Shown here: piece by piece, positions 1 through 64,000 of the stretch
Layout of the letters: every line of letters begins with the position of its first letter
Position numbering within the stretch: the stretch's first letter is position 1
Assembly: GCF_001441535.1 (NCBI RefSeq)
Contig: NZ_LMAU01000006.1
Location: 1 to 64,000 of the forward strand
Length of the DNA stretch: 64,000 bases
Direction: 5' to 3'
DNA from: Tsuneonella troitsensis
Lineage (GTDB): Bacteria > Pseudomonadota > Alphaproteobacteria > Sphingomonadales > Sphingomonadaceae
Made by a program: the position numbers and the translations under genes
The notes under the pieces: model-generated
Database searches by the model: none
The model's input: the letters and a program-made list of their open reading frames with translations, nothing else
Told to the model about the DNA's origin: nothing

Positions 1-1
1 C

Positions 2-3000
2 ATCGTCGACGACCTTCCGACGGCCTTGAACGACGGTCCATTCGGTGTGGTCGAGGACGGCGTGAGCAACGTTGCGGGCAACGTGCTGACCAACGATGCC
101 TCGGGCGCCGATACGCCCAAGAGCTTCACGGCATGGTCTGCGGGCAATGCGGCGGAGATCGCGGATCTCAACGTTTACGGCACGCTGACCCTCAACCCTG
201 ACGGCAGCTACAGCTACGTGCTCGACAACAGCCGTGCGGCGACGCAGGCGCTGACCGCGGCTGACCTGAAGACGTACACGCTCGACTACACGATGCAGGA
301 TGCCGACGGCGACGTGTCGCCGGCGACGCTGACGATCACGATCACGGGTGCCAACGACGGCGCGACCGTGGTGACCGCGGCGGCGAACGGCCCGGACAAC
401 ACGGTGTTCGAGTCGGGTCTGAACCCCAACGGGTCGCAGGCAGCGGGCAACGGCGAGACGAGCACGGGGACGTTCACGGTCTCGGCGACCGACGGCATCG
501 CGACGGTGACGATCGGGGGCACGGTGTTCACGCTGGCGCAGGTCCAGGCGTTCGGCACCACGAACGGCGTGGTCGACACGGGCGAGGGCACGCTGACGCT
601 GACCGGCTACACCGGGAGCGCGACGAGCGGGACGGTGAGCTACAGCTACACGCTGAAGGCGACGATCGACAACGACAGCAAGGTCGGTGCGACCGGGACC
701 GAGTTCGACGACGCGATCGCGCTGTCGGTGGCGGGCCTGGGCGGCACGGCTGCGGGCGACACCCTGGTGGTGCGCATCGTCGACGACCTTCCGACGGCGA
801 ATGCCGGCCCCGCGTTGACCGTGGTCGAGACCGCCGGTCCGACTGCAGGCACGAACCTGCTGGCGAACGACGTGAGGGGTGCTGACGGTGCGACTTTGAC
901 GCACGTAAACCTGGGATCCGGGTTCGTTGCGATCACGAGCGGCACGAACCTTGGCGGCGGTAATTACAGCTTCATCGTGGTCGGTAAGGGCACCTATGTG
1001 TTTAACGCCGACGGAAGCTGGAGCTTCGATCCGGTGCCAGTGAACAACGTCGGCAATGCCGACGTCGATGCGAGTTTCAATTACCGCATCACCGACGGCG
1101 ATCTCGACACATCGGAAGCTCTGCAGTCGGTGAAAATCACCGACGGGCCGGGTCCGCAGGCGGGTACCGACATCACATTGACGGTTGATGACGAGAATCT
1201 GGCCGACGGTACCTCTCCGGCAGTGCCGGTGACCGACGCCGATGCGATCGTGTTCACGGCCGGATCGGACCCGATCACGACCATCGCGTTCGCAAACGAC
1301 CTGACCACGCTCGACAGTTCGAACCTGACCTGGACCCGCGTGTCGGACACGCAGATCGTGGGCAAGGACACTGGTTCGGGACTCACGATCGTCACGCTGG
1401 ATCTGGTCAAGACGGGCAATACCGCAACGGTGACCGCGACGCTGTCGGACAATTACGACGCGCATCCGGGGATCAACGCGGACGACCTCAAGACCTTGGG
1501 CTACGTCAACGTAATCGCGACAGACAGCGACGGTGACGAAGCGACCAACCGCGTGAACGTCGAGGTTTCGGACGACGTGCCGACCAACTTCACGCCGGAA
1601 GCCTCCTCGGCCATCAATACCGGTACGGCAGTTATCTCCAACAAGCTGCTCGACACGGTGGGCAACAACATCTTCGACAACGATGGCGCCGACGGCATCG
1701 GCTCGATCCGGTTTGCCGCTTCCCTGAACGGAACCAAGCTTACCGGGGGAAGCGGCATTCTCCAATCGGGCGGGCAGGATATCTTCCTGTACGTGCAGCC
1801 CAACGGGTCGCTCATCGCGTCCACCGACGCCAACCCGGGCGACGGCCTGGCGCCTGCTCTCACGGTGTTCACGGCCACGATCGATCCGATCACCGGTACT
1901 TATACGATCGATTTCGACCGGCCGATCGACAACGGCAGCGGCGTCAAGATTTCAGATTTCTCTGCAACCAAGGCTGGTCAGAACCAGTGGAACGGAGTCG
2001 ATCCCGACCTGGTAAATGGGTCTGCCATCGACATCGCAGCTGCCAACGACCCGAATCCGAATTCGACGGATATCTTGTTCACGCCATCTACGGGTGGGAC
2101 GATCAACACTTCGGCGACCGATATCGGGGTCAGCAATCAGTGGATCGATGCCGGCGAAGCGCTGCGTGTCGATTTCGTGCAGGATCTACGGCGCGATCCG
2201 GGATTGGATGAGGCAAATGCCGGAGGCTACCTCTACGACACCCACTCTGGCGTGACGCAGGCGACCTTCACGGTAGTGCAGGCGAAATCGACGGCAACCG
2301 TTCGCATTACTGCTAGCAACGTCGACGATACCAACGCCACCTCGCAATCGAATGTGCAGCTGCCCGGTATCAACACCGCAGTGAACCTCGATCATACCAC
2401 CATCATCGTGAAGAATGCGGGTGGGACCACGCTGACTGCTGGCGTTCACTACACCGTTTATGACGCAGGCAACGCGATCGTCATTTCGGGGCTGGATCAG
2501 GGCGACTCGGTCACGTTCGGTGCTCAGGCCAATGCGACATTCGAGGCCTTCACGGTCGAGAATGTGGCAGGAGGCCCCGTCCCTGGAGGAGCCGGCACGT
2601 TGCCGGGCGACGATTTCGCCCTGGGTGCCTTCGCGTACAACTTCACTGCTATCGGTGCACCAATAAGCTTCTCGCTGCCGGTGGTACTCACCGATGGCGA
2701 TGGCGACACTTCGACCGGTTCGATCGCGGTCACGCTAAACCCCGTGACGCCGGTCGTCCTCGACCTGGACGGTGACGGTGCGGAGTTTGTCGACAGTTCT
2801 GCTGGGGCGGTGTTCGATTATAACGGCGACGGCAATGGCGTGGCCACGGCCTGGGCAAGTTCGGACGACGCACTGCTGGCGATCGATGCGAACGGCAACG
2901 GCACGGTCGATGGAGGCGCGGAGATCGTCTTCGGCGGAAACGGGTTGACCGACCTAGAGGGTCTTGCCGCCCGATACGGCGATATTCTCGATGCGAACGA

Positions 3001-3925
3001 CGCGGACTTCGCCAAGTTCGGCGTTTGGCAGGATCTCGACGGTGACGGCGTGTCCGATGCTGGCGAGTTCCGCACTTTGAGCGACGCCGGTATCGTCTCG
3101 ATCTCGTTGAAGTCGGATGGGAATGCCTACAAGGCGGCCGATGGCGAAGTACACGTATTCGGAACGTCCACGTTCACTCGAGCCGACGGATCGACCGGCA
3201 GCGTCGCAGACGCGGCTTTCGCCACCAAGGCGAAGGACAGCCAGCGGACGGCCGAACTCGTAACCACCGCCGCTGTTGCGGGGGCGATCGTTCAGGCCGC
3301 TCCGCTTGCGGCCCAGCCTGCGCTTTCCGAGGTTCATTCGTCGCTTCAGTCGGCGCCGATGGAAACCGCTCGTGTTGCCGGACGGGAAGTCGCCAACTCC
3401 GACAGCAGGTCGAACGAGGTCACCATCGATCGAACCGATCGCGATGCGAGCGATGAACCGACCGAAGCAACCGCTCACATCCGCGGCGAAACTGCCGAGG
3501 CGCGTATCGTCACCGACGATCCGGACTTCGACCAGGGCGCACCTTCAACCGATTATCTCGCTTCGGCGCAAAGCAACCTTGGCGGAGCAGGCGCAAGTGC
3601 GTCGCTGTTCGCTTCCATGGGCACGGAAGGCGTGATGGACGGGCTGCTGACGCTCGGGCAGCCGCAGTTCGCTGAGGGCCATCTGCCTGAAGGCGGGTTC
3701 GCCATGGCCGGAAACGTGCTGGCGGATGTTGCAGGCGGAGCCATGATCGACGGCTTGCTCGATCATTTCGCGCCTTTGGGCCAGGGTCCGGCCTTCGCAA
3801 TGATGTCGCACGACGGAATGGCCGACCTCCTTTCGCAGGGTCTCGGCGGCGCCGGCGGGTTCGCAGTGTTCGCAATGCCCGAAGCCAACGACGACGCGAG
3901 CATGCTCGCTGCGGCGCAGGCCTGA
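2..3925 (+). CDS. Giant repeat-containing type I-secreted adhesin, C-terminal part (5' end outside window)
   Basis: The reading frame is open from base 2, so the gene enters the window from the left; the TTG at 26 is only an internal leucine codon. Tandem Ig/VCBS-like extracellular modules of roughly 250-260 residues end in the motif IVDDLPTA, seen at the window edge and again near 776-800. Later modules diverge. Near residues 915-1040 (counted from base 26) lie several Ca2+-loop motifs of the DxDGDG type (DLDGDGAE, DYNGDGNG, DANGNGTV, DLDGDGVS), typical of the C-terminal region of large RTX/BapA/LapA-like proteins. The last ~230 residues are Ala/Gly/Met-rich without cysteine, as expected for an uncleaved C-terminal type I secretion signal. 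The secretion genes follow immediately on the same strand. Expected role: surface adhesin for attachment and biofilm. The family is clear; ligand and full length are unknown. Confidence 0.85.
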   Translation: MVDDLPTALNDGPFGVVEDGVSNVAGNVLTNDASGADTPKSFTAWSAGNAAEIADLNVYGTLTLNPDGSYSYVLDNSRAATQALTAADLKTYTLDYTMQDADGDVSPATLTITITGANDGATVVTAAANGPDNTVFESGLNPNGSQAAGNGETSTGTFTVSATDGIATVTIGGTVFTLAQVQAFGTTNGVVDTGEGTLTLTGYTGSATSGTVSYSYTLKATIDNDSKVGATGTEFDDAIALSVAGLGGTAAGDTLVVRIVDDLPTANAGPALTVVETAGPTAGTNLLANDVRGADGATLTHVNLGSGFVAITSGTNLGGGNYSFIVVGKGTYVFNADGSWSFDPVPVNNVGNADVDASFNYRITDGDLDTSEALQSVKITDGPGPQAGTDITLTVDDENLADGTSPAVPVTDADAIVFTAGSDPITTIAFANDLTTLDSSNLTWTRVSDTQIVGKDTGSGLTIVTLDLVKTGNTATVTATLSDNYDAHPGINADDLKTLGYVNVIATDSDGDEATNRVNVEVSDDVPTNFTPEASSAINTGTAVISNKLLDTVGNNIFDNDGADGIGSIRFAASLNGTKLTGGSGILQSGGQDIFLYVQPNGSLIASTDANPGDGLAPALTVFTATIDPITGTYTIDFDRPIDNGSGVKISDFSATKAGQNQWNGVDPDLVNGSAIDIAAANDPNPNSTDILFTPSTGGTINTSATDIGVSNQWIDAGEALRVDFVQDLRRDPGLDEANAGGYLYDTHSGVTQATFTVVQAKSTATVRITASNVDDTNATSQSNVQLPGINTAVNLDHTTIIVKNAGGTTLTAGVHYTVYDAGNAIVISGLDQGDSVTFGAQANATFEAFTVENVAGGPVPGGAGTLPGDDFALGAFAYNFTAIGAPISFSLPVVLTDGDGDTSTGSIAVTLNPVTPVVLDLDGDGAEFVDSSAGAVFDYNGDGNGVATAWASSDDALLAIDANGNGTVDGGAEIVFGGNGLTDLEGLAARYGDILDANDADFAKFGVWQDLDGDGVSDAGEFRTLSDAGIVSISLKSDGNAYKAADGEVHVFGTSTFTRADGSTGSVADAAFATKAKDSQRTAELVTTAAVAGAIVQAAPLAAQPALSEVHSSLQSAPMETARVAGREVANSDSRSNEVTIDRTDRDASDEPTEATAHIRGETAEARIVTDDPDFDQGAPSTDYLASAQSNLGGAGASASLFASMGTEGVMDGLLTLGQPQFAEGHLPEGGFAMAGNVLADVAGGAMIDGLLDHFAPLGQGPAFAMMSHDGMADLLSQGLGGAGGFAVFAMPEANDDASMLAAAQA

Positions 3926-3945
3926 ACTTCGAGGAACGGGGGTTA

Positions 3946-4653
3946 ATGATGAGAAAGACGCTTGTATCGACGATCGCAATCGCGGTCGCGGCGTATGCAG
4001 TGCCGGGGCTGGCCCAGGATAGCTCGCTATCCGGTCTGGACCTCGGATCGCTGCGGTCCGAAATCCAGCAGCGGTACGACGCCGCGCTGACCCTCTCGAC
4101 CGATCCCGCGATCGTGTCGGGTGACAACCCGCGGTACGTCTGGGCGAACGAGGCGAAGGTCCAGTGCGGGATCGCTCTCGGCTATCTCAAGTCTTCCACG
4201 CGCGACGAAGTCAGCATCTCGAAATGCGAGATGGCGTCGAACCTGATGAACCGGGTTTCGACACCGATGGCACCGCCGCCGCCGCCCGCCGCGCCCGCGC
4301 CGCCATCCGAAGTGTGCAGCCAGCGTCTTCCGGGGATCGTGTTCTTCGAATTCGATTCGGCGGCCCTTCCGGCCGATGCGAACCAGACCATCGAGTTCGT
4401 GTCGACCAACGCGGCTGCCTGTGGCTGGACGGCGTTCGACGTGATCGGTCACGCCGACCGTTCCGGCAGCAATGCCTACAACACCGGTCTGTCCGAACGA
4501 CGCGCACAGGCGGTCGCCGCGCTGATGGCGTCGATGGGCGTCCCGCAATCCGCGATCACCACCGGTGCCCGCGGCGAAGAAGAGCCGCGTGTCCCAACCG
4601 AAGATGGGGTCCGCAATCCGCAGAATCGCCGCGTTGAAATCGGCGTTCGGTAA
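3946..4653 (+). CDS. OmpA-family outer-membrane / peptidoglycan-binding protein
   Basis: The product has 235 residues. It begins with a signal peptide (about residues 1-23, ending GLAQD) and a short helical region. A proline-rich linker (PPPPPAAPAPP, about residue 108) leads to a C-terminal OmpA domain from about residue 125: FFEFDSAALP, then HADRSGSNAYNTGLSERRA and a terminal NRRVEI motif, the usual peptidoglycan (diaminopimelate) contact residues. There is no N-terminal beta-barrel of OmpA length, so it is an OmpA-C-only protein. It lies 20 bp after the adhesin and 17 bp before the TolC-like gene, so it is probably part of the same operon and may tie the secretion machine or adhesin to the wall. 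The start has a purine-rich RBS (gaggaacggggg); a second ATG is at 3949. Confidence 0.88.
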   Translation: MMRKTLVSTIAIAVAAYAVPGLAQDSSLSGLDLGSLRSEIQQRYDAALTLSTDPAIVSGDNPRYVWANEAKVQCGIALGYLKSSTRDEVSISKCEMASNLMNRVSTPMAPPPPPAAPAPPSEVCSQRLPGIVFFEFDSAALPADANQTIEFVSTNAAACGWTAFDVIGHADRSGSNAYNTGLSERRAQAVAALMASMGVPQSAITTGARGEEEPRVPTEDGVRNPQNRRVEIGVR

Positions 4654-4670
4654 CAGTTCGAGGGGTTACT

Positions 4671-6065
4671 ATGCGCAAGTACACACTATCGATCGCAACA
4701 GCGGTCCTGCTCGCATCGACGTCCACTGCCGCGCTCGCTCAGGACTCCGGTCCGGTAACGCTTCAAGAGGCCGTCTCCGTGGCGATGAAATCGAACCCTG
4801 AGATCATTCAGGCCCAGATGAATACCGAGGCGATCCAGGCCGAGCGCAAGCAGGCCCAGGGTCTTTACGCTCCCCGCGTGGACCTCGAGGCATCGGCGGG
4901 TGTCCGCCGGCTCGAGAACACAACCCGGCGCAACCTCGGCATCGCCGACCAGGAGCTTTATCCGCTCGAAGTGGGCGGTGTGCTCGACTGGACCCTTATC
5001 GACTTCGGTCGGCGCCGGGGAGAGCTGCTGCGCCAGGCCGCGCGGGTCGACGGGGCCTCGCTTCGCGTCGTCGAGCGGTCCCAATTCATCGCCCTGCAGA
5101 TTGCTCGCCAGTACTTCGACGTCCTGTTGCAGCAACGCGTCGCGGCGGCTTCGACCGACAACGTGACGTTCCACCAGATGCTGGTGGGCGATCTCGGCAA
5201 GGGGGTCGAGCAGGGCTCGATCAGCATTGCCGACCGGCAGCAGGCGGAAGAGCGCCTTCAGTCGGCGCTGGTCCGTCAGACCGAGGCGCAGCAGGACCTG
5301 CAGGATGCGCGGATCGAGCTGCAGCGGCTGACCGGGCTGGACATCAGCCAGGTCGTTCTGCCGCCCAATCTCGCACCGGCGCTTCCGTCGAGCCTCGACG
5401 AGGCAGTCGGCCTTGCTCGCACGAAGCACCCCAAGGTGCGCGAGGCGATGGCCGACGTCGACGCCTCGACCGCGATGGTGAAGGCAGCCGAAGGCGATCT
5501 CTACCCGACCGTCGGCGTCGAACTGCGCGGGCGCTACGGCGACGACATCGACGGCTTCCGCGGTGAGACCAACGACCTGCAGGCGCGCGCCGTGATGCGC
5601 TGGAACATCTTCGACGGCGGCATCAACCGCGCGAAGGTGCAGGAGATGGTCCGTCGTGCCAGCCAGAGCAGGTATCGTCTGCACGAACTGCAGCGCGAAG
5701 CCGAGGCAGACGTTCGTACAGCCTGGACCACGATGAACAGCCAGGCCGACATCGTCGGCAAGGTCGAACGCCAGAGCCAGGTCAGCGACGATCTGCTGCT
5801 GTCGTATCGCAGCCAGTTCAACGTGGGCCGCCGCTCGCTGCTGGACGTGCTGGATGCGCAGAACACGCGGTACAACACCCAGGTACGGCTCGAAACCTCG
5901 CGCTTCTCGCAGCTCTTCGCGCAATATCAGACGCTTGCTGCGACCAACAACCTGCTCGACGCCCTGAGCATCGCTCCGGGCGCAGGTGCAGGTATGGAGG
6001 AGCGGACCCGGTTCGACTTCGGACCGCCGGCCCCGGCCGAACTACAGCGTCGCGTTTATCCCTAG
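4671..6065 (+). CDS. TolC-family outer-membrane channel of the adhesin type I secretion system
   Basis: The product has 464 residues with a cleavable signal peptide (about 1-23, ending ALAQD). It then shows the duplicated outer-membrane efflux domain of TolC/LapE proteins: long alpha-helical stretches rich in Gln, Glu and Arg, two conserved beta-strand regions (VGGVLDWTLIDFGRR and its repeat RAVMRWNIFDGGINR), and the FNVGRRSLLDVLDAQNT motif before the last helix. TolC trimers form the outer-membrane and periplasmic exit duct for the ABC/HlyD pair. Encoded between the OmpA-like gene and the ABC transporter, it is most likely dedicated to the upstream adhesin. The length matches TIGR01844-type type I secretion outer-membrane proteins. 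The start is an ATG 17 bp after the preceding stop. Confidence 0.93.
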   Translation: MRKYTLSIATAVLLASTSTAALAQDSGPVTLQEAVSVAMKSNPEIIQAQMNTEAIQAERKQAQGLYAPRVDLEASAGVRRLENTTRRNLGIADQELYPLEVGGVLDWTLIDFGRRRGELLRQAARVDGASLRVVERSQFIALQIARQYFDVLLQQRVAAASTDNVTFHQMLVGDLGKGVEQGSISIADRQQAEERLQSALVRQTEAQQDLQDARIELQRLTGLDISQVVLPPNLAPALPSSLDEAVGLARTKHPKVREAMADVDASTAMVKAAEGDLYPTVGVELRGRYGDDIDGFRGETNDLQARAVMRWNIFDGGINRAKVQEMVRRASQSRYRLHELQREAEADVRTAWTTMNSQADIVGKVERQSQVSDDLLLSYRSQFNVGRRSLLDVLDAQNTRYNTQVRLETSRFSQLFAQYQTLAATNNLLDALSIAPGAGAGMEERTRFDFGPPAPAELQRRVYP

Positions 6066-6096
6066 AGGATAAGCAGGACGCGCGAACGGACAGAGT

Positions 6097-8232
6097 ATGA
6101 TGATCGAAGGTGAAGTGATCGAGGGCGCAACGGCCGACCCGTTGGTGGAGTGCGTCCTCGAACTGTCCCGGCGTTTCGGGCCGTCGCTCGACGTCTCTCG
6201 ACTCGAATATTTGCCCCGCGACGAGACGGGGCGTTTGCCCGGACATCAGGCCGAAGCCGCGCTCGAGGTCGCCGACCTCGGGTTCGAGCCGCTGGTCAGG
6301 CGTCGTCTTCCCGCGCAGGCGTCCGACTATCCGGCGCTTGTCGAGTTCGGACCGGGCGAGTTCGCCATCGCGCTCGAGATTCGCGAGGGCGACGTCCTCG
6401 TCTGGCGACCATACGTCGGCGAACGATGGGAAAGTCGTTCGGCGCTGAAGTCGGCGGCGATCACCCGTTACATCATGGTCTACGGCGACCCCGACAAGCA
6501 GCGCGAGGACGAGGCGCCGTGGCACGCCAAGGGCCGCGGCCACTGGTTCTGGGGCGAACTACGCAAAGAAGTCCCCGCGTTTACTCCTGTTCTTGTAGCC
6601 TCGGTCGTCGTGAACCTGCTCGCGGTGGCCCTGCCGCTGTTCTCGATGAACGTCTACGATCGGGTCATTCCCAATCGGGCGCAGGCGACCTTGTGGGTGC
6701 TGGCAGTGGGCGTCGTGATCGCCTTCACGCTGGAATTCATGCTGCGCCGGGCGCGCACCGAGGTGATCGACGAGATATCGCGGCGCCTCGATCTCAAGCT
6801 GTCCCAGAAGATATTCTCCCGGCTTCTCGCTGCGCCGCTCGACCGCAAGCAGGGCCACACGGGCGCGCTGGCGGCCCGGGTCTCGGAATACGCGACCGTT
6901 CGCGAATTCTTCGCCTCGACGACGGTCGTGCTGATCGTCGACGTGTTCTTCCTGTTCATTTTCGTCGGCGTGATCGCGATCATTGCGGGCTGGCTGGCGT
7001 TGATCCCGCTGGTGATCATCGCAGCGATGGCTGTGGCAGGTTGGATCCTGCAGAAGCGAGTGGTCGAGGCGGCGCAGGACGCGCAGGCCGACATGGGCCT
7101 GCAGCAAACCCTGCTCGTCGAGTCCCTCACCGGCATGGAAACGCTCAAGAGCTTGGGCGGCGAAGGCGGCATGATCGGTCGCTGGCGGCGCCTCGCCGAA
7201 GCAGGCGTCCACTCGCAGCAGCGTCTGCGGCACATCAACTCGCTCGCGATCGGTCTTGCCCAGACCTTCCAGCAGATATCCACCGTCGCGCTGGTGATCG
7301 GCGGCTACTACCTGTTCGCCGCGGGGCAGATCACCATGGGGGCCATCATCGCGGTGGTCATGCTGGCTTCGCGCTCGCTCGCTCCGGCAGGGCAGATCGC
7401 GTTCCTCCTGACCCGTGGCCGCCAAGCCAAGGAGACCCTCGATAGCATCGAACGCCTGTTCGATGGCGACGACGAACGACGCCGGACCGGTGCACTGGCG
7501 CTCGGGCGGATTGAGCGGCCGACGATCAAACTGGAAAATCTCTCTTTCCGCTATCCGGATTCTTCGCAATCGGCATTGGATGGGCTCAACCTGACGATCG
7601 CTCCGGGCGAGAAGGTTGCCATCGTCGGGCGTGTCGCATCGGGCAAGTCGACATTGGGCCGGATCCTGTGTGGTCTCTATGCGCCGACCGAAGGCGCGCT
7701 GCTGATCGACGGTCTCGACAGCCGCCAGTACCGTCCGCAGCAACTGCGTGAGGCGTTTCGCTTCGTCGGACAGGATGCGGCGATCTTCACCGGATCGGTG
7801 AAGGAAAACCTCGCCCTGGGCCGCCGCGACGTGAGCGATCAGCAGATGCTGGCAGCATTGCGAGCCACCGGTGCGGACCAGTTCCTTTCGCGCGATGCAG
7901 GCGGATTCGACCGCGCCGTGGGTGAAGGCGGGCGTCGCCTTTCCGGCGGCCAGCGGTCGTTCCTGTCGCTGGCCCGCGCTCTCGTGAGTCCGTGCGAACT
8001 CCTGTTCTTGGACGAACCCACTGGAGCGATGGACGCGCAAACCGAGCAACTATTCGTCGAGCGGTTGTCCCAATCCATGACGGAAGGGCAAACCCTGGTC
8101 ATTTCGACCCACCGCCCGGCGCTTTTTGCGGTCTGTCAGCGCCTTATCGTACTCGACAACGGTCGTGTCGTGGCGGACGGACCGATCCAGGAAGTGATCG
8201 CCCGATCGGGCTTGGCAGGAAAGACGACATGA
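6097..8232 (+). CDS. Type I secretion ABC transporter, LapB/HlyB type with degenerate C39-like domain
   Basis: The product has 711 residues. Residues about 1-135 form a C39-peptidase-like domain with no catalytic cysteine, as in LapB/HlyB transporters that move uncleaved C-terminal-signal substrates. A six-helix permease spans about 165-440. The ATPase has Walker A at 511-519 (GRVASGKST), the ABC signature LSGGQ at 615-619, Walker B ending LFLDE at 636-640, and an H-loop histidine in STHRP. The Walker A second position is Arg rather than the common Pro or Arg-Thr context, but the essential Gly-Lys-Ser/Thr residues are intact. It energises secretion across the inner membrane with the HlyD-like adaptor encoded two genes on. 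Its stop overlaps the next start by ATGA. ATG at 6100 is an alternative start. Confidence 0.94.
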   Translation: MMIEGEVIEGATADPLVECVLELSRRFGPSLDVSRLEYLPRDETGRLPGHQAEAALEVADLGFEPLVRRRLPAQASDYPALVEFGPGEFAIALEIREGDVLVWRPYVGERWESRSALKSAAITRYIMVYGDPDKQREDEAPWHAKGRGHWFWGELRKEVPAFTPVLVASVVVNLLAVALPLFSMNVYDRVIPNRAQATLWVLAVGVVIAFTLEFMLRRARTEVIDEISRRLDLKLSQKIFSRLLAAPLDRKQGHTGALAARVSEYATVREFFASTTVVLIVDVFFLFIFVGVIAIIAGWLALIPLVIIAAMAVAGWILQKRVVEAAQDAQADMGLQQTLLVESLTGMETLKSLGGEGGMIGRWRRLAEAGVHSQQRLRHINSLAIGLAQTFQQISTVALVIGGYYLFAAGQITMGAIIAVVMLASRSLAPAGQIAFLLTRGRQAKETLDSIERLFDGDDERRRTGALALGRIERPTIKLENLSFRYPDSSQSALDGLNLTIAPGEKVAIVGRVASGKSTLGRILCGLYAPTEGALLIDGLDSRQYRPQQLREAFRFVGQDAAIFTGSVKENLALGRRDVSDQQMLAALRATGADQFLSRDAGGFDRAVGEGGRRLSGGQRSFLSLARALVSPCELLFLDEPTGAMDAQTEQLFVERLSQSMTEGQTLVISTHRPALFAVCQRLIVLDNGRVVADGPIQEVIARSGLAGKTT

Positions 8233-9284
8233 CCGCTCTCACTCTCGAAAAGGCTGAAAGGTTGCCGCGCGCCGCCACTGCCCGATCGGGCTGGGTCAGG
8301 GGCGCTATCCTGTTCGCGATCGTCGCCGGAGCGCTGGGTGCGTCCTCGTTCGTTCCGCCCGAGAGGGCGGCGAGTGCGGCGGTCCCCGTGAGCAATTCGG
8401 TGCGCGACCAGATCGCGACTATGTCCACCGGCGTCGACCAGGCGCTCGTGGTCACCGGCGACAGCGCGGTTGATCGCAATGCGCTCATCCCGATCAGCGG
8501 ATTGCCGGTCGGTCGGATGTCGCCGTTCACCGCAATCGGCACCAGTTCGCCGGCATATGGCACCGCGCTGCGCTGCATGACCCAGGCGATCTATTACGAG
8601 GCAGCCAACGAGCCCGAAACGGGCAAGCGGGCCGTTGCCCAGGTGGTGATCAATCGGCTGAAGCACCCGGCTTACCCCAACTCGGTATGCGGGGTGGTCT
8701 ATGAAGGGGCCAATGCGCGGGTCTGCCAGTTCAGCTTCACCTGCGACGGTTCGCTGCTGCGCGCGCCGGCCGCTCCGCAATGGAACGAATCCCGCCGCAT
8801 CGCCGCGGAGGCGCTGGCAGGGGTTACCGAGCCTTCCGTCGGCACGGCGACCAATTACCATGCCGACTACGTCGTGCCCCGCTGGGCGTTCACGCTCGGC
8901 AAGCTGACCCAGATCGGACGTCACATTTTCTACCGGCTTCCGGGCCGCGTCGGCAGCGAGGGAGCGTTCGGCGACCGCTGGACCGGAGTGGAGCAAATCC
9001 CGCAGTTGAACATGAACCGCCTCCGGGCTGCGCTTGACGCGCGGTTGACGGAAGAGGTCATGGCCGAGCCGGAGGACGCGTTCGTGCCCGGCCTAACGGT
9101 CACACCGGACGCCAGCGATCGCCATGCTCCGATCGACGTCGGCGGCAGGCTCGACACCACGACGACCTGGCGCCTGTCCATTCCCGATCCCACCGAGCTA
9201 AGCACGGGGTACAAGTCCACCATATCAGTCCAGGGCGATGCGACTGCAAGCCAGGCCGCGGCTCCCAAGGAGCCGGATGCGTGA
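8229..9284 (+). CDS. Cell wall hydrolase, SleB family, inside the secretion operon
   Basis: The product has 351 residues when started at the ATG that overlaps the ABC transporter stop (ATGA). A membrane anchor or signal segment spans about residues 23-50. The SleB/CwlJ-type hydrolase_2 domain follows (about 112-240): MTQAIYYEAANEP with its glutamate, VAQVVINRLKHP, CGVVYEGA and CQFSFTCDG. These enzymes are lytic transglycosylase or amidase-like peptidoglycan hydrolases. The C-terminal ~100 residues are low-complexity and unassigned. The gene ends by overlapping the HlyD-like adaptor (GTGA), so it is translationally coupled on both sides. That placement suggests it opens the wall for assembly of the secretion complex or passage of the adhesin. 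The inference rests on context; the catalytic family is well supported. Confidence 0.88.
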   Translation: MTALTLEKAERLPRAATARSGWVRGAILFAIVAGALGASSFVPPERAASAAVPVSNSVRDQIATMSTGVDQALVVTGDSAVDRNALIPISGLPVGRMSPFTAIGTSSPAYGTALRCMTQAIYYEAANEPETGKRAVAQVVINRLKHPAYPNSVCGVVYEGANARVCQFSFTCDGSLLRAPAAPQWNESRRIAAEALAGVTEPSVGTATNYHADYVVPRWAFTLGKLTQIGRHIFYRLPGRVGSEGAFGDRWTGVEQIPQLNMNRLRAALDARLTEEVMAEPEDAFVPGLTVTPDASDRHAPIDVGGRLDTTTTWRLSIPDPTELSTGYKSTISVQGDATASQAAAPKEPDA

Positions 9285-10543
9285 AATTTCGTGAGAGGTA
9301 CGAAAACTGGGATGCCAGCCGGCGACTGATCGCCGTTTCCGCGCTCGGCGTGGTGTTGCTGATCGTTTGGGCTGCGTTCGCGCAGGTCGATCAGGTCACT
9401 CGCGGAATGGGCAAGGTCATCCCATCGAGCAAGGCACAACTGGTTCAACCTGCGGAACCTGCGGTGATTCAGGAAATCCTGGTGCGCGGGGGTCAGTCCG
9501 TGAAAAAGGGACAGCTTCTCGTCAGGCTCGACGACGCACAATCTTCGTCCGAGTTGGGCCAGTTGCGGGCGGAGACCGAACGGCTCGCGATCCGTGCCGA
9601 TCGCCTGCAAGGGGAAGCCGGCGGCGGCGCCTTGGGATGCGAGGGCGCCGATTGCGCCGACGAGCGCCGCTTGCAGCAGGTGAGGGTGGCAACCAACCAG
9701 TCCCGTCAGAATGCCTTGGCTGCCGCGGTAGAGCAACGCCGACGCGATCTGAGCGAGGCTCAGGCGACCGCTGCGTCGCTTGAGGATAGCGTCCGACTAT
9801 CGCGTGAGCAGGTGAACATGCTCACCCCGCTGGCTGCCAAGGGCATCGTCCCCCAGACCGAACTGCTCACAGCCCAGCGCGAGCTTGTAGATGTGCAGGG
9901 GCGACTGTCGGCGGCGCGCCAGGCTGCCGCTCGCGCCGCGGCGGGTATCAACGAGGCGCAGGCGGATCTGTCCGCGGCACGCCTCGATTTCCGGCAGCAG
10001 GCGCTGACCGAGCGCAGCGAGCTTCAGACCAAGATCGCGGTCAACGAGCAGACGATCCGCGGGGCGTCGGCGCGGCAGCAGCGCAACGAACTGCGTGCAC
10101 CGAGCGACGGCATCGTCAACGACGTGCAGATCACCACCGTCGGCGGGTTCGTCAACGCGGGCGAAAAGATCATGCAGGTCATCCCGGTGGGTGACAAGCT
10201 GCTGGTCGAAGCGCGGATCGCGCCGAGCGACATCGCCTTCATCAAGGTCGGCGACACGGCGAACGTGAAGGTAACCGCCTACGATTTCTCCATCTTCGGC
10301 GGGCTGCGCGGAAAGGTGCAGCAGATCAGCGCAGACAGCATTTTCGACGAGGCGGAGCGACAGGCCTATTACACCGTGCTGATCGAGACGGACCGATCCT
10401 ACATCAACAAGGGCGGTCAGCGATTGCCGATCGTGCCCGGCATGATCTGCGACGTAGAGATCATCACTGGAAGCCGCAGCATCCTGACCTATTTGTTGAA
10501 GCCGATCGAAAAGGCCTTCGACATGGCGCTCACCGAACGCTGA
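9281..10543 (+). CDS. HlyD-family type I secretion periplasmic adaptor
   Basis: The product has 420 residues from a GTG start that overlaps the SleB gene stop by 4 bp. A short cytoplasmic N-terminus precedes one transmembrane helix (about residues 16-37). The first half of a lipoyl/barrel-sandwich domain follows (GMGKVIPSSKAQLVQPAEPAVI), then a long alpha-helical coiled-coil hairpin rich in Glu, Arg and Ala (about 85-255). The second lipoyl half (ELRAPSDGIVNDVQITTVGGFV) and a beta-barrel region (ADTANVKVTAYDFS-like) close the fold. This is the membrane-fusion partner that joins the ABC transporter to the TolC-like duct, of the LapC/TIGR01843 type. It is the last gene of the secretion operon and converges on the LapG-like protease gene with a 15-bp gap. 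Confidence 0.93.
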   Translation: MKFRERYENWDASRRLIAVSALGVVLLIVWAAFAQVDQVTRGMGKVIPSSKAQLVQPAEPAVIQEILVRGGQSVKKGQLLVRLDDAQSSSELGQLRAETERLAIRADRLQGEAGGGALGCEGADCADERRLQQVRVATNQSRQNALAAAVEQRRRDLSEAQATAASLEDSVRLSREQVNMLTPLAAKGIVPQTELLTAQRELVDVQGRLSAARQAAARAAAGINEAQADLSAARLDFRQQALTERSELQTKIAVNEQTIRGASARQQRNELRAPSDGIVNDVQITTVGGFVNAGEKIMQVIPVGDKLLVEARIAPSDIAFIKVGDTANVKVTAYDFSIFGGLRGKVQQISADSIFDEAERQAYYTVLIETDRSYINKGGQRLPIVPGMICDVEIITGSRSILTYLLKPIEKAFDMALTER

Positions 10544-10558
10544 AGGCGCGTCCCTGCG

Positions 10559-11530
10559 TCAGACCCCGTGCAACCAGCGGGTCTGGTTGCCGAAGCTGAG
10601 GATCGGGCGGTAGTCGTGGCCGGGCGCGGCATCGAGCACGTCGTCGGTCGCGTTGTCGAGCAGGCGGTACCCGGCATCGGTGCGAACCACCAGCACCGCA
10701 TGATCGGCATTGCGAACCAGGTCGCGGGCGATCGTCAGGATCATGTCGTCGCGTGGAATGCCGGCCGCGGCGAGCAGTTGCATCTTCACCAGGGCGATAT
10801 CTTCGCAATCGCCCTTACCCGATTTCAGAGTCTTGCGTGCCCCTGCCCAGAAATCGCCTACCCCGTACTGGTCGCGATCTTCCGCATAGCGGATGCGCCG
10901 GTTCACCCAGCGATTGACGGCCGCCAGCGCATCGGCACGCGCTGCGGGAAGTGCGCCCATGTGGCGCCTGAGCTGGCCCACGGAAAGCGTGTCGGAACTG
11001 ACCCGTTTCCAATCCTTGTCGAAGTTCGTCTGCCCGATGCGAACGCGCTTGCTGGCGAGGAAGTTCTCGGGGTCTGGCGGGACGACGGCAAACGGGGAAA
11101 GCGTGCCCGGCTGCGCTGCGACGCGACTGGCCACGAGCCCGTTGCAGGAAGCGGCAGGGCTGACGGACGCGTCGATCCCCGGCGAAAGAGCCGCACGCGG
11201 TGTCGCGATCCCGGCGAGCATAGTCGGGGAAGGCGAGAGTGCAGGGCCGGGCACCGTCTGCTGTGCCTTGATTGCGTCGAGCGCGCTGACCGCGCCGCCC
11301 AGCAGCGCAGCGGACTTGCTGCCGGCGGAAAAAGGCGCGCTTGCAGGTGAAAGCGGATGCGGCGAGATCGCGCAGCCGGAGGCGGCATCGCGCATAACAT
11401 GCGCCTTGGCGAGCGCGGTATCGATGGTGCCCGCAGCCTGGGCCGGCGCGCACAGACCGGCTGCGATAAGCGCAGTCGCTCCGGCAATCGACCGGTGCAG
11501 CGGCAAGCGGAGGAGATGACCCTTTCGCAT
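10559..11530 (-). CDS. LapG-like periplasmic transglutaminase-type cysteine protease (BTLCP)
   Basis: The product has 323 residues with a signal peptide (about 1-32, ending AQAAG). A poorly conserved Pro/Ala-rich stretch separates it from the bacterial transglutaminase-like cysteine proteinase domain (about 150-323). The catalytic triad is visible: Cys242 in GKGDCEDIA, His277 in ADHAVL and Asp292 in LLDNATDD. In Pseudomonas, LapG cuts the N-terminal anchor of LapA-type adhesins and is held in check by the c-di-GMP receptor LapD. The position directly beside a type I adhesin operon strongly suggests the same job here. No LapD homologue is in the window, and the expected di-alanine cleavage site would lie in the adhesin N-terminus outside it. 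The N-terminal spacer is longer than in LapG itself. Confidence 0.88.
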   Translation of the reverse strand: MRKGHLLRLPLHRSIAGATALIAAGLCAPAQAAGTIDTALAKAHVMRDAASGCAISPHPLSPASAPFSAGSKSAALLGGAVSALDAIKAQQTVPGPALSPSPTMLAGIATPRAALSPGIDASVSPAASCNGLVASRVAAQPGTLSPFAVVPPDPENFLASKRVRIGQTNFDKDWKRVSSDTLSVGQLRRHMGALPAARADALAAVNRWVNRRIRYAEDRDQYGVGDFWAGARKTLKSGKGDCEDIALVKMQLLAAAGIPRDDMILTIARDLVRNADHAVLVVRTDAGYRLLDNATDDVLDAAPGHDYRPILSFGNQTRWLHGV

Positions 11531-11812
11531 GCCCTATCAGATACGGACCACGGATGAGCGTAAGGTCTCGGAACAAGGTTAACGGCCGGGTTACCGATTT
11601 GGCGAGGCCGGTGACCCACTCTGCCGAAGGGCGAGCAGCGGCTTGCGTTCCAAAGGCACATGCCCTCGCGAGATGGTCCTGGCGAAGAAACCATCGGCCT
11701 ATCCCGTTTGGTTGTAACATGATTGCCTCAGGTTATGAGAAAGTGCAGCGAACCTGTCACACGGCAAAACAACCTGATAATCGGGCCGGATAGCTTTCAA
11801 TGGGGGGAAGTC

Positions 11813-14800
11813 ATGCATTTCTCGAAGAATATCCGTAATGCCCTGTTCGCCACCACCGCGGTTGCGGGCCTGATGCTTTCTCCCGCTGCGAGCGCGCAGG
11901 ATGCGACAGAGGAGCCGACGGCGGGCACCCCCGCGGGCGATATTATCGTGACCGGTACCCGCGTCGTGCGCGACGGCTACCAGGCGCCTACGCCGCTCAC
12001 GGTGCTGACCGCCGAAGAGATCGCGAACACTTCGCCCACCAACAACATCGCAGACTTCGTGAACCAGTTGCCCGCGCTGGCGGGATCGACGCGCCCCTCC
12101 AACTCGCGTCTCAACATCAGTAGTGGTCAGGCCGGCATCAACGCCCTCAACCTCCGCAACTTCGGCGAAACCCGCACCCTGGTCCTGCTCAACGGTCGCC
12201 GTTCGGTCGCTTCGACGATCACAGGCGTGGTGGACGTCAACACGATCCCGCAGATGCTGGTCGAGCGGGTCGACGTCGTGACCGGCGGTGCATCGGCGTC
12301 CTACGGTTCGGACGCGGTCGCGGGCGTGGTGAACTTCATCCTCGACAACGACTTCGAAGGTCTGAAGCTCGAGGCAGATACCGGCATCACCAATTACGGC
12401 GACGGGTTCAATTATTCGATCAGCGCGGCGGCCGGACTGGCGTTCGCCGACAACCGGGGACGCCTGCTCCTGAGCGGCGAAATCGCCCATCGCGACGGTA
12501 TCTTCAGCACCGACGACCGCGAATGGAACCAGCGCGGTTATGTCCGGTTCGAAGACCCGACCTGGACGGTCAACAGCACCAATCCGCGCTATATCACCAC
12601 CTTGCTTCAGGTGGGCGCGGCCAACTCGACTCCCGGCGGCCTGATCACGGGCTCCGCCGGCGGCACGGCCAATCGCCTGCGCGGATTGTACTTCGGCGAC
12701 GGCGGCCAGGTGCTCCAGTATCAGTACGGCGCCAACACCTTTCCGTCGCCGACCGGCACCGCCGCGCCGACCATCACGCAGGGCGGTTCGTGGCGCGTCA
12801 ACGACTCCGGACGCCGCATCGGTCTCGATCCGGAAGACGACCGCCGCAGCGTATTCGGGCGTCTCAGCTTCGACGTTTCGGACGGGGTGACCCTGTTCGC
12901 CGAAGCTTCGTACAACTGGCAGGAGGTGTTCTTCAACGCCGGGCCGAACCTGTCGACCGGCCAGACCCTTACGGCCACCGGATGCAGTACCGCCACGCCA
13001 ACGAATGCACCGCTCACCTGCAACGCCTTCCTGTACAACACGCTCGGCCCGGCGGCACTTGCCGGGATCACTAGCGTCACGTTCGCGACGACTGCCGCCG
13101 ACCTTCCGTTCCGAGCGATCAACAACCGCCGCGAAGTGCAGCGCTACGTCATCGGCGCCGAGGGCGATTTCGAGGCGTTCGGCAACACGGCACGCTGGGA
13201 CGTCTATGGCCAGTACGGTCGCGCCAACCTGCGCGAACAGCTCCGCAACATCATGCAGACTGGCCCAGCCGACAACCGCAACAAGTTGGCCAATGCCACC
13301 AACGTCGCGTTCGCGCAGGCCGGTAATCCGCGCGGCTATTCCGCCGGTTCGATCCAGTGCGTCATCAACCTTGATGCCAACGCGACCAACGACGATGCGG
13401 CGTGCGTTCCGCTCAATCGCCTGGGCATCGGCGTCGCCTCTGCCGCCGCCATCGATTACGTGCTGGGCGATCCCTATCGCGACCAGGTCGTCGAACAGAC
13501 GGTCGCAGGCGCAAACCTGTCGCTGACCCCGTTCGCCACATGGGCGGGCGATGTCGGCATCGCGATCGGCGGAGAATACCGCAAGGAAGAGATCGACGGT
13601 TTCGTCCCCGCGGAATTCCAGCCGGTCATCAACCGCAATGCCGCAGGCCAGGCGATTTCGACGACGAACCTCTGGTCGGTGGGTAACTACCTGCCCAGCA
13701 AGGGTTCGTTCAACGTCAAGGAAGCCTATCTCGAAACGGTCGTGCCGCTTGGCTTCGGTCTCGAATTCAACGGCGCGGTGCGTGCGACCGATTATTCCAC
13801 CTCGGGCTACGTGACGACATGGCGTGCCGGTGCGACGTGGCAGCCGATCGAGGATATCCGCCTGCGCGTAACTCGCTCGCGCGACATCCGCGCACCCAAC
13901 CTCAACGAACTGTTCGCCGCCGGCACCGCCAACACCGATTCGGTCGGCAATCCGTTCTTTAACGCAGCGACCGGCACGGCGACCCCGCTCAATGGCGTTG
14001 TCTACAACACCGCCAGCATCGGCTATTCGGGTCTTGCATCGGGCAATCCCAATCTCGACGCCGAGAAGGCCGATTCCTGGAACATCGGCGGAGTGTTCTC
14101 GCCCCGCTTCATCCCCGGATTCAGCGCGTCGGTCGATTACTTCAAGATCGAACTGGAAGATGCGATCGACAGCCTCAGCGCGCAGAACATCATCAACCTG
14201 TGCTTCCAGGGCCAGGCCGATGTCTGCACGGCGATCGCGCCGGACCCGGCCAACGCGGCGCGGATCTTGATCCGCACGCAGCCGTTCAACTTCCAGTCCC
14301 GCCTTGTGCGTGGTATCGATTTCGAGGCGTCCTACCGCACCTCGCTCGACCGGCTGTTCGGCAATTCCGACGGCAACTTCGTCCTTCGTGGACTGGCGAC
14401 GCACTACCTCGAAAACATCATCGACACCGGCATCCCGGGCGCCACCGTCACCGACACGACCGGCGTCAACAGCGGTCAGTTCAGCACGCCGAGCTGGATT
14501 TACCGGGTCAGCGCCACCTTCGACACCCCGTCCTATTCGATTACCGGTGTCGCTCGCGGCGTGAGTGCGGGACGCTATTCCGCCACTGCCATCGAATGTG
14601 CACCGGGTACCTGTCCGACGGGTCGGACAGCAGCCGAAGCGTCTGCCGCCCCGACATACGACAACAACCGGATCAAGGGTTCGTTCTACGTCGACCTCAA
14701 CACGACGTTCAAATTCGACACGTTCGGAGGTCGTAACGGCGAGTTCTTCGTGAACGTGACCAACCTGTTGAACGCGGATCCGATCCTCCTTCCGGAAACC

Positions 14801-14878
14801 GGGCTCGCAGCCAACAGCACGTACAGTGATCTGCTCGGGCGGACCTATCGCATCGGCGTGCGGATCAAGCTGCGCTGA
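11813..14878 (+). CDS. TonB-dependent outer-membrane receptor
   Basis: The product has 1021 residues. The chosen ATG follows a strong RBS (tggggggaag) and gives a clean signal peptide (about 1-28, ASAQD). The upstream in-frame ATG at 11723 would bury that peptide. A plug domain follows (DIIVTGTRV, then the LRNFGETRTLVLLNGRR and VERVDVVTGGASASYGSDAVAGVVNF motifs), then a large beta-barrel with periodic aromatic strands and a terminal strand ending in YRIGVRIKLR. Such receptors import large or scarce substrates using TonB energy. The substrate cannot be read from sequence; the neighbours suggest peptides or wall fragments, but that is inference. A GC-rich hairpin 25 bp after the stop probably ends the transcript. 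Confidence 0.92.
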   Translation: MHFSKNIRNALFATTAVAGLMLSPAASAQDATEEPTAGTPAGDIIVTGTRVVRDGYQAPTPLTVLTAEEIANTSPTNNIADFVNQLPALAGSTRPSNSRLNISSGQAGINALNLRNFGETRTLVLLNGRRSVASTITGVVDVNTIPQMLVERVDVVTGGASASYGSDAVAGVVNFILDNDFEGLKLEADTGITNYGDGFNYSISAAAGLAFADNRGRLLLSGEIAHRDGIFSTDDREWNQRGYVRFEDPTWTVNSTNPRYITTLLQVGAANSTPGGLITGSAGGTANRLRGLYFGDGGQVLQYQYGANTFPSPTGTAAPTITQGGSWRVNDSGRRIGLDPEDDRRSVFGRLSFDVSDGVTLFAEASYNWQEVFFNAGPNLSTGQTLTATGCSTATPTNAPLTCNAFLYNTLGPAALAGITSVTFATTAADLPFRAINNRREVQRYVIGAEGDFEAFGNTARWDVYGQYGRANLREQLRNIMQTGPADNRNKLANATNVAFAQAGNPRGYSAGSIQCVINLDANATNDDAACVPLNRLGIGVASAAAIDYVLGDPYRDQVVEQTVAGANLSLTPFATWAGDVGIAIGGEYRKEEIDGFVPAEFQPVINRNAAGQAISTTNLWSVGNYLPSKGSFNVKEAYLETVVPLGFGLEFNGAVRATDYSTSGYVTTWRAGATWQPIEDIRLRVTRSRDIRAPNLNELFAAGTANTDSVGNPFFNAATGTATPLNGVVYNTASIGYSGLASGNPNLDAEKADSWNIGGVFSPRFIPGFSASVDYFKIELEDAIDSLSAQNIINLCFQGQADVCTAIAPDPANAARILIRTQPFNFQSRLVRGIDFEASYRTSLDRLFGNSDGNFVLRGLATHYLENIIDTGIPGATVTDTTGVNSGQFSTPSWIYRVSATFDTPSYSITGVARGVSAGRYSATAIECAPGTCPTGRTAAEASAAPTYDNNRIKGSFYVDLNTTFKFDTFGGRNGEFFVNVTNLLNADPILLPETGLAANSTYSDLLGRTYRIGVRIKLR

Positions 14879-14902
14879 TCGCGAACGGTAATGTGAAAAG
14901 CT

Positions 14903-14932
14903 GGCGCGGCGCGGGATATCTCGCGCCGCGCC
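14903..14932 (+). terminator. Probable terminator after the TonB receptor gene
   Basis: A perfect 11-bp inverted repeat (GGCGCGGCGCG at 14903-14913 and its complement at 14922-14932) with an 8-nt loop is followed by CTTTA-like bases. It begins 25 bp after the receptor stop codon. The T-run is short, so termination strength is uncertain. Confidence 0.6.
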
Positions 14933-14955
14933 TTTACCTGTCCTAAGGTCCCGCG

Positions 14956-16485
14956 ATGACCGCATCCGCCATGCCAGTGCCGGCTACCGGCGGAGGTTCC
15001 GCTTCGGTGCGCCGCATACAGGCGCTTTACCTGTTGCTGGGCTTTTCCGCCGGGTTGCCGTTCTACATGTTCAACGCGGTGCTGACCTTGCGGCTCGCGC
15101 AGCACGGCATCGACATCGCGATCGTCGGCTTTTTCGCATGGATCGCGCTGCTCCCGACGTTCAAGTTCCTGTGGGCTCCGCTGCTCGAGCGGTTCGACGT
15201 TCCGGGGTTCACGCGGTTCTGGGGCAGGCGGCGTGGCTGGCTGATGCTGGCACAGCTAGGCATCGTGACCTCGATGGTGGGGATGGCGGCGACCGCCGAC
15301 GACTCCAGCCTGCCGCTAACCGCTCTGTTCGCGGTGACCCTGGCGTTCTGGACCACGACGCTGGAGATCGCCGCCGACGGTTGGCGGATCGAGCTTGCTC
15401 CGACGCAGGCGGAACAGGGACCGGTCGTGGCGGCGAACCTGTGGGGCTATCGCAGCGCGATGGTGGCCGCGGGCAGCGGCGCTGCTTTCATCGCCGCACG
15501 GGCCGATTGGGCGGCCGCCTATCTCGGGATTGCAGTGCTCGCGTTCCTGCCGTTTCCGATCCTTGCCGCGATGCGCCGCGAAGAGGGCGCGCGGGGAGGC
15601 CGAGCCGCTGCTCTGGGCGTCGGTCTTGCAGCGAGTGCGGCTATACTTATCGCGGCAACGGTCATCACCGCGGCAGTCGGCTGGACGGCCCTCAAAGCTG
15701 CGGCATCCCTCGGCATCGATTCCGGTTCCAACGTCACGCCGTGGGTGCTGGGTATCTGCATGCTACCGTTCGTCGCGATGGCCTTGGCCCTGCCGCGAAT
15801 TCGCCGGATGGGACCCGATGCGCCGTGGAGGCGATCCGCGGCGATCGGACCGTATGTCGACATCTTCTGGCGCTTCGGCTTCGGCACCCTGGCCGTGCTT
15901 GCGTTCGTATCGCTGTACCGGGTCGGAGACGTACTGGCGCTGACGCTGTCGCATCCGATGTGGAATGCGCGCGGCTATTCGCTCGACCAGATCGGTTTCG
16001 CCAACGGCTTCGTGGCGCTTCCTGCGAGCATGGTGGGCGTGGCGCTGGGCGGATGGATGGCAGCCAAGTGGCCGCTGGGTCGAACGCTGGCGCTCGGGGC
16101 GGTTCTGGCGGCTATCGGCAACCTCATCTACGCCTGGCTCTGGTGGAGCGGACCCGAATCCTGGAAGCTTTACGCATCGGTAGCACTCGACCAGTTCGGT
16201 AACGGGTTCGCCGGAACGGTCTTCGTCGTCTACCTGTCGATGCTCGTGAACCCGCGTTTTCCTGCGGCGCAATATGCTTTCCTCTCGGGTTTCGCCTTCC
16301 TTCTGGCGCGTCTGCTGGCCGGCGCATCGGGGACGATGCAGAAGGCGATCGACTATGACGGGTTCTTCATCCTCAGCGCGGTCGCATCCATCGCGGCGAT
16401 CGTGCTGATACCGGTCATCGTCCGCATCCGCGCGAGGCAGGCGGACGAGCGGGTGGTGACGCCCGAGAGCGTGTTCGGCGCATGA
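14956..16485 (+). CDS. AmpG-like MFS permease (PAT family)
   Basis: The product has 509 residues with about 12-14 hydrophobic helices. The N-terminal pattern of the AmpG/PAT permease group is visible: LYLLLGFSAGLPFYMF, FKFLWAPLLERF, RRRGWLMLAQ and, further on, a DQIGFANGF helix boundary. AmpG imports anhydro-muropeptides in peptidoglycan recycling, and paralogues move other amphiphilic metabolites. The length matches E. coli AmpG (about 490). It overlaps the next gene, a serine hydrolase, by ATGA, so the pair is co-translated. An AAGG RBS precedes the ATG. The wall-fragment substrate is supported by the family and by the D-amino acid genes downstream but is not proven. Confidence 0.82.
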   Translation: MTASAMPVPATGGGSASVRRIQALYLLLGFSAGLPFYMFNAVLTLRLAQHGIDIAIVGFFAWIALLPTFKFLWAPLLERFDVPGFTRFWGRRRGWLMLAQLGIVTSMVGMAATADDSSLPLTALFAVTLAFWTTTLEIAADGWRIELAPTQAEQGPVVAANLWGYRSAMVAAGSGAAFIAARADWAAAYLGIAVLAFLPFPILAAMRREEGARGGRAAALGVGLAASAAILIAATVITAAVGWTALKAAASLGIDSGSNVTPWVLGICMLPFVAMALALPRIRRMGPDAPWRRSAAIGPYVDIFWRFGFGTLAVLAFVSLYRVGDVLALTLSHPMWNARGYSLDQIGFANGFVALPASMVGVALGGWMAAKWPLGRTLALGAVLAAIGNLIYAWLWWSGPESWKLYASVALDQFGNGFAGTVFVVYLSMLVNPRFPAAQYAFLSGFAFLLARLLAGASGTMQKAIDYDGFFILSAVASIAAIVLIPVIVRIRARQADERVVTPESVFGA

Positions 16486-17501
16486 TCGATGAGGTTGCCC
16501 GACGCGCGTTTGCACTGTCTGCCGAGGCGGTCCGGGGCGGTGCGATCCCTGGTGCTGCTTTGGGAGTGGTGACTGTAGCGGGCGAGCGTGCCGTGATTTT
16601 CGACGGTTTTGCGGCGATCGAGCCAGAGCGTGAGGCGTTGACGAGGGGGCACTGGTTCGACCTTGCCTCGCTGACCAAGGTCATCGCCACGACCACAATG
16701 ATCCTCGAAATGTCGGAATTCGGCACTATCGAGCTCGATGAATTCATCACTTCAGCCATGCCGGACCTGCGCCAGTACGACGAAGTCGGCGCGGCCGAGC
16801 GCAGGCTGACATTTCGCGACTGCCTGGCGCATCGCACGCACCTGCCGGCGGTGTTTCCGATCTACACTTACGGCGACGATCCGGACCGGCTTCGTGCGTT
16901 CGTGTTGCAGCGGGAGTGGCCGAAGGGGCCGGCGGTCTATTCGGACCTCAATTTCATCCTGCTCGGCATCGCGATCGAGCGACTGACCGGGGCGAGCCTG
17001 CGCGATTGGCCGCTTAGGGAAGGGTTGTCGTACGGCCCGCCGCCCGGCCCCGCCGTAGCTACGGAACGCTGTTCGTGGCGAGGGCGGGTCATGCAGGGCG
17101 AGGTCCACGACGAGAACTGCTTCGCGATGGGCGGCGCGACGGGTCACGCGGGGCTTTTCGGCACCGTCGACGGCGTGCTCGACTTCGCGCAAGGGCTGCT
17201 CGACGGCACGGGAGCCAGCCCGTTCGTGCGCGGGGCGATCCGCGAGCGCCACGGGGAGGAGCGCACGTTGGGGTGGGAAGCGCGGTTTCGCGGATGGCAG
17301 GGCGGCGATGCGTGCTCGGACCAGACCATCGGCCACACCGGGTTCACCGGCACCGGGTTGTGGATCGATTTCGAACGCGGGCTGGCCTGGACCCTGCTGA
17401 CCAACCGCGTCCATCCCACGCGGCACGTCGACAACGGGATCTTCGAATTGCGCCCGGCGACCGGCGACGCGGTGATCGCCGCGTTCGACGCGCTCAGTTA
17501 G
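16482..17501 (+). CDS. Serine hydrolase of the class C beta-lactamase / PBP fold
   Basis: The product has 339 residues. The beta-lactamase fold motifs are in order: SLTK at 63-66 carries the nucleophile Ser63 and base Lys66, YSDLNF gives the YxN-like tyrosine motif, and IGHTGFTGTG is the KTG-like strand (HTG variant). There is no evident signal peptide, so the enzyme is probably cytoplasmic. That suits processing of peptides delivered by the AmpG-like permease encoded immediately upstream (ATGA overlap). The family includes DD-peptidases, esterases and D-amino-acid amidases; which one applies here cannot be said. Its 3' end overlaps the convergent dacB gene by 8 bp. Confidence 0.85.
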   Translation: MIDEVARRAFALSAEAVRGGAIPGAALGVVTVAGERAVIFDGFAAIEPEREALTRGHWFDLASLTKVIATTTMILEMSEFGTIELDEFITSAMPDLRQYDEVGAAERRLTFRDCLAHRTHLPAVFPIYTYGDDPDRLRAFVLQREWPKGPAVYSDLNFILLGIAIERLTGASLRDWPLREGLSYGPPPGPAVATERCSWRGRVMQGEVHDENCFAMGGATGHAGLFGTVDGVLDFAQGLLDGTGASPFVRGAIRERHGEERTLGWEARFRGWQGGDACSDQTIGHTGFTGTGLWIDFERGLAWTLLTNRVHPTRHVDNGIFELRPATGDAVIAAFDALS

Positions 17502-18942
17502 CTGCCGCGATCGCGAGCAGGGCGCGGTCCATGAACTGGGTCGCGCGCACGGATTCGGGCACGTCGTTGGCGTAGATCGCAAACGTTAGCTCGCGCCCGC
17601 TGGCGGCGATCATGTATCCGGCAAGCGCGTTGGTGGCGTTGAGCGAACCGGTCTTGGCGAAGATGCGCTGGGCGAGCGCCGTCCCGGCAAAACGCCTGCC
17701 CAATGTGCCGTCGATCCCGCCGACGGGCAGGGTCTGCCGCCACTCGCCGCCCCACGGCTGAGCCGCGATCCAGCGCAGCAATCCCGCGGTCGCGCGGGGC
17801 GAAACCCGGTTGTAGGTCGACATGCCGGATCCGTCCGAAAGGGCGACCGCGCCGGGATCGACACCCGCCTGGACCAGCATCGCGGCAACCGCGGCCTGTC
17901 CGTCGCCGATCGAGCAGGTGCCGGAGATACAGCCCACACGCCGCAATAGCAGCTCCGAATAAAGGTTCTGGCTGACCTTGTTCACCGTCCGCAACGTCTC
18001 TCCGAGCGGGGGCGGCTGGAGGACTGCGAGCGAGGGGATGCCGGGCTTGCCGACGGGCGCGGTGTCGCCGCGCGTCTTGGGATCGTCGGTCGGCAGCATG
18101 GGCCGATGGCGGGAGAGCGCGTCGCCCGTCACCTTCACCCCGCGCGCGCGCAACATCTCGACAAGCCGCCACGCGGCGTAGTGAGCCGGGTCGTCGACGC
18201 CGAGCTTCAGCTCTTCAGGCTTGGCATCGGCCCCGATGGTCCCCGTCAGCAGCAGTTCGCGCCCGTTGGGAGCCCGGTCGTATCCTATCTCCGCCTTGTC
18301 GCCCGCCACCGTCGTCGCGAGGTTCCGCACTGTGTAATACGCGGGAAGCGTTACGATCGGCGGCGCGCCGACCGCGCCGGGCGCAACGCTCGCGGTGATC
18401 TCGTTGGCGTCGACCGTCAGCGCCGAAATCCCGGTGCCATAGCGCGTCGGGATGTTGTTCCAGCTCATCCCCGGGCTCCAGCGCTGATCGGGAAAGGCGG
18501 TGTCGTCGCCCACCACGTTGCGGACCCGGCGCGTTTTGGCGGCAACGGCATCGGCCAGGACGGACAGGCAATCGGTCGCGCAGTCCGCCGCCGCCGAAAG
18601 GTGGGCATCGCCGCGCCCTTCGAGGATCACGTCCTGCGCCTTGCCCTTGCCTTCGAGGCGCACCCTGGCGCCGGCCCCTTCGGGTTCCGGCAAAGCGCCT
18701 TGCGTTGCGGCGTGCATCGCTACCGCTGTCGTGAAGATCTTCGTGTTGGAAGCAGGGATGAAGCGCTTGTCGGGATCGACCGTCAGTACTTCGCGCCCAT
18801 CCGCATCTGTCACGATCACGCCCCAGCGGGTGCCCGGTCCCGCTTCGGCAAGGATCGTCGCGACCTCGCGGTCGAGCGGCTCCTGCGCGGCGACGGGAGT
18901 GGAAGCGAGGGCGAGCGGGGCGAGGGCAAGGATCAGACGCAT
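17494..18942 (-). CDS. dacB: D-alanyl-D-alanine carboxypeptidase/endopeptidase, PBP4 (S13) family
   Basis: The product has 482 residues from the ATG at 18942, which gives a signal peptide (about 1-19, PVAAQ). Longer frames upstream lack coding character. Penicillin-binding motifs are present: PASNTK with Ser65 and Lys68, an SxN-type motif within SGMSTYN, and FAKTGSLN as the KTG motif. The long insert between the first two motifs is characteristic of peptidase family S13. DacB is periplasmic, trims stem pentapeptides and cleaves D-Ala-mDAP cross-links, which releases the peptides that the rest of this neighbourhood could recover. The gene is convergent with the serine hydrolase gene (8-bp overlap) and divergent from the amidohydrolase gene at 19078. 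Confidence 0.93.
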   Translation of the reverse strand: MRLILALAPLALASTPVAAQEPLDREVATILAEAGPGTRWGVIVTDADGREVLTVDPDKRFIPASNTKIFTTAVAMHAATQGALPEPEGAGARVRLEGKGKAQDVILEGRGDAHLSAAADCATDCLSVLADAVAAKTRRVRNVVGDDTAFPDQRWSPGMSWNNIPTRYGTGISALTVDANEITASVAPGAVGAPPIVTLPAYYTVRNLATTVAGDKAEIGYDRAPNGRELLLTGTIGADAKPEELKLGVDDPAHYAAWRLVEMLRARGVKVTGDALSRHRPMLPTDDPKTRGDTAPVGKPGIPSLAVLQPPPLGETLRTVNKVSQNLYSELLLRRVGCISGTCSIGDGQAAVAAMLVQAGVDPGAVALSDGSGMSTYNRVSPRATAGLLRWIAAQPWGGEWRQTLPVGGIDGTLGRRFAGTALAQRIFAKTGSLNATNALAGYMIAASGRELTFAIYANDVPESVRATQFMDRALLAIAAAN

Positions 18943-19077
18943 AGATGCGCGACGGTAATGGTCGCGGCATCGTTGGCAAGCATGCGCCATGCGATGGCTT
19001 GGCTTGGCCATAACCATCGAGCATTTCGGCGGATGCGGGGGTTGCCGCCCATCGCCGCGCCCGCCAGACTTCCGGCC

Positions 19078-20940
19078 ATGAGCTGGGTCGAACGTTTTCG
19101 CATGAATGGTCTGCCGCGCTGGGCAGCTGCCGCCGCGCTGATCGCCGCACCGCTCGCTTCGGCCCACGGAGAGGACGACATGCTGATCGAAGGTGCGCGC
19201 GTGTTCGACGGCACCGGCGCGAAAGCGCGGGTCGCCGATGTGCTGGTAGCCGATGGACGGATCGTTGCGGTCGGTTCAGACCTCAGCGCGCCTGCAGGCA
19301 CCGAGCGGATCGACGGGCGCGGCAAGACGCTGATCCCCGGCATGCACGACCTCCACACGCACACGCGGTCGCCGGCCTACAATGCGCCGGAGGACTTGCC
19401 GAAGGCCTGGGCCGGATACCTGGTCAACGGGGTCACGACGATCAACGACTTCTCGGTTTCCGGGGAGATGATCGGCCCGATCCGCGAGCTGGTGGGGCCG
19501 GGCAAGTTCTGGGCGCCGCACCTCAACCAGGCGATCCGCTTCGGCGTGCCCGGCGGGCATGGGACCGAATACGGCTGGGGCAGCTTCTTCACGATGCCCA
19601 CCACCACCGCGCGCGCCGCCAAGTTCCTGATGCCGCGGGCGCTGTCGTACGATCCCGACGTGATCAAGGTGTTCGCCGACGGGTGGCGCTATGGCCGCGA
19701 TCCCGACGTGATGTCGATGAACGAGAATACCCTGTCGGCGATCGTCGAGGATGCGCACGCCGGCGGCAAGCCGGTCATCACGCACACGGTCACGCTCGAG
19801 GGGGCGAAGGTCGCCGCCGCTGCCGGGGTCGATGCGGTCGGTCATGGCGTAGGCGATGCGCTGATCGACGACGAACTGATCCGCCTGATGCGCAGCAAGG
19901 GCACGTCCTACATCGCGACGCTGGTGGTGTACGAACCACAGGAAGAACGCGCGTTGAGCGCCGCCGAAATCGCCGTGCTCAGTACCGGCGAACGCGCGGA
20001 CGAGCCCCGGCGGCGCGGCGGCACTATCGGCGAATACGATGCCCGGCGCTGGAAGATCATGCGCGAGAACATCGGCCGCTTGCGGAAGGCGCGCATTCCC
20101 ATCGGCATCGGCTCGGACGCGGGGATTGGCGGGGTCTATCACGGCCACGGCGCCCTGCGCGAAGTGTGGTGGCTGGCGCAGCTCGGCCTGACGCCCGCCG
20201 AGGCGCTGGTATCCGCCACACGCGTAAGCGCGGAGATCATGAACCTGGAGGGCGACCGCGGGACGATCGCGCCGGGCAAGCGTGCCGACCTGGTCCTCGT
20301 CGATGGCGAGCCGGACCGCGATATCGACGACCTGTTCCGCATCGCGCGCGTCTGGCAGTCCGGCCGGGAAGTGCCGCTGGCCGAGCTGCGTGCGTTTCGG
20401 GATGGAGCCGAAACGACGGCGCTTCCGGCGGAGAAGATGGCCGGGCCGGTCCTCAGCCAGTCGCGCAAGGACGGGCGGACCGATCTCGATACCTTGCCGG
20501 TCGCAACTACCGATCCGGGCATCGACCATTCGCACCTGATCGCGGTGGACAAGCCGGGCGGCAAGCCGGTGTTCCTGGCGGCGCAGATGGGCGCATCGCC
20601 GAGACCCTATGTCCAGTGGGTCCTGCCGCTGACGCGCGGCCCGATCAACGTGGCCGACGCCAGCGACTTCGCCGGGGTCGAGCTAGTGGTGAAGGGCGGG
20701 GGCGAATACCGGCTGGTGATCGAAAGCTACGGGCTGCATGGAAGCGACTGGTTCGCGGCGGCGTTTTCACCTGCGGACGAAGCGGCGGCCCTCCGCCTGC
20801 CGTTCGCGGCATTCCGCAGCGCCGATGCGGAAGCCGTGCTGGACCTGACGCAATTGCGCGCGTTGCGCGTGCACCTGTCCGGCGCGACCGGGGGGACCGC
20901 CTCGCTCGAGGTCGAGACGATCCGGTTCTATCGCGACTAG
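19078..20940 (+). CDS. Secreted amidohydrolase with C-terminal CIA30-like domain
   Basis: The product has 620 residues from ATG 19078; ATG 19102 is an equally plausible start and gives a more compact signal peptide (ending ASAHG). The amidohydrolase TIM barrel runs to about residue 460. It has the metal motif MHDLHTHTR (His93 and His95), a lysine in DVIKVFADG, histidines in VITHTVT and AVGHGVGD, and the aspartate in GIGSDAGIGG, as in imidazolonepropionase/prolidase-like members. The last ~135 residues have the sequence pattern of a CIA30 / galactose-binding-like domain (VELVVKGGGEYRLVIES, LPFAAFRS, EVETIRFYRD). The fusion is unusual. Probable periplasmic hydrolase of a cyclic or N-acylated amino acid or peptide; substrate unknown. 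Its stop shares a CTAG with the convergent gene. Confidence 0.82.
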   Translation: MSWVERFRMNGLPRWAAAAALIAAPLASAHGEDDMLIEGARVFDGTGAKARVADVLVADGRIVAVGSDLSAPAGTERIDGRGKTLIPGMHDLHTHTRSPAYNAPEDLPKAWAGYLVNGVTTINDFSVSGEMIGPIRELVGPGKFWAPHLNQAIRFGVPGGHGTEYGWGSFFTMPTTTARAAKFLMPRALSYDPDVIKVFADGWRYGRDPDVMSMNENTLSAIVEDAHAGGKPVITHTVTLEGAKVAAAAGVDAVGHGVGDALIDDELIRLMRSKGTSYIATLVVYEPQEERALSAAEIAVLSTGERADEPRRRGGTIGEYDARRWKIMRENIGRLRKARIPIGIGSDAGIGGVYHGHGALREVWWLAQLGLTPAEALVSATRVSAEIMNLEGDRGTIAPGKRADLVLVDGEPDRDIDDLFRIARVWQSGREVPLAELRAFRDGAETTALPAEKMAGPVLSQSRKDGRTDLDTLPVATTDPGIDHSHLIAVDKPGGKPVFLAAQMGASPRPYVQWVLPLTRGPINVADASDFAGVELVVKGGGEYRLVIESYGLHGSDWFAAAFSPADEAAALRLPFAAFRSADAEAVLDLTQLRALRVHLSGATGGTASLEVETIRFYRD

Positions 20941-22487
20941 GGCGAGCAGGACCCCGGGGGAGGGGTGTGCCGCAGCGCCTTGCCCGCGGCTTCTCCGCTC
21001 GGCGCTCCATCGGCCACCGCGACCCTGCCGTTGACGATGACCGCGCGCATCCCGGTCGCGGTCAGTTCGGGCTGCTCGTAAGTCGCGCGCGCGGCGAACG
21101 TATCGGGGTCGAACACCGCGATGTCGGCGAACGAGCCCACCGACAGGCGGCCGCGATCGCGGAAACCGAAAAAGTCGGCGGTGATCGCGGTGCTCCGGTC
21201 GATGAATTCGCGCAGGGAGAGGACCTGCCGTTCCTTCACATAGACCGCGTATTTGCGGGCGAAGCTGCCGAACGAGCGCGGGTGTCCGGCCGAAGCGTCG
21301 GACCCCGTCATCGTCCACGGCTGGCGCATGAAGGCGGCGATGTCGGCTTCGGCCATGTTGAAGCTGACGACCGACACGTCGCCCGACCGGATCACCGACA
21401 AAGCCGCCGAAACGGGATCGGTGCCGGTATCGTCGGCGATCTGCTGGAGGCGCTTGCCTTTCCAGCGCCCCTCGGCGACCAGCAGGCTGCCGGCTCCGCC
21501 GCGGCGCCGGAGATTCTCGGTCATCCCCTCGCGCACACGCGGATCGTCTAGCCGGGCCAGCATGGCGGGACGACCGCCGTCGAGCGCCCAGAGCGGCATG
21601 AGCGAGGCGACCATGCTCGTCCCGCTGGCCTCCCACGGATACTGGCTGGCGGTGACGTCCAGCCCTTCGGCCCGCGCGGCTTCGATCCTGGCGATGATCG
21701 CGGGCGCGGATCCATGAAGGTCGACGCCGAGCGCCTTGATATGCGAGATCTGGACCGGGATCTGCGCCGATCGGGCGATGGCGATCGCTTCGTCGACTGC
21801 TGCAGCAAGGCCGACGGTGTAGTTCGCCTCGTCGCGCAGGTGGGTGTCGTAGACGCCGTTCATGCCCCCGGCGACCCGCGCGAGTTCGACGACCTCGTCG
21901 GTCTCGGCAAAGCTCTGCGGGGCATAGAACAGCCCGGTAGAAAGACCGATCGCACCTTCGCACATGGCATCGCGAACGAGCGTTCGTTGCTGCGATAGTT
22001 CGTAGTCGGTGGGCGGGCGGCGATCGTTTCCGATGGCTTCCTTGCGAACCGAGCCGAAGCCCACGAACGTCGCGAAATTGATCCCGACCGGCTTGGTCTC
22101 GACGCCGTCGAGGATCGGCTTGACCCTGGTCGCTCCGTTGCCGTCGTTGCCGATGAAGGCGGTGGTGACGCCCTGCAGCAGGAACGGCTCGACAAGGCGC
22201 CGCCGGGGGTCGTCGCTCGTCAGCCAGCCATCCATGTGGGTGTGCGGATCGATGAAGCCGGGACTGACGATCATCCCGTGCGCATCGATCGTCCGGGTCG
22301 CGGCAACCTGGAGGGCCGGTCCGACTGCGACGATCCGCTCGCCCCGGATGGCGACGTCGCCCACGAATGGTTCGCCGTTGCCGGGATAGATCGTGCCCCC
22401 GGCGATCAGCAGGTCGGCTTCGACGGGGGTCAAGGTGGTGCACGAAGACAGCAAGGCCGTGCACAACAGCAGCGAGATATGCCTCAA
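20937..22487 (-). CDS. D-aminoacylase / N-acyl-D-amino-acid deacylase family lipoprotein
   Basis: The product has 516 residues if started at TTG 22487, which overlaps the dgcA stop (TTGA) and places a lipobox (LSSC, Cys16) after a short hydrophobic stretch. The longer open frame upstream overlaps dgcA and has no signal. Amidohydrolase motifs follow: the metal site in GFIDPHTHMDG, the family motif EGAIGLSTGLFYAP, a histidine in QISHIKA, and the D-aminoacylase signature SDASAGHPRSFGSFARKY. D-aminoacylases release D-amino acids from N-acyl or dipeptide forms. As a predicted lipoprotein it would act in the periplasm, supplying substrates to DgcN/DgcA. Substrate specificity is inferred from family and neighbours. 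Confidence 0.85.
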   Translation of the reverse strand: MRHISLLLCTALLSSCTTLTPVEADLLIAGGTIYPGNGEPFVGDVAIRGERIVAVGPALQVAATRTIDAHGMIVSPGFIDPHTHMDGWLTSDDPRRRLVEPFLLQGVTTAFIGNDGNGATRVKPILDGVETKPVGINFATFVGFGSVRKEAIGNDRRPPTDYELSQQRTLVRDAMCEGAIGLSTGLFYAPQSFAETDEVVELARVAGGMNGVYDTHLRDEANYTVGLAAAVDEAIAIARSAQIPVQISHIKALGVDLHGSAPAIIARIEAARAEGLDVTASQYPWEASGTSMVASLMPLWALDGGRPAMLARLDDPRVREGMTENLRRRGGAGSLLVAEGRWKGKRLQQIADDTGTDPVSAALSVIRSGDVSVVSFNMAEADIAAFMRQPWTMTGSDASAGHPRSFGSFARKYAVYVKERQVLSLREFIDRSTAITADFFGFRDRGRLSVGSFADIAVFDPDTFAARATYEQPELTATGMRAVIVNGRVAVADGAPSGEAAGKALRHTPPPGSCSP

Positions 22488-23467
22488 CCCCAGAAACCCT
22501 CTGCCGGCGGGTGCATGATGCCGCCGCTTTCGCGAACCCCGCCGGGCCGGTCCTCGGCCAGCCACAACGGTCCGTCAAGGTCGGCCCAGTCGGCCATGCG
22601 CGCGATGTGAAGCGCGGGCGCGATGCCGAGTGAGGAGCAGACCATGCAGCCGCTCATCAACCCCAGGCCGCGTTCGCGGGCGGCGCGGGCGAGATCGAGC
22701 GCGGCGGTGAGCCCGCCGGTCTTGTCGAGCTTCACGTTGATGGCCTGATACCGCGCGGCCACATCGCCGAGGTCGGCGACCGTGTGCACCGACTCGTCGG
22801 CGCAGATCGGAACGGGTCCGGTGAAGTCGGCGAGCCAGCCGTCTTGCTCGGCGGGACAGGGCTGTTCGAGCACGGCGACGCGGCATTCGGCGAGCACCGG
22901 CATCGCGGAGCGGACCAGCGCCTCGTCCCAGCTTTCGTTCGGATCGACGATCAGCGCGGCATCCGGCGCGGCGGCGCGAACCGCGCGGATCATCGCCAGC
23001 GGCTCGGACGCGTCGACCTTGACCTTGATGAGGGGCGCATCGGCGATGGCGGCCGCGGCCTGCGCCATTGCTTCGGGCGTGTCGATCACCACCGTCAGCG
23101 CGGTCGGTAGTGCGGTTGGGGCGGGGGCGCCGATCAGCGACGCGACGCTGCGGCGCGCGGTCTTCGCCTCGAGGTCCCACAAAGCGCAATCGACCGCGTT
23201 GCGAGCCGCCCCGGCGCGCATCAGCGAAAGCAACTGGATGCGATCTGCCCCGGCCTCGACCGCGGATCGCGCCGCTTCGATTTCGGCGAGCGAGCTGTCC
23301 ACCGTTTCGCCGTAGCGGGCATAGGGCACGCCTTCGCCCCGGCCGATATGCCCTCCCGCCGATATCTCGACCGTCACCACCTCTGCCGCGGTTCGGACGC
23401 CGCGCGAGATGCGGAACGGTCGGCTCAGCGCGAAGCGATCGGCGCGGGCTTCGACGGTGCGTGACAT
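22484..23467 (-). CDS. dgcA: Dipeptide epimerase-family racemase, DgcA-like (N-acetyl-D-glutamate racemase)
   Basis: The product has 327 residues from ATG 23467, a start that lies inside the end of dgcN (43-bp overlap). It is an enolase-superfamily enzyme of the muconate-lactonizing subgroup: KVK acid/base motif at Lys148 and Lys150, metal ligands Asp175 (VDPNE), Glu201 (LEQPC) and Asp224 (CADES), and the opposite-face base Lys246 (INVKLDK). The C-terminal SGCMVCSSLGIAPAL segment resembles DgcA-type racemases rather than the GCMxES motif of L-Ala-D/L-Glu epimerases. DgcA converts N-acetyl-D-glutamate to the L form after DgcN acetylates D-glutamate. Adjacency to a DUF1611 gene supports that assignment; a dipeptide epimerase role is the alternative. 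Confidence 0.82.
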   Translation of the reverse strand: MSRTVEARADRFALSRPFRISRGVRTAAEVVTVEISAGGHIGRGEGVPYARYGETVDSSLAEIEAARSAVEAGADRIQLLSLMRAGAARNAVDCALWDLEAKTARRSVASLIGAPAPTALPTALTVVIDTPEAMAQAAAAIADAPLIKVKVDASEPLAMIRAVRAAAPDAALIVDPNESWDEALVRSAMPVLAECRVAVLEQPCPAEQDGWLADFTGPVPICADESVHTVADLGDVAARYQAINVKLDKTGGLTAALDLARAARERGLGLMSGCMVCSSLGIAPALHIARMADWADLDGPLWLAEDRPGGVRESGGIMHPPAEGFWG

Positions 23468-24462
23468 AGCAGGTTGTCGATGATCGCCTCGACCCCGAAG
23501 CGATGGGGATCGGTGCACGGAAGGCCGAGCAGATGCCCCGCTTCTCCGCACAGGCGCCGCGCTTCGTCTTGCGCGAAGCTGGAAGTGTTGAGGCATACCC
23601 CCGCGGCGCGCACGCCGGGACTGGTGAGCCGCGCCACCTGGAGGTTAGCGGCAAGGCACTCGGCCAGCCCCGGCATCGGGCGCTCGGGCAAGCCCCTGAT
23701 GCCCTCGCGCGCGGGGTCGTGGCACAGTACCAGCGCTTCCGCCTGTGCGCCGTGGAGCAGACCGGTCGACACCCCGGCGAACGAGGGGTGGAACAGCGAA
23801 CCCTGTCCCTCGACCACATCCCAGCCGTCGTCGGTGCGCGCGGGCGTGAGGTATTCGATGGCGCCCGAGATGAAGTCCGCGACCACTGCATCGAGCGGCA
23901 CACCGCCGCCGGCGATCAGGATGCCGGTCTGGCCGGTAGCGCGGAAGTCCGCCGTCTCGCCGCGCGAAGTCAACCCGTCGACCAGCGCGAGCGAGGCGTA
24001 CATCTTGCCCACCGAGCAGTCGGTTCCCACGGTAAGCACGCGGCGTCCGGCGCGCGGCCGCCCGGTGCCGACCGGGAGATCGGCCGGCGGATCGCGCACG
24101 TCGAACAGCGCCAGGCCCTTCGAATTGGCCAGCGCGACCAGTTCCGGCACCGCGTTCAGCCGGTGATGAAGGCCGGAGGCGACGTTGAGCCCCGCCTCGA
24201 GCGCCGCGCGCGCATCGGCGATGAGCGCCGCATCCATGATGCCGCCGGCGTTGGCGATGCCGAGCACGAGTGTCCGCGCCCCCGCCGCAGCACCTTCGGG
24301 AATCGTCATGCGCGGCAGGCCCAGCGTCAGCGGGCAGTCGTCGTGCCGGAATTCGCCCAGGCAGTCGGCACGCCGGAACTCGGCCAGGCCGCGCGACGTC
24401 TTGATCCCGACCGGGTCGGTCGTGTGGCCCAGATAGAGCAGGAAGGGCGAGGGAATGTTCAC
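23425..24462 (-). CDS. dgcN: DUF1611-family N-acetyltransferase, DgcN-like
   Basis: The product has 345 residues from a GTG start. It has the two-domain DUF1611 layout: an N-terminal Rossmann-like half (TLVLGIANAGGIMD) and a C-terminal P-loop-like half with GTDCSVGKM at 146-154. Cysteine residues and a DVVEGQGSLFHPSFAGVS segment are family features. DgcN proteins were shown in marine bacteria to N-acetylate D-glutamate as the first step of D-glutamate catabolism. The overlap with dgcA (43 bp, different frame) implies tight co-expression. It is likely cytoplasmic. The biochemical role is assigned by family and gene pairing; the enzyme could accept a related D-amino acid. Confidence 0.82.
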   Translation of the reverse strand: MNIPSPFLLYLGHTTDPVGIKTSRGLAEFRRADCLGEFRHDDCPLTLGLPRMTIPEGAAAGARTLVLGIANAGGIMDAALIADARAALEAGLNVASGLHHRLNAVPELVALANSKGLALFDVRDPPADLPVGTGRPRAGRRVLTVGTDCSVGKMYASLALVDGLTSRGETADFRATGQTGILIAGGGVPLDAVVADFISGAIEYLTPARTDDGWDVVEGQGSLFHPSFAGVSTGLLHGAQAEALVLCHDPAREGIRGLPERPMPGLAECLAANLQVARLTSPGVRAAGVCLNTSSFAQDEARRLCGEAGHLLGLPCTDPHRFGVEAIIDNLLCHAPSKPAPIASR

Positions 24463-24530
24463 CCGCGCACGCTAGCTCCCTAACGGGGCTACGCCCGCAT
24501 ATGGCCGTGGCGGCGGGGCATAAACACCGG

Positions 24531-25427
24531 TTATGCCGGGCGCGACAGGGCGTCGATCGTGCGGGCCAGCGCCTTGAGGAAATCGGTCGTCAACGCGGTC
24601 GGCGGGCGTTCGAGCAGGTACATCGCGTTGATGTCGAACGTGAGGCGCGATTTCAGCGGACGCATTGCCAGCCCGGCGACGAGCGACGCGCGCGCGGTCA
24701 GGTTATCCACCACGGTCATGCCCACGCCCAGGCGGACGAGCGCAGTGGCAATGTGGAAGGTGCGCGCCGAAACGACCTCGTTCAATTCGACGCCGAGCCG
24801 TTCGGCCTCGTTCGAGAAGATCGTGCCCACGGGGCCGCTGCCGGCGAGGCTGACGAGCGGGCGGCCCGCGAGCTCTTCCAGTCCGATCCGCGAAGGGGCA
24901 TCGGGCATGTCTTCCTCGCGGTAGAGCACCACCAGCTCGCCCGCGCCGAGCCAGACCTTGCCCAGCGGCGCGCCCTGGGGCACCTCGTAAGCGACGACGA
25001 CGTCCGTCTCGCGCTCGTAGAGTTTCCGCAGCAGGTCGGCGTGGTGAACCGTCTGCAGATCGAACCGCGTGTCCTTGTGCTTGCGCATGAACTGCGCGAC
25101 CGTGACCGGCAGGGCATCGAGCGCGATCGAGGGAAGGGCGGATACGCGCAGCAGCGATCCGGCGCCCCGCTTCAGGTTGCGACTGGCTTCGCGCAGCGCA
25201 TAGACGCGCTCCTGGATCTCCGACACCTCGGCGAACAGGGTATGCGCGTCCTCGGTCGGGACCAGCCGGCCCCCGGTGCGATCGAACAGCGGAAAACCCA
25301 GCAGCGATTCGGCATGGCGCAGGACCTTTGACACCGAAGGCTGCGACACGTTCAGCATCCGCGCCGCGGCGCTGACCGAGCCGTTGACGTACACCGCATG
25401 GAAGACTTCGATATGGCGCAGGTTCAT
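24531..25427 (-). CDS. LysR-family transcriptional regulator
   Basis: The product has 298 residues from ATG 25427 (MNLRHIEVF), the usual LysR N-terminus; the frame extends eight codons upstream without family similarity. The winged HTH is clear at about residues 16-37 (GSVSAAARMLNVSQPSVSKVL). A LysR substrate-binding domain of two Rossmann-like lobes follows. It sits in the same direction between oppF (101 bp upstream) and dgcN (68 bp downstream), so it may control the importer, the dgc genes or both. LysR genes are usually divergent from their targets; here all neighbours are co-directional, which makes the target uncertain. No T-N11-A box was convincingly identified. Confidence 0.9.
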   Translation of the reverse strand: MNLRHIEVFHAVYVNGSVSAAARMLNVSQPSVSKVLRHAESLLGFPLFDRTGGRLVPTEDAHTLFAEVSEIQERVYALREASRNLKRGAGSLLRVSALPSIALDALPVTVAQFMRKHKDTRFDLQTVHHADLLRKLYERETDVVVAYEVPQGAPLGKVWLGAGELVVLYREEDMPDAPSRIGLEELAGRPLVSLAGSGPVGTIFSNEAERLGVELNEVVSARTFHIATALVRLGVGMTVVDNLTARASLVAGLAMRPLKSRLTFDINAMYLLERPPTALTTDFLKALARTIDALSRPA

Positions 25428-25528
25428 GGCGCCGGACGATGGCCCACACATGGCGCCGGGCCAAGCATCAATCTCCCGGTATCGTCAGTTGTACGATGAA
25501 CGCCCGCGCCGCAGAGGCGCGCAGGCGA

Positions 25529-26580
25529 TCAGGCGGGTTCGACGGCCTTCACGCGCTCGGACACGCAGAACGGACAGGCCGCGACCCAGTGATTGGGCAG
25601 CACCTCCTCGAACGGCGGTTCGACCTGCTTCATCCGGTCGTCGTGCGGCACGGGGCTGCGCGGCCAGAAATTACATCCGCTGGGCGGATCGAGCGGCGAG
25701 GGCGGGTCCCCGCTCAGCACGATGCGCTCGCGTGCGCGCTCCGCCCGCGGATTGGGCTCCGGAATCGCGCTCATCAGCGCCTTCGTATAGAGATGCAGCG
25801 GATGATCGATGATGTCCTCGGCGCTGCCGAGTTCGATGATCCGGCCAAGATACATCACCGCGATCCGGTCCGAGATGTAGCGCACCACCGAAAGGTCGTG
25901 CGAAATGAAGATCATCGTCAGGCCTAACTCGCGAACCAGGCGCTTCAGCAGGTTGAGGATCTGCGACTGGATCGACACGTCGAGCGCCGACACCGGCTCG
26001 TCCGCGATGATCAGCTTGGGTTCGGGCGCAAGAGCGCGGGCGATCGCCACGCGCTGCCGCTGGCCGCCGGAAAATTCGTGCGGATAGCGCTTCATGTGCG
26101 CGGGATTGAGACCGACCGTGCGCAGCAGTTCGGCAACGCGTCTTCGCAGCGCGTCGCCCTTGAGGTCCGGATGCCGGGTGCGCACGGCTTCGGCCAAGGT
26201 ATCGAGGACCGTCATGCGCGGGTTGAGCGACGCGTAGGGATCCTGGAAGATCATCTGGAAGTCGATGCGCTCGCGCCGGACCTCCGCATCGTTCATCGCG
26301 GTGAGTTCGTGGCCCTTGAACCAGACGCGTCCGGATGTCGGCCGGATGAGCTGGATGATCGTGCGACTGAGCGTCGACTTGCCGCAGCCGGATTCGCCCA
26401 CGAGGCCGAGGATTTCGCCCTCTTTGACCGCCAGCGAGACGCCGTCGACCGCCTTGACCACGCCCTTGCTTTCGCGCGACAGGAAGTTGCGCCCGAGATC
26501 GAAATGGGTGTGCACGTCGTCGAGAACCAGCAGGTCCTCTCGCGGATCGCCGACAACGGCCAAGCTGCCTTCCGCGCCGC

Positions 26581-26584
<4 letters not shown>
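25529..26584 (-). CDS. oppF: Oligopeptide ABC transporter ATP-binding protein, OppF-like
   Basis: The product has 351 residues from the ATG that overlaps the oppD-like stop (ATGA). The ATPase core has Walker A GESGCGKST, a Q-loop followed by MIFQDPYASLNPRMTV, the signature FSGGQRQRVAIARAL, Walker B LIIADEPVSALD and an H-loop in FISHDLSVVRY. The C-terminal oligopeptide/dipeptide extension (about 290-351) contains GCNFWPRSP and a pair of cysteines resembling the iron-sulphur-type C-terminal cluster of Opp/Dpp ATPases, although the first position is variable. It pairs with the OppD-like ATPase to power peptide uptake. It is the last gene of the five-gene importer operon. Confidence 0.93.
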
Positions 26585-27633
<1,049 letters not shown>

Positions 27634-27638
27634 CGCAA

Positions 27639-28577
27639 TCAATCCTTCGCGCTCTTGGGATCGAGCGCGTCGCGCAGGCCGTCACCGATGAAGTTGAGGC
27701 AGAACAGCGTGGTGGCGAAGAACGCCGCGGGCCAGATCAGCAGCCACGGATAGATTTCCATGTTCTGCTGCCCTTCGTTGATCAGCACGCCCCACGAAGC
27801 GTCCGGCGGCTGCACGCCGAGGCCGAGGAAGCTGAGGAACGCCTCGAGCAGCATGACCGCAGGCACCGTCAGCGTGGCGATCACGATCACCGGGCCGAGC
27901 ACGTTGGGGATCAGGTGGCGCAGGATGATCCGGCGATGCGAGTAGCCCAATGAAACGGCGGCCTCGACGAATTCCTGCTTCTTCAGGCCGATCACGCCGG
28001 ACCGGACGATACGAGCCATCGACAGCCACTCGACCGCACCGATGGCGACGAACATGAGCCACAGCGAGCGGCCGAACGCCACCATCAGCAGGATGACGAA
28101 GATCGTGAAGGGGATGGCGTAGAGCAGGTCGACAAAACGCATCATCGCCGAATCCGTCCGCCCGCCGACATAGCCCGCGGTCGCGCCGTAGATCACCCCG
28201 ATCGACAGCGCGACGAGCGTCGCCACGAGGCCGACGAGCAGCGAGATGCGGCCGCCGTACATGACGCGGACCATCAGGTCGCGCCCCAGCGTGTCGGTCC
28301 CGAACCAGTGCTGCGCCGACGGGCCGGTCGCGCCCAGGAACAGGTCCTGCGTGTTCGCTTCCCACGGAGAGATCCACGGTCCGACGATGCAGAACAGGAC
28401 GATGAATATGAAGGTGAACAGGCTGCCGACCGCAAGGCGGTTCTTGCGGAGCCGCGACCAGGCGTCCTTCCACAGCGAGGAACCCTCGACCAGGGCCTCG
28501 TCGGCGATCTCGGCCGCGCTGATCGGCGGGGGCATCGGCTCGGAACCGAGGACGGCGGCTTCGGAACGATCAGTCAT
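27639..28577 (-). CDS. oppC: Oligopeptide ABC transporter permease, OppC-like
   Basis: The product has 312 residues. After a cytoplasmic N-terminal segment and one helix (about 45-68) comes the OppC_N/BPD_transp_1 permease domain with five further helices. The inner-membrane EAA loop is visible ([24 protein letters not shown]), which docks the ATPases. The motif [21 protein letters not shown] is typical of DppC/OppC. The gene overlaps oppB by 8 bp, so the permease pair is coupled. Together they form the channel for di- to oligopeptides delivered by the OppA-like lipoprotein. Confidence 0.93.
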
Positions 28578-29487
28578 ACTTGAGCCGCGGGTTGAGGGCG
28601 ACCTGCGCGATGTCGACCAGCAGGTTCATGATCACGATCAGCGTCGCGAACAGCACGGTGAGGCCGAGGACGAGGAAATCGTCGCGGTTGAGCGCCGCGC
28701 GCACGAACCATTGGCCGAGGCCGGGAACCTGGAAGATCGTCTCGACCACGAACGAGCCCGAGATGATGCCCGCGAGCGCAGGGCCGAGGAACGTGATCGC
28801 CGGGATCAGCCCGCCCTTGAGGCAGTGCTTGAGGACGATCGTCGTTTCCGGAACGCCTTTGGCGCGCGCGGTGCGGACGAAGTCCTGGTTGAGCATCTCG
28901 AGCATCCCGCCGCGCGTCAGGCGGGCGAAGTATGCCGCGTAATAGAGGCCCAGCGTGGCGGTCGGCAGGATCCAGAATTCAGGACCGAACCAGCCGCCGA
29001 CCGGAAGCCAGTTCAGGATCAGGCCGAACAGGAGCGCCAGCAGCGGACCCATCACGAAAGTCGGCAGGCAGATGCCGGCCATCGACACCGACATCGGGAT
29101 GTAATCGAGCCAGGTGTTGCGCTTCACCGCCGCGAGGATCCCCGCCGGGATGCCGATCCCGAGCGCGACCAGCAGCGCGAGCGAGCCGAGCAGGAGCGAC
29201 ACAGGAAAGGACTCGGCGATGATCTGCGTCACCGTCCGGTTGGCATAGACCGCGGACGGGCCGAATTCGCCCTGCAGGACATTGGTGAGCGAGGTGAAGA
29301 ACCGCTCGCTGGTCGGCTTGTCGTAGCCATAGAACGCCTCGATCTGGGCGAGGATTTCCGGAGCGATCGCGCGTTCGGTGCTAAACGGGCTGCCCGGGGT
29401 CGCAGCGACCAGGAAGAAGGTCACGGCATAGATCGCCAGCAGGACGAGGATACCCTGCAGAAGCCGCGCGATGACGAATTTCAACAT
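28570..29487 (-). CDS. oppB: Oligopeptide ABC transporter permease, OppB-like
   Basis: The product has 305 residues with six predicted helices, the first at about residues 9-29. It belongs to the OppB/DppB group: N-terminal FVIARLLQGILVLLAIYAVTF-like helix region, a periplasmic loop with GEFGPSAVYANRTV, and an EAA-type loop DFVRTARAKGVPETTIVLKH that contacts the ATPase. The C-terminus ends [16 protein letters not shown], as in the family. It lies 37 bp after the OppA-like gene and overlaps oppC. This is standard importer architecture with nothing missing. Confidence 0.93.
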   Translation of the reverse strand: MLKFVIARLLQGILVLLAIYAVTFFLVAATPGSPFSTERAIAPEILAQIEAFYGYDKPTSERFFTSLTNVLQGEFGPSAVYANRTVTQIIAESFPVSLLLGSLALLVALGIGIPAGILAAVKRNTWLDYIPMSVSMAGICLPTFVMGPLLALLFGLILNWLPVGGWFGPEFWILPTATLGLYYAAYFARLTRGGMLEMLNQDFVRTARAKGVPETTIVLKHCLKGGLIPAITFLGPALAGIISGSFVVETIFQVPGLGQWFVRAALNRDDFLVLGLTVLFATLIVIMNLLVDIAQVALNPRLKYD

Positions 29488-29524
29488 GATGCCACCAACG
29501 GGCCTGCGCTCAATCGCATCGGGA

Positions 29525-31177
29525 TCACTTTCCGGCTTCTGATGCGTCGGGCTCGAGCCAGACGTGCTTGTATGGATGATTGTCGAGCAGCTTGGGGTAC
29601 CAACCCTTCACCTTCGTATCGAGCAGGTACACGCGGGTGTACCAGTAGATCGGTACGATCGGCATCTCGTTGAGGAGGACTTCCTCCGCGTCGTGCATCA
29701 GGCGCACGCGCTCTTCCTCGCTGCCGGCCCGCCGCGCCGCCTCGATCAGCGCGTCGTAGCGGGCACTGCTCCAGCCGGTGTCGTTGTTGCCGTTGCCGGT
29801 CGTGAACATGTCGACGAAGGTCGAGGGGTGGGCGTAGTCGGCGATCCAGCCAGAGCGCGAGAGGTCGAAGTTCAGGCTCGACTGGTTGTCGAGATAGACC
29901 TTCCATTCCTGGTTGTAGATGCCGATCTCAATGCCCAGTTCGCGCCGCCACAGCTCCTGCACCGCTTCGGCCACCTTGCGGTGGGCTTCGCTGGTGTTGA
30001 TCATGATCTCGGTCTTGGGAAAGCCCTTGCCGCCCGGATAGCCGGCCTCGGCCAGAAGGCGTCGCGCCTCGTCGGGGCGGAAGGACACCGCAGTCGACGC
30101 CTCGTACCCGGGAATGCCCGTCGGAACGTAGCCGGTTGCCGGGGCCTGACCGCCCTTGGTGACCTTCTCGACCAGCAGCTTCTTGTCGAGAGATAGCGCA
30201 AGCGCGCGGCGTACCCGCGGATCGTTAAACGGCTTGCGGGTCACGTTGATGCGATAGAAGTACGTGCCCAGATACGGATCGTTGCGCAGCTGTTCGGGCA
30301 TCTTTTCCGCGAAGACGGGAATCTTGTCCGGGAACACCTGGTTCGTGATGTGCAACCGATCGTTGCGGAACATCGTCTCTTCCGCATTGATGTTGTCGAT
30401 CGGGAAGAAGCGGATGCCGTTCAGCTTGACCGTCTTGGCATCCCAGTAATCGGGATTGCGTTCGACCTCGATCACCTGGTTGGTGACCCACTGCTTCAGG
30501 CGGAAGGGGCCGTTGCCGACGTAGTTGTCGAACGTGGACCAGCCGCTCTGCCGGTCGGTCATGCCGCCGTGCTCTTCCACCGCGCGCGGATTGACCGGGA
30601 AAAAGCTGTAATGCTGCAGCATGAGGGGAAAATACGAGGTCGAACCGCCCAGCGTGACCTGCAGCGTCTTGTCGTCGAGTGCCTTCACGCCGACCTGCGA
30701 GAAGTCCTTGAGACCGCCGGTGTTGAACGCCTCGGCGTTCTTGATGACGTAGAGCATCGGCGCATATTCCGCGCCGAGCTCGGGGCTGAGGATGCGCTGC
30801 CAGCTATAGACGAAATCCTGCGCTCGCACCGGATCGCCGTTGGTCCACTTCGCGTCGCGCAGGTAGAACGTCCACACGGTGAAGTCGGCATTGGATTCCC
30901 ACCGCTCGGCCATGCCGGGCGAGGATTCCAGGTCGCTCGTCGGGTGATAGGAAACCAGCCCTTCGACCAGTGCTGAAATGATCTTGTTTTCGGGCACGCC
31001 GGTCACGAGGTGCGGGTCGATCCCCTTCGGCTCCGACCCGTTGCCGAACAGCAGGATCCCGTCGCGCGCCGCCCGCTGTGTTTCGCGCTCGCCCGAGCCG
31101 CAGGCCGTCAGCGAGCCGATCATTGCGAACGCGAACAGGAAGCGGACGATGTAGGAGGAAAAGGGGATTGATCTCAC
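29525..31177 (-). CDS. oppA: Periplasmic peptide-binding lipoprotein, OppA-like (SBP family 5)
   Basis: The product has 550 residues from a GTG start. It is a lipoprotein with lipobox LTAC (Cys26). SBP_bac_5 signatures are present: LFGNGSEPKGIDPHLVTG at the N-terminus, the family motif AERWESNADFTVWTFYLRDAKWTNGDPV, and NDPRVRRALALSLDKKLL in the second lobe. Such proteins bind oligopeptides with loose side-chain specificity and hand them to OppBC. It is the first gene of the importer operon. MppA-type paralogues bind the murein tripeptide, which would fit this neighbourhood, but nothing in the sequence proves it. No strong RBS is seen at the GTG, so the exact start is less certain. Confidence 0.92.
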   Translation of the reverse strand: MRSIPFSSYIVRFLFAFAMIGSLTACGSGERETQRAARDGILLFGNGSEPKGIDPHLVTGVPENKIISALVEGLVSYHPTSDLESSPGMAERWESNADFTVWTFYLRDAKWTNGDPVRAQDFVYSWQRILSPELGAEYAPMLYVIKNAEAFNTGGLKDFSQVGVKALDDKTLQVTLGGSTSYFPLMLQHYSFFPVNPRAVEEHGGMTDRQSGWSTFDNYVGNGPFRLKQWVTNQVIEVERNPDYWDAKTVKLNGIRFFPIDNINAEETMFRNDRLHITNQVFPDKIPVFAEKMPEQLRNDPYLGTYFYRINVTRKPFNDPRVRRALALSLDKKLLVEKVTKGGQAPATGYVPTGIPGYEASTAVSFRPDEARRLLAEAGYPGGKGFPKTEIMINTSEAHRKVAEAVQELWRRELGIEIGIYNQEWKVYLDNQSSLNFDLSRSGWIADYAHPSTFVDMFTTGNGNNDTGWSSARYDALIEAARRAGSEEERVRLMHDAEEVLLNEMPIVPIYWYTRVYLLDTKVKGWYPKLLDNHPYKHVWLEPDASEAGK

Positions 31178-31448
31178 TCCACAGCTAGCTTGAGCGCCAA
31201 GCCAACTTGCGCAAACGAAAGATGTTCCTCGCGGAAAATTCGCTCTCCGCAGCCGATGGCGCGCGGCCTACAAGACTGACGGTTGTTATGCAAACCGGGC
31301 ACCTGTCGACAATTTGCGGCCTCCTTGCGGAACGTCTGAGTTAACGGTCTGCTGACAGGGGCGAGTCGAACCGTAGATGAACGAATTGTCGCAGATGTTC
31401 GGCGCACACCTTCACAAGAAGGGGCGACTTCGGGGCCAGTCCCGCGCG

Positions 31449-31501
31449 AAGATGGTGGGCGCGACAGGGATTGAACCTGTGACCCCACCCGTGTGAAGGG
31501 T
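31449..31501. repeat. attL: 53-bp repeat, displaced 3' half of tRNA-Val
   Basis: This copy is identical to 40969-41021. It contains the CCA end, acceptor 3' strand, T arm, variable loop and the 3' side of the anticodon arm of the minus-strand tRNA-Val, but no 5' half, so it is not a functional tRNA. It is the host 3' fragment left behind by integration. Confidence 0.92.
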
Positions 31502-31637
31502 AGCTTCCCGACGAACGCAGGCGAACGCTCGCGACCTTTGCGCGCCAGTAAAGCACGAAAATCCTTTGCGATTTGGCCATTCCGAGAGAGAAGGAGCGAA
31601 CGAAGGCGACCGAACGCGAACGCTGAAAAACTCGCAA

Positions 31638-31659
31638 AAAGGTCGCTAGAAGGTTCCTT
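31638..31659. other. Candidate integrase arm-type site, left end
   Basis: The sequence AAAGGTCGCTAGAAGGTTCCTT closely matches AAAGGTCCCTTAAAAGGTTCCTT-like bases at 40894-40916 at the other end of the element. Such matched motifs just inside both ends suit integrase or AlpA binding. It overlaps the region just upstream of the integrase RBS, so it could also regulate that gene. Confidence 0.4.
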
Positions 31660-31672
31660 TTGGAGTTTCGCC

Positions 31673-33166
31673 ATGGCCGCGCCGAAGAAGAAGTCCTACC
31701 CCAAGACCTACCTGACAGATGTAGCGATTGAGCGCATCGGCCGCCCTGCCAAGGGCCGAGTGTCGGTCAGCGATGTGGAGACCGGTCTGTTCCTCTGGGT
31801 CAACGCCACCGGCAAGAGGTCGTGGGCGGTCGTGACCAATCAGAAGGGTTCCGACCGCAAGCAGCGCAAGGTGATCGGGCAGTGGCCTGGCGTGCGCGTG
31901 TCGGAAGCTCGGGAGGCCGCGCGCGAGCTTGTCGCGGCGGCGCGGGAGGGCGCGGTCATAAAAGACAGGCTCGCGGAGGAAAAGGCCGCTGCCGAGCGCG
32001 AGGCTGCTGACAAGCAGGCGGGCACCTTCCGCGCCGTGGCGGAAAGCTACGTGGCAGCTATGCGGGCAGGGAAGCTAGTCGGCGGGCGCAAGCGCGCTGT
32101 CACCGCGACAACCGCGACTGCCCGCGAACGGCTGCTTGAGCAAAGGGTGCTGCCGACGCTGGGCCACCACCCTCTTTCCGAGATTACGACGCCTATGGTG
32201 GCGCGGCTCCTTACGCAGTTGGACAAGGCCGGTGGGCCGGTGGACGAAACGCTCAAGGCGATACGCGGCGTGTTCAAGTTCGCCCTGTCGCGCGGGCTGT
32301 TCCACGGCGCATTGCCGACCACGGGCATGACCAACCGCCAGCCGCCGAAGAAGATCACTCGGGCGCTCACGGACGATGAACTGCGGTCGATCTGGCTGGC
32401 GGCTCGCGAACAGGGTTGGCCGTTCGGTTCGGTCATCCGGCTGCTCATGCTGACCGGCCAGCGCAAGAACGAGATTGCCGGGCTGACTTGGGACGAGGTG
32501 GACCTTGAGCGCAAGCTGATTGTGTTGCCGAAGGAGAGGGTGAAGAACCGCAAGGGCGCGCACGAAATCGCCTTGAGCGAGCCGGCCATGCAAGTGCTGG
32601 AAGCGGCAGGGGCGATTTACGACGCGCTGCATCCGCGCAAGGCTGGCGCCCAGCCCGAGCCGCGCAAAGGGCTGGTGTTCCCGAGCGACACTGGCGAGAC
32701 GCCGATCAGCGGCTGGAACAAGCTCAAGGCGGCGCTGGACCGGCGCGTGAAGGGCAACCTCGCTGGCCTCACCGAAGAGGACCATCGGGCAATCCGCGCG
32801 GGCGGCGCGCTGCGAACGGACACGGTTGCGCGCAAAAAGGCGGCGCTGGCGCGGGTGGCGGAAGTGCAAACCGAGGCGTGGCGCATCCACGATCTGCGGC
32901 ACACCTTCATCACTCGCTGCCGAGACGGCGAGGAAAATGCCGAAGGCGAGATTGTTTGGTCAGCGCCGCTCGACGTTCTGCAAGCGGCGGTGAATCATGA
33001 GATCACGGCTGGCGTCACTGCGGCCTACGATCATGGCGACATTCAACGGCGCTACCGGCTCCGCAAGCGGGAGCTGATGGAGTGGTGGGCGCGCAAACTC
33101 ATGTTCATCGTGGGCGAGGCTGAGGCAGCAGACAATGTGGTGCAGATGCCTGCGAGGGCAGGTTAA
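31673..33166 (+). CDS. int: Tyrosine integrase, DUF4102 / P4-type
   Basis: The product has 497 residues from the ATG at 31673, preceded by GGAG; the frame extends upstream through attL but is not expected to be translated. An N-terminal DUF4102 arm-binding domain (about 8-95) and a SAM-like core domain (about 115-215) precede the catalytic domain. Catalytic residues seen: Arg264 in TGQRKNE, His406 and Arg409 in HDLRHT, and Tyr452 in AAYDHGD. The later histidine position is NHE rather than the more usual GH. The enzyme inserts and, with AlpA, excises the element at the tRNA-Val gene. It lies beside attL, at the opposite end from the reconstituted tRNA. Confidence 0.95.
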   Translation: MAAPKKKSYPKTYLTDVAIERIGRPAKGRVSVSDVETGLFLWVNATGKRSWAVVTNQKGSDRKQRKVIGQWPGVRVSEAREAARELVAAAREGAVIKDRLAEEKAAAEREAADKQAGTFRAVAESYVAAMRAGKLVGGRKRAVTATTATARERLLEQRVLPTLGHHPLSEITTPMVARLLTQLDKAGGPVDETLKAIRGVFKFALSRGLFHGALPTTGMTNRQPPKKITRALTDDELRSIWLAAREQGWPFGSVIRLLMLTGQRKNEIAGLTWDEVDLERKLIVLPKERVKNRKGAHEIALSEPAMQVLEAAGAIYDALHPRKAGAQPEPRKGLVFPSDTGETPISGWNKLKAALDRRVKGNLAGLTEEDHRAIRAGGALRTDTVARKKAALARVAEVQTEAWRIHDLRHTFITRCRDGEENAEGEIVWSAPLDVLQAAVNHEITAGVTAAYDHGDIQRRYRLRKRELMEWWARKLMFIVGEAEAADNVVQMPARAG

Positions 33167-33167
33167 A

Positions 33168-33184
33168 AAACGCATTTTGCGTTT
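33168..33184 (+). terminator. Short hairpin after the integrase
   Basis: A 7-bp stem (AAACGCA / TGCGTTT) with a 3-nt loop starts right at the integrase stop codon. It has no clear U-run beyond the stem, so it may be a weak terminator or an RNA-stability hairpin. Confidence 0.4.
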
Positions 33185-33337
33185 CAGGAAAGTTGGCGCA
33201 TAAAGGTTCCGAAGTCGCTCACGGGCGACCGAACAAAACCGACCGCCACAGATAATCGGAACGGGGCTCCCCTGTTCGTCTGTCGCCCAAAAGCAAGCGC
33301 CACGGCGCATTTGGCAGATGGCCGTCTTCTGACAACT

Positions 33338-33353
33338 TGAGGCTCAAGCCTCA
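33338..33353. promoter_or_regulatory. Dyad upstream of alpA, candidate operator
   Basis: A perfect dyad TGAGGCT-CA-AGCCTCA ends 18 bp before the alpA start and just upstream of its AGAAGGA RBS. The position suits autoregulation or a repressor site for the replication operon; the binding protein is not known. Confidence 0.4.
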
Positions 33354-33371
33354 GGCAGAAGGACGTTGCCA

Positions 33372-33686
33372 ATGCCTGCTCGTAAACACCGCACCGGTGA
33401 AGAACTTGAAGCGTGGGAAGCTCGCAAGGCCGCCCATCAGATGCAGATGTTGATCGCGCGGGAGACAGTGAAGTCTCTCACCGGTCACACCCTCCTCCGT
33501 CTCGACGAGGCTGCTGCTGCAATCGGCGTCACGAAGAAGACGCTCCGCGAACTAGAAGCCCAGAAGCTGCCCAACTGGCCGCAGAGGGTGACACTCAGCC
33601 CGAAGGTGACCGGCTACAGATTGAAGGACATTGAGGCGCTGATCGACGGCGGCATGGTTCCGCGCGAAGTGGAGTCGGCCGAATGA
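33372..33686 (+). CDS. AlpA-like DNA-binding regulator / excisionase
   Basis: The product has 104 residues from ATG 33372, which has an AGAAGGA RBS at ideal spacing; the TTG at 33366 is less likely. The MerR/AlpA-type winged helix is at about 43-90: LLRLDEAAAAIGVTKKTLRELE, then a wing with GYRLKDIEALID. In P4-like and PICI elements such proteins activate integrase and replication genes or act as recombination directionality factors. It overlaps the primase gene by ATGA. The charged N-terminal 40 residues are additional to the minimal AlpA domain. Confidence 0.75.
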   Translation: MPARKHRTGEELEAWEARKAAHQMQMLIARETVKSLTGHTLLRLDEAAAAIGVTKKTLRELEAQKLPNWPQRVTLSPKVTGYRLKDIEALIDGGMVPREVESAE

Positions 33687-35812
33687 CCGGCGCTAGCGGA
33701 AGCGAGCCGCTGACCGGGCCACCTTGGGAAGAAGAAGCCCCCGCCTCTGGGGGAGAAGCGGGGGCCGGGGACCATGCCACGGGAACGGCTGGCGAGAGGG
33801 ATTCTGCGCCATCTTCGGATGGATGGAAAGTCTCTTCGGGCGGCGCTCGTGGCTCCTACGAATGGAACGATGATGACCGGCCCCGCTGGGACTTCACCAC
33901 CAAACTTGAGCGCGAGTACGACTACCACCGCGCGGACGGCAGCTATGCCTACACTGCCCTGAAGGGGCGGCGCGAGGACGGCGAAAAGGCTTTCCTCCGA
34001 GGGAGGCGCGTCATTGGCACAGGCGACCTGCAATTCGCACGGGACGAAGGCGAACTCTACAAGTTCCCCGGCATTGAGCATTATCGCAAGGGCACCGGCG
34101 AAGAGCCGGACCTGCTTTATCGGCTGCCCGAGTTGCTCTTGACCATGGACGAGCGGCCCCATGCCCTTGTGTTCATCTGCGAGGGCGAGAAGGATGCGGA
34201 CCGCCTGATCGAGTTGGGCCTGATCGCCACGACGAACCCGAACGGCGCGCTCAACTGGAAGCCCGCGTTGAATACCCACCTTGCAGGGCGGGCGCTCGTC
34301 ATCTTGACCGACAACGACGACAAGGGCCGCAAGCGCACTGCCAAGTTGCTCCCCATGCTGGCCCCGACAGCGAGGAGCGTAAAGGCGGTGGACCTGCCCG
34401 GCCTGCCAGAACGCGGCGACGTCTCCGACTGGCTCGACGCTGGCAACTCGGTTGACGACTTGCTGCGGGAGGTCAGCGCCGCTGCCGGTTCGGGTGTGCA
34501 CCTGACCGACTTCTATGCCTTCATGCCGTCGCACAATTACATCTTCGCCCCGAGTGGCGAAAGTTGGCCGGCGACAAGTGTGAACGCAAAGGTGCTGCCG
34601 ATACCGTTGCTCGATAACCAAGGCGAGCCGGTGAAGGACGATAAGGGTAAACCGAAGCGCATTGCCGCGAACCAATGGCTCGATGCCAATCGTTCAGTCG
34701 AACAGATGACATGGGCACCTGGCGAGCCGCAGGAGATTTCAGACCGGCTGATTTCCGACGGTGGCTGGATTGTTCGTGCCGGATGCTCCGTTTTCAACCT
34801 TTACCGTCCGCCGCTGCCGATCCACGGCGACCCTCAACTGGCAACGCCGTGGCTCGATCACGTCAACGCGGTCTATCCCGCCGACGCGGAACACTTGATC
34901 GCTTGGCTGGCGCATCGCGTCCAGCGCCCCGGCGACAAGATCAACCACGCTATTGTGATGGGCGGCGCTCAGGGCATCGGGAAGGACACCATCCTTGAGC
35001 CGGTGAAGTATGCGGTTGGGCCGTGGAACTTCGCGGAAGTGTCACCGCAGCACTTGCTCGGGCGCTTCAATGGCTTCGTGAAGTCGGTGATCCTGAGGGT
35101 GAGCGAGGCGCGGGATCTTGGCGATGTGGACCGCTTCGCTTTCTACGATCACATGAAAACCTACACCGCCGCGCCGCCAGACGTGTTGCGCGTCGATGAG
35201 AAGTTCCAGCGGGAATACTCCGCCTTCAACGTGTGCGGCGTGGTTATCACCACAAACCACAAGGGCGACGGCCTCTATCTGCCGGAAGATGACCGGCGAC
35301 ACTATGTCGCTTGGTCAGAGGCTGATCGGGAAAGCTTCTCCGAAGGCTACTGGAACAAGCTGCACGGTTGGTATGCCGGTGGCGGCGTCGGCCACGTGGC
35401 AGCCTACCTGCGGACCCTCGATCTTGCCGCGTTCAACGCCAAGGCTCCCCCGCCAAAGACAGACGCGTTCTGGGACATTGTCACCGCGAACAGCGCACCC
35501 GAATCGGCGGAACTGACGGACGCGCTGGAAAAGCTCGCATGGCCGCAGGCGGTGACGCTGGCAGACCTTGTGGAAGCGGCGGAACAGGCATTCGGTGAGT
35601 GGCTGCGCGATCGGCGGAACAGCCGCAAGGTGCCGCACAAGATGGAGGAGTGCGGGTATCGCCCGGTTCGCAATCCGACTGCGAAGGCTGGGCGCTGGAA
35701 GGTCGGCGGCAAGGATATGGTGATCTACACCAAACGCGAGCTCTCCACGCGTGACGCCATTGAGGCTGCTGAAAAGCTGAGCGCGAGGGGCGATGACGAT
35801 GGCCCGATTTAA
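33683..35812 (+). CDS. TOPRIM primase / SF3-type helicase of the satellite
   Basis: The product has 709 residues. A low-complexity Gly/Glu-rich N-terminus (1-50) is followed by a TOPRIM domain: FICEGEKDADRL with Glu167 and, about 45 residues on, VILTDNDDKGRKRT. The C-terminal ATPase (DUF5906/D5-like) has Walker A GGAQGIGKDT at 427-436, a following LRVSEARD acidic motif and VVITTNHKGDGLYLPEDDRR, typical of SF3 helicases that unwind an origin. No separate initiator is encoded. Together with the nearby inverted repeat this indicates autonomous replication after excision. It is co-translated with alpA. Confidence 0.9.
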   Translation: MTGASGSEPLTGPPWEEEAPASGGEAGAGDHATGTAGERDSAPSSDGWKVSSGGARGSYEWNDDDRPRWDFTTKLEREYDYHRADGSYAYTALKGRREDGEKAFLRGRRVIGTGDLQFARDEGELYKFPGIEHYRKGTGEEPDLLYRLPELLLTMDERPHALVFICEGEKDADRLIELGLIATTNPNGALNWKPALNTHLAGRALVILTDNDDKGRKRTAKLLPMLAPTARSVKAVDLPGLPERGDVSDWLDAGNSVDDLLREVSAAAGSGVHLTDFYAFMPSHNYIFAPSGESWPATSVNAKVLPIPLLDNQGEPVKDDKGKPKRIAANQWLDANRSVEQMTWAPGEPQEISDRLISDGGWIVRAGCSVFNLYRPPLPIHGDPQLATPWLDHVNAVYPADAEHLIAWLAHRVQRPGDKINHAIVMGGAQGIGKDTILEPVKYAVGPWNFAEVSPQHLLGRFNGFVKSVILRVSEARDLGDVDRFAFYDHMKTYTAAPPDVLRVDEKFQREYSAFNVCGVVITTNHKGDGLYLPEDDRRHYVAWSEADRESFSEGYWNKLHGWYAGGGVGHVAAYLRTLDLAAFNAKAPPPKTDAFWDIVTANSAPESAELTDALEKLAWPQAVTLADLVEAAEQAFGEWLRDRRNSRKVPHKMEECGYRPVRNPTAKAGRWKVGGKDMVIYTKRELSTRDAIEAAEKLSARGDDDGPI

Positions 35813-35828
35813 CTCCCCAGCGCTGGTA

Positions 35829-35964
35829 GCGCGTGAAGCGCGTGATCGACCATCCCCCTCCTTTTCACTCCCCTCGCGCGCTTTTGAAAAGTTTTTCCAG
35901 AGGGAGAAGGAAGGGGAGGGAAGGTTGGAAAGAGAGGGAATGCAGGATCACGCGCTTCACGCGC
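35829..35964. repeat. Long inverted repeat around a Py/Pu tract: candidate replication origin
   Basis: Perfect 19-bp arms (GCGCGTGAAGCGCGTGATC at 35829-35847 and its complement at 35946-35964) are 98 bp apart. The spacer is strongly biased: pyrimidine-rich at about 35851-35874, a CTTTTGAAAAG palindrome at 35881-35891, then purine-rich to about 35940. It begins 17 bp after the primase stop. Location and structure fit an origin for the adjacent primase-helicase; an alternative is a transcriptional attenuator. Confidence 0.55.
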
Positions 35965-36019
35965 CACACGCGCTGACGCGCCCAAAGCCGGGCACATCCA
36001 ACCTAGAGGAGACCACACC

Positions 36020-36370
36020 ATGATTACCAATCACAAGCAGGCCGTCGCGGCCCGAGAGAAAGAGGCCAAGGCTGTCCTGTCTGCCATGAAGGAGCGGCAC
36101 CCCGGCGCGTTCCCCACGCCGCCGCGCCCGCTCAAGGTCGGCGTGCGCGAGGACCTCATCGCCGCCGGTTGGACGGATGCTGAGGTGAGCACGGCCCTGA
36201 GCTACTACTTGCGGACGCGCGCATACCTTCAGTGCACCTATGCCGAGGGGCAGTTCCGCGTCGGGCTAGACGGGATGCCCGTCGCCCCGGTGCAGGACCG
36301 CGACCGGGAGTGGGCACGCAGGCAAGTCCAGCTAGGCGAATATCATGGCTCCTGGAACACACGCTGGTGA
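36020..36370 (+). CDS. ProQ/FinO-family RNA-binding protein
   Basis: The product has 116 residues with a GAGGAG RBS. The FinO/ProQ domain is recognisable at about 30-100: FPTPPRPLKVGVREDL corresponds to the PLKIGI-DL motif, SYYLRTRAYLQ to the central helix, and GQFRVGLDGMPVAPV to the RVDLDGxPxG motif. The family binds structured RNAs and 3' ends and promotes sense-antisense pairing. In a satellite it could tune copy number, late gene timing or helper interference; no partner RNA is visible. It lies between the inverted repeat and the terminase-like gene. Confidence 0.75.
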   Translation: MITNHKQAVAAREKEAKAVLSAMKERHPGAFPTPPRPLKVGVREDLIAAGWTDAEVSTALSYYLRTRAYLQCTYAEGQFRVGLDGMPVAPVQDRDREWARRQVQLGEYHGSWNTRW

Positions 36371-36543
36371 GCCGCACCCTTTCCCTAGGGCGCGCAGCCC
36401 TTGGCCTCCCTGCACACATCTACGGGCGCTCCCGTGGGTGTCCGGAGGGGGCGGGGCCATTGAAAGTTGAGAACTGTGCAACGCGGTGACCGCCGCCCCT
36501 CACAAAGAGCAACGCAAAGGTTCAAATCCGAGAGGAACACACC

Positions 36544-37008
36544 ATGACGAAACCACGCAAGGCGCGCACCGACAGCGTCGCCAACCTCATCCGACTGGCC
36601 ACCACGGCGAACACTGAAATCGCACCCCCGGCGCACATGGCGATGGAGGCAGAGGTGTGGCCCTTCTTCCATAGCATCGCAGACGAGTTTGCTCGCGCCG
36701 ACTGGACACCGCACCGACTGTCGCTGGCGGTGATGTTGGCCAGAGCGATGGCCAACGTTGAAGAAAATCAGCGTTTGCTGCGCGAGGAAGGCACCGTCGT
36801 CCCCGACGCAAAGGGTGTCCCCCGCGTTAATCCTAGGATGAAGGTTGTCGATGGGCAGCTGAGCCAGGTGCTCGCCATGCGCCGCTCCCTCGCCATGACG
36901 GGCCGGGCGATGGCGGGCGGGACGAACAAAGCCGCGCACCAGCGGGAAGCCAACCGCGCCGCCGAACACCGGCTGCGGGGCAATGGCCGCGACGATCTAT
37001 TAGCTTAA
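36544..37008 (+). CDS. Small terminase subunit-like protein (P27 family)
   Basis: The product has 154 residues. The arrangement resembles phage P27/HK97-type TerS: an N-terminal helical region, a VWPFFHSIADEF segment, DWTPHRLSLAVMLARAMANVEE, LLREEGTVVPDAKGVPRVNP, then a final helix (QVLAMRRSLAMTGRA). The EEGxVV...NP motif is the best marker. Small terminases recognise the pac or cos site; in PICIs they redirect helper packaging to satellite DNA. No large terminase follows, so the ATPase motor would have to come from a helper. Similarity is by pattern only, so the call is tentative. RBS GAGAGGAA is present. Confidence 0.6.
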   Translation: MTKPRKARTDSVANLIRLATTANTEIAPPAHMAMEAEVWPFFHSIADEFARADWTPHRLSLAVMLARAMANVEENQRLLREEGTVVPDAKGVPRVNPRMKVVDGQLSQVLAMRRSLAMTGRAMAGGTNKAAHQREANRAAEHRLRGNGRDDLLA

Positions 37009-37020
37009 AAGGAACATATC

Positions 37021-37275
37021 ATGAACAAATGGAACGAGAAGATGCCAACCGCCGAGCAAATCGAGATGACCCGGCGAGTCGAGACGGCGATTGCGAACGA
37101 GATTAACCTGCTCGCGCGGGAAGGGGTGCCGGTTGCTTGCATCCTCACCGGGCTGGGGCTCTCAATCGCAGACCTTATCACCTGTCAGGCCGAGGCCAGC
37201 GCAGTCGCCCCTTGGTTCGAGAAGCAAGCGATATTGGTCCGCACCCTCCAGGGCGATGCGGACAATCCCAACTAG
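37021..37275 (+). CDS. Hypothetical protein, 84 aa, satellite morphogenesis cluster
   Basis: The family is not recognised. The product has 84 residues and is preceded by AAAAGGAAC, a good RBS, 12 bp after the small terminase stop. It looks mostly helical (EQIEMTRRVETAIANEINLLA, then a hydrophobic VACILTGLGLSIADLI stretch). Placed between small terminase and prohead protease, a role in packaging or head assembly is possible. It is likely a real gene because of RBS, tight spacing and codon use. Confidence 0.6.
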   Translation: MNKWNEKMPTAEQIEMTRRVETAIANEINLLAREGVPVACILTGLGLSIADLITCQAEASAVAPWFEKQAILVRTLQGDADNPN

Positions 37276-37306
37276 CGGAAAATAAACACTTTTCATGGAG
37301 CGCAAG

Positions 37307-37432
37307 ATGGCGCACAATCCCCTCGTTGACGCGCGGCTGTCCGCGTCGAAACACCAATGCTCACGCGGCTGCCCGCGCACATTGGCTGAGAAATGGGCCT
37401 TCCTGCCCAACAGCAATGGTGCGCACGTATGA
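37307..37432 (+). CDS. Small ORF, 41 aa, coupled to the prohead protease
   Basis: The ATG at 37307 has GGAG six bases upstream; an alternative ATG at 37295 would add four residues. The product (MAHNPLVDARL... ending NSNGAHV) is basic with two close cysteines (CSRGC). Its stop overlaps the protease start as ATGA, so ribosomes finishing it would start the protease. It may be a translational-coupling leader or a small functional protein. No family is recognised. Confidence 0.45.
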   Translation: MAHNPLVDARLSASKHQCSRGCPRTLAEKWAFLPNSNGAHV

Positions 37433-38067
37433 ACAGCCAGACACTCCCCTTCCAGATCAAGTCCGTGACTGACTCCGGCGTCGTCGAAGGCGTAATCAGC
37501 GCCTTCGGCCAGGTGGACCGCATTGGCGATACCATCGAGCCGGGCGCTTATTCCAAGTCGATCAAGCGTCTTGAGCAGGACGGGCGCAAGCTCCCCTTGC
37601 TCTATCAGCATGACCCGCACCGCCCCATCGGCGTGTGGACGGAGTTGAGCGAGCGCAGCGATGCCCTCTTCGGGCGGGCCGAACTCGCAATGGAAGTGCG
37701 CGATGCGCAAGAAGCGCACGCACTGGCGCGCAAGGGCGCACTGACCGGGATCAGCATCGGCTACGAAATTGCGCCGGGCGGCTCCCGCAAAGACGGCAAC
37801 CGCCGCATCCTCAGCGACATCGACCTTTGGGAAGCGTCCCTAGTGACGTTCCCCTGCGACACGCACGCGCGCGTCACAGCGGTCAAGGATTTCGCCTGTG
37901 CGCGGGACATTGCCGAATTGCTGCAAGCTGCCGGTCTTTCCGGCCGGCGAGCAAAGGTGGCGGCAGGTGCCGCTTGGAAGGCCATGAACGAAGCCGAAGC
38001 GGACGAAGATGAAGTCCGCGCAATCCTCAACGCATCCGCCGCCCGCATTGCGGCCATAGGAGCATGA
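37429..38067 (+). CDS. HK97-family prohead protease
   Basis: The product has 212 residues from ATG 37429; an in-frame ATG at 37393 would add 12 residues with no better RBS. The S78 prohead protease fold is evident: an N-terminal strand (FQIKSVTDSGVVEGVISAFGQ), catalytic His61 in YQHDPHRPIG, Ser109 in GALTGISIGYE, and a VTFPCDTHARVTAVK segment at the end of the core. Such proteases cleave the scaffold delta domain of the HK97 capsid protein and themselves during head maturation. It overlaps the capsid gene by ATGA. The C-terminal ~50 residues are helical and alanine-rich. Confidence 0.93.
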   Translation: MNSQTLPFQIKSVTDSGVVEGVISAFGQVDRIGDTIEPGAYSKSIKRLEQDGRKLPLLYQHDPHRPIGVWTELSERSDALFGRAELAMEVRDAQEAHALARKGALTGISIGYEIAPGGSRKDGNRRILSDIDLWEASLVTFPCDTHARVTAVKDFACARDIAELLQAAGLSGRRAKVAAGAAWKAMNEAEADEDEVRAILNASAARIAAIGA

Positions 38068-39182
38068 AAATGAACGCACTGACCAAAGACTTCACCGACG
38101 CAGTTGAGCAGCAGTTTAGTAAGCTGAACAGCGACGTTCAGAGCGCCCTCAAAAAGGCCGGCACGGTCGAAGGCATCCTGCAAGAACTTGAGCAGAAAAT
38201 GGCCTGTTCCAGCTATGGCGGCGGTGCTACCGCGCCCGAAAGCTGGGGCCAGCAGGTCGTGGACAGCGATCAGGTTAAATCGCTGGCGGGCATCGCCACC
38301 TCGCAGCCCGGTCGGGTAAAGATCGAACTGAAGGAAATCACCTCGATTGCGTCCAGTGGCGGAAGCCTCGACGGCGGAATGCGTGACTCCGCGATCAACT
38401 CCCTGCCGGTTCGCCAGCCGCGCATCCGTGACTTGCTCAACGTGCTCAACACCACGAGCGGCAACGTCGAATACGTGGACCAGACCACGCGCGACAATCA
38501 GGCGGCTCCGCAGGTGGAAGGTGCGCTCAAAGAAGAGAGCAGCTATGCCTGGGAGTTGAAGAACCTGCCCATCCGCACAATCGCCCACTGGACCAAGGCC
38601 AGCGTACAGATTCTGGCCGACGCGCCGCAGCTTCAGTCGGTGATCGACACTGAACTACGGTATGGCCTCGCGCTGGCGGAAGAGACGCAGCTACTCAACG
38701 GCGACGGCGTAAGCCCGAACCTTGATGGCCTAATCACCAACGCCACCGCCTATGTGGCCGACTTCACTCCGACCACGGAGACTATGATCGACAAAGTCGG
38801 GCTGGGAATGCTGCAAGTGACGCTGGCGGACTACGTGCCCAACGGCGTGGTCATGCACCCTTCGGATTGGATGCGTATTCGCCTGCTGAAGAACACGGAC
38901 GGGGAATATCTGCTGGGCGACCCGCAGTCCAACCCCAACCCACTCCTGTTCGGCCTTCCGGTTGTGGCCACTACGGCCATCGCCAAGGACGCCTTCCTAG
39001 TCGGAGACTTCCGCCGGGCAGCAACCCTCTATGACCGCGAGCAGGCCAACGTGGCCCTTTCCACGGAAGATGGAGACAACTTCGTGAAGAACATGGTGAC
39101 CATCCGCGCTGAGGAACGCTTGGGGCTGGCAGTGAAGAATGCCACCGCCATGAGCCTCGGGGACTTCGGCAACGTCACCTAA
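38064..39182 (+). CDS. HK97-fold phage major capsid protein
   Basis: The product has 372 residues from ATG 38064 (coupled to the protease); ATG 38070 with TAGGAG upstream is also possible. The N-terminal ~50 residues are helical and charged (LTKDFTDAVEQQFSKLNSDV), a short delta/scaffold-like domain, followed by the Phage_capsid family core: IRDLLNVLNTTSGNVEYVDQT, the E-loop region, EETQLLNGDG, and C-terminal GLPVVATTAIAKDAFLVGDF. The scaffold region is shorter than the ~100 residues in HK97. It forms the shell of the particle. No portal or connector gene follows; a strong terminator does. Confidence 0.95.
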   Translation: MKMNALTKDFTDAVEQQFSKLNSDVQSALKKAGTVEGILQELEQKMACSSYGGGATAPESWGQQVVDSDQVKSLAGIATSQPGRVKIELKEITSIASSGGSLDGGMRDSAINSLPVRQPRIRDLLNVLNTTSGNVEYVDQTTRDNQAAPQVEGALKEESSYAWELKNLPIRTIAHWTKASVQILADAPQLQSVIDTELRYGLALAEETQLLNGDGVSPNLDGLITNATAYVADFTPTTETMIDKVGLGMLQVTLADYVPNGVVMHPSDWMRIRLLKNTDGEYLLGDPQSNPNPLLFGLPVVATTAIAKDAFLVGDFRRAATLYDREQANVALSTEDGDNFVKNMVTIRAEERLGLAVKNATAMSLGDFGNVT

Positions 39183-39190
39183 TCGAATTG

Positions 39191-39225
39191 CCGCCGGTCC
39201 CGGTCCCCCATTTGGCGACCGGCGG
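39191..39225 (+). terminator. GC-rich hairpin after the capsid gene
   Basis: A 9-bp stem (CCGCCGGTC at 39191-39199 with its complement at 39217-39225) lies 8 bp past the capsid stop codon. It probably acts with the stronger hairpin 50 bp further on. Confidence 0.5.
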
Positions 39226-39274
39226 TAACTTGGGGAGGCGCTTTCTTGGTTTCGCGCCGCCCTGTTTCGTCGGG

Positions 39275-39316
39275 AAGGCGAGAGCGGTTATTCCCTATGG
39301 CCGCTCTCGCCTTTTC
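39275..39316 (+). terminator. Rho-independent terminator between capsid and Mrr genes
   Basis: A perfect 13-bp stem (AAGGCGAGAGCGG at 39275-39287, complement at 39301-39313) with a 13-nt loop is followed by TTTT. It ends the rightward satellite transcript and separates it from the convergent mrr-like gene, whose stop is at 39321. Confidence 0.8.
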
Positions 39317-39320
39317 CGCA

Positions 39321-40244
39321 TCACCCCTCCACAAAGAAATCCTCGTCAATCCGCTTGACCTTGACTGCGCGGCTGATCCTCACCCCTACGTCATGCTCGA
39401 TCATCAGGTCCGTGAGGCGCACCCCGTCGATCAGGATGATGCGCTGAGGGATTTGCTCGGCATACTGCCGAGCTCCGGAACTGAAAGACGAGGTTGTGAC
39501 AAACACGCCCTTGTTTGCGCCGAACCCGACTAGGCTCCCCACAAACCCCTGCACCTCTGGCCGCTGGACGGAATTTGTCTCCGCATACCGCTTGGCTTGA
39601 ACGTAGATACGATCGAGGCCCAGCCGATCTTCGTCGATCACTCCATCCACCCCATTGTCGCCGCTTTTGCCCAGCTTCAATGCGGCATTCTCATGGCTTC
39701 CGCCGTAGCCCATCGCCACGAGCAAATCGACGATCAGGTGCTCGAAGAAGAGGGGCGAATTGTCGAGAATGCGTTGCAGAAGGTCGCTGCTCAGCGCCGA
39801 GTGAAGAACGGCCTGCGCCGCGTCGATTTGCTCCTCGGGAGTGGCGGGCGATACAGAGGCAGCCGTCGCCACCGGCTTCTCGGATTTAGTCTGCCCGCTC
39901 GCGCTCGCCTGCTGAAACGCGACGAATGCGGGATATGCCTTGAGCGTCTCGTTATCGATCGTCGTCGGGTTCTTAGCCAACATGGCCTGCCCTTCGGTGC
40001 TGGCGCGGAACAAGCCTCGCTTAGGACTTTCGATCAGCCCCGCTTTGCTCATGTAGAACTTGGCCCAGTGAATGCGATTGTGCAGCACGCGTTGGCGATT
40101 GCTGGGCAGCATTTCTTCGCGCTCTTCGTCCGACAGACCGAACTGATCCGCAATTTTCTGCGCAGCTTCGGGCACCCGCATTTCGCCTTGAGCGGCGAGC
40201 CGCAGAACCGGCAACATCAGCGTCTGATAGTCTGGTATAGCCAA
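39321..40244 (-). CDS. Mrr-like restriction endonuclease (type IV)
   Basis: The product has 307 residues from TTG 40244, which has AAGGGGG six bases upstream and starts the family N-terminus (AIPDYQTLMLPVL). The longer frame to 40409 has no family similarity and would cross the divergent promoter region. An Mrr N-terminal winged-helix domain (about 1-85) and a linker rich in Ala, Ser and Thr precede the PD-(D/E)xK-type domain (about 160-290). Its active site is Asp200 in GVDG and Gln216-Ala-Lys218 in VQAKRY. Mrr enzymes cut modified DNA and so restrict incoming phages. As satellite cargo it could protect the host or exclude competitors. It is transcribed against the capsid operon and divergently from the small gene at 40317. 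Confidence 0.87.
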   Translation of the reverse strand: MAIPDYQTLMLPVLRLAAQGEMRVPEAAQKIADQFGLSDEEREEMLPSNRQRVLHNRIHWAKFYMSKAGLIESPKRGLFRASTEGQAMLAKNPTTIDNETLKAYPAFVAFQQASASGQTKSEKPVATAASVSPATPEEQIDAAQAVLHSALSSDLLQRILDNSPLFFEHLIVDLLVAMGYGGSHENAALKLGKSGDNGVDGVIDEDRLGLDRIYVQAKRYAETNSVQRPEVQGFVGSLVGFGANKGVFVTTSSFSSGARQYAEQIPQRIILIDGVRLTDLMIEHDVGVRISRAVKVKRIDEDFFVEG

Positions 40245-40316
40245 GGTATCCCCCTTGTGGGCGGTGTTCTCACACAGCTTCAGGTGTGGCAAGCCTATGG
40301 CAACAGGAGGAAGTCT

Positions 40317-40598
40317 GTGTCGGGAGCCAGAGAAACAGCGATTGGCATAGCCACGGTTCTTGGCTCGAAAAACGCGCCAAACCCGTTCCTGCTGACGTTC
40401 CAAAACCAAGTGCTCGCTGAGGCAGGCGAGATTGTGCGTCTCACCGTTGCGGAGTGTCGGGACGCCGGCATCGCGCTCACCCGGCTGGAATTGGACCGCG
40501 ATCTTTTCGGAGAGCTAGAGGGCAAGGTTGACCTGCCAATTCGCTACTGCCCGGACCTAGCGGCTGCCGTTCGGTTCGTCCGGCCCAGCGAGACCTGA
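40317..40598 (+). CDS. Hypothetical protein, 93 aa, satellite right end
   Basis: The family is not recognised. The GTG start at 40317 has a near-perfect AGGAGG RBS, which is why this short frame was kept and the very long antisense frame around it was not. The product is an alpha/beta-looking acidic protein (FLLTFQNQVLAEAGEIVRLTVAECRDAGIAL). It is divergent from the Mrr-like gene with a 72-bp intergenic region that should hold both promoters. It might be an accessory or modulating partner of the nuclease, but this is guesswork from position. Confidence 0.6.
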   Translation: MSGARETAIGIATVLGSKNAPNPFLLTFQNQVLAEAGEIVRLTVAECRDAGIALTRLELDRDLFGELEGKVDLPIRYCPDLAAAVRFVRPSET

Positions 40599-40616
40599 TT
40601 GCAAGTCGCTTGCAAT
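40598..40616. promoter_or_regulatory. Perfect 19-bp palindrome, candidate operator
   Basis: ATTGCAAG-TCG-CTTGCAAT begins at the last base of the stop codon of the 93-aa gene and lies 28 bp upstream of the start of the next small gene. An AT-rich palindrome of this kind is typical of repressor operators; a short terminator is the alternative, but no T-run follows. Confidence 0.4.
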
Positions 40617-40643
40617 CCGTTCTCCATCTGTTCCAATTGGCAG

Positions 40644-40886
40644 ATGATGATTCGGCCCGACAACAGAGAACTTGAACAGGCGATCTCCATCGCCCTGACC
40701 ACTGCCCCCAACTATGCCCTGCGGGACGCTTTCAGCCCCACCGGCAAGCTGAACCGGCAGGTGGCGATACAAACCCTCACGGCGCGCGTCGTCGCTGCCC
40801 TGCGGCCCTACGAGCTGACGCGGGAGCCGAACGCCTACGAGGTTGGCCGGGGGACGTTGCCGCTGTTTCCGGAGGAAGGTCGCTGA
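40644..40886 (+). CDS. Hypothetical protein, 80 aa, last satellite gene
   Basis: The family is not recognised. ATG 40644 is followed directly by a second ATG (40647). The product (MMIRPDNRELEQAIS...) is helical in its first half, then RQVAIQTLTARVVAALRPYEL, and ends in a proline/glutamate-rich tail. There is no strong RBS. It lies between the 19-bp palindrome and the right-end repeats. It is kept because its codon use resembles the neighbouring satellite genes and no better frame exists. Confidence 0.45.
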   Translation: MMIRPDNRELEQAISIALTTAPNYALRDAFSPTGKLNRQVAIQTLTARVVAALRPYELTREPNAYEVGRGTLPLFPEEGR

Positions 40887-40916
40887 GCGGCGGAAAGGTC
40901 CCTTAAAAGGTTCCTT
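40876..40916. other. Candidate integrase arm-type sites, right end
   Basis: Two related motifs lie here: AAGGTCGCT at 40876-40884, overlapping the last codons of the preceding gene, and AAAGGTCCCTT followed by AAGGTTCCTT ending at 40916. They mirror the motif at 31638-31659 inside the left end. A third AAGGTTCC is at 33203-33210. Confidence 0.4.
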
Positions 40917-40968
40917 GCGCCGATTTCAGCGGGATAGTGGGGCATCTTTTCCGGCCTAAGCCTTTGAA

Positions 40969-41021
40969 AAGATGGTGGGCGCGACAGGGATTGAACCTGT
41001 GACCCCACCCGTGTGAAGGGT
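40969..41021. repeat. attR: 53-bp repeat completing tRNA-Val
   Basis: Identical to 31449-31501. This copy forms the 3' half of the functional tRNA-Val gene, so the element carried in a replacement 3' end when it integrated. Confidence 0.92.
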
Positions 41022-41047
41022 GTGCTCTACCGCTGAGCTACGCGCCC
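40973..41047 (-). tRNA. tRNA-Val (anticodon CAC)
   Basis: This is a full cloverleaf on the minus strand: acceptor GGGCGCG (41041-41047) pairs with CGCGCCC, the D arm contains GCTCAGCGGTAGAGC, the anticodon stem CACCC/GGGTG holds loop TTCACAC with anticodon CAC, and the T arm carries GGTTCAATCC. The CCA end is encoded (40973-40975). It is the integration target of the satellite; the 3' half now comes from the element. Confidence 0.95.
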
Positions 41048-41139
41048 GTCCGGCGGCCCCCAAGCAAAACTCGGCGGGGCGGACAGGGGCGCGCCTTTGC
41101 CACCGCCTCTGCCGCTTGGCAAGCCGGTATGCCGCGGTC

Positions 41140-43017
41140 TCAGGTCAGGAGTGCGATAAGTTTCGCCATCCATCCCTGCGCTTCGCTATCGGGGGTACTG
41201 CGAACGATCGGAGCACATTCGAGGCAGTATGCCTGCATTCCCTTGGTGCCCGTCAGGCGACCGAGGTCGGCAGTCAGTTGCGACATGGCCCGATTGCGCT
41301 GCAGTGCGAACATACCGACCAGATCGCTGCTGCGCGCGCGTTCGGCTTCGTCGCCGACAAGCATGCGACGAAGCAGCGTGTCGCTGGTGCCGGTTTCGTC
41401 CCCGAGGAACTCGGCATGCCAGTCGCCGTCGCCAAGCTTCGCCTGTCCGGCAACCCAGGCGAGCGCATCGTCCAGCCCGCCGTACTGATCGACCAGACCG
41501 ACCTGACGCGCGGTACCGCCGTCCCAGACGCGGCCCTGGCCGACCTCGTCCACGCGGGCCGGGGTCATCTTGCGCGCCTTGCCGACCCGGTCCACGAAGT
41601 CAGAATAGCCGTCCTCGATATAGGCCTGCATCAGCGCGTCGGCTTCGGGCGGAAGGCCGCCGATCAGGTCCGGCTGGCCCGAAAGCGGCGTGGTGCTGAC
41701 GCCGTCGGTGCTGACGCCCCATTTCGCGGCCGCGTTCTCGAACGTGGGCAGGACTGCGAAGATGCCTATCGAACCGGTGATCGTGTCCGGTTCCGCAAAT
41801 ATGCGATCGGCTGGCGTGGACACCCAGTACCCGCCGCTGGCCGCAACGTTCGCCATCGAGACGGCGATGGGGATCTTGCGATCCTTGTGCCGCAGGATCG
41901 CGCGGCGGATTTCCTCGCTCGCCAGCACCGAGCCGCCGGGCGAGTCCACCCGCACAACGAGCCCCTTGAGATCGCTTTCCAGCGCCTCGTCGAGCACGCG
42001 GGCGATCCGGTCGCCCCCGGCAACGCCGGGTCCGGCGTCGCCATCGACGATTTCGCCGGCGATGGTCACCACGCCGATTGCGTCGCCGGTGTCGGGCATA
42101 GGCTTGTCGGCCAGCCACGGATCGAGCTCGGTGAAGGCGAACGTGCCGGGCAGCTTGTCCCACGGGTCCTCGCCGGCGATTTCCGCCACGCGCCTGCCGA
42201 ACTGGACGCGGTCGCCCAGCTTGTCGACGAGGCCCGCGTTCTTCGCCGCCGTTGCCGCATCGCCGCCCGCGCGGGCGAACCATTCGGCCGGGTTCTGGGC
42301 GAAGGCTGCGAGGTTGACCTGCGGGCGGGCCTTCTTCACGTGCGCCTGCCATTCGGCCCACATCGAGCCGTAGAGCTGGGTGTAGTTCTCGCGCGCCTCG
42401 GGCGACATTGCGTTGAGGATGTAGGGTTCGACCGCGCTCTTGTAGGTGCCGACCTTGTAGACGCGGGCGTTGACGTCGAGCTTCTTCAAAAGGTCGCCGT
42501 AATACATCCTGTTTCCGCCGGGACCCAGCACCAGCGCGCCGCCCAGCGGATCGATCCAGATCTCGCTGGCATGGCTCGCCAGCATGACCGAATCGTCGGT
42601 GTAGACCGTGGCATAGCTCAGCACGGGTTTCTTCGCTGCGCGCACGCGCTCGAGCGCCGCGCCGATGTCTTCGAGGTGGACCTGGCCGCCGCCGAAAACG
42701 GCGCCGAATTCCAGCACGACCGCCTTGATCCGGTCGTCCTCCGCCGCCTCGTCGATCGCGTGGACCAGCTCCTGGACGTCGTATTCGCCGGTGGGTGCCT
42801 GTCCCGAAAACAGCACCGCGAAGGGATCGAGCGGGCTCTTTTCCTCCACGACCACGCCGTCGAGCGACAGCAGCAGCGCGCCTTCACGCACCGACGCGGG
42901 GCTGGGCCGGGCGGTGAGCAGCGCATAGAGCGCGAAGAAGAACAACAGCAGGAACACCAGGCTGAGGCCGTCCTTGACGGCGACGATCAGGTGCCAGACC
43001 TTGCGGGCGAACGACAT
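41140..43017 (-). CDS. sppA: Signal peptide peptidase SppA, 67K type
   Basis: The product has 625 residues with one N-terminal membrane helix (about 18-35). It has the duplicated SppA fold of the long E. coli-type enzyme. The catalytic lysine is Lys193 in KVGTYKSAVEPY in the first half, and the nucleophile is Ser394 in VAASGGYWV in the second, matching the Lys/Ser dyad split between the two repeats. SppA degrades leftover signal peptides within the inner membrane, with its active site facing the periplasm. The gene is divergent from pyrB and separated from tRNA-Val by about 90 bp. Nothing is missing. Confidence 0.95.
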   Translation of the reverse strand: MSFARKVWHLIVAVKDGLSLVFLLLFFFALYALLTARPSPASVREGALLLSLDGVVVEEKSPLDPFAVLFSGQAPTGEYDVQELVHAIDEAAEDDRIKAVVLEFGAVFGGGQVHLEDIGAALERVRAAKKPVLSYATVYTDDSVMLASHASEIWIDPLGGALVLGPGGNRMYYGDLLKKLDVNARVYKVGTYKSAVEPYILNAMSPEARENYTQLYGSMWAEWQAHVKKARPQVNLAAFAQNPAEWFARAGGDAATAAKNAGLVDKLGDRVQFGRRVAEIAGEDPWDKLPGTFAFTELDPWLADKPMPDTGDAIGVVTIAGEIVDGDAGPGVAGGDRIARVLDEALESDLKGLVVRVDSPGGSVLASEEIRRAILRHKDRKIPIAVSMANVAASGGYWVSTPADRIFAEPDTITGSIGIFAVLPTFENAAAKWGVSTDGVSTTPLSGQPDLIGGLPPEADALMQAYIEDGYSDFVDRVGKARKMTPARVDEVGQGRVWDGGTARQVGLVDQYGGLDDALAWVAGQAKLGDGDWHAEFLGDETGTSDTLLRRMLVGDEAERARSSDLVGMFALQRNRAMSQLTADLGRLTGTKGMQAYCLECAPIVRSTPDSEAQGWMAKLIALLT

Positions 43018-43133
43018 GTACAGGGGTGTTCCCGGATAGAGCGATAGAACGGTCTATCTAGGGAGTGCGGCGCGTCAATGCCACCCGAATGCACTTGACC
43101 GGCATACGGCTCTCGACCAAGGGCATGGCTTCA

Positions 43134-44171
43134 ATGACATCGGCGGAAAACACCCCTGCGGCTGGCCCTCGGCCCGGTCGCTATCCGGCGGGCTCGCGCG
43201 CCTTCCCGCATCGCGATCTTTTGGCGGTCGGAGCGCTCGAACGGCACGAGATCCTGTTCCTCCTGGACGAGGCGGAACAGTGGGTCGCGATGAACCGTAC
43301 GGCTGCCAAGCACACCGATTTGCTCGGCGGTCTGACGATCATCAACGCCTTCTTCGAGAACTCCACGCGCACGCTGCTGAGCTTCGAGATCGCCGGCAAG
43401 CGGCTGGGCGCGGACGTGGTCAACATGCACGCCGCGCAATCGAGCGTGAAGAAGGGCGAAACGCTGATCGATACCGCAATCACGCTCAACGCGATGCGGC
43501 CCGATGCGATCGTGATCCGCCACGGATCGAGCGGAGCGACCGCGCTGATCGCCGACAAGGTCGACTGCCCGGTGATCAACGCCGGTGACGGTCAGCACGA
43601 GCATCCGACGCAAGCTCTGCTTGATGCGCTTGCATTGCGGCACGCGCTGCAAGCCCGCGGGCAGACTGCGGACGACTTCACCGGTCTCACGGTCACGATC
43701 TGCGGCGACGTGCTGCACAGCCGGGTGGCTCGTTCCAACATCCTGTGCCTCCAGGCGCTCGGTGCCAGTGTGCGCGTGTGCGCGCCGCCGGCGCTGATGC
43801 CGCAGGGGATCGAGGCGATGGGCGTGGAGGCGTTCCACGACTTCGACCGGGCGCTGGAAGGGACCGACGTGGCCATGATGCTGCGCCTGCAGACCGAGCG
43901 GATGAGCGGCCAGTTCGTGCCGTCGCCGCGCGAGTATCACCACCTCTACGGCCTGACCGCCAGGCGGCTGGCGAATGCCGCGCCCGACGCCATCGTGATG
44001 CATCCGGGACCGATGAACCGGGGGATCGAGATCGATAGCGACGTGGCGGATTCGATCGACCGCTCGATCATCACCGCGCAGGTCGAGATGGGGGTCGCGA
44101 TCCGCATGGCCTGCCTAGACGTGCTGACCCGTCGCCGCCGCGGTATCGCGGGCTGGGGAGATCCTGCATGA
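43134..44171 (+). CDS. pyrB: Aspartate carbamoyltransferase catalytic subunit
   Basis: The product has 345 residues from ATG 43134; in-frame ATG 43125 and a GTG further upstream are alternatives. The carbamoyl phosphate loop [13 protein letters not shown] (STRT), [10 protein letters not shown], and the aspartate-domain motifs [25 protein letters not shown] and [13 protein letters not shown] are all present. It catalyses the first committed step of pyrimidine synthesis in the cytoplasm. It overlaps the dihydroorotase-like gene by ATGA, as in pyrB-pyrC' operons where the two proteins form one complex. No pyrI is nearby. Confidence 0.95.
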
Positions 44172-45385
44172 CCCCGCACGCCGTCACGATCGTCGGGGGC
44201 AGGGTCGTCACGCCCGACGGTATCCAGGATGTTCCCTTGCGCATGGCAGGGGGCGCGATCGCCGGTTTCGCCGGGCCCGAGCAGGGCGACGAGGTGGTCG
44301 ATGCAAAGGGCCAGCTCGTCGCGCCCGGAATCGTCGATCTGGGCGTCTTCGCGGTCGACAAGCCCGCGTTCCGGTTCGGCGGGATCACGCGCGCCGCGCT
44401 GATGCCCGACCAGAATCCGCCGCTCGACTATCCCGCGCGGGTCAATTTCATCGCCAAGAGCGGCAAGCCCGACCTGTGGGTGCATCCGCTTGCGGCGGCC
44501 ACGGTGTCGCTCGAAGGCGAGCAGTTGGCCGAGATCGCGCTCATGAAAGCGGCGGGCGCGCGCGGGATCGCGACGGGGCGGCGGTGGATCGCGGATTCGG
44601 GCGTGATGCTGCGATTGCTGCAGTATGCCGCGATGCTCGACCTGGTGGTGGTGAGCCATGCCGAGGATGACGGCCTTGCCGGAAGCGCGGTCGCGACCGC
44701 CGGCGAAGTGGCGACCCGGCTCGGGTTGCCGAGCGCTCCGGCGGAAGCCGAGGCTCTTGCAGTCGCGCGCGACATCGCGCTGACCGAGCTGAGCGGAGCG
44801 CGGTTGCACCTGCGCCAGGTGACGACCCGCTCTGCACTGTCGCTCGTTCGTGCTGCAAAGGCGCGCGGTGTCACCGTTACGGCTGGAGTAACCCCGGCGC
44901 ACTTCATGCTGTCCGACCTGTCGACGATGGACTTTCGCACGTTCGCACGGCTTTCGCCTCCGTTGCGGTGCGAGGACGACCGGCAAGCGGTGCGCGAGGC
45001 GATCGGCGACGGAACCATCGACGTGATCGCCAGCGGCCACGACCCGCGCGGGCCGGAGGACAAGCGCTTGCCGTTCGCCGACGCTGCGCCCGGAATGGCC
45101 GGAGCGGAAACCCTGCTCGCGATGACCCTCACCCTCGTGCGCGACGGGGTGATCGACCTGCCGCGCGCATTTGCGCTGCTCTCGGCGAACCCCGCGCGGC
45201 TTCTGGGTGTGAACGCAGGGGAGTTGCGCGATGGTTGCGAAGCCGACGTGGCGATCATCGACGTCGAGCGTCCATGGGTAGTCGACGGTAGCCGGATGGA
45301 AGCCAGCGCGGGCAACACGCCGTTCGACCGCCAGCCTACACAAGGGCGCGTCTCGTCGCTCTACAAGGGCGGAATGCCGGTTTAG
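44168..45385 (+). CDS. Non-catalytic dihydroorotase-like protein (PyrC'/PyrX type)
   Basis: The product has 405 residues with a dihydroorotase fold but a broken metal site. Where catalytic enzymes have a DxHxH motif this one reads PGIVDLGVF. The later histidine strand reads LHLRQVTT, and the final aspartate motif (normally DHAPH) reads ASGHDPRG. A histidine in SHAEDD remains. In pseudomonads the same kind of inactive paralogue, encoded directly after pyrB, is a structural subunit of the aspartate transcarbamoylase dodecamer. The overlap with pyrB (ATGA) supports that role. A catalytic dihydroorotase should be encoded elsewhere in the genome. Confidence 0.88.
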
Positions 45386-45441
45386 CACGGCGCGTCGTCA
45401 AGGTTTTGGGAACGCAGCCCGCGCTCGAACGATAAGGCTGC

Positions 45442-45930
45442 ATGGACTTCTCGTTCGCCAGTTTGCTTCCAATCGATACGTTCGAGGGGTTGCTGGCCAT
45501 GCCGTTCGGCGAGGTCTGGCTAGCCGCGGCATTTCTTGCGATCACCGCCTCGATCTACGCCTCTGGGATTCCCGGTGCGCTCTTGCCCCTCTCGTTCTCT
45601 TCAGGCGCATTGCTTGGCGGCCCGCTCGGCATGGTCGCAGTAGCCGCTGGCGCGCTGATCGGCTCGCTCCTGATGTATGCCCTGCTTCGGCGCGGGTCGG
45701 AGGTGACGCTCCGGCAGAAATACGGCGACCGTCTCGAAAAGCTCGATCGGATCGCCGCGCGCGGGGGAATCCTGCCGATCATCGGGCTTCGGCTCGCCGG
45801 GGTGCCGCACGTTGCGGTGACGGCAGTGTGCGCTTTGGCGCTCGTCGAGCCGAAGCGTTATGCGCTGGCTACGATCGTCGGGGTCTTTCCGGCAATTGCG
45901 CTATCGGCATTGGCAGGAGCCTCTGTCTGA
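45442..45930 (+). CDS. Small VTT-domain (DedA/TVP38-like) membrane protein
   Basis: The product has 162 residues with about four hydrophobic segments. The VTT/SNARE-associated pattern is recognisable: SIYASGIPGALLPLSFSSGALLG, a re-entrant-like GPLGMVAVAAGALIG, an amphipathic RRGSEVTLRQKYGDRLEKLD, then GILPIIGLRLAGVPHVAVTAV. Family members are lipid scramblase-like or transport proteins in the inner membrane. It is shorter than typical TVP38/DedA proteins (about 200-240), missing some C-terminal helices. It follows the pyr operon at 56 bp and ends before a bidirectional terminator. The specific function is unknown. Confidence 0.75.
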   Translation: MDFSFASLLPIDTFEGLLAMPFGEVWLAAAFLAITASIYASGIPGALLPLSFSSGALLGGPLGMVAVAAGALIGSLLMYALLRRGSEVTLRQKYGDRLEKLDRIAARGGILPIIGLRLAGVPHVAVTAVCALALVEPKRYALATIVGVFPAIALSALAGASV

Positions 45931-45945
45931 GGTTCCAAATGCGAA

Positions 45946-45975
45946 AAGACCCCCACCCGTAAGGGCAGGGGTCTT
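45946..45975. terminator. Bidirectional terminator between VTT and SPOR genes
   Basis: AAGACCCC at 45946-45953 pairs with GGGGTCTT at 45968-45975, with a second inner CCC/GGG pairing. It lies between two convergent genes (stops at 45930 and 46000), with A-rich bases on the left side serving the leftward transcript. Confidence 0.7.
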
Positions 45976-45999
45976 CGCTCGGTGGCTTGTTGAATGTGT

Positions 46000-47358
46000 T
46001 TAGCGGCGGGCGAAGCGCGCGCCGGTGGTGACCGCTCCGCGCAGCGGATTGTTCGCGGCCCATGCGATGCACCCCTGGCCCTGGCGCTTGGCGGTCGAGC
46101 AGAACGAACCCGCATCGGCCCGGGCGAGGCCGCCCGCCGAGACGCGATAGTACGTCTTTCCGCGCACGACCGCCTTGGTGATCACCATGTCGAACTGGCT
46201 CAGTTGCGGGAAGCGCTTGGCATAGATGTCCCATGCCCGGCGCGCACCTGCCTCGCTCGAGAACGAACCGAGCTGCACGAGGTGATCGCCCGAAGCGATC
46301 GCGGCCGAGGTGCGCTCGACGACCCGCGCGTCGGCCACGCGGCGGGGACCGGGTGTGGTGGTCGCGGGGCGAGCAGGCGCCTGCTGGACGACCGGCTGCG
46401 AAACGAACTCGACCGCTGACGCCAGCATTTGAGCAGGCGTTGCTCCGGCAGGGGCAGGGGCCGCGAAAGCAGCTTGGAAATCGGTCGGCGAGTCTGCCGC
46501 GGCGAGGGCAGGTGCGGATTCGACGGGCGCCGGCACCTGATCGGTGAGGGCCGGCAATTCTTCGCCCGTCAGCGCGACCTGCTCGACCGGATCGGACGGA
46601 GCGACTGCCTCGGCGGCCAGTTGCTGAGTGGTGGGGTGATTGGCCAGAGCGAGCTGCGCCGGCTGTCCGCCATCCACGGCAACGCGCGTTCCGAGCAGCG
46701 ATGCCACGCGATTGGGCGATTCCTCCGGGCGCGCCATCGCGGCCCAATGCGAAATGCGCGCGTCGAGCTGGTCGAGCGGCACGTCTTCGGCGGCCATGAT
46801 TCGCGCGCCGGCCCAGTTGCCGTTGAGCGCGAGGGCATAGGCGAGGTTCTGGCGCGACTTGGGTGTGTTGTCGCCGCCGCGCACCGCGTTCGAGAGAACG
46901 TGCACGCCCTGTTCGGTCTCGCCCGCGAGAGCGAGGGCCAGCCCCAGATCGGCGGCCGGAATGTCGTCCCGCCAGTCCTCCAGGACTTCGAGGGCAGCGA
47001 CCCGGTCACCGGTGGCGATCGCGGCGAGCGCATAGCCCAAGGCCACGCGAGCGCTTTCGTCACCCAGTGCCATCGCATCGTCGAAGCTCGTGCGAGCCGA
47101 CAGGAAGCGCCCGGCTTCCATGTATGCTGCGCCCAGCGTGGTGCGGTATTCGGCATTGCGCGGATCGGCGAGCACGGCAGCTTCCGCGTGCGCGATGGCC
47201 GAGGTGACTTTGCCCTTCTTGAGCGCGACGTCGGCGCGCTCGGCGGAAATGTCGGCACGCGGCGCGGCTTGCGTCGCGCACCCACCCAGCATGGCCGAAG
47301 CGAGCGCGGTGCCCGCGGCCAGCGTCAGCAGGCGTGCGTTCTTGGCGGTGCGGCTCAT
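46000..47358 (-). CDS. TPR and SPOR domain lipoprotein
   Basis: The product has 452 residues from ATG 47358, which has AGGGGG eight bases upstream; ATG 47364 is only two bases from it. Lipobox LGGC (Cys27). Tetratricopeptide-like repeats occupy about 35-180 (AIAHAEAAVLADPRNAEYRTTLGAAYMEAG). A long Ala/Pro-rich linker leads to a C-terminal SPOR domain (HLVQLGSFSSEAGARRAWDIYAKRFP onward), which binds denuded glycan at division septa. Likely an outer-membrane or periplasmic division factor. It is downstream of a ParA-like ATPase and a small unknown protein in the same direction. Confidence 0.88.
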   Translation of the reverse strand: MSRTAKNARLLTLAAGTALASAMLGGCATQAAPRADISAERADVALKKGKVTSAIAHAEAAVLADPRNAEYRTTLGAAYMEAGRFLSARTSFDDAMALGDESARVALGYALAAIATGDRVAALEVLEDWRDDIPAADLGLALALAGETEQGVHVLSNAVRGGDNTPKSRQNLAYALALNGNWAGARIMAAEDVPLDQLDARISHWAAMARPEESPNRVASLLGTRVAVDGGQPAQLALANHPTTQQLAAEAVAPSDPVEQVALTGEELPALTDQVPAPVESAPALAAADSPTDFQAAFAAPAPAGATPAQMLASAVEFVSQPVVQQAPARPATTTPGPRRVADARVVERTSAAIASGDHLVQLGSFSSEAGARRAWDIYAKRFPQLSQFDMVITKAVVRGKTYYRVSAGGLARADAGSFCSTAKRQGQGCIAWAANNPLRGAVTTGARFARR

Positions 47359-47386
47359 GGTCATTTCCCCCTGTCGATCCGGTAAT

Positions 47387-47890
47387 TCAGCGCCGCTTGA
47401 CCTGCGCGGCGAGCGCTTCGAGTTCGGGCATCGTGCCCAGCCAGGCGTCGAGCGCCTCGGTTACGAGTGCCTGGGCACTGCAGTCGCGCATCGTGCAGGC
47501 GAGGCGCAACTTGAGGTGGCGATCCGTATCGAGGCGCAGCGTAAAGGCGGCCCGGTTCGATCGTTCGATCTTGGTCTTGCGGGCGGGTGCGATCCGCTGT
47601 GCGATGGCATCGCGCTGGCGGCGCACTTCCGGCTCGGCGGCGGGGCTTAACCCGGTGGCCTCGGGCAACCGCGCCATCGGGGTCAGCTGGACGATGTCGG
47701 CCGTCTGCGGCTGATCGTCGTTTTCGCCCATGTCGTTCCACCCGAGATCCTCGAGTTTCTCGGCATCGACGGGCGTATCGGAGGCAGGCATCGAAGCGAG
47801 CGCCGCGTGTTGCGGACGCATCGCGGGCTTGGCGCCGCCCTTGCGGGCTAGAAGCGTCGGGCTCAGCGAGGCGAAGGAGGGTTCGGCCAT
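47387..47890 (-). CDS. Hypothetical protein with RHH-like C-terminus, ParA neighbour
   Basis: The product has 167 residues. The N-terminal ~95 residues look disordered (Pro, Ala, Gln-rich). The C-terminal part (KIERSNRAAFTLRLDTDRHLKLRLACTMRDCSAQALVTEALDAWL) has the strand-helix-helix pattern of ribbon-helix-helix DNA-binding proteins. It is encoded 25 bp after the ParA-like ATPase gene and 28 bp before the SPOR lipoprotein gene. It may be a ParB- or CopG-like partner or adaptor for the ATPase; no ParB/Spo0J domain is present. The family assignment is tentative. Confidence 0.65.
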   Translation of the reverse strand: MAEPSFASLSPTLLARKGGAKPAMRPQHAALASMPASDTPVDAEKLEDLGWNDMGENDDQPQTADIVQLTPMARLPEATGLSPAAEPEVRRQRDAIAQRIAPARKTKIERSNRAAFTLRLDTDRHLKLRLACTMRDCSAQALVTEALDAWLGTMPELEALAAQVKRR

Positions 47891-47915
47891 TGCGATCGGC
47901 CTTCCTTACCGCCGC

Positions 47916-48638
47916 TTACTGCGCGACGCGGCGACCGAAGCCGCCCTGTGCGCGATAGGCGGCCCCGGGTGCCTGCTGGTGCATGGCGTTGGGCGCGGCG
48001 AAAACGGTGCGGCGGAAGTTCTTTTCCAGACGATCCGAAATGTAATTCCAAAGCGCGGCCATTTCGGCTGCGGAGCGGCCTTCCGGATCCACTTCCATCA
48101 CCGTCCGGCCGTCGATCATCGAGGCCGCGAAATCGGTGCGGTGGTGAAGGGTGATCGGAGCGACCGTGCCGTGCTGGCTCAGCGCGACGGCGGCTTCCGA
48201 GGTGATCTTGGCCTTGGGCGTGGCGGCGTTGACGACGAAGATCAGCGGCTTTCCTGCGCGTTCGCACAGGTCGACCGTTGCGCCGACGGCGCGCAGGTCG
48301 TGCGGCGACGGGCGGGTCGGCACGACGATGAGCTCGGCCACGCCGATGACCGACTGGATCGCCATCGTGATCGCGGGCGGCGTGTCGATGACAGCCAGCT
48401 TGAAGCCCTGCTGGCGCAGCACCTGCAGGTCGCTGGCGAGCCTGGCGACGGTCGTCTGCGCGAAAGCCGGATATTCCGCCTCGCGCTCGTTCCACCAGTC
48501 GGCGAGCGAGCCTTGCGGATCGATGTCGATCAGGACGACCGGACCGGCGCCGGCGCGTTGCGCCTGCACGGCGAGGTGCCCGGACAAGGTGGTCTTCCCC
48601 GAACCGCCCTTCTGCGAAGCCAATGCCAATACCCGCAA
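47916..48638 (-). CDS. ParA-family ATPase
   Basis: The product has 240 residues from TTG 48638, which has a GGGGGA RBS and starts the usual ParA N-terminus (RVLALASQKGGSGKTT). The deviant Walker A is KGGSGKTT with its signature lysine, then VLIDIDPQGSLADWW and a second motif LAVIDTPPA. Such ATPases position chromosomes, plasmids or polar protein clusters using ATP-dependent nucleoid binding. Linked to SPOR proteins and not to parB or gidB, it is more likely an orphan or cell-pole/division ParA than the chromosomal one. The upstream 224-bp divergent region faces the SEL1/SPOR gene. Confidence 0.88.
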   Translation of the reverse strand: MRVLALASQKGGSGKTTLSGHLAVQAQRAGAGPVVLIDIDPQGSLADWWNEREAEYPAFAQTTVARLASDLQVLRQQGFKLAVIDTPPAITMAIQSVIGVAELIVVPTRPSPHDLRAVGATVDLCERAGKPLIFVVNAATPKAKITSEAAVALSQHGTVAPITLHHRTDFAASMIDGRTVMEVDPEGRSAAEMAALWNYISDRLEKNFRRTVFAAPNAMHQQAPGAAYRAQGGFGRRVAQ

Positions 48639-48862
48639 GGCTGATCCCCCATTGAATTCCAGTGCGAGGCGCACCCATGCACCCCACGCAAGGAACGAGA
48701 TCGCAGCATACCCCTAATATTGGGTTAACCCGGCACCGTTGACATGGCCGAATTAGGGACGCCGATTTTTACCCCCGAAGAAACTCTTTGCTAACGGCTT
48801 GTTCACTATGTCACCGTGCCGAAAGCACTTTTTCGTGCGCGAGCGATGTGGGGTAGTCCGTG

Positions 48863-49999
48863 ATGATCCAGGCAAGATCGGCATTCGGTGCCATCGTCGG
48901 CGCCGTCGGCCTCGCTTCGATCCTGTATGCGACCGGTGCGATCGCGGGAGTGAAGGACGGGGTCGATGCGTGGAGTGTCGGCGACTACTCGCGCGCGGTG
49001 GCCGAATGGCGAGAGCCGGCGAACCGGGGTGACGCCGACGCTCAGTTCAATCTCGCACAGGCCTATCGCCTCGGCCGCGGAGTGAACCAGGATAGCGCGC
49101 AAGCCGAGACGCTCTATGCGCGCGCCGCCGCGCAGGGCCACCTCAAGGCGGCCGATACATATGGCCTGATGCTGTTCCAGACCGGACGCCGCGAACAGGC
49201 GATGCCCTATGTCGTCGCGGCCGCGGAGCGCGGCGATCCGCGCGCGCAGTACCTGCTGGGCCTTGCCCACTTCAATGGTGACCTGGCTCCGAAGGACTGG
49301 GTACGGGCCTATGCCCTGCTGACGCTGGCGAACGGCGCGGGATTGCCGCAGGCGACTCCCGCGATCGGCGAGATGGATCTGTATATCCCGCTCGAGCAGC
49401 GGCAGCAGGCGCAAGTGCTGGCAAGCAGCATTCGCGCGAATGCCGACGTGACCCGCTCGACCAGGATGGCTGCTAGCGACCTTGGCGCGGAGACCACGGC
49501 GGTAGCGGCCCCCGTAGCTGTCACGGCAGCGCCAGTCGCGGTCGCGGTCGAGCAGGCGCGCGCGCCCAGACCGATCGAGCCGGTCAACGTGTTGCCCTCC
49601 ATCGCGGCGGCAGAGGCTGCGGTCGCCGAAGCAGTCCGCGCCACCGGTCGCGAAAGCCCCGCTACTGCGGGCGCAGATTACGCGCAGGCTTCCCGCGCAT
49701 CGGTCGCAGCGCCATCCGTCCGGCCAGCCACGACCGCGACTGTTGTTGCTTCTGCGCCAACTCAAGTGGCTGGCGGACCGTGGAAACTGCAACTCGGGGC
49801 GTTTTCCGTTGCCGGCAATGCGGACCGGTTGTGGTCGCAGCTTGCCGGAAAGGCGGCGCTTGCCGGAAAGGCGAAGCAGGTCGTGCCCGCCGGGAAACTC
49901 GATCGGCTGCTCGCCGCAGGGTGGCCGACGCAGGCGAGTGCCCAGTCGGCCTGCACCGCGCTCAAGGCGGGCGGGGCGGCCTGTATCGTTACGCGATAG
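48863..49999 (+). CDS. SEL1-repeat and SPOR domain protein
   Basis: The product has 378 residues; the GTG just upstream (48860) is an alternative start. An N-terminal signal or anchor (about 7-28) is followed by SEL1/TPR-like repeats at about 35-170 (GDADAQFNLAQAYRLGRGVNQD, GDPRAQYLLGLAHFNGD). An Ala/Val-rich linker leads to a C-terminal SPOR domain (PWKLQLGAFSVAGNADRLWSQL to GGAACIVTR). This layout mirrors the SPOR lipoprotein on the other side of the parA-like gene and suggests that both act at the septum or pole. Periplasmic. Confidence 0.87.
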   Translation: MIQARSAFGAIVGAVGLASILYATGAIAGVKDGVDAWSVGDYSRAVAEWREPANRGDADAQFNLAQAYRLGRGVNQDSAQAETLYARAAAQGHLKAADTYGLMLFQTGRREQAMPYVVAAAERGDPRAQYLLGLAHFNGDLAPKDWVRAYALLTLANGAGLPQATPAIGEMDLYIPLEQRQQAQVLASSIRANADVTRSTRMAASDLGAETTAVAAPVAVTAAPVAVAVEQARAPRPIEPVNVLPSIAAAEAAVAEAVRATGRESPATAGADYAQASRASVAAPSVRPATTATVVASAPTQVAGGPWKLQLGAFSVAGNADRLWSQLAGKAALAGKAKQVVPAGKLDRLLAAGWPTQASAQSACTALKAGGAACIVTR

Positions 50000-50059
50000 C
50001 ACTTCCTCATGTGAACTCGTCTGCTATGCTCGGAAGCACGGCAGGGGGGGTACTGAACG

Positions 50060-51328
50060 ATGGAACCGGCGACGCAATTCGCGCAATCCGACACTGCGGC
50101 GCCCACGGGTCGCGATCGTCTGGATAGCCTCGATTTTATCCGCGGGATCGCGGTTATGGGCATTCTGGCGGCCAACATCGTCGCGTTCGGTCAGTCCTTT
50201 CCCGCCTACATCTATCCGGCTGCATTCGAAGTGCCGCATTCGGCTGCGGAAGACTGGATGTGGGTCGCTCAACTCGTCCTCGTGGACGGCAAAATGCGCG
50301 GGCTGTTCACGCTGCTGTTCGGCGCGGGGATGCTGCTGTTTCTCGACCGTGCCTGGGCGGCCGGGAAGGGGCGCTCGTTACAGGTCCGGCGTCTGTTGTG
50401 GCTTGCCGTGTTCGGCCTGATCCACTTCTTCTTCCTGTGGCGGGGCGACATCCTCTTCGGATACGCGACGCTGGGCCTGGTAGCGCTGCTGTTCGTAAAA
50501 CTGCCTCCGCACAAGCAGATGGCGATCGGCATTACCGGATATCTGGTCGGCGTGGTCGCCTATGCTGCGATGATGGGCGCGCCGCAGATCGTCGCCGATA
50601 GCCCGGTGGGCGACCAGCCTCAGTTCTCCGAGATGCGAGAGGGTCTGCAGTCCGGGATGGACAGCGAAATGGCCGATGCAAAGGCCGAATCGCCGCTGCT
50701 GCGCGAAGGCCGCTACGGCGAATGGGTCGCGCACAATTTCTCCGCGCATGGGTCGATGGTGCTGATCACCCCGATCCTGTTTTCATTCGAAACGATACCG
50801 CTGATGCTCATCGGCATGGCGCTGTACCGGTACGGTCTGTTCAACGGCGGGATCGATCGGGGCAAGATGCGGCGGTGGGGCTGGACGGGGGTAATCGTCG
50901 GTAGCCTGGTCACGCTCGCGATCGGCCTGTGGGCGAAGGCTGGCGGGCTCACCTATTACGGCACGATGGCGGCCATGCTGGGTTGGTCCCCGCTGCCGCG
51001 GCTTGCGATGGTCATGGGGCTGGCCTCGTTGTTGGCCCTTTGGTCCGCTCATGCAAACGGCTGGTTGGGCGAGCGGGTCAAGGCGGCCGGGAGAGCGGCG
51101 TTCACCAACTACCTCGGCACATCGATGATGATGGTGCTGGTGTTCCATGGCTGGGCGCTGGGGCTGTATGGAGAGCTCGGCCGCAGCGCACTCTACCTCG
51201 TCGTGCTCGCGGCGTGGATCGTGATGCTGGCGTGGTCCAAGCCGTGGCTCGAACGCTTCCGCTATGGGCCGCTGGAATGGCTGTGGCGATGCCTGACTTA
51301 CGGACGCCTTTTTCCGCTTCGCAGATAG
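50060..51328 (+). CDS. DUF418 domain membrane protein
   Basis: The product has 422 residues and about ten hydrophobic segments. The N-terminal motif RLDSLDFIRGIAVMGILAANI and the FGAGMLLFLDRA segment are characteristic of the DUF418/YeiB-like family, related to acyltransferase-3-type heparan-alpha-glucosaminide N-acetyltransferase proteins. The C-terminal DUF418 domain covers about 250-405 and ends WLERFRYGPLEWLWRCLTYG. Cellular role is poorly known; these are inner-membrane proteins. It stands alone between the SEL1/SPOR gene and bfd. Confidence 0.88.
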   Translation: MEPATQFAQSDTAAPTGRDRLDSLDFIRGIAVMGILAANIVAFGQSFPAYIYPAAFEVPHSAAEDWMWVAQLVLVDGKMRGLFTLLFGAGMLLFLDRAWAAGKGRSLQVRRLLWLAVFGLIHFFFLWRGDILFGYATLGLVALLFVKLPPHKQMAIGITGYLVGVVAYAAMMGAPQIVADSPVGDQPQFSEMREGLQSGMDSEMADAKAESPLLREGRYGEWVAHNFSAHGSMVLITPILFSFETIPLMLIGMALYRYGLFNGGIDRGKMRRWGWTGVIVGSLVTLAIGLWAKAGGLTYYGTMAAMLGWSPLPRLAMVMGLASLLALWSAHANGWLGERVKAAGRAAFTNYLGTSMMMVLVFHGWALGLYGELGRSALYLVVLAAWIVMLAWSKPWLERFRYGPLEWLWRCLTYGRLFPLRR

Positions 51329-51386
51329 GGCTTGCATCTGCGAGTGGTTCGCATTAGCGTTTCTTCATCGAAGGAGCCGCGAGCGA

Positions 51387-51575
51387 ATGTACGTCTGCGT
51401 CTGCAATGCCATCCGCGAATGCGAACTGCGCCGCGCCGCGCTGCGCACGTCGGGCGATGCCGAAGCGGTGTACGCCGCGCTGGGAAAGCGCCCGAACTGC
51501 GGAAGCTGCCTTCAGGAAGCTGACGCGGTCGTGTTCGAAGAGCGCGAACTGGCCTCGATTCCGCAGGCCGCCTGA
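51387..51575 (+). CDS. bfd: Bacterioferritin-associated ferredoxin
   Basis: The product has 62 residues, the usual size. It has the BFD-type [2Fe-2S] ligands Cys4, Cys6, Cys38 and Cys41 (CxC and NCGSC). Bfd reduces the ferric core of bacterioferritin so that iron can be released. It is encoded 110 bp before bfr on the same strand, the standard pairing. Expression is normally induced by iron limitation; no clear Fur or IscR site was identified. Confidence 0.92.
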   Translation: MYVCVCNAIRECELRRAALRTSGDAEAVYAALGKRPNCGSCLQEADAVVFEERELASIPQAA

Positions 51576-51685
51576 GGCTGCGAAGCACTCGCAACTGGCG
51601 GAATTCCGCCATTTTTCGCGTTCTGCCGGTTGTTCGATAGCCCCAATCAGGGCATAGTGTCGGCTCACCTGCAGGAGACGAAATC

Positions 51686-52171
51686 ATGAAGGGCGACCCG
51701 ACGGTCATCGACTATCTCAACCGGGCGCTCACCAACGAGCTGACGGCGATCAACCAGTACTGGCTGCACTACCGCGTGCTGCATCACTGGGGCATCAACA
51801 AGCTCGCCGAGTATGAGCGGCACGAGTCGATCGACGAGATGAAGCACGCCGATACGCTGGCCGAGCGCATCCTGTTCCTCGACGGGCTGCCCAACTTCCA
51901 GGCGCTCCACAAGTTGAAGGTCGGCGAAACGGTCGAGGAAATCCTCCGTGCCGACCTCGCGGTCGAGATGGAGGCGATTCCCCTGCTCAAGGACGCGATC
52001 CAGCACTGCGAGACAGTCCGCGACTACGTCAGCCGCGAGATTTTCGAGCGGATCCTCGAGAGCGAAGAAGAGCACGTCGATTTCCTCGAAACCCAGTTCG
52101 AGATGATCGAGCGGATGGGGCTACCAAATTATATCCAGCTTCAGAGCGAGCCGGCCGGCGAGGGCGGTTGA
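51686..52171 (+). CDS. bfr: Bacterioferritin
   Basis: The product has 161 residues. All di-iron ferroxidase ligands are at canonical positions: Glu18, Glu51, His54, Glu94, Glu127 and His130. Met52, the inter-subunit haem ligand, is also present. A four-helix ferritin fold is expected to assemble into a 24-mer iron store. It has GGAG in the RBS position (ctgcaggagacg). It converges with the PilZ gene with only one base between the stops. Confidence 0.96.
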   Translation: MKGDPTVIDYLNRALTNELTAINQYWLHYRVLHHWGINKLAEYERHESIDEMKHADTLAERILFLDGLPNFQALHKLKVGETVEEILRADLAVEMEAIPLLKDAIQHCETVRDYVSREIFERILESEEEHVDFLETQFEMIERMGLPNYIQLQSEPAGEGG

Positions 52172-52172
52172 G

Positions 52173-52520
52173 CTAGCGCCGCCGGAGCCAGTGCCAGATC
52201 GTCCGGCGCGGCTGGTCGTGCAGGGCCTCGCTGTGCGGTCGGCCGATGCCGGACGCGGCCAGCAATTCCTCCTCGTCGATAGGAGTGTCGGCTTCGATTC
52301 CGACCCGGGATCGTTCGCGCCAGACCACCGATCCGGTCATACCCCAGCCGCGGTGGCGCAGTTCGATGCGCTCGCCGACAGCGGGAGGGGACGCGGACCG
52401 GAGCATCAGCCCGGTCCGAGAGACATTGCCGATCTGCACGTCCGCCCAGCCGTCGCCCTTGCGCAGCTTGGCCTTGATGAACGTAATTCGGCGTGGTTTG
52501 CGACCGCCACTTTTTAACAC
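52173..52520 (-). CDS. PilZ domain protein
   Basis: The product has 115 residues. The c-di-GMP motifs are RKPRR (RxxxR) near residue 7 and NVSRTG (D/NxSxxG) near residue 32, followed by the PilZ barrel (GERIELRHRGWGMTGSVVWRERSRVGI). The short basic C-terminus may be a docking tail. Single-domain PilZ proteins transmit c-di-GMP signals, often to motility or adhesion functions. Distance to the Lap-type locus is about 42 kb, so any link is speculative. Confidence 0.8.
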   Translation of the reverse strand: MLKSGGRKPRRITFIKAKLRKGDGWADVQIGNVSRTGLMLRSASPPAVGERIELRHRGWGMTGSVVWRERSRVGIEADTPIDEEELLAASGIGRPHSEALHDQPRRTIWHWLRRR

Positions 52521-52590
52521 CCCTATCGGCTAGCACAGGGAGAATTGCGCGCCAAGCACCTGAATTGTCGCGCCGAATCGGCTGCGGAGC

Positions 52591-53973
52591 TCAGTCTTTG
52601 GAGTAGGGGTTTTTCGGCGCCTTCAGGACGATCCGCACCGGTACCGCTTCGAACCCCAGCTCCTTGCGGATGCTATTGACGAGATACCGCTCGTAGCTTT
52701 TGGGCAGCATGTCGAGGCGGGTGCCGAACACCACGAATCGCGGCGGGCGTGTGCCCGCCTGAGTGATGTAGCGCAGCTTGATCCGCTTGCCCTTTGGAGC
52801 AGGCGGCGGGTTGGTCTCGATCGCGTCCTCGAACCAGCGGTTCAGGGCGGACGTGGGCACACGCTTGGACCATGCCTCGCGGATTTCGAACGCCGCCTTG
52901 AGCATCGTGTCGAGGCCCTTGCCGGTCTTGGCCGAGACCGCGAACACTGGCAGCCCCTTCACCTGCGACAGGCCGTCCTCCAGGGCGCCCTTGATCCCGT
53001 TGAACAGGCTGCTCGCATTTTCCGCGATGTCCCACTTGTTGATCGCGACCATGAGCGCGCGGCCTTCCTCGATCACGTGGGCGGCAATCTTGAGGTCCTG
53101 GTGCTCCAGGCCACGCGTAGCATCGAGCAACAGCACGACGACTTCGGCGAAATCTACCGCGTGCTTAGCGTCGGCGACCGACAGCTTCTCCAGCTTGTCC
53201 ACCACCAGCGCACGCTTGCGCATTCCGGCAGTGTCGATCAGCCGGATGTCGCGCACGTCGCCGTCGGGCATCGTCCACTGATAATCGACCGCGATCGAAT
53301 CGCGGGTGATCCCGGCTTCGGGACCCGTCAGCAGACGGTCTTCGCCCAGCAGGCGGTTGATCAGCGTGGACTTGCCCGCGTTCGGGCGCCCGACGATCGC
53401 CAGCTTGAGCGGGCCCGAGGCCTCGGCCTCTTCGTCGATCTCACCCGCCCGGTCGGCCGCGTCGCGCTCGTCCTCCGATGCTCCGATGATAGGGTAGAGC
53501 GCCTCGAACAGGTCGGCGACACCCTCGCCATGCTCGGCCGAAAGGGCCACCGGCTCCCCGAAGCCGAGCGAGAACGCCTCGTAGAGACCCGCGTCGCCTG
53601 CACGTCCTTCGGCCTTGTTGGCGACCGCAATTACGGGGATCTCCTGCGTCCGCAGCCAGCGGGCGATTTCTTCGTCCAGGGGAGTGAGGCCGGCGCGCGA
53701 ATCGATCACGAACAGCGCGGCATCGGCGCCTTCGACGCTGACCTCGGTCTGCTTTCGCATCCGGCCGGGCAGGGTTTCTTCGTCGGTGTCTTCCCAGCCG
53801 GCGGTATCTACGATCGTGAACTCGAGACCGGCGATGGCCGCATCGCCGAACCTGCGATCGCGCGTCACGCCCGGCTGGTCGTCGACCAGCGCAAGCTTTT
53901 TACCGACCAGCCGGTTGAAGAGCGTGGACTTGCCCACGTTGGGGCGTCCGATGATGATGACGGTGGGTTTCAT
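52591..53973 (-). CDS. der: Ribosome biogenesis GTPase Der (EngA)
   Basis: The product has 460 residues from ATG 53973 (MKPTVIIIGRPNVGKST); the frame extends upstream but the family starts here. It has two tandem GTPase domains with Walker A motifs GRPNVGKST (about residue 9) and GRPNAGKST (second domain), DTAGWE and DTAGMR switch motifs, and NKxD-type motifs, then a KH-like C-terminal domain (PKGKRIKLRYITQAGTRPP). Der is essential for 50S assembly. Monocistronic appearance; convergent with the PilZ gene's direction only in the sense of sharing strand downstream. Confidence 0.96.
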   Translation of the reverse strand: MKPTVIIIGRPNVGKSTLFNRLVGKKLALVDDQPGVTRDRRFGDAAIAGLEFTIVDTAGWEDTDEETLPGRMRKQTEVSVEGADAALFVIDSRAGLTPLDEEIARWLRTQEIPVIAVANKAEGRAGDAGLYEAFSLGFGEPVALSAEHGEGVADLFEALYPIIGASEDERDAADRAGEIDEEAEASGPLKLAIVGRPNAGKSTLINRLLGEDRLLTGPEAGITRDSIAVDYQWTMPDGDVRDIRLIDTAGMRKRALVVDKLEKLSVADAKHAVDFAEVVVLLLDATRGLEHQDLKIAAHVIEEGRALMVAINKWDIAENASSLFNGIKGALEDGLSQVKGLPVFAVSAKTGKGLDTMLKAAFEIREAWSKRVPTSALNRWFEDAIETNPPPAPKGKRIKLRYITQAGTRPPRFVVFGTRLDMLPKSYERYLVNSIRKELGFEAVPVRIVLKAPKNPYSKD

Positions 53974-54063
53974 GAGCGTGTCCCGCGCAGGTGGCCGCTC
54001 GCGGGTCGATTGGCAAGCGCGGCGGTAACCCGATGCTAACCTTGTTTCGGCATCGATAGCGGC

Positions 54064-54789
54064 ATGAGGGGAATTACGCTTGCCATCGCTGCCTCCGCGC
54101 TTGCCTGTCCGGCGGTGGCGTTCGCCAACGCGGGAGCGGTTTCCGCAGGCAGCGTCGAGCTGGCGCCCTACCTGCAATGCGTACCGTATGCGCGCGAGCG
54201 GACCGGCCTGCAGATTTACGGCGATGCCCACACGTGGTGGGACCAGGCCGAGGGGCGATACAAGCGAGGCTTCCGGCCCAAGATCGGCGCGGTCATGGCA
54301 TTTCGGCCGACCTCAAGCATGGCACTGGGCCACGTCGCGGCGGTCTCGCGCGTAATCGACAGCCGAACCGTCTTGCTGGATCACGCGAACTGGTCGCCGA
54401 TCAATGGACGGCGTGGTCAGATCGAACGCGATGTCCGGGCGATCGACGTCTCTCCGGCCAACGACTGGAGCCAGGTGCGCGTCTGGTACGCACCGCTCGG
54501 CGACCTGGGCACGACCGCGTGGTCCGTTGCCGGATTCATCTATAACGAACGCGAGTCCGGATCGCCGCTCGGCGGTCCGCGTGTGCTGGCCGCTGCTTCC
54601 AGGCTGCCCGAGGTGGCGGTGATGGACCCGAAACCGTCGAAGGCCTTCACGCAGGCATTCGCCAACCTGGCAGAGCCTGCGACGACGCGGCCAGCTGCTT
54701 CACGCCCGGTTCCGCGCCGGACGGTGGCAGTATCGGCAGTGAAGACGCACGATCCGATCGCTGCGGCGATCGACCGTTACGGAAGCTGA
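54064..54789 (+). CDS. Secreted CHAP domain protein
   Basis: The product has 241 residues with a signal peptide (about 1-21, AFANA). The CHAP (cysteine, histidine-dependent amidohydrolase/peptidase) domain covers about 35-145: the catalytic cysteine in LQCVPYARE, the histidine in ALGHVAAV, and DHANW. CHAP enzymes cut peptidoglycan peptide cross-bridges or the Mur-Ala bond. The C-terminal ~70 residues are Ala/Pro/Arg-rich. It is divergent from der and abuts the convergent DUF3297 gene. Probable periplasmic wall remodelling enzyme. Confidence 0.85.
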   Translation: MRGITLAIAASALACPAVAFANAGAVSAGSVELAPYLQCVPYARERTGLQIYGDAHTWWDQAEGRYKRGFRPKIGAVMAFRPTSSMALGHVAAVSRVIDSRTVLLDHANWSPINGRRGQIERDVRAIDVSPANDWSQVRVWYAPLGDLGTTAWSVAGFIYNERESGSPLGGPRVLAAASRLPEVAVMDPKPSKAFTQAFANLAEPATTRPAASRPVPRRTVAVSAVKTHDPIAAAIDRYGS

Positions 54790-55071
54790 TCAGTCTTTCT
54801 TGGCGACCGGCGGTTCGTCGCCCAGGTCTTCGAACCAGGCTTCGACGGGGCCATTGAGCTTCAGCGTCAGCGGCTGACCCTTGCGGTCCATCGTCTTGCC
54901 GGCCTGTACGCGGATCCACCCTTCCGAAATGCAGTATTCTTCCACGTCGGTGCGGACCCGGTCCTTGAACCGGATTCCGATGCCGCGCTCCAGCGCGTCC
55001 TGCGCGAAGTGCGGGCTGCGGTGGTTGACCGAAAGGCGGTCGGGCGGGGTCTGTGCTTTTTCGTCGCTCAT
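54790..55071 (-). CDS. DUF3297 family protein
   Basis: The product has 93 residues and is readily recognised as DUF3297, a small protein common in alphaproteobacteria: DRLSVNHRSPHFAQDALERGIGIRF, VEEYCISEGWIRV, and LKLNGPVEAWFEDLG. No function is established for the family. Its stop abuts the CHAP gene stop with no intervening base. Confidence 0.85.
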   Translation of the reverse strand: MSDEKAQTPPDRLSVNHRSPHFAQDALERGIGIRFKDRVRTDVEEYCISEGWIRVQAGKTMDRKGQPLTLKLNGPVEAWFEDLGDEPPVAKKD

Positions 55072-55111
55072 GGGGCCGCGCCATTAGTCGCCTGCGGGGC
55101 AGGCGGCAAGC

Positions 55112-55303
55112 TCAGTCGGGTGGAGGCGGCGTTTCATCCGGGCCCTTGCCCGGTTCGATCGTGTCGGGTTCGTCGGGCTGAACCTCGTCCGGCTCGCGGA
55201 TGGGATCCTCGTCGGGCGCGTTGCCCGGGTGAGTCTCGGGCGGAGACTGCGGATTGATCGTGTCGGGGTTGGGGTGCGGCTGAATTTCGGGCTGGCTAGC
55301 CAT
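55112..55303 (-). CDS. Proline/aspartate-rich small protein, 63 aa
   Basis: The product is almost entirely Pro, Asp, Glu and Asn (PNPDTINPQSPPETH, then DEVQPDEPDTIEPG), with no fold or family recognised. Such short acidic proline-rich proteins occur in sphingomonads, so it is kept as a likely gene. Function unknown; probably disordered. Confidence 0.5.
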   Translation of the reverse strand: MASQPEIQPHPNPDTINPQSPPETHPGNAPDEDPIREPDEVQPDEPDTIEPGKGPDETPPPPD

Positions 55304-55446
55304 CGGTCGATCCTTGTGTGGCTTCGGACATCAACGATTGCCGCGTCGCTGTCGTTCCCCCCGCTTGCCCTTTGCGCCCGCGCGCTGTAACGGCGCACCC
55401 CTGTTCGCGAGCGGGCCTGCCCGCCCGCGCCACTTCGTTCGGGTTT

Positions 55447-55531
55447 GCGGGCGTGGCGGAATTGGTAGACGCGCTGGTTTTAGGTACCAGTATCGAAAGA
55501 TGTGGGGGTTCGAGTCCCTTCGCCCGCACCA
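55447..55531 (+). tRNA. tRNA-Leu (anticodon TAG)
   Basis: Acceptor GCGGGCG pairs with CGCCCGC, the anticodon stem CTGGT/ACCAG holds loop TTTAGGT (anticodon TAG), a long variable arm follows as in class II tRNAs, and the T arm carries GGTTCGAGTCC. CCA is encoded at the end. It reads CUA leucine codons. Confidence 0.95.
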
Positions 55532-55592
55532 ACCGCCGCCCCGATGTCGAGCGATCACGAGATTACTGTTTTACAAAGGCTTTTGACCTCCC

Positions 55593-57182
55593 ATGAAGAT
55601 CGAAGAGACCACCAACGAAGGCCTGCGCCGCGCCTATAAGCTGACCATCCCGGCCAAGGATATCGATGCCGCGGTCAGTGCCGAAGTGAAGAAGATCGCG
55701 CCGCAGGTGCGGATGCCCGGCTTCCGTCCGGGCAAGGTGCCCGCGAACCTCGTCAAGAAGATGCACGGCGAGGCGATTCACGGCCAGGTGGTCAACGAGC
55801 AGATCACCGGTGCCATCGATTCGCTGATGCGCGACAAGAAGCTGCGTCCGGCCATGCAGCCGCGCGTGGAACTTGGCGAAGGTTATGAGGAAGGCAAGGA
55901 CGCCACCCTGACCGTCGACCTCGAAATCCTCCCCGAAGTCGAGGCGCCGTCGACCGATGGCATCAAGCTGGAAAAGCTGACCGTTCCCGTCAGCGATGCC
56001 GAAGTCGACGAGGCGGTGGGCAACATCGCCGGCCAGCAGAAGAGTTGGAAGGACGCGCCCAAGACGAAGAAGGCGGCCGACGGCGACCAGATCGTCATCG
56101 ATTTCACCGGTTCGATCGACGGTGTCGAATTCGAGGGCGGCAAGGCCGAGGAAGCGCCGCTCGTCATCGGGTCGGGCCGCTTCATTCCCGGGTTCGAGGA
56201 ACAGCTTACCGGTGTGAAGGCGGGCGACGACAAGACGATCACCGTCTCCTTCCCGAAGGATTACCCGGCCAAGGAACTGGCGGGCAAGGACGCCCAGTTC
56301 GCCGTCCATGTGCACAAGGTGCAGGTCGAGGACGAGACCAAGGTCGACGAGGATTTCGCCAAGTCGCTGGGTCTCGAAAGCCTCGAACAGCTCCGCGGCC
56401 TGCTCAAGGGCCAGCTCGAGCAGGAGCTTGCCGGGCTTACCCGCACGGCCATGAAGCGCCAGCTTCTCGATACGCTGGCTTCGGGCCACGATTTCGCCGT
56501 GCCGCAGGGCATGGTCGATGCCGAGTTTGAGCAGATCTGGGCCCAGCTACAGCAGGAAGCCGCCCAGGACGCGGATCCGGCTGCCGCACTGAAGGAAATC
56601 GAAAGCGAGAAGGACGAGTATCGTTCGATCGCCGAGCGCCGCGTTCGCCTGGGCCTGCTCCTTTCCGAGATTGGCCAGGCCAACGGCGTGCAGGTGACCC
56701 AGCAGGAAATGAGCATGCTCATCCAGCAGGCCGCTCAGCAGTACCGCCCGGAAGACCGCGACCGGTTCATGGAACTGATCCGCACCAACGACATGGCCGC
56801 GGCCCAGCTCCGCGCTCCGCTGTACGAGGACAAGGTCGTCGACTTCCTGTTCGACAAGGCCGACGTTTCGGAACGCGAAGTGACCCGCGAGGAACTTCAG
56901 GCGGCGATCGAGGCCGAGGAAACCACGGCTCCGGCGCCTGCCAAGAAGAAGGCTTCCGCCAAGAAGGACGCTCCGAAGAAGGATGCGCCCAAGAAGGACG
57001 CCGGTTCGGATGAAGCGGCCAAGCCCAAGAAGGCAGCGCCGAAGGAGGAAGCTGCTCCGGCCGAGGACAAGCCCGCCGCCAAGAAGGCTCCGGCGAAGAA
57101 GTCCGCGGCCAAGGACGAGCCCGCCGCCAAGGAGGCCCCCGCCAAGAAGGCTCCGGCAAAGAAGGTGGCCGCCAAGAAGTGA
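55593..57182 (+). CDS. tig: Trigger factor with lysine-rich C-terminal extension
   Basis: The product has 529 residues; typical trigger factors have about 430-450. The N-terminal ribosome-binding domain shows the signature PGFRPGKVP (about 44-52), the FKBP-type PPIase domain is at about 160-245 (GDQIVIDFTGSIDGVEFEGG), and the chaperone C-domain continues to about 435. The last ~90 residues are a Lys/Ala/Pro tail with many KKAPAKK-type repeats, resembling histone H1-like tails. The chaperone meets nascent chains at the exit tunnel. It stands upstream of clpP-clpX as usual, but an amidase gene on the other strand has been inserted between them. Confidence 0.95.
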   Translation: MKIEETTNEGLRRAYKLTIPAKDIDAAVSAEVKKIAPQVRMPGFRPGKVPANLVKKMHGEAIHGQVVNEQITGAIDSLMRDKKLRPAMQPRVELGEGYEEGKDATLTVDLEILPEVEAPSTDGIKLEKLTVPVSDAEVDEAVGNIAGQQKSWKDAPKTKKAADGDQIVIDFTGSIDGVEFEGGKAEEAPLVIGSGRFIPGFEEQLTGVKAGDDKTITVSFPKDYPAKELAGKDAQFAVHVHKVQVEDETKVDEDFAKSLGLESLEQLRGLLKGQLEQELAGLTRTAMKRQLLDTLASGHDFAVPQGMVDAEFEQIWAQLQQEAAQDADPAAALKEIESEKDEYRSIAERRVRLGLLLSEIGQANGVQVTQQEMSMLIQQAAQQYRPEDRDRFMELIRTNDMAAAQLRAPLYEDKVVDFLFDKADVSEREVTREELQAAIEAEETTAPAPAKKKASAKKDAPKKDAPKKDAGSDEAAKPKKAAPKEEAAPAEDKPAAKKAPAKKSAAKDEPAAKEAPAKKAPAKKVAAKK

Positions 57183-57191
57183 CGCGCATGC

Positions 57192-57221
57192 GGGCAGGGC
57201 CGGTATCGACCGGCTCTGCCC
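57192..57221 (+). terminator. Hairpin after tig
   Basis: A 13-bp stem (57192-57204 with 57209-57221) with one G-T wobble and a 4-nt loop starts 10 bp after the tig stop. There is no T-run, so it may need Rho or serve the convergent amidase gene (stop at 57234). Confidence 0.55.
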
Positions 57222-57233
57222 CGCGTCGTCCGA

Positions 57234-58787
57234 TCAGCGCTCGGCGGGAGCCCATCGCTTGAAGGATGGCGTCGGCAATGGCGCCGTTCGCGCCCTTTCG
57301 TAGGCCGCTCCAGCTTTCAGGATCGCGTGATCCTGCCACTTTCCACCCATGAAGCTCATGCCGACCGGCAGTCCCTCGACCGCGCCCATCGGCACCGTCA
57401 AGTGCGGGTACCCAGCGATCGCCGCGAGCGATCCGGCACCGATCCCGCCGGGAAAATTGTCGCCCCGGATGAGGTCGGATACCCAGGCCGGACCCGTCGT
57501 CGGCGCGACGAGGAATTCGACGCGGTGCTGCGCCAGCATGCGATCGATGCCGTCTTCGCGCGTCGCCTTAAGGTTCGCTTCGCGCGCGGCAACGTAAGCT
57601 GCTTCGTCGGTGGCGGTGAGCGCCTGTTCGAATAGGTCCTGTCCGAACCAGCGCATTTCCCTGTCCGCGTTCGCGCGATTGAAAGCGACCACCTCGGCGA
57701 GCAAATCCGGCATTGCGGGATCGCTCAGGGTGGCGAGGTACGCATCGAGATCACGGCGCAGCTCGAACAGAAGCACCGCGAGTGAGCGGCCCCAGAAGCC
57801 TTCGGGCCAGTCATGCTCGACATCGACGAGCACCGCGCCTGCATTCTCGAGGTCGCGCAGGGACTGATCGAACAATGCCGTCACGCGCGCGTCCGAGCCG
57901 ACCTGCTCGCGCAACACGCCGATCCGGATGCCTTGCAAGCTCGCCTTGTCGAGGTCCTTGGCAAAGTCGGTGCGGTACCTGTCTGCATCGGCGGTAGCTG
58001 GATCGGCGGGGTCGCTTCCGGCGATCGCGGTCAGGAGCATCGCGGCGTCGGCGACCGTCCTCGCCATTGGTCCGGCGGTATCCTGCGTCGCGCTGATCGG
58101 GACCACGTGTGTCCGGCTGACTAGCCCGACGGTCGGCTTGAACCCGACGATCCCGTTGACGCTGGCCGGGCAGGTGATTGATCCATTGGTCTCGGTGCCG
58201 ATTGCCGCCCAGGCGAACCCCGCCGCGACCGCAGCGCCGCTGCCCGACGACGAGCCGCAGGTGTTGCGATCGGTGGCATGCGGGTTCCGCGTCAGTCCGC
58301 CGACCGCGCTCCACCCGCTGGTCGAATCGTTCGAACGGATATTCGCCCACTCGCTGAGGTTGGTCTTGCCGAGCACGACCCCGCCGGATGATCGCAGGCG
58401 CGCGATCAGGGGTGCGTCCCGTCCGGGACTGTTCGATGAAAGGGCAAGGCTGCCGGCGGTCGTCGGCAATTCGCGCGTTTCGATGTTGTCCTTGACCAGC
58501 ACCGTGCGCCCCCCGAGCGGGAGATTGCCGTCAAGCGCAGTGCGGATCTGCGCGGTTATGTCGGGCGCCAGCGCGATCACGGCGTTGATGCCGTCCTCGC
58601 CGCGATCGAATTGCACGATGCGGTAGAGGGCGCCGGCTGCCCATCCTTCCGGCACAGTCGTGCCCGGCTCGAAACCCGGCGGGAATGTTATCTTCGGGGG
58701 TTGGATGATCGCAACAGGCGGCTTGTCCTGGGCGGCCAGGATGGAAAGCGGCGCGGCGACGAGCGTCAGCGTGATCAGCGATTTCAT
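57234..58787 (-). CDS. Secreted amidase (amidase signature family)
   Basis: The product has 517 residues with a signal peptide (about 1-19, ILAAQ). The Ser-cisSer-Lys triad of amidase signature enzymes is visible: Lys99 in VLVKDNIE, the cis-serine in CGSSSGSGAA (about 180-181) and nucleophile Ser203 in TNGSITCPAS. Members hydrolyse amide bonds of many small substrates. Export to the periplasm is notable, since most are cytoplasmic. It is inserted on the opposite strand between tig and clpP. Substrate unknown. Confidence 0.9.
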   Translation of the reverse strand: MKSLITLTLVAAPLSILAAQDKPPVAIIQPPKITFPPGFEPGTTVPEGWAAGALYRIVQFDRGEDGINAVIALAPDITAQIRTALDGNLPLGGRTVLVKDNIETRELPTTAGSLALSSNSPGRDAPLIARLRSSGGVVLGKTNLSEWANIRSNDSTSGWSAVGGLTRNPHATDRNTCGSSSGSGAAVAAGFAWAAIGTETNGSITCPASVNGIVGFKPTVGLVSRTHVVPISATQDTAGPMARTVADAAMLLTAIAGSDPADPATADADRYRTDFAKDLDKASLQGIRIGVLREQVGSDARVTALFDQSLRDLENAGAVLVDVEHDWPEGFWGRSLAVLLFELRRDLDAYLATLSDPAMPDLLAEVVAFNRANADREMRWFGQDLFEQALTATDEAAYVAAREANLKATREDGIDRMLAQHRVEFLVAPTTGPAWVSDLIRGDNFPGGIGAGSLAAIAGYPHLTVPMGAVEGLPVGMSFMGGKWQDHAILKAGAAYERARTAPLPTPSFKRWAPAER

Positions 58788-58930
58788 GCCGATAATCTGG
58801 CATCATCCGCGCGCGAAGCAATGCGGCTCTTTAGCGCGGACAAATCGACCGATGAGGGTTAACCCCCTTGAACAAGCGGTCGCTACTCGCGACATAGGCC
58901 GCCGATACGAGACGGAAGGATGATTACCCC

Positions 58931-59635
58931 ATGATCGATGTGTTCGGCGGCTACGGCGACACTTATGGCTCGCAGGGCCTGTTCCGGCGCGATGCCGCCA
59001 CTGGCGCGCTCGTGCCGGTGGTGGTCGAGCAGACCAGCCGCGGCGAGCGCAGCTTCGATATCTTCAGCCGCCTGTTGCGCGAACGCATTGTCTTCGTGAC
59101 CGACCAGATTGAGGACAACATGGCCTCGCTGATCGTGGCGCAGCTGCTGTTCCTCGAAAGCGAGAACCCGTCGAAGCCGATCAGCATGTATATCAACTCG
59201 CCCGGCGGCGTCGTGACTGCCGGCATGGCGATCCACGATACCATGCAGTACATCAAGCCGCGCGTTTCGACGGTCTGCATCGGCCAGGCCGCTTCGATGG
59301 GCAGCTTCCTGCTCGCCGCTGGCGAACCCGGCATGCGGATCGCGCTCCCCAATGCGCGGATCATGGTGCACCAGCCGTCGGGCGGTGCGCGCGGCATGGC
59401 ATCGGACATCGAAATCCAGGCGCGCGAGATTCTGCGCATCCGCCAGAGGATGAACGAGCTTTACGTGAAGTACACCGGCCGCTCGCTCACCGAGATCGAG
59501 AAGGCGCTCGACCGCGACACTTTCCTCGAGGCGGAGGAAGCGATGAAGTTCGGCATCGTCGACAAGGTGTTCGAAACCCGTCCCGAGGGCGAGGCGAATA
59601 CCGAAGCTGAAGGTTCGGGTGGCGCGCCGGAGTAA
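58931..59635 (+). CDS. clpP: ATP-dependent Clp protease proteolytic subunit
   Basis: The product has 234 residues with the catalytic triad Ser122 (GQAASMGS), His147 (MVHQPSGG) and Asp196 (DRDTF), spaced exactly as in E. coli ClpP. The N-terminus is ~25 residues longer than mature ClpP, consistent with a processed propeptide. The C-terminal tail is acidic ([10 protein letters not shown]). It forms the tetradecameric chamber served by ClpX, encoded 182 bp downstream. A weak CTTGAA element upstream (58867) hints at heat-shock control but is not convincing. Confidence 0.96.
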
Positions 59636-59817
59636 TCGGCGCACACCGCCTTTTCGCGCCATCGGCGCCAGGCGTAGTATTTCGGCAACCGTGCCCTTTC
59701 AGCTTGCCGCAAGGCAGTTGTGCTAAGGCGCTATGAGTTGATTATCGCAAATCCGGCCTTAGGGTCGTCGAATCCCCATGGTCCATCTTCACCGGTGGCG
59801 GGTTCGGAAGCCAGGAT

Positions 59818-61083
59818 ATGACCAAGTTGAGCGGAACTGATAGCAAGAGCACCCTGTACTGCAGCTTCTGCGGCAAGTCGCAGCACGAGGTGCGCAAGCT
59901 CATAGCTGGGCCGACTGTGTTCATCTGCGATGAGTGCGTCGAGCTGTGCAACGACATCATCCGCGAAGAGACAAAGGCGGGCATCGCCGGGCGCAAGGAA
60001 GGCGACGTTCCGACCCCGCTCGATATCTTCACGACGCTGAACGACTATGTGATCGGGCAGGACCGCGCCAAGCGCGTGCTCTCCGTCGCGGTGCACAACC
60101 ACTACAAGCGGTTGAAGCATTCCGGAAAGTCTGGCGAGGTCGAACTCGCCAAGTCGAACATCCTGCTCGTCGGTCCGACCGGTTCGGGCAAGACCCTGCT
60201 CGCGCAGACGCTGGCGCGGACGTTCGACGTTCCGTTCACGATGGCCGACGCGACCACGCTGACCGAAGCGGGCTATGTAGGCGAGGACGTCGAGAACATC
60301 ATCCTCAAGCTGCTCCAGGCCAGCGACTACAATGTCGAGAAGGCCCAGCACGGCATCGTCTACATCGACGAGATCGACAAGATCACGCGGAAGGCGGAAA
60401 ATCCCTCGATCACCCGCGACGTGTCGGGCGAGGGCGTGCAGCAGGCGCTGCTCAAGCTGATGGAGGGCACGACCGCCTCCGTTCCGCCGCAGGGCGGGCG
60501 CAAGCATCCTCAGCAGGAATTCCTGCAGGTCGACACGACGAACATCCTGTTCATCTGTGGCGGCGCGTTCGCGGGTCTCGACAAGATCATCGCCGACCGA
60601 CTGCAGAAGCGTTCGATCGGTTTCGGCGCGCACGTTGCTGATCCCGACAAGCGCCGGGTGGGCGAACTTTTGCAGAAGTGCGAGCCGGAGGACCTCCTCA
60701 AGTTCGGGCTGATCCCTGAATTCGTCGGGCGCTTGCCGGTTATCGCCACGCTCAACGACCTCGACGTCGAGGCGCTGGTGCAAATCCTCAGCGAGCCGAA
60801 GAACGCCCTGGTCAAGCAGTATCAGAAGCTCTTCGAGCTCGAGGACGTCGACCTTACCTTCACCGACGACGCACTCGTGGCGGTCGCCGAACGGGCCATT
60901 CAGCGCAAGACCGGCGCGCGCGGCTTGCGCTCCATCGTCGAAGGCATACTGCTCGACACGATGTTCGACCTGCCCGACATGGAAGGCGTGACCGAGATCG
61001 TCGTCGACAAGGACGTGGTCGATGGCCGCAAGGATCCGGTACGCGTGATGGAGGGCAAGAAGGGCAAGGAAGCAGCCGCCTGA
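59818..61083 (+). CDS. clpX: ATP-dependent Clp protease ATP-binding subunit ClpX
   Basis: The product has 421 residues. The N-terminal zinc-binding domain has the four cysteines (CSFCGKS and [10 protein letters not shown]), then the AAA+ core: Walker [13 protein letters not shown], Walker [11 protein letters not shown], pore loop GYVGEDVE, the ClpP-contacting IGFGA loop ([10 protein letters not shown]), and sensor-2 [11 protein letters not shown]. Full length and standard. It unfolds tagged substrates such as ssrA products and feeds them to ClpP. Confidence 0.97.
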
Positions 61084-61093
61084 TCGCGGGTCC

Positions 61094-61548
61094 ATGCCTG
61101 GCGATGCCGCCATCGTCCGACTGACATCGAAGGACCTCGCGCCGATGCGCGGGGTCCTTTCGCTTTATGCGGCGGCTTTCGACGACCGCGAAACCTATCT
61201 GTCCGCTCAGCCCGACGATGCGTATCTGGAAAGCCTGCTAAGCCGCGACGACTTCATCCAACTGGCGGCTGCCGACGGAGCTGAAGTGGTAGGCGCTCTC
61301 AGCGCCTACGTGCTGCCCAAGTTCGAGCAGGCTCGCAGCGAAATCTACATTTACGACCTGGCGGTCGACCAGGCCCACCGCCGCCGCGGCATCGCCGAAG
61401 CGATGATTGGTTGTTTGCAGGAGATCGCGCGCGAAATGGGAGCGTGGGTCATCTACGTCCAGGCGATCACGAAGACGATCCGGCGATCGCGCTCTACACC
61501 AAGCTCGGCACGCGCGAAGACGTGATGCACTTCGACATCGCGCCTTAG
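61094..61548 (+). pseudogene. GNAT acetyltransferase, AAC(3)-I-like, with one-base frameshift
   Basis: From ATG 61094 the frame reads like a GNAT of the AAC(3)-I aminoglycoside-acetyltransferase type for about 125 residues ([50 protein letters not shown]). It then switches to non-homologous Arg/Ser-rich residues. In the +1 register the expected C-terminus continues from about 61474 ([16 protein letters not shown], then VMHFDIAP and a TAG at 61546-61548). Restoring one G near 61465 (GCGGATCAC for GCGATCAC) joins both parts. So either a recent one-base deletion inactivated the gene or the assembly has an error here. It follows clpX by only 10 bp. Confidence 0.8.
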
Positions 61549-61581
61549 GCTGCGACACCCATGCGATGCGGGTCACAAAAA

Positions 61582-61617
61582 GCCCCGTCCGGTCGGGTTG
61601 GACTTACCGGACGGGGC
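61582..61617 (-). terminator. Terminator of the fasciclin/sigma locus
   Basis: A perfect 12-bp stem (61582-61593 with 61606-61617) and 12-nt loop; on the minus strand it is followed by TTTTTGTG, a good U-run. It lies 45 bp after the fasciclin stop. Confidence 0.85.
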
Positions 61618-61624
61618 CCGAGTG

Positions 61625-61650
61625 GGCGCTACCCTGGCCAGGGTAGCGCC
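61625..61650. repeat. Perfect 26-bp palindrome downstream of the fasciclin gene
   Basis: GGCGCTACCCTGG at 61625-61637 is followed without a spacer by its exact complement. It lies between the fasciclin stop (61662) and the terminator hairpin. It may extrude as a cruciform or fold in the RNA as an extra stabilising hairpin; a dimeric-protein binding site is also possible. Confidence 0.6.
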
Positions 61651-61661
61651 GGGGAAGGTCT

Positions 61662-62231
61662 TCAGGAGGGAAGGAAGACCCCGTCGGTCACGTGAATAAC
61701 CCCGTTGGTCGCCTTCACGTCGGTCTGCGTGACCCGCGAAGTCCGACCGGCGGCGTCGGTGATCGCAACCGTGTTCCCATCGAGGCGGGCGGTCAGCGTC
61801 TGGCCCGCAACCGTCTTGATCTCATAGGAGCCACCGCCCTGACGGATCGCCTGGACAAGCTGCGCTGCCGGCACGCGGCCCGCGACGACATGATAGGTCA
61901 GCACCTTTGTCAGCGTGGGCTTCTGGGCAGGCTGCAGGAGGTTTTCCACCGTACCGCTCGGCAGTGCGGAGAACGCCGAATCGACAGGCGCGAAAACGGT
62001 GAATGGGCCGGGGCCGGAGAGAGTGTCGACCAAGTCAGCAGCCTTGACCGCCGCCACGAGCGTGGTGTGGACGCCGGTACCGACCGCGGTATCGACGATG
62101 GTCTTCTGCGCCATAGGCGCCGACTTGCTGCCGTGATTGTGCGCTGCCAGCGGTGCGCCCGCGGTGATGGCGAAAGCGCCCATCGCGGCGAGTGCGGCGA
62201 AAGACGCGGCTTTCAGCTTGGGGGAATGCAT
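61662..62231 (-). CDS. Secreted fasciclin-domain protein
   Basis: The product has 189 residues from ATG 62231 (AAGGAG upstream); the frame extends further up but reads into non-coding sequence. A signal peptide (about 1-30, APLAAHNHG) precedes one fasciclin (FAS1) domain: TLVAAVKAADLVDTLSGPGPFTVFAPVDSAFSAL, a YHVVAGRV strand and the terminal NGVIHVTDGVFLP. FAS1 domains mediate adhesion. It is encoded just downstream of the anti-sigma and ECF sigma genes, the arrangement of mycobacterial sigK-rskA-mpt83, and is therefore the likely regulon target. Confidence 0.9.
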   Translation of the reverse strand: MHSPKLKAASFAALAAMGAFAITAGAPLAAHNHGSKSAPMAQKTIVDTAVGTGVHTTLVAAVKAADLVDTLSGPGPFTVFAPVDSAFSALPSGTVENLLQPAQKPTLTKVLTYHVVAGRVPAAQLVQAIRQGGGSYEIKTVAGQTLTARLDGNTVAITDAAGRTSRVTQTDVKATNGVIHVTDGVFLPS

Positions 62232-62338
62232 AGGTAGGTAACTCCTTGGCTCGGCAAGCCCCGTCCTGCTTGCGGTTGGAGTTACGCAGCGCCCAACGCT
62301 GCGGATGCAGCGCAGGGCATTTTTTTCAGGCTGAATTG

Positions 62339-63052
62339 TCAGACGCTGTCGAAAGCGCCTTCGGCAACGACCGGTCCGGCAGAGGCTTCGGGCGGCTTCC
62401 CGCCGAGCGGCTCCCGGGTAAGAACCATTCCGATGCCGTCGTGGATCAATGCTGCGGTGTCGGCGTCGAGAGGTACGCGCTTTTCCGCCCCTGCCTGAAC
62501 GACGCCCAGCGAACGCAGCGTGCCTCCATCGTCCGGAACCAGCCACAATTCGTGGTCGTGTACACCGTCCGCAGTCAGGCCGCTTGCCGAAACCAGAAGT
62601 TCCTTCCGATCGGGAAGGTAGGTGACGCCGAGACGCAACGGGGTGTCGCCGATCGGGATCGACGCGACGAGCGGCGCTGCGGCGAGTTGCGGCGTCGAGC
62701 TTGGAGAAGTCCCCGTTTGCGGCACGAGAACGAGGGCGGCGAGGGCCGCGCAGGCGGCTATCGCCCCGGCGGCAGCGGTGCGCTGCCAGAACTGGACCTT
62801 GCGGCGCAGCGTCACGACTTCTCCGCCAGCCCCAGTATCGGCATCGATCGCGGCGACGATACGGGCAAACAGCTGTTCCGGCGGGGCAGTCTCGGCAATT
62901 CCGTCCAGCAGCGGCGCCAGCCGTTCTTCCCACCATTCGACTGCCTGCGCGAAAGCGGGATCGCTGGCGACACGACCGCGCGCGTCGAGCAGGTCCTGCC
63001 CCTCGAGCAGGCCGATGGCATACTCGGCTGCGAGGCGATCGTCCGCGGTCAT
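62339..63052 (-). CDS. Anti-sigma factor, RskA family
   Basis: The product has 237 residues from ATG 63052, overlapping the sigma gene stop by ATGA. An N-terminal cytoplasmic anti-sigma region (AAEYAIGLLEGQDL, a typical RskA/ChrR-like start) is followed by one transmembrane helix (about 88-108, AAAGAIAACAALAALVLV) and a periplasmic RskA domain (PLRLGVTYLPDRKELLVSASGL, HDHELWLVPDDGG). It would sequester the ECF sigma factor at the membrane until regulated proteolysis. Extra upstream frame to 63220 overlaps the sigma gene and is not used. Confidence 0.9.
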   Translation of the reverse strand: MTADDRLAAEYAIGLLEGQDLLDARGRVASDPAFAQAVEWWEERLAPLLDGIAETAPPEQLFARIVAAIDADTGAGGEVVTLRRKVQFWQRTAAAGAIAACAALAALVLVPQTGTSPSSTPQLAAAPLVASIPIGDTPLRLGVTYLPDRKELLVSASGLTADGVHDHELWLVPDDGGTLRSLGVVQAGAEKRVPLDADTAALIHDGIGMVLTREPLGGKPPEASAGPVVAEGAFDSV

Positions 63053-63612
63053 TCGCTGGCCTCCAGACAAACCTTGAGCTGCGCCAACCCGCGCCGGATA
63101 CGGCTTTTCATCGTGCCGAGCGGCACGCCGAGCCTGTCGGCCAGATCGGCGTAGGTAAAGCCACCGAAGAAGGCCTCGCGGATGCTGGACTTCTGGGAAT
63201 CGTCGAGCGTGTCGAGACACTGGTGGATGCGGGCTGTCCCCTCTGCATCGATCATGACCTGCTCGGCCAGCGGGGAACCGTCCGCGACCTCGGCGGCCGA
63301 TTCGATGGGTTCGGTCGGGCCGCGCGTGCGCAGGCGCCGCAGCCGGTCGATCGCGCGATTGCGTGCCAGTACGGCCACCCAGGTTATCGGACTCGCTCTC
63401 GCGGGATCGAACCGGTCGGCCCGGCGCCAGAGCGTGAGGTAGACGTCCTGCAAGGTATCCTCGGCTTCCTTTCGGTCACCCAAGATACGCAGGCAGATGC
63501 CGAAAAGCTTCGCCGAGGTCGCGCGGTAGACGTAATCGAGCGCCGACTTGTCGCCCGCGCCGATGCGGACGATGGCCGAAGCGAGGCGGGCACGGGCGTC
63601 GTCGGCGTTCAC
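63049..63612 (-). CDS. ECF RNA polymerase sigma factor, SigK-like
   Basis: The product has 187 residues from GTG 63612 (GGTGGG upstream); a longer frame to 63672 adds residues not typical of the family. Region 2 reads ALDYVYRATSAKLFGICLRILGDRKEAEDTLQDVYLTLWRRADRFDP with a following WVAVLARNRAIDRLR. Region 4 reads SIREAFFGGFTYADLADRLGVPLGTMKSRIRRGL. It directs transcription of a small regulon, expected to include the downstream fasciclin gene, and is inhibited by the co-encoded RskA-type protein. No promoter match could be verified. Confidence 0.93.
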   Translation of the reverse strand: MNADDARARLASAIVRIGAGDKSALDYVYRATSAKLFGICLRILGDRKEAEDTLQDVYLTLWRRADRFDPARASPITWVAVLARNRAIDRLRRLRTRGPTEPIESAAEVADGSPLAEQVMIDAEGTARIHQCLDTLDDSQKSSIREAFFGGFTYADLADRLGVPLGTMKSRIRRGLAQLKVCLEASE

Positions 63613-63673
63613 GCGCCCACCATCCAAAGGTCCGGCTTCGTGTGCAAGTCCGAATCGAGACCGTTCGCGCAAT

Positions 63674-64000
63674 TCACGTCGATAATGCCGTCAATCGATC
63701 GCGCAGTTCGGCGATATCGATGCCAAGGGCGGATACGTCGGGTATTCCCTCCAGTTGCGGAAGCGCCCGTGCTGCGTATTTGGCCGCATCGTCGGCGCGT
63801 CGTGCGAGGTCGAAGACGAGCGCCTTCGCCGCGTCGAGTTGCGGGTCCGGGCCGAACACGCCTTCGTCGGGAAGCGCTTCCGAGATCGGCAGGGCCACTT
63901 CGAGCCTTTCGACCCGGCGGAACCATCCAACCAGGAAAAGGTAATCGACCGGCTGCACCGCGATGAAGTTCGGCTGTTCCAACTGTTGCTCGAGAGCGAC
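63674..64000 (-). CDS. Hypothetical protein, N-terminus beyond the window
   Basis: The minus-strand frame is open through the window end, so the gene is truncated on the right; the TTG at 63982 is probably internal. The visible C-terminal ~108 residues read PNFIAVQPVDYLFLVGWFRRVERLEVALPISE, then an acidic-to-helical tail (DAAKALVFDLARRADDAAKYAARAL). No family is recognised. It is 61 bp upstream of the ECF sigma gene in the same direction. Confidence 0.6.
   Translation of the reverse strand, partial: VALEQQLEQPNFIAVQPVDYLFLVGWFRRVERLEVALPISEALPDEGVFGPDPQLDAAKALVFDLARRADDAAKYAARALPQLEGIPDVSALGIDIAELRDRLTALST

Follow-up and report, generated by a model that had tools for sequence, protein, structure and literature searches.

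A probable phage satellite with head-shell genes in Tsuneonella troitsensis and its relatives in several alphaproteobacterial families

A short integrated element of Tsuneonella troitsensis (Sphingomonadaceae) encodes a major capsid protein, a prohead protease and a terminase small subunit (TerS), and raises the question of how an element that encodes parts of a phage head would be packaged and spread. It lies at positions 31,449 to 41,021 of the window, by which we mean the whole stretch of 64,000 nucleotides analysed (contig NZ_LMAU01000006.1, positions 1 to 64,000).

Borders and integration site

The initial annotation had placed perfect 53-bp att repeats at the ends of the element, and a 53/53 match was found there. 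These direct repeats bound 9,520 bp at the 3′ end of a tRNA-Val(cac) gene. A tRNA scan also detected a tRNA-like fragment at 31453-31532; Rfam at gathering threshold recovered the intact tRNA-Val alone. No clean empty site was found among 10 congeners: the right flank and the tRNA were present, and the left-flank gene was absent from the few kb examined past the tRNA. The same tRNA-Val is occupied in two of these congeners by other islands, of 10.3 and 10.9 kb and without a satellite-capsid match, so a size of about 10 kb is not particular to shell carriers. The capsid gene was present in one of the 11 genomes of the genus, and no near DNA match to the element was found in phage records. The features are as follows, L106 being an ortholog at the same site.

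31449-31501, no strand: distal attachment repeat, duplicating the 3′ portion of tRNA-Val (53/53 identical to 40969-41021)
31673-33166, + strand: tyrosine integrase, Arm-DNA-bind_3 and Phage_integrase (PF00589, 7.9e-13; phrog_1, 1.3e-43)
33372-33686, + strand: AlpA/excisionase-like regulator (phrog_66, 3.8e-7)
33683-35812, + strand: primase-helicase, TOPRIM part and DUF5906 (PF19263, 3.9e-12; PHROG primases)
35813-36019, no strand: candidate replication origin, with an AT-rich core between two sets of iterons
36020-36370, + strand: ProQ/FinO-family protein (PF04352, 1.1e-16)
36461-36530, no strand: candidate cos/pac-like packaging site on the upstream side of terS (similar noncoding block in L106)
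36544-37008, + strand: TerS (phrog_5601, 2.3e-32)
37021-37275, + strand: orf84, signature small three-helix protein of 84 aa (satellite-family profile)
37429-38067, + strand: prohead maturation protease, S78 (PF04586, 1.2e-20)
38064-39182, + strand: HK97-fold major capsid protein with delta-like N-terminal domain (PF05065, 1.5e-52)
39262-39330, + strand: terminator-like hairpin after the capsid gene, placed at 39271-39320 within this stretch, short U-rich tail (strong hairpin, z -7.2)
39321-40262, - strand: Mrr-type (type IV, methyl-directed) restriction endonuclease, defence cargo (PF04471, 1.8e-34; PADLOC mREase_IV, 3.7e-105; start codon uncertain)
40317-40598, + strand: small ORF, 93 aa, GTG start (no Pfam match)
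40644-40886, + strand: orf80, the ORF nearest the right att (also present in L106, 74%)
40969-41021, no strand: tRNA-proximal attachment repeat within the intact tRNA-Val (repeat comparison)
40973-41047, - strand: tRNA-Val(cac), intact, integration site (tRNA and Rfam scans)

Gene content

All core genes lie on the + strand, with the integrase at the left end, and the Mrr cargo is the sole minus-strand gene. Profiles from Pfam and PHROGs recovered the integrase, AlpA and TOPRIM primase named in the initial annotation (the last as TOPRIM/DUF5906), as well as its HK97 protease and capsid; the ATGA overlaps it described occur between alpA and primase (33683) and between protease and capsid (38064). 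Integrase and AlpA-like protein are each 71% identical to their L106 counterparts, and relatives of the primase were found at 69% (G299), 62% (G339), 65% (G168) and 49% (G308). The candidate origin carries AGCGCGTGA twice at 35828-35845 and inverted twice at 35948-35965, with the AT-rich core (35881-35898) between them. A comparable pair of iteron sets was seen in 0 of 1000 first-order Markov shuffles, and L064, another relative, preserves the layout with a different iteron sequence. The iteron origin, the ProQ/FinO gene, orf84, the Mrr-type gene and the two small right-end ORFs are absent from the initial annotation.

The closest phage relatives of TerS are those of Rhizobium/Sinorhizobium phages 16-3 and AP-16-3 (43-44%). 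Its earlier description as a P27-like TerS stands for TerS, while the P27-like part is weak (PF05119 at E=0.0087, under its cut-off). The noncoding block at 36461-36530 occupies the position relative to terS that the cos end occupies in phage 16-3, and is a candidate only for a cos-like packaging site. In the protease, H61 and S109 are invariant in nine of nine aligned sequences. The capsid family profile aligns to residues 17-382 of HK97 gp5 (3qpr; 1.4e-100), nearly full length and with the delta domain included; an AlphaFold model of the capsid (mean pLDDT 35) was set aside. The terminator proposed after this gene corresponds to the strong hairpin with its U-rich tail, although it was missed by a simple terminator scan limited to loops of 3-8.

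Between TerS and the protease, where TerL and portal would be, lies orf84. It had no Pfam or PHROG match at E<=0.01, and its profile matches were confined to satellite modules (129 loci examined); capsid, TerS and integrase of the same element have phage relatives. Its AF2 model has three helices (mean pLDDT 77.6), and no PDB structure matched the predicted fold at E<=0.001. Sequence-profile matches to PDB (best 1.7e-10), among which designed helical proteins ranked first, were dismissed as composition matches.

Distribution in Alphaproteobacteria

Sixteen elements could be delimited, 14 integrated in tRNA genes (9,315-11,801 bp, window element included) and two embedded in prophages. Integrase and capsid were present in all 16, and neither TerL nor portal was detected within their borders. 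A Pfam scan of the 29 ORFs of at least 300 aa from these elements that were of replication type or had no other assignment gave 25 families, among them no TerL and no portal; the PHROG scan of 116 ORFs (from 160 candidates) gives 25 of 137 families, so no statement of absence is drawn from it. It had been proposed from the first sequence that recurrence would support a satellite and that relatives with TerL or portal at the same place would indicate a deletion remnant. The ~10-kb tRNA-integrated design was found repeatedly, in several alphaproteobacterial families, and no such genes were detected inside the borders of the relatives examined.

A protease accompanies the capsid in nine of the 14 tRNA elements (window element and eight others) and was not detected in the other five. 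TerS was identified in four (window element, L106, L068 and L072), small ORFs not all having been scanned singly. The shell module is thus graded across the family: the capsid is often joined by a protease and in some members by TerS, HNH or a tape measure. The integrase is opposite in orientation to the capsid in L051, L071 and L080. By eye, L072 has an apparent transposon insertion in its replication region and L073 is a lone capsid with integrase. In L106, integrase, AlpA, TerS, orf84, protease, capsid and orf80 are kept, while primase, ProQ and cargo are exchanged; the ProQ/FinO gene has no match there and a different ORF takes its place. Estimates of dN/dS were ~0.17 for capsid, 0.20 for integrase and 0.17 for orf84. 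Most satellite capsids form one clade, separate from prophage capsids.

Defence genes adjoin the capsid in the window element, L064 and L080. Across the family they comprise type IV restriction, DRT and SIR2-like genes, and members may therefore move anti-phage immunity.

Candidate helper phages

The two embedded elements interrupt prophage head genes, the portal gene in L118 and the capsid gene in L110. Joining the flanks across 11-bp repeats restores the interrupted ORF in both, which points to HK97-type helpers; on this sequence evidence the helpers are likely HK97-type phages. The absence of TerL and portal noted in the initial annotation extends to the host genome, where neither TerL_ATPase (PF03354) nor Phage_portal (PF04860), the two families searched genome-wide, had a match; there is thus no resident HK97-type helper of those two families. 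No connector gene was recognised among the genes annotated by Pfam or PHROGs in the window element.

Comparison with known satellites

Classical PICIs had been said to carry no complete capsid gene. This is contradicted by the account in PMC10111431, in which 21 of 29 reference Gram-negative PICIs have a major capsid gene, and capsid homologs are described in EcCICFT073, PmCI172 and SaPIbov5 (PMC6092414). Because such genes are already reported in Gram-negative PICIs, the window element is a variant of known satellites. The suggestion of an intermediate or new design holds in that shell genes occur without a detected motor or portal gene; PICIs with capsid are known, and TerS, protease and capsid together are one point on a graded series.

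Gram-negative PICIs as described in PMC6092414 share the gene order integrase, AlpA and primase, followed by an origin in which two sets of iterons flank an AT-rich core, as well as rightward transcription, a size of ~10-20 kb, a frequent capsid homolog, sometimes TerS, and accessory cargo. The window element has its integrase at the left, rightward transcription, an AlpA-type regulator, a primase and the origin anatomy 3′ of it. Unlike the examples described there, which are from Gammaproteobacteria only, it belongs to Alphaproteobacteria and has an HK97-type protease in the capsid operon with orf84 before them; some alphaproteobacterial members also carry a tape measure or an inverted integrase. 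The element is best labelled an alphaproteobacterial form of the Gram-negative PICIs, one whose shell module is graded.

The helper-embedded HE-PICI 11capE (PMC10111431) sits inside a prophage late gene and has its own capsid gene, as do L110 and L118. The window copy differs in lying in a tRNA gene, in its HK97-type rather than lambda E-type capsid and in the added protease. SaPIbov5 Ccm is likewise a satellite-encoded capsid homolog; it redirects capsid size (PMC6092414), whereas the window capsid has a dedicated protease. The head operon of Rhizobium phage 16-3 (NC_011103) shares a TerS 43% identical and the order TerS, then protease and capsid, but has TerL and portal where the satellite has orf84. 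A P4-like satellite was considered an unlikely class for the window element: P4 is not known to have a capsid gene of its own, and the window element has one. P4-like satellites use Sid, a capsid-size factor directed at the capsid of the helper; Pfam and PHROGs gave no Sid-like match in the element, and three small ORFs match nothing.

Proposed mechanism and alternatives

We consider it probable that the window element is an integrated satellite of Gram-negative-PICI-like layout, which selects its DNA and forms its head shell with products of its own genes and takes everything else from a helper. Judged from its genes it likely builds its own shell, and we infer that it is packaged. A helper phage would turn the element on, integrase and AlpA-like factor would excise it at the 53-bp att, and the primase-helicase would fire the origin whose anatomy is given above. 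The TerS-orf84-protease-capsid operon would then yield a small procapsid in which, by analogy with HK97, the capsid N-terminal domain would act as scaffold and be removed by the protease. TerS would select a site near terS and load helper TerL onto the helper portal, and helper connectors and tail would complete the particle; such borrowing is suggested because TerL and portal are consistently absent and two relatives are embedded in prophage head genes. The particle would deliver the element for re-integration in tRNA-Val, and the Mrr cargo, in which the restriction domain is recognised, may protect the cell from phages with modified DNA.

It is unlikely, in our estimate, that the capsid protein is not the sole shell builder and instead co-assembles with or redirects the helper capsid into small heads, blocking the helper as SaPIbov5 Ccm does. 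Ccm and PmCI172 provide precedents (PMC6092414), and the five tRNA elements with capsid and no detected protease would fit. Mixing is conceivable since satellite and host-prophage capsids are 51% (L110) and 49% (L118) identical. However, a mere co-assembly factor needs no protease, which the window element and eight others possess, and the capsid family aligns with nearly the whole of gp5, delta domain included. Still less probable is that capsid and protease serve as a reserve or were passively captured and are not essential, which is how c1499 of EcCICFT073 appeared: deletion of that capsid gene left transfer unaffected (PMC6092414; PMC10111431), and captured late genes occur in HE-PICIs (PMC10111431). 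Against this, the capsid dN/dS is as low as that of the integrase, the gene is retained in L106 while primase and cargo were swapped, and the single satellite clade stands apart from prophage capsids.

That the element is a prophage in decay, with TerL, portal and tail lost, is very improbable, and we reject this reading. The head operon of phage 16-3, with its complete order TerS-TerL-portal-protease-capsid, is one from which the module could have been cut, and L072 and L073 look damaged; but the ORFs are intact, the att is perfect, selection is purifying, orf84 takes the TerL-portal place, and none of the 14 tRNA-delimited elements has a detected TerL or portal. The initial view that decay was less likely is borne out by the 16 recurrent elements, the capsid dN/dS and the retention in L106. 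A full capsid-forming PICI (cf-PICI) can be ruled out with even greater assurance. Capsid, protease and TerS are encoded in a small integrated element, as in cf-PICIs, but the definition in PMC10690885 also requires their own portal, connectors and TerL, of which the window element has no detected TerL or portal and no recognised connector.

Returning to a satellite with its own shell, we tentatively suggest a broader reading for the family: Alphaproteobacteria may harbour a widespread class of shell-only satellites, each of which would assemble a small HK97 shell of its own, perhaps T=3, on a helper portal. TerS would drive the helper motor, orf84 would stand in for portal and TerL as a factor dedicated to assembly or to adapting the parts, and members with a tape measure may set their own tail length. 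HK97 holds a 39.7 kb genome in a T=7 shell; simple arithmetic from these values, with volume as T^1.5, gives a T=3 capacity of ~11 kb.

No earlier description of alphaproteobacterial capsid satellites was found in the open-access literature searched, and no PICI from the host class appeared in the 2018 survey of Gram-negative PICIs. Such elements would bridge PICIs that take over whole heads and cf-PICIs that take over tails only. The relatives embedded in prophage portal and capsid genes indicate the likely helper type, orf84 may serve as a marker gene for counting many such satellites, and the fit of one element's shell to another's portal and motor becomes testable.

Structure of the element

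The element spanned 9,520 bp between identical 53-bp repeats (31449-31501 and 40969-41021). The right repeat formed the 3′ portion of a minus-strand tRNA-Val(cac) gene that is itself intact; the left one leaves a tRNA-like fragment.

Gene order of the window element, with strand.
+ integrase
+ AlpA-like regulator
+ primase-helicase
+ iteron origin
+ ProQ/FinO-family gene
+ TerS
+ orf84, an 84-aa signature small protein (37021-37275)
+ S78 prohead protease
+ HK97 capsid
+ terminator-like hairpin
− Mrr-type restriction gene, after the hairpin
+ two small ORFs, at the right end

A genome-wide search of the host yielded 0 matches to PF03354 (TerL_ATPase) and 0 to PF04860 (portal). In the candidate origin, 3′ of the primase, a pair of AGCGCGTGA iterons lay on one side of an AT-rich core and a pair of inverted copies on the other, and this iteron-pair arrangement arose in 0 of 1000 first-order Markov shuffles. 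The related locus L059 (L-numbers denote regions of other genomes or public viral contigs) had the same iterons. L064 shared this layout and the TTTTGAAAAGTTTT core, with a different, AGCGCTAG-type iteron. The two halves have thus changed in step, as those of a functional origin should. The origin region of L068 differed from this arrangement. The ProQ/FinO-family RNA-binding protein gene (36020-36370) adjoins the origin.

Recurrence

The capsid search matched 26 of 396 genomes in the order sample (only the stronger matches among these were inspected), 7 of 385 in the class sample and 1 of 11 in the genus, namely the window's own. It also found 10 loci in one-per-species named genomes and 17 in viral contigs, where a further search kept 80 of 126 relatives. 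Primase matches were present in 45 of the 396 order-sample genomes.

Twelve of 20 fetched regions carried TerL and portal beside the capsid and were ordinary prophages; six had the capsid and neither gene, L069 alone had TerL only with a capsid fragment, and L067 lacked a matching capsid. Across 48 loci, local profiles detected both TerL and portal in 29 (L082 being a duplicate of L076, and 12 of the 29 being training rows that match by construction). L069, another training row, had TerL alone, and the remaining 18 had neither. These 18 include duplicates L070 (of L052) and L081 (of L072), capsid fragments L079 and L096, L067, and L073, with a marginal TerL match outside its capsid region. Among 78 new viral contigs a missing TerL or portal is uninformative, since many are short or fragmented close to the capsid, and viral contigs were counted only if both element ends were present.

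Three of these loci had individual features. L069 (7270-10711) is prophage-like, with HNH, TerS, TerL, about the last 60 capsid residues and then a tape-measure piece, and reads as an internal deletion. L067 (1470-16398) is an island of 14.9 kb at tRNA-Thr whose primase is 65% identical; by eye it also has iteron-like repeats and a terminase-like 505-aa ORF. In Mesorhizobium tianshanense, L073 (9926-15555) has a capsid gene standing alone, with a metH-like gene and an integrase nearby, perhaps a satellite remnant.

The initial annotation proposed that a recurrent, same-order, tRNA-integrated element of about 10 kb would support such a satellite; we delimited 14 capsid elements of 9,315-11,801 bp, each by an exact repeat of 17-53 bp at a tRNA 3′ end.

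Delimited tRNA-integrated elements. Lengths are differences between repeat starts.
window, 9,520 bp, tRNA-Val
L050, 9,315 bp, tRNA-Asn
L051, 10,226 bp, tRNA-Gln
L052, 10,002 bp, tRNA-Lys, Allopontixanthobacter sediminis (via its duplicate L070)
L059, 10,358 bp, tRNA-Lys
L064, 11,309 bp, tRNA-Ser
L068, 10,773 bp, tRNA-Ser
L071, 10,668 bp, tRNA-Thr, Sphingomonas guangdongensis
L072, 11,801 bp, tRNA-Arg, Methylobacterium sp. WSM2598
L075, 9,497 bp, tRNA-Glu, Haematobacter
L080, 10,767 bp, tRNA-Met, viral contig
L103, 10,497 bp, tRNA-Ser, another family of the class
L106, 10,165 bp, tRNA-Val, viral contig
L108, 10,943 bp, tRNA-Gln, viral contig

The alternative, that relatives carry TerL and portal at the same place and the window copy is a deletion remnant, found no counterpart inside these elements: local profiles for the two genes were positive in 0 of 14. 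Together with two elements embedded in prophages (L110, L118), the set held 75 ORFs of at least 300 aa, mostly integrase, primase, capsid or antisense ORFs; a Pfam scan of 29 such ORFs (unassigned, replication-type or tail-type; 25 families) included no TerL or portal. Integrase was identified in all 16. L074, L107, L109, L111 and L116 resemble satellites and were left undelimited, several running off contig ends. The replication region of L072 appeared by eye to be interrupted by a transposon.

A same-site ortholog

The 10,364-bp public viral contig L106 has an element integrated at this tRNA-Val(cac) as well, delimited by a 51-bp repeat. Identity to the window was 71% for integrase and AlpA, 55% for TerS, 75% for orf84, 54% for protease, 75% for capsid and 74% for orf80, the last ORF before the att repeat. 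The L106 primase is of the DUF5906 kind and matches only sister primases, at 23-27%; the window ProQ gene had no match in L106, where a different ORF takes its place, and an unrelated 359-aa ORF occupies the Mrr slot. Cargo and replication genes have therefore been exchanged and the packaging-shell block kept. Nei-Gojobori dN/dS was 0.17 for capsid, 0.20 for integrase, 0.17 for orf84, 0.10 for AlpA, 0.28 for orf80, 0.41 for protease and 0.50 for TerS, rough values because dS was 0.76-2.4. Third-position change far exceeded first- and second-position change in capsid, integrase, AlpA and orf84. In the prohead protease, the His and Ser that we take to be the catalytic pair were invariant in 9 of 9 aligned sequences.

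A graded shell module

The protease was detected in nine of the 14 elements (window, L052, L071, L072, L075, L080, L103, L106, L108) and undetected in L050, L051, L059, L064 and L068; the L068 capsid was recognised by Pfam (3.6e-72). TerS was identified in four (window, L106, L068, L072), by a scan that took only some of the small ORFs singly, and also in the undelimited L074. HNH genes occurred in L050 and L051. Tape-measure genes were found in three tRNA-integrated elements and in L118, and satellites possessing one may set their own tail length.

Tape measure proteins.
L052, 6212-9703, 671 aa, with a weakly tail-spike-like protein
L103, 6263-8758, 831 aa
L108, 6272-8281, 669 aa
L118, 11991-14711, 906 aa

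The window copy of orf84 had no Pfam or PHROG match. Where found, orf84 lay upstream of the capsid, mostly immediately before the protease, a position that suggests a shell-assembly or adaptor factor. Across 129 loci its profile recovered the 11 training elements, duplicate L070 and seven new loci (L074, L107, L108, L109, L110, L111, L116). Only L110 among the matched loci had both TerL and portal, and its match lay inside the embedded satellite. L072, L103, L073 and L118 (0.0016, downstream of the capsid) fell above the E<0.001 cut-off.

The window TerS shared 43% identity with its counterpart in Rhizobium phage 16-3, which has annotated cohesive ends and the gene order TerS-TerL-portal-protease-capsid. 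The noncoding block upstream of terS, similar in the window and L106, is a candidate cos or pac site.

In a 44-row capsid tree the window grouped with L050, L051 and L052 (100/99), within an 11-row clade (98/99) of nine satellites, the lone L073 and L097. The last was first labelled prophage by default and later recognised as the TerL-less L103 element, and label counts predate this relabelling. L059/L064 and L068, the latter on a very long branch, fell outside the clade; satellite capsids may therefore have arisen more than once.

Cargo and embedded relatives

PADLOC identified mREase_IV beside the window capsid (3.7e-105) and Hydrolase and Hydrolase-TM candidates after the L080 capsid (11068-12638). 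L064 (3468-7622) had a Drt6/Drt4-type reverse transcriptase (3.5e-153) and, on the capsid's other side, a weak SIR2-like gene (8.8e-7). No PADLOC match came from those ORFs of L059, L068 and L106 that were searched. Two of 10 congeners had a different island in the same tRNA-Val (L196, 1414-11831; L197, 1019-11960), measuring 10.3 and 10.9 kb, with no match to satellite capsids. One of these encodes a different TerS (phrog_4044) along with integrase and primase; the other encodes a 1239-aa protein, restriction-modification by eye.

In the viral contig L118, an element with protease, capsid (51% to the window's) and tape measure (7120-17985) interrupts a prophage portal gene, with portal-profile positions 56-312 and 307-431 falling on opposite sides of it. 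Joining at the longest repeat common to the two searched stretches, 11 bp (7120/17975; element 10,855 bp), gave a single 414-codon open frame with a portal match of 2e-194; joins at two 9-bp repeats did not restore the frame. The L110 element (5532-15626), which has primase, orf84, protease, capsid and integrase, interrupts a prophage capsid gene at its 3′ end. Its 11-bp boundary repeat (5532/15616; element 10,084 bp) was chosen as lying within the gene and beside the integrase, and a 14-bp repeat (6054/15956) and another 11-bp repeat were set aside. After joining, the prophage capsid lengthened from 401 to 421 aa and ended in the C terminus seen in its prophage relatives. In both prophages, TerL, portal, protease and capsid are of the HK97 type, and satellite and host-prophage capsids were 51% (L110) and 49% (L118) identical. 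These insertions resemble the helper-embedded PICIs (phage-inducible island-type satellites) of E. coli, as described in PMC10111431. They point to HK97-type helpers, the two prophages being putative mobilisers only.

Relationship to known satellites

In layout and origin the window element resembles Gram-negative PICIs, whose origins likewise have two iteron sets around an AT-rich core, according to PMC6092414. The initial annotation held that classical PICIs carry no complete capsid gene. This is contradicted by PMC10111431, in which 21 of 29 reference Gram-negative PICIs carry one, said to be dispensable for transfer (PMC10111431; PMC6092414). PMC10690885 defines capsid-forming PICIs as encoding capsid, protease, portal, connectors, TerL, TerS and HNH; unlike these, the window element has no portal or TerL. 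The main uncertainty concerns the shell, which may be built from the satellite capsid alone or with the helper's capsid protein, or the gene may be dispensable. Given the PICI-like layout and origin, the capsid precedent and the missing portal and TerL, we class the element as a Gram-negative-PICI-like satellite of alphaproteobacteria whose head module is partial and graded.
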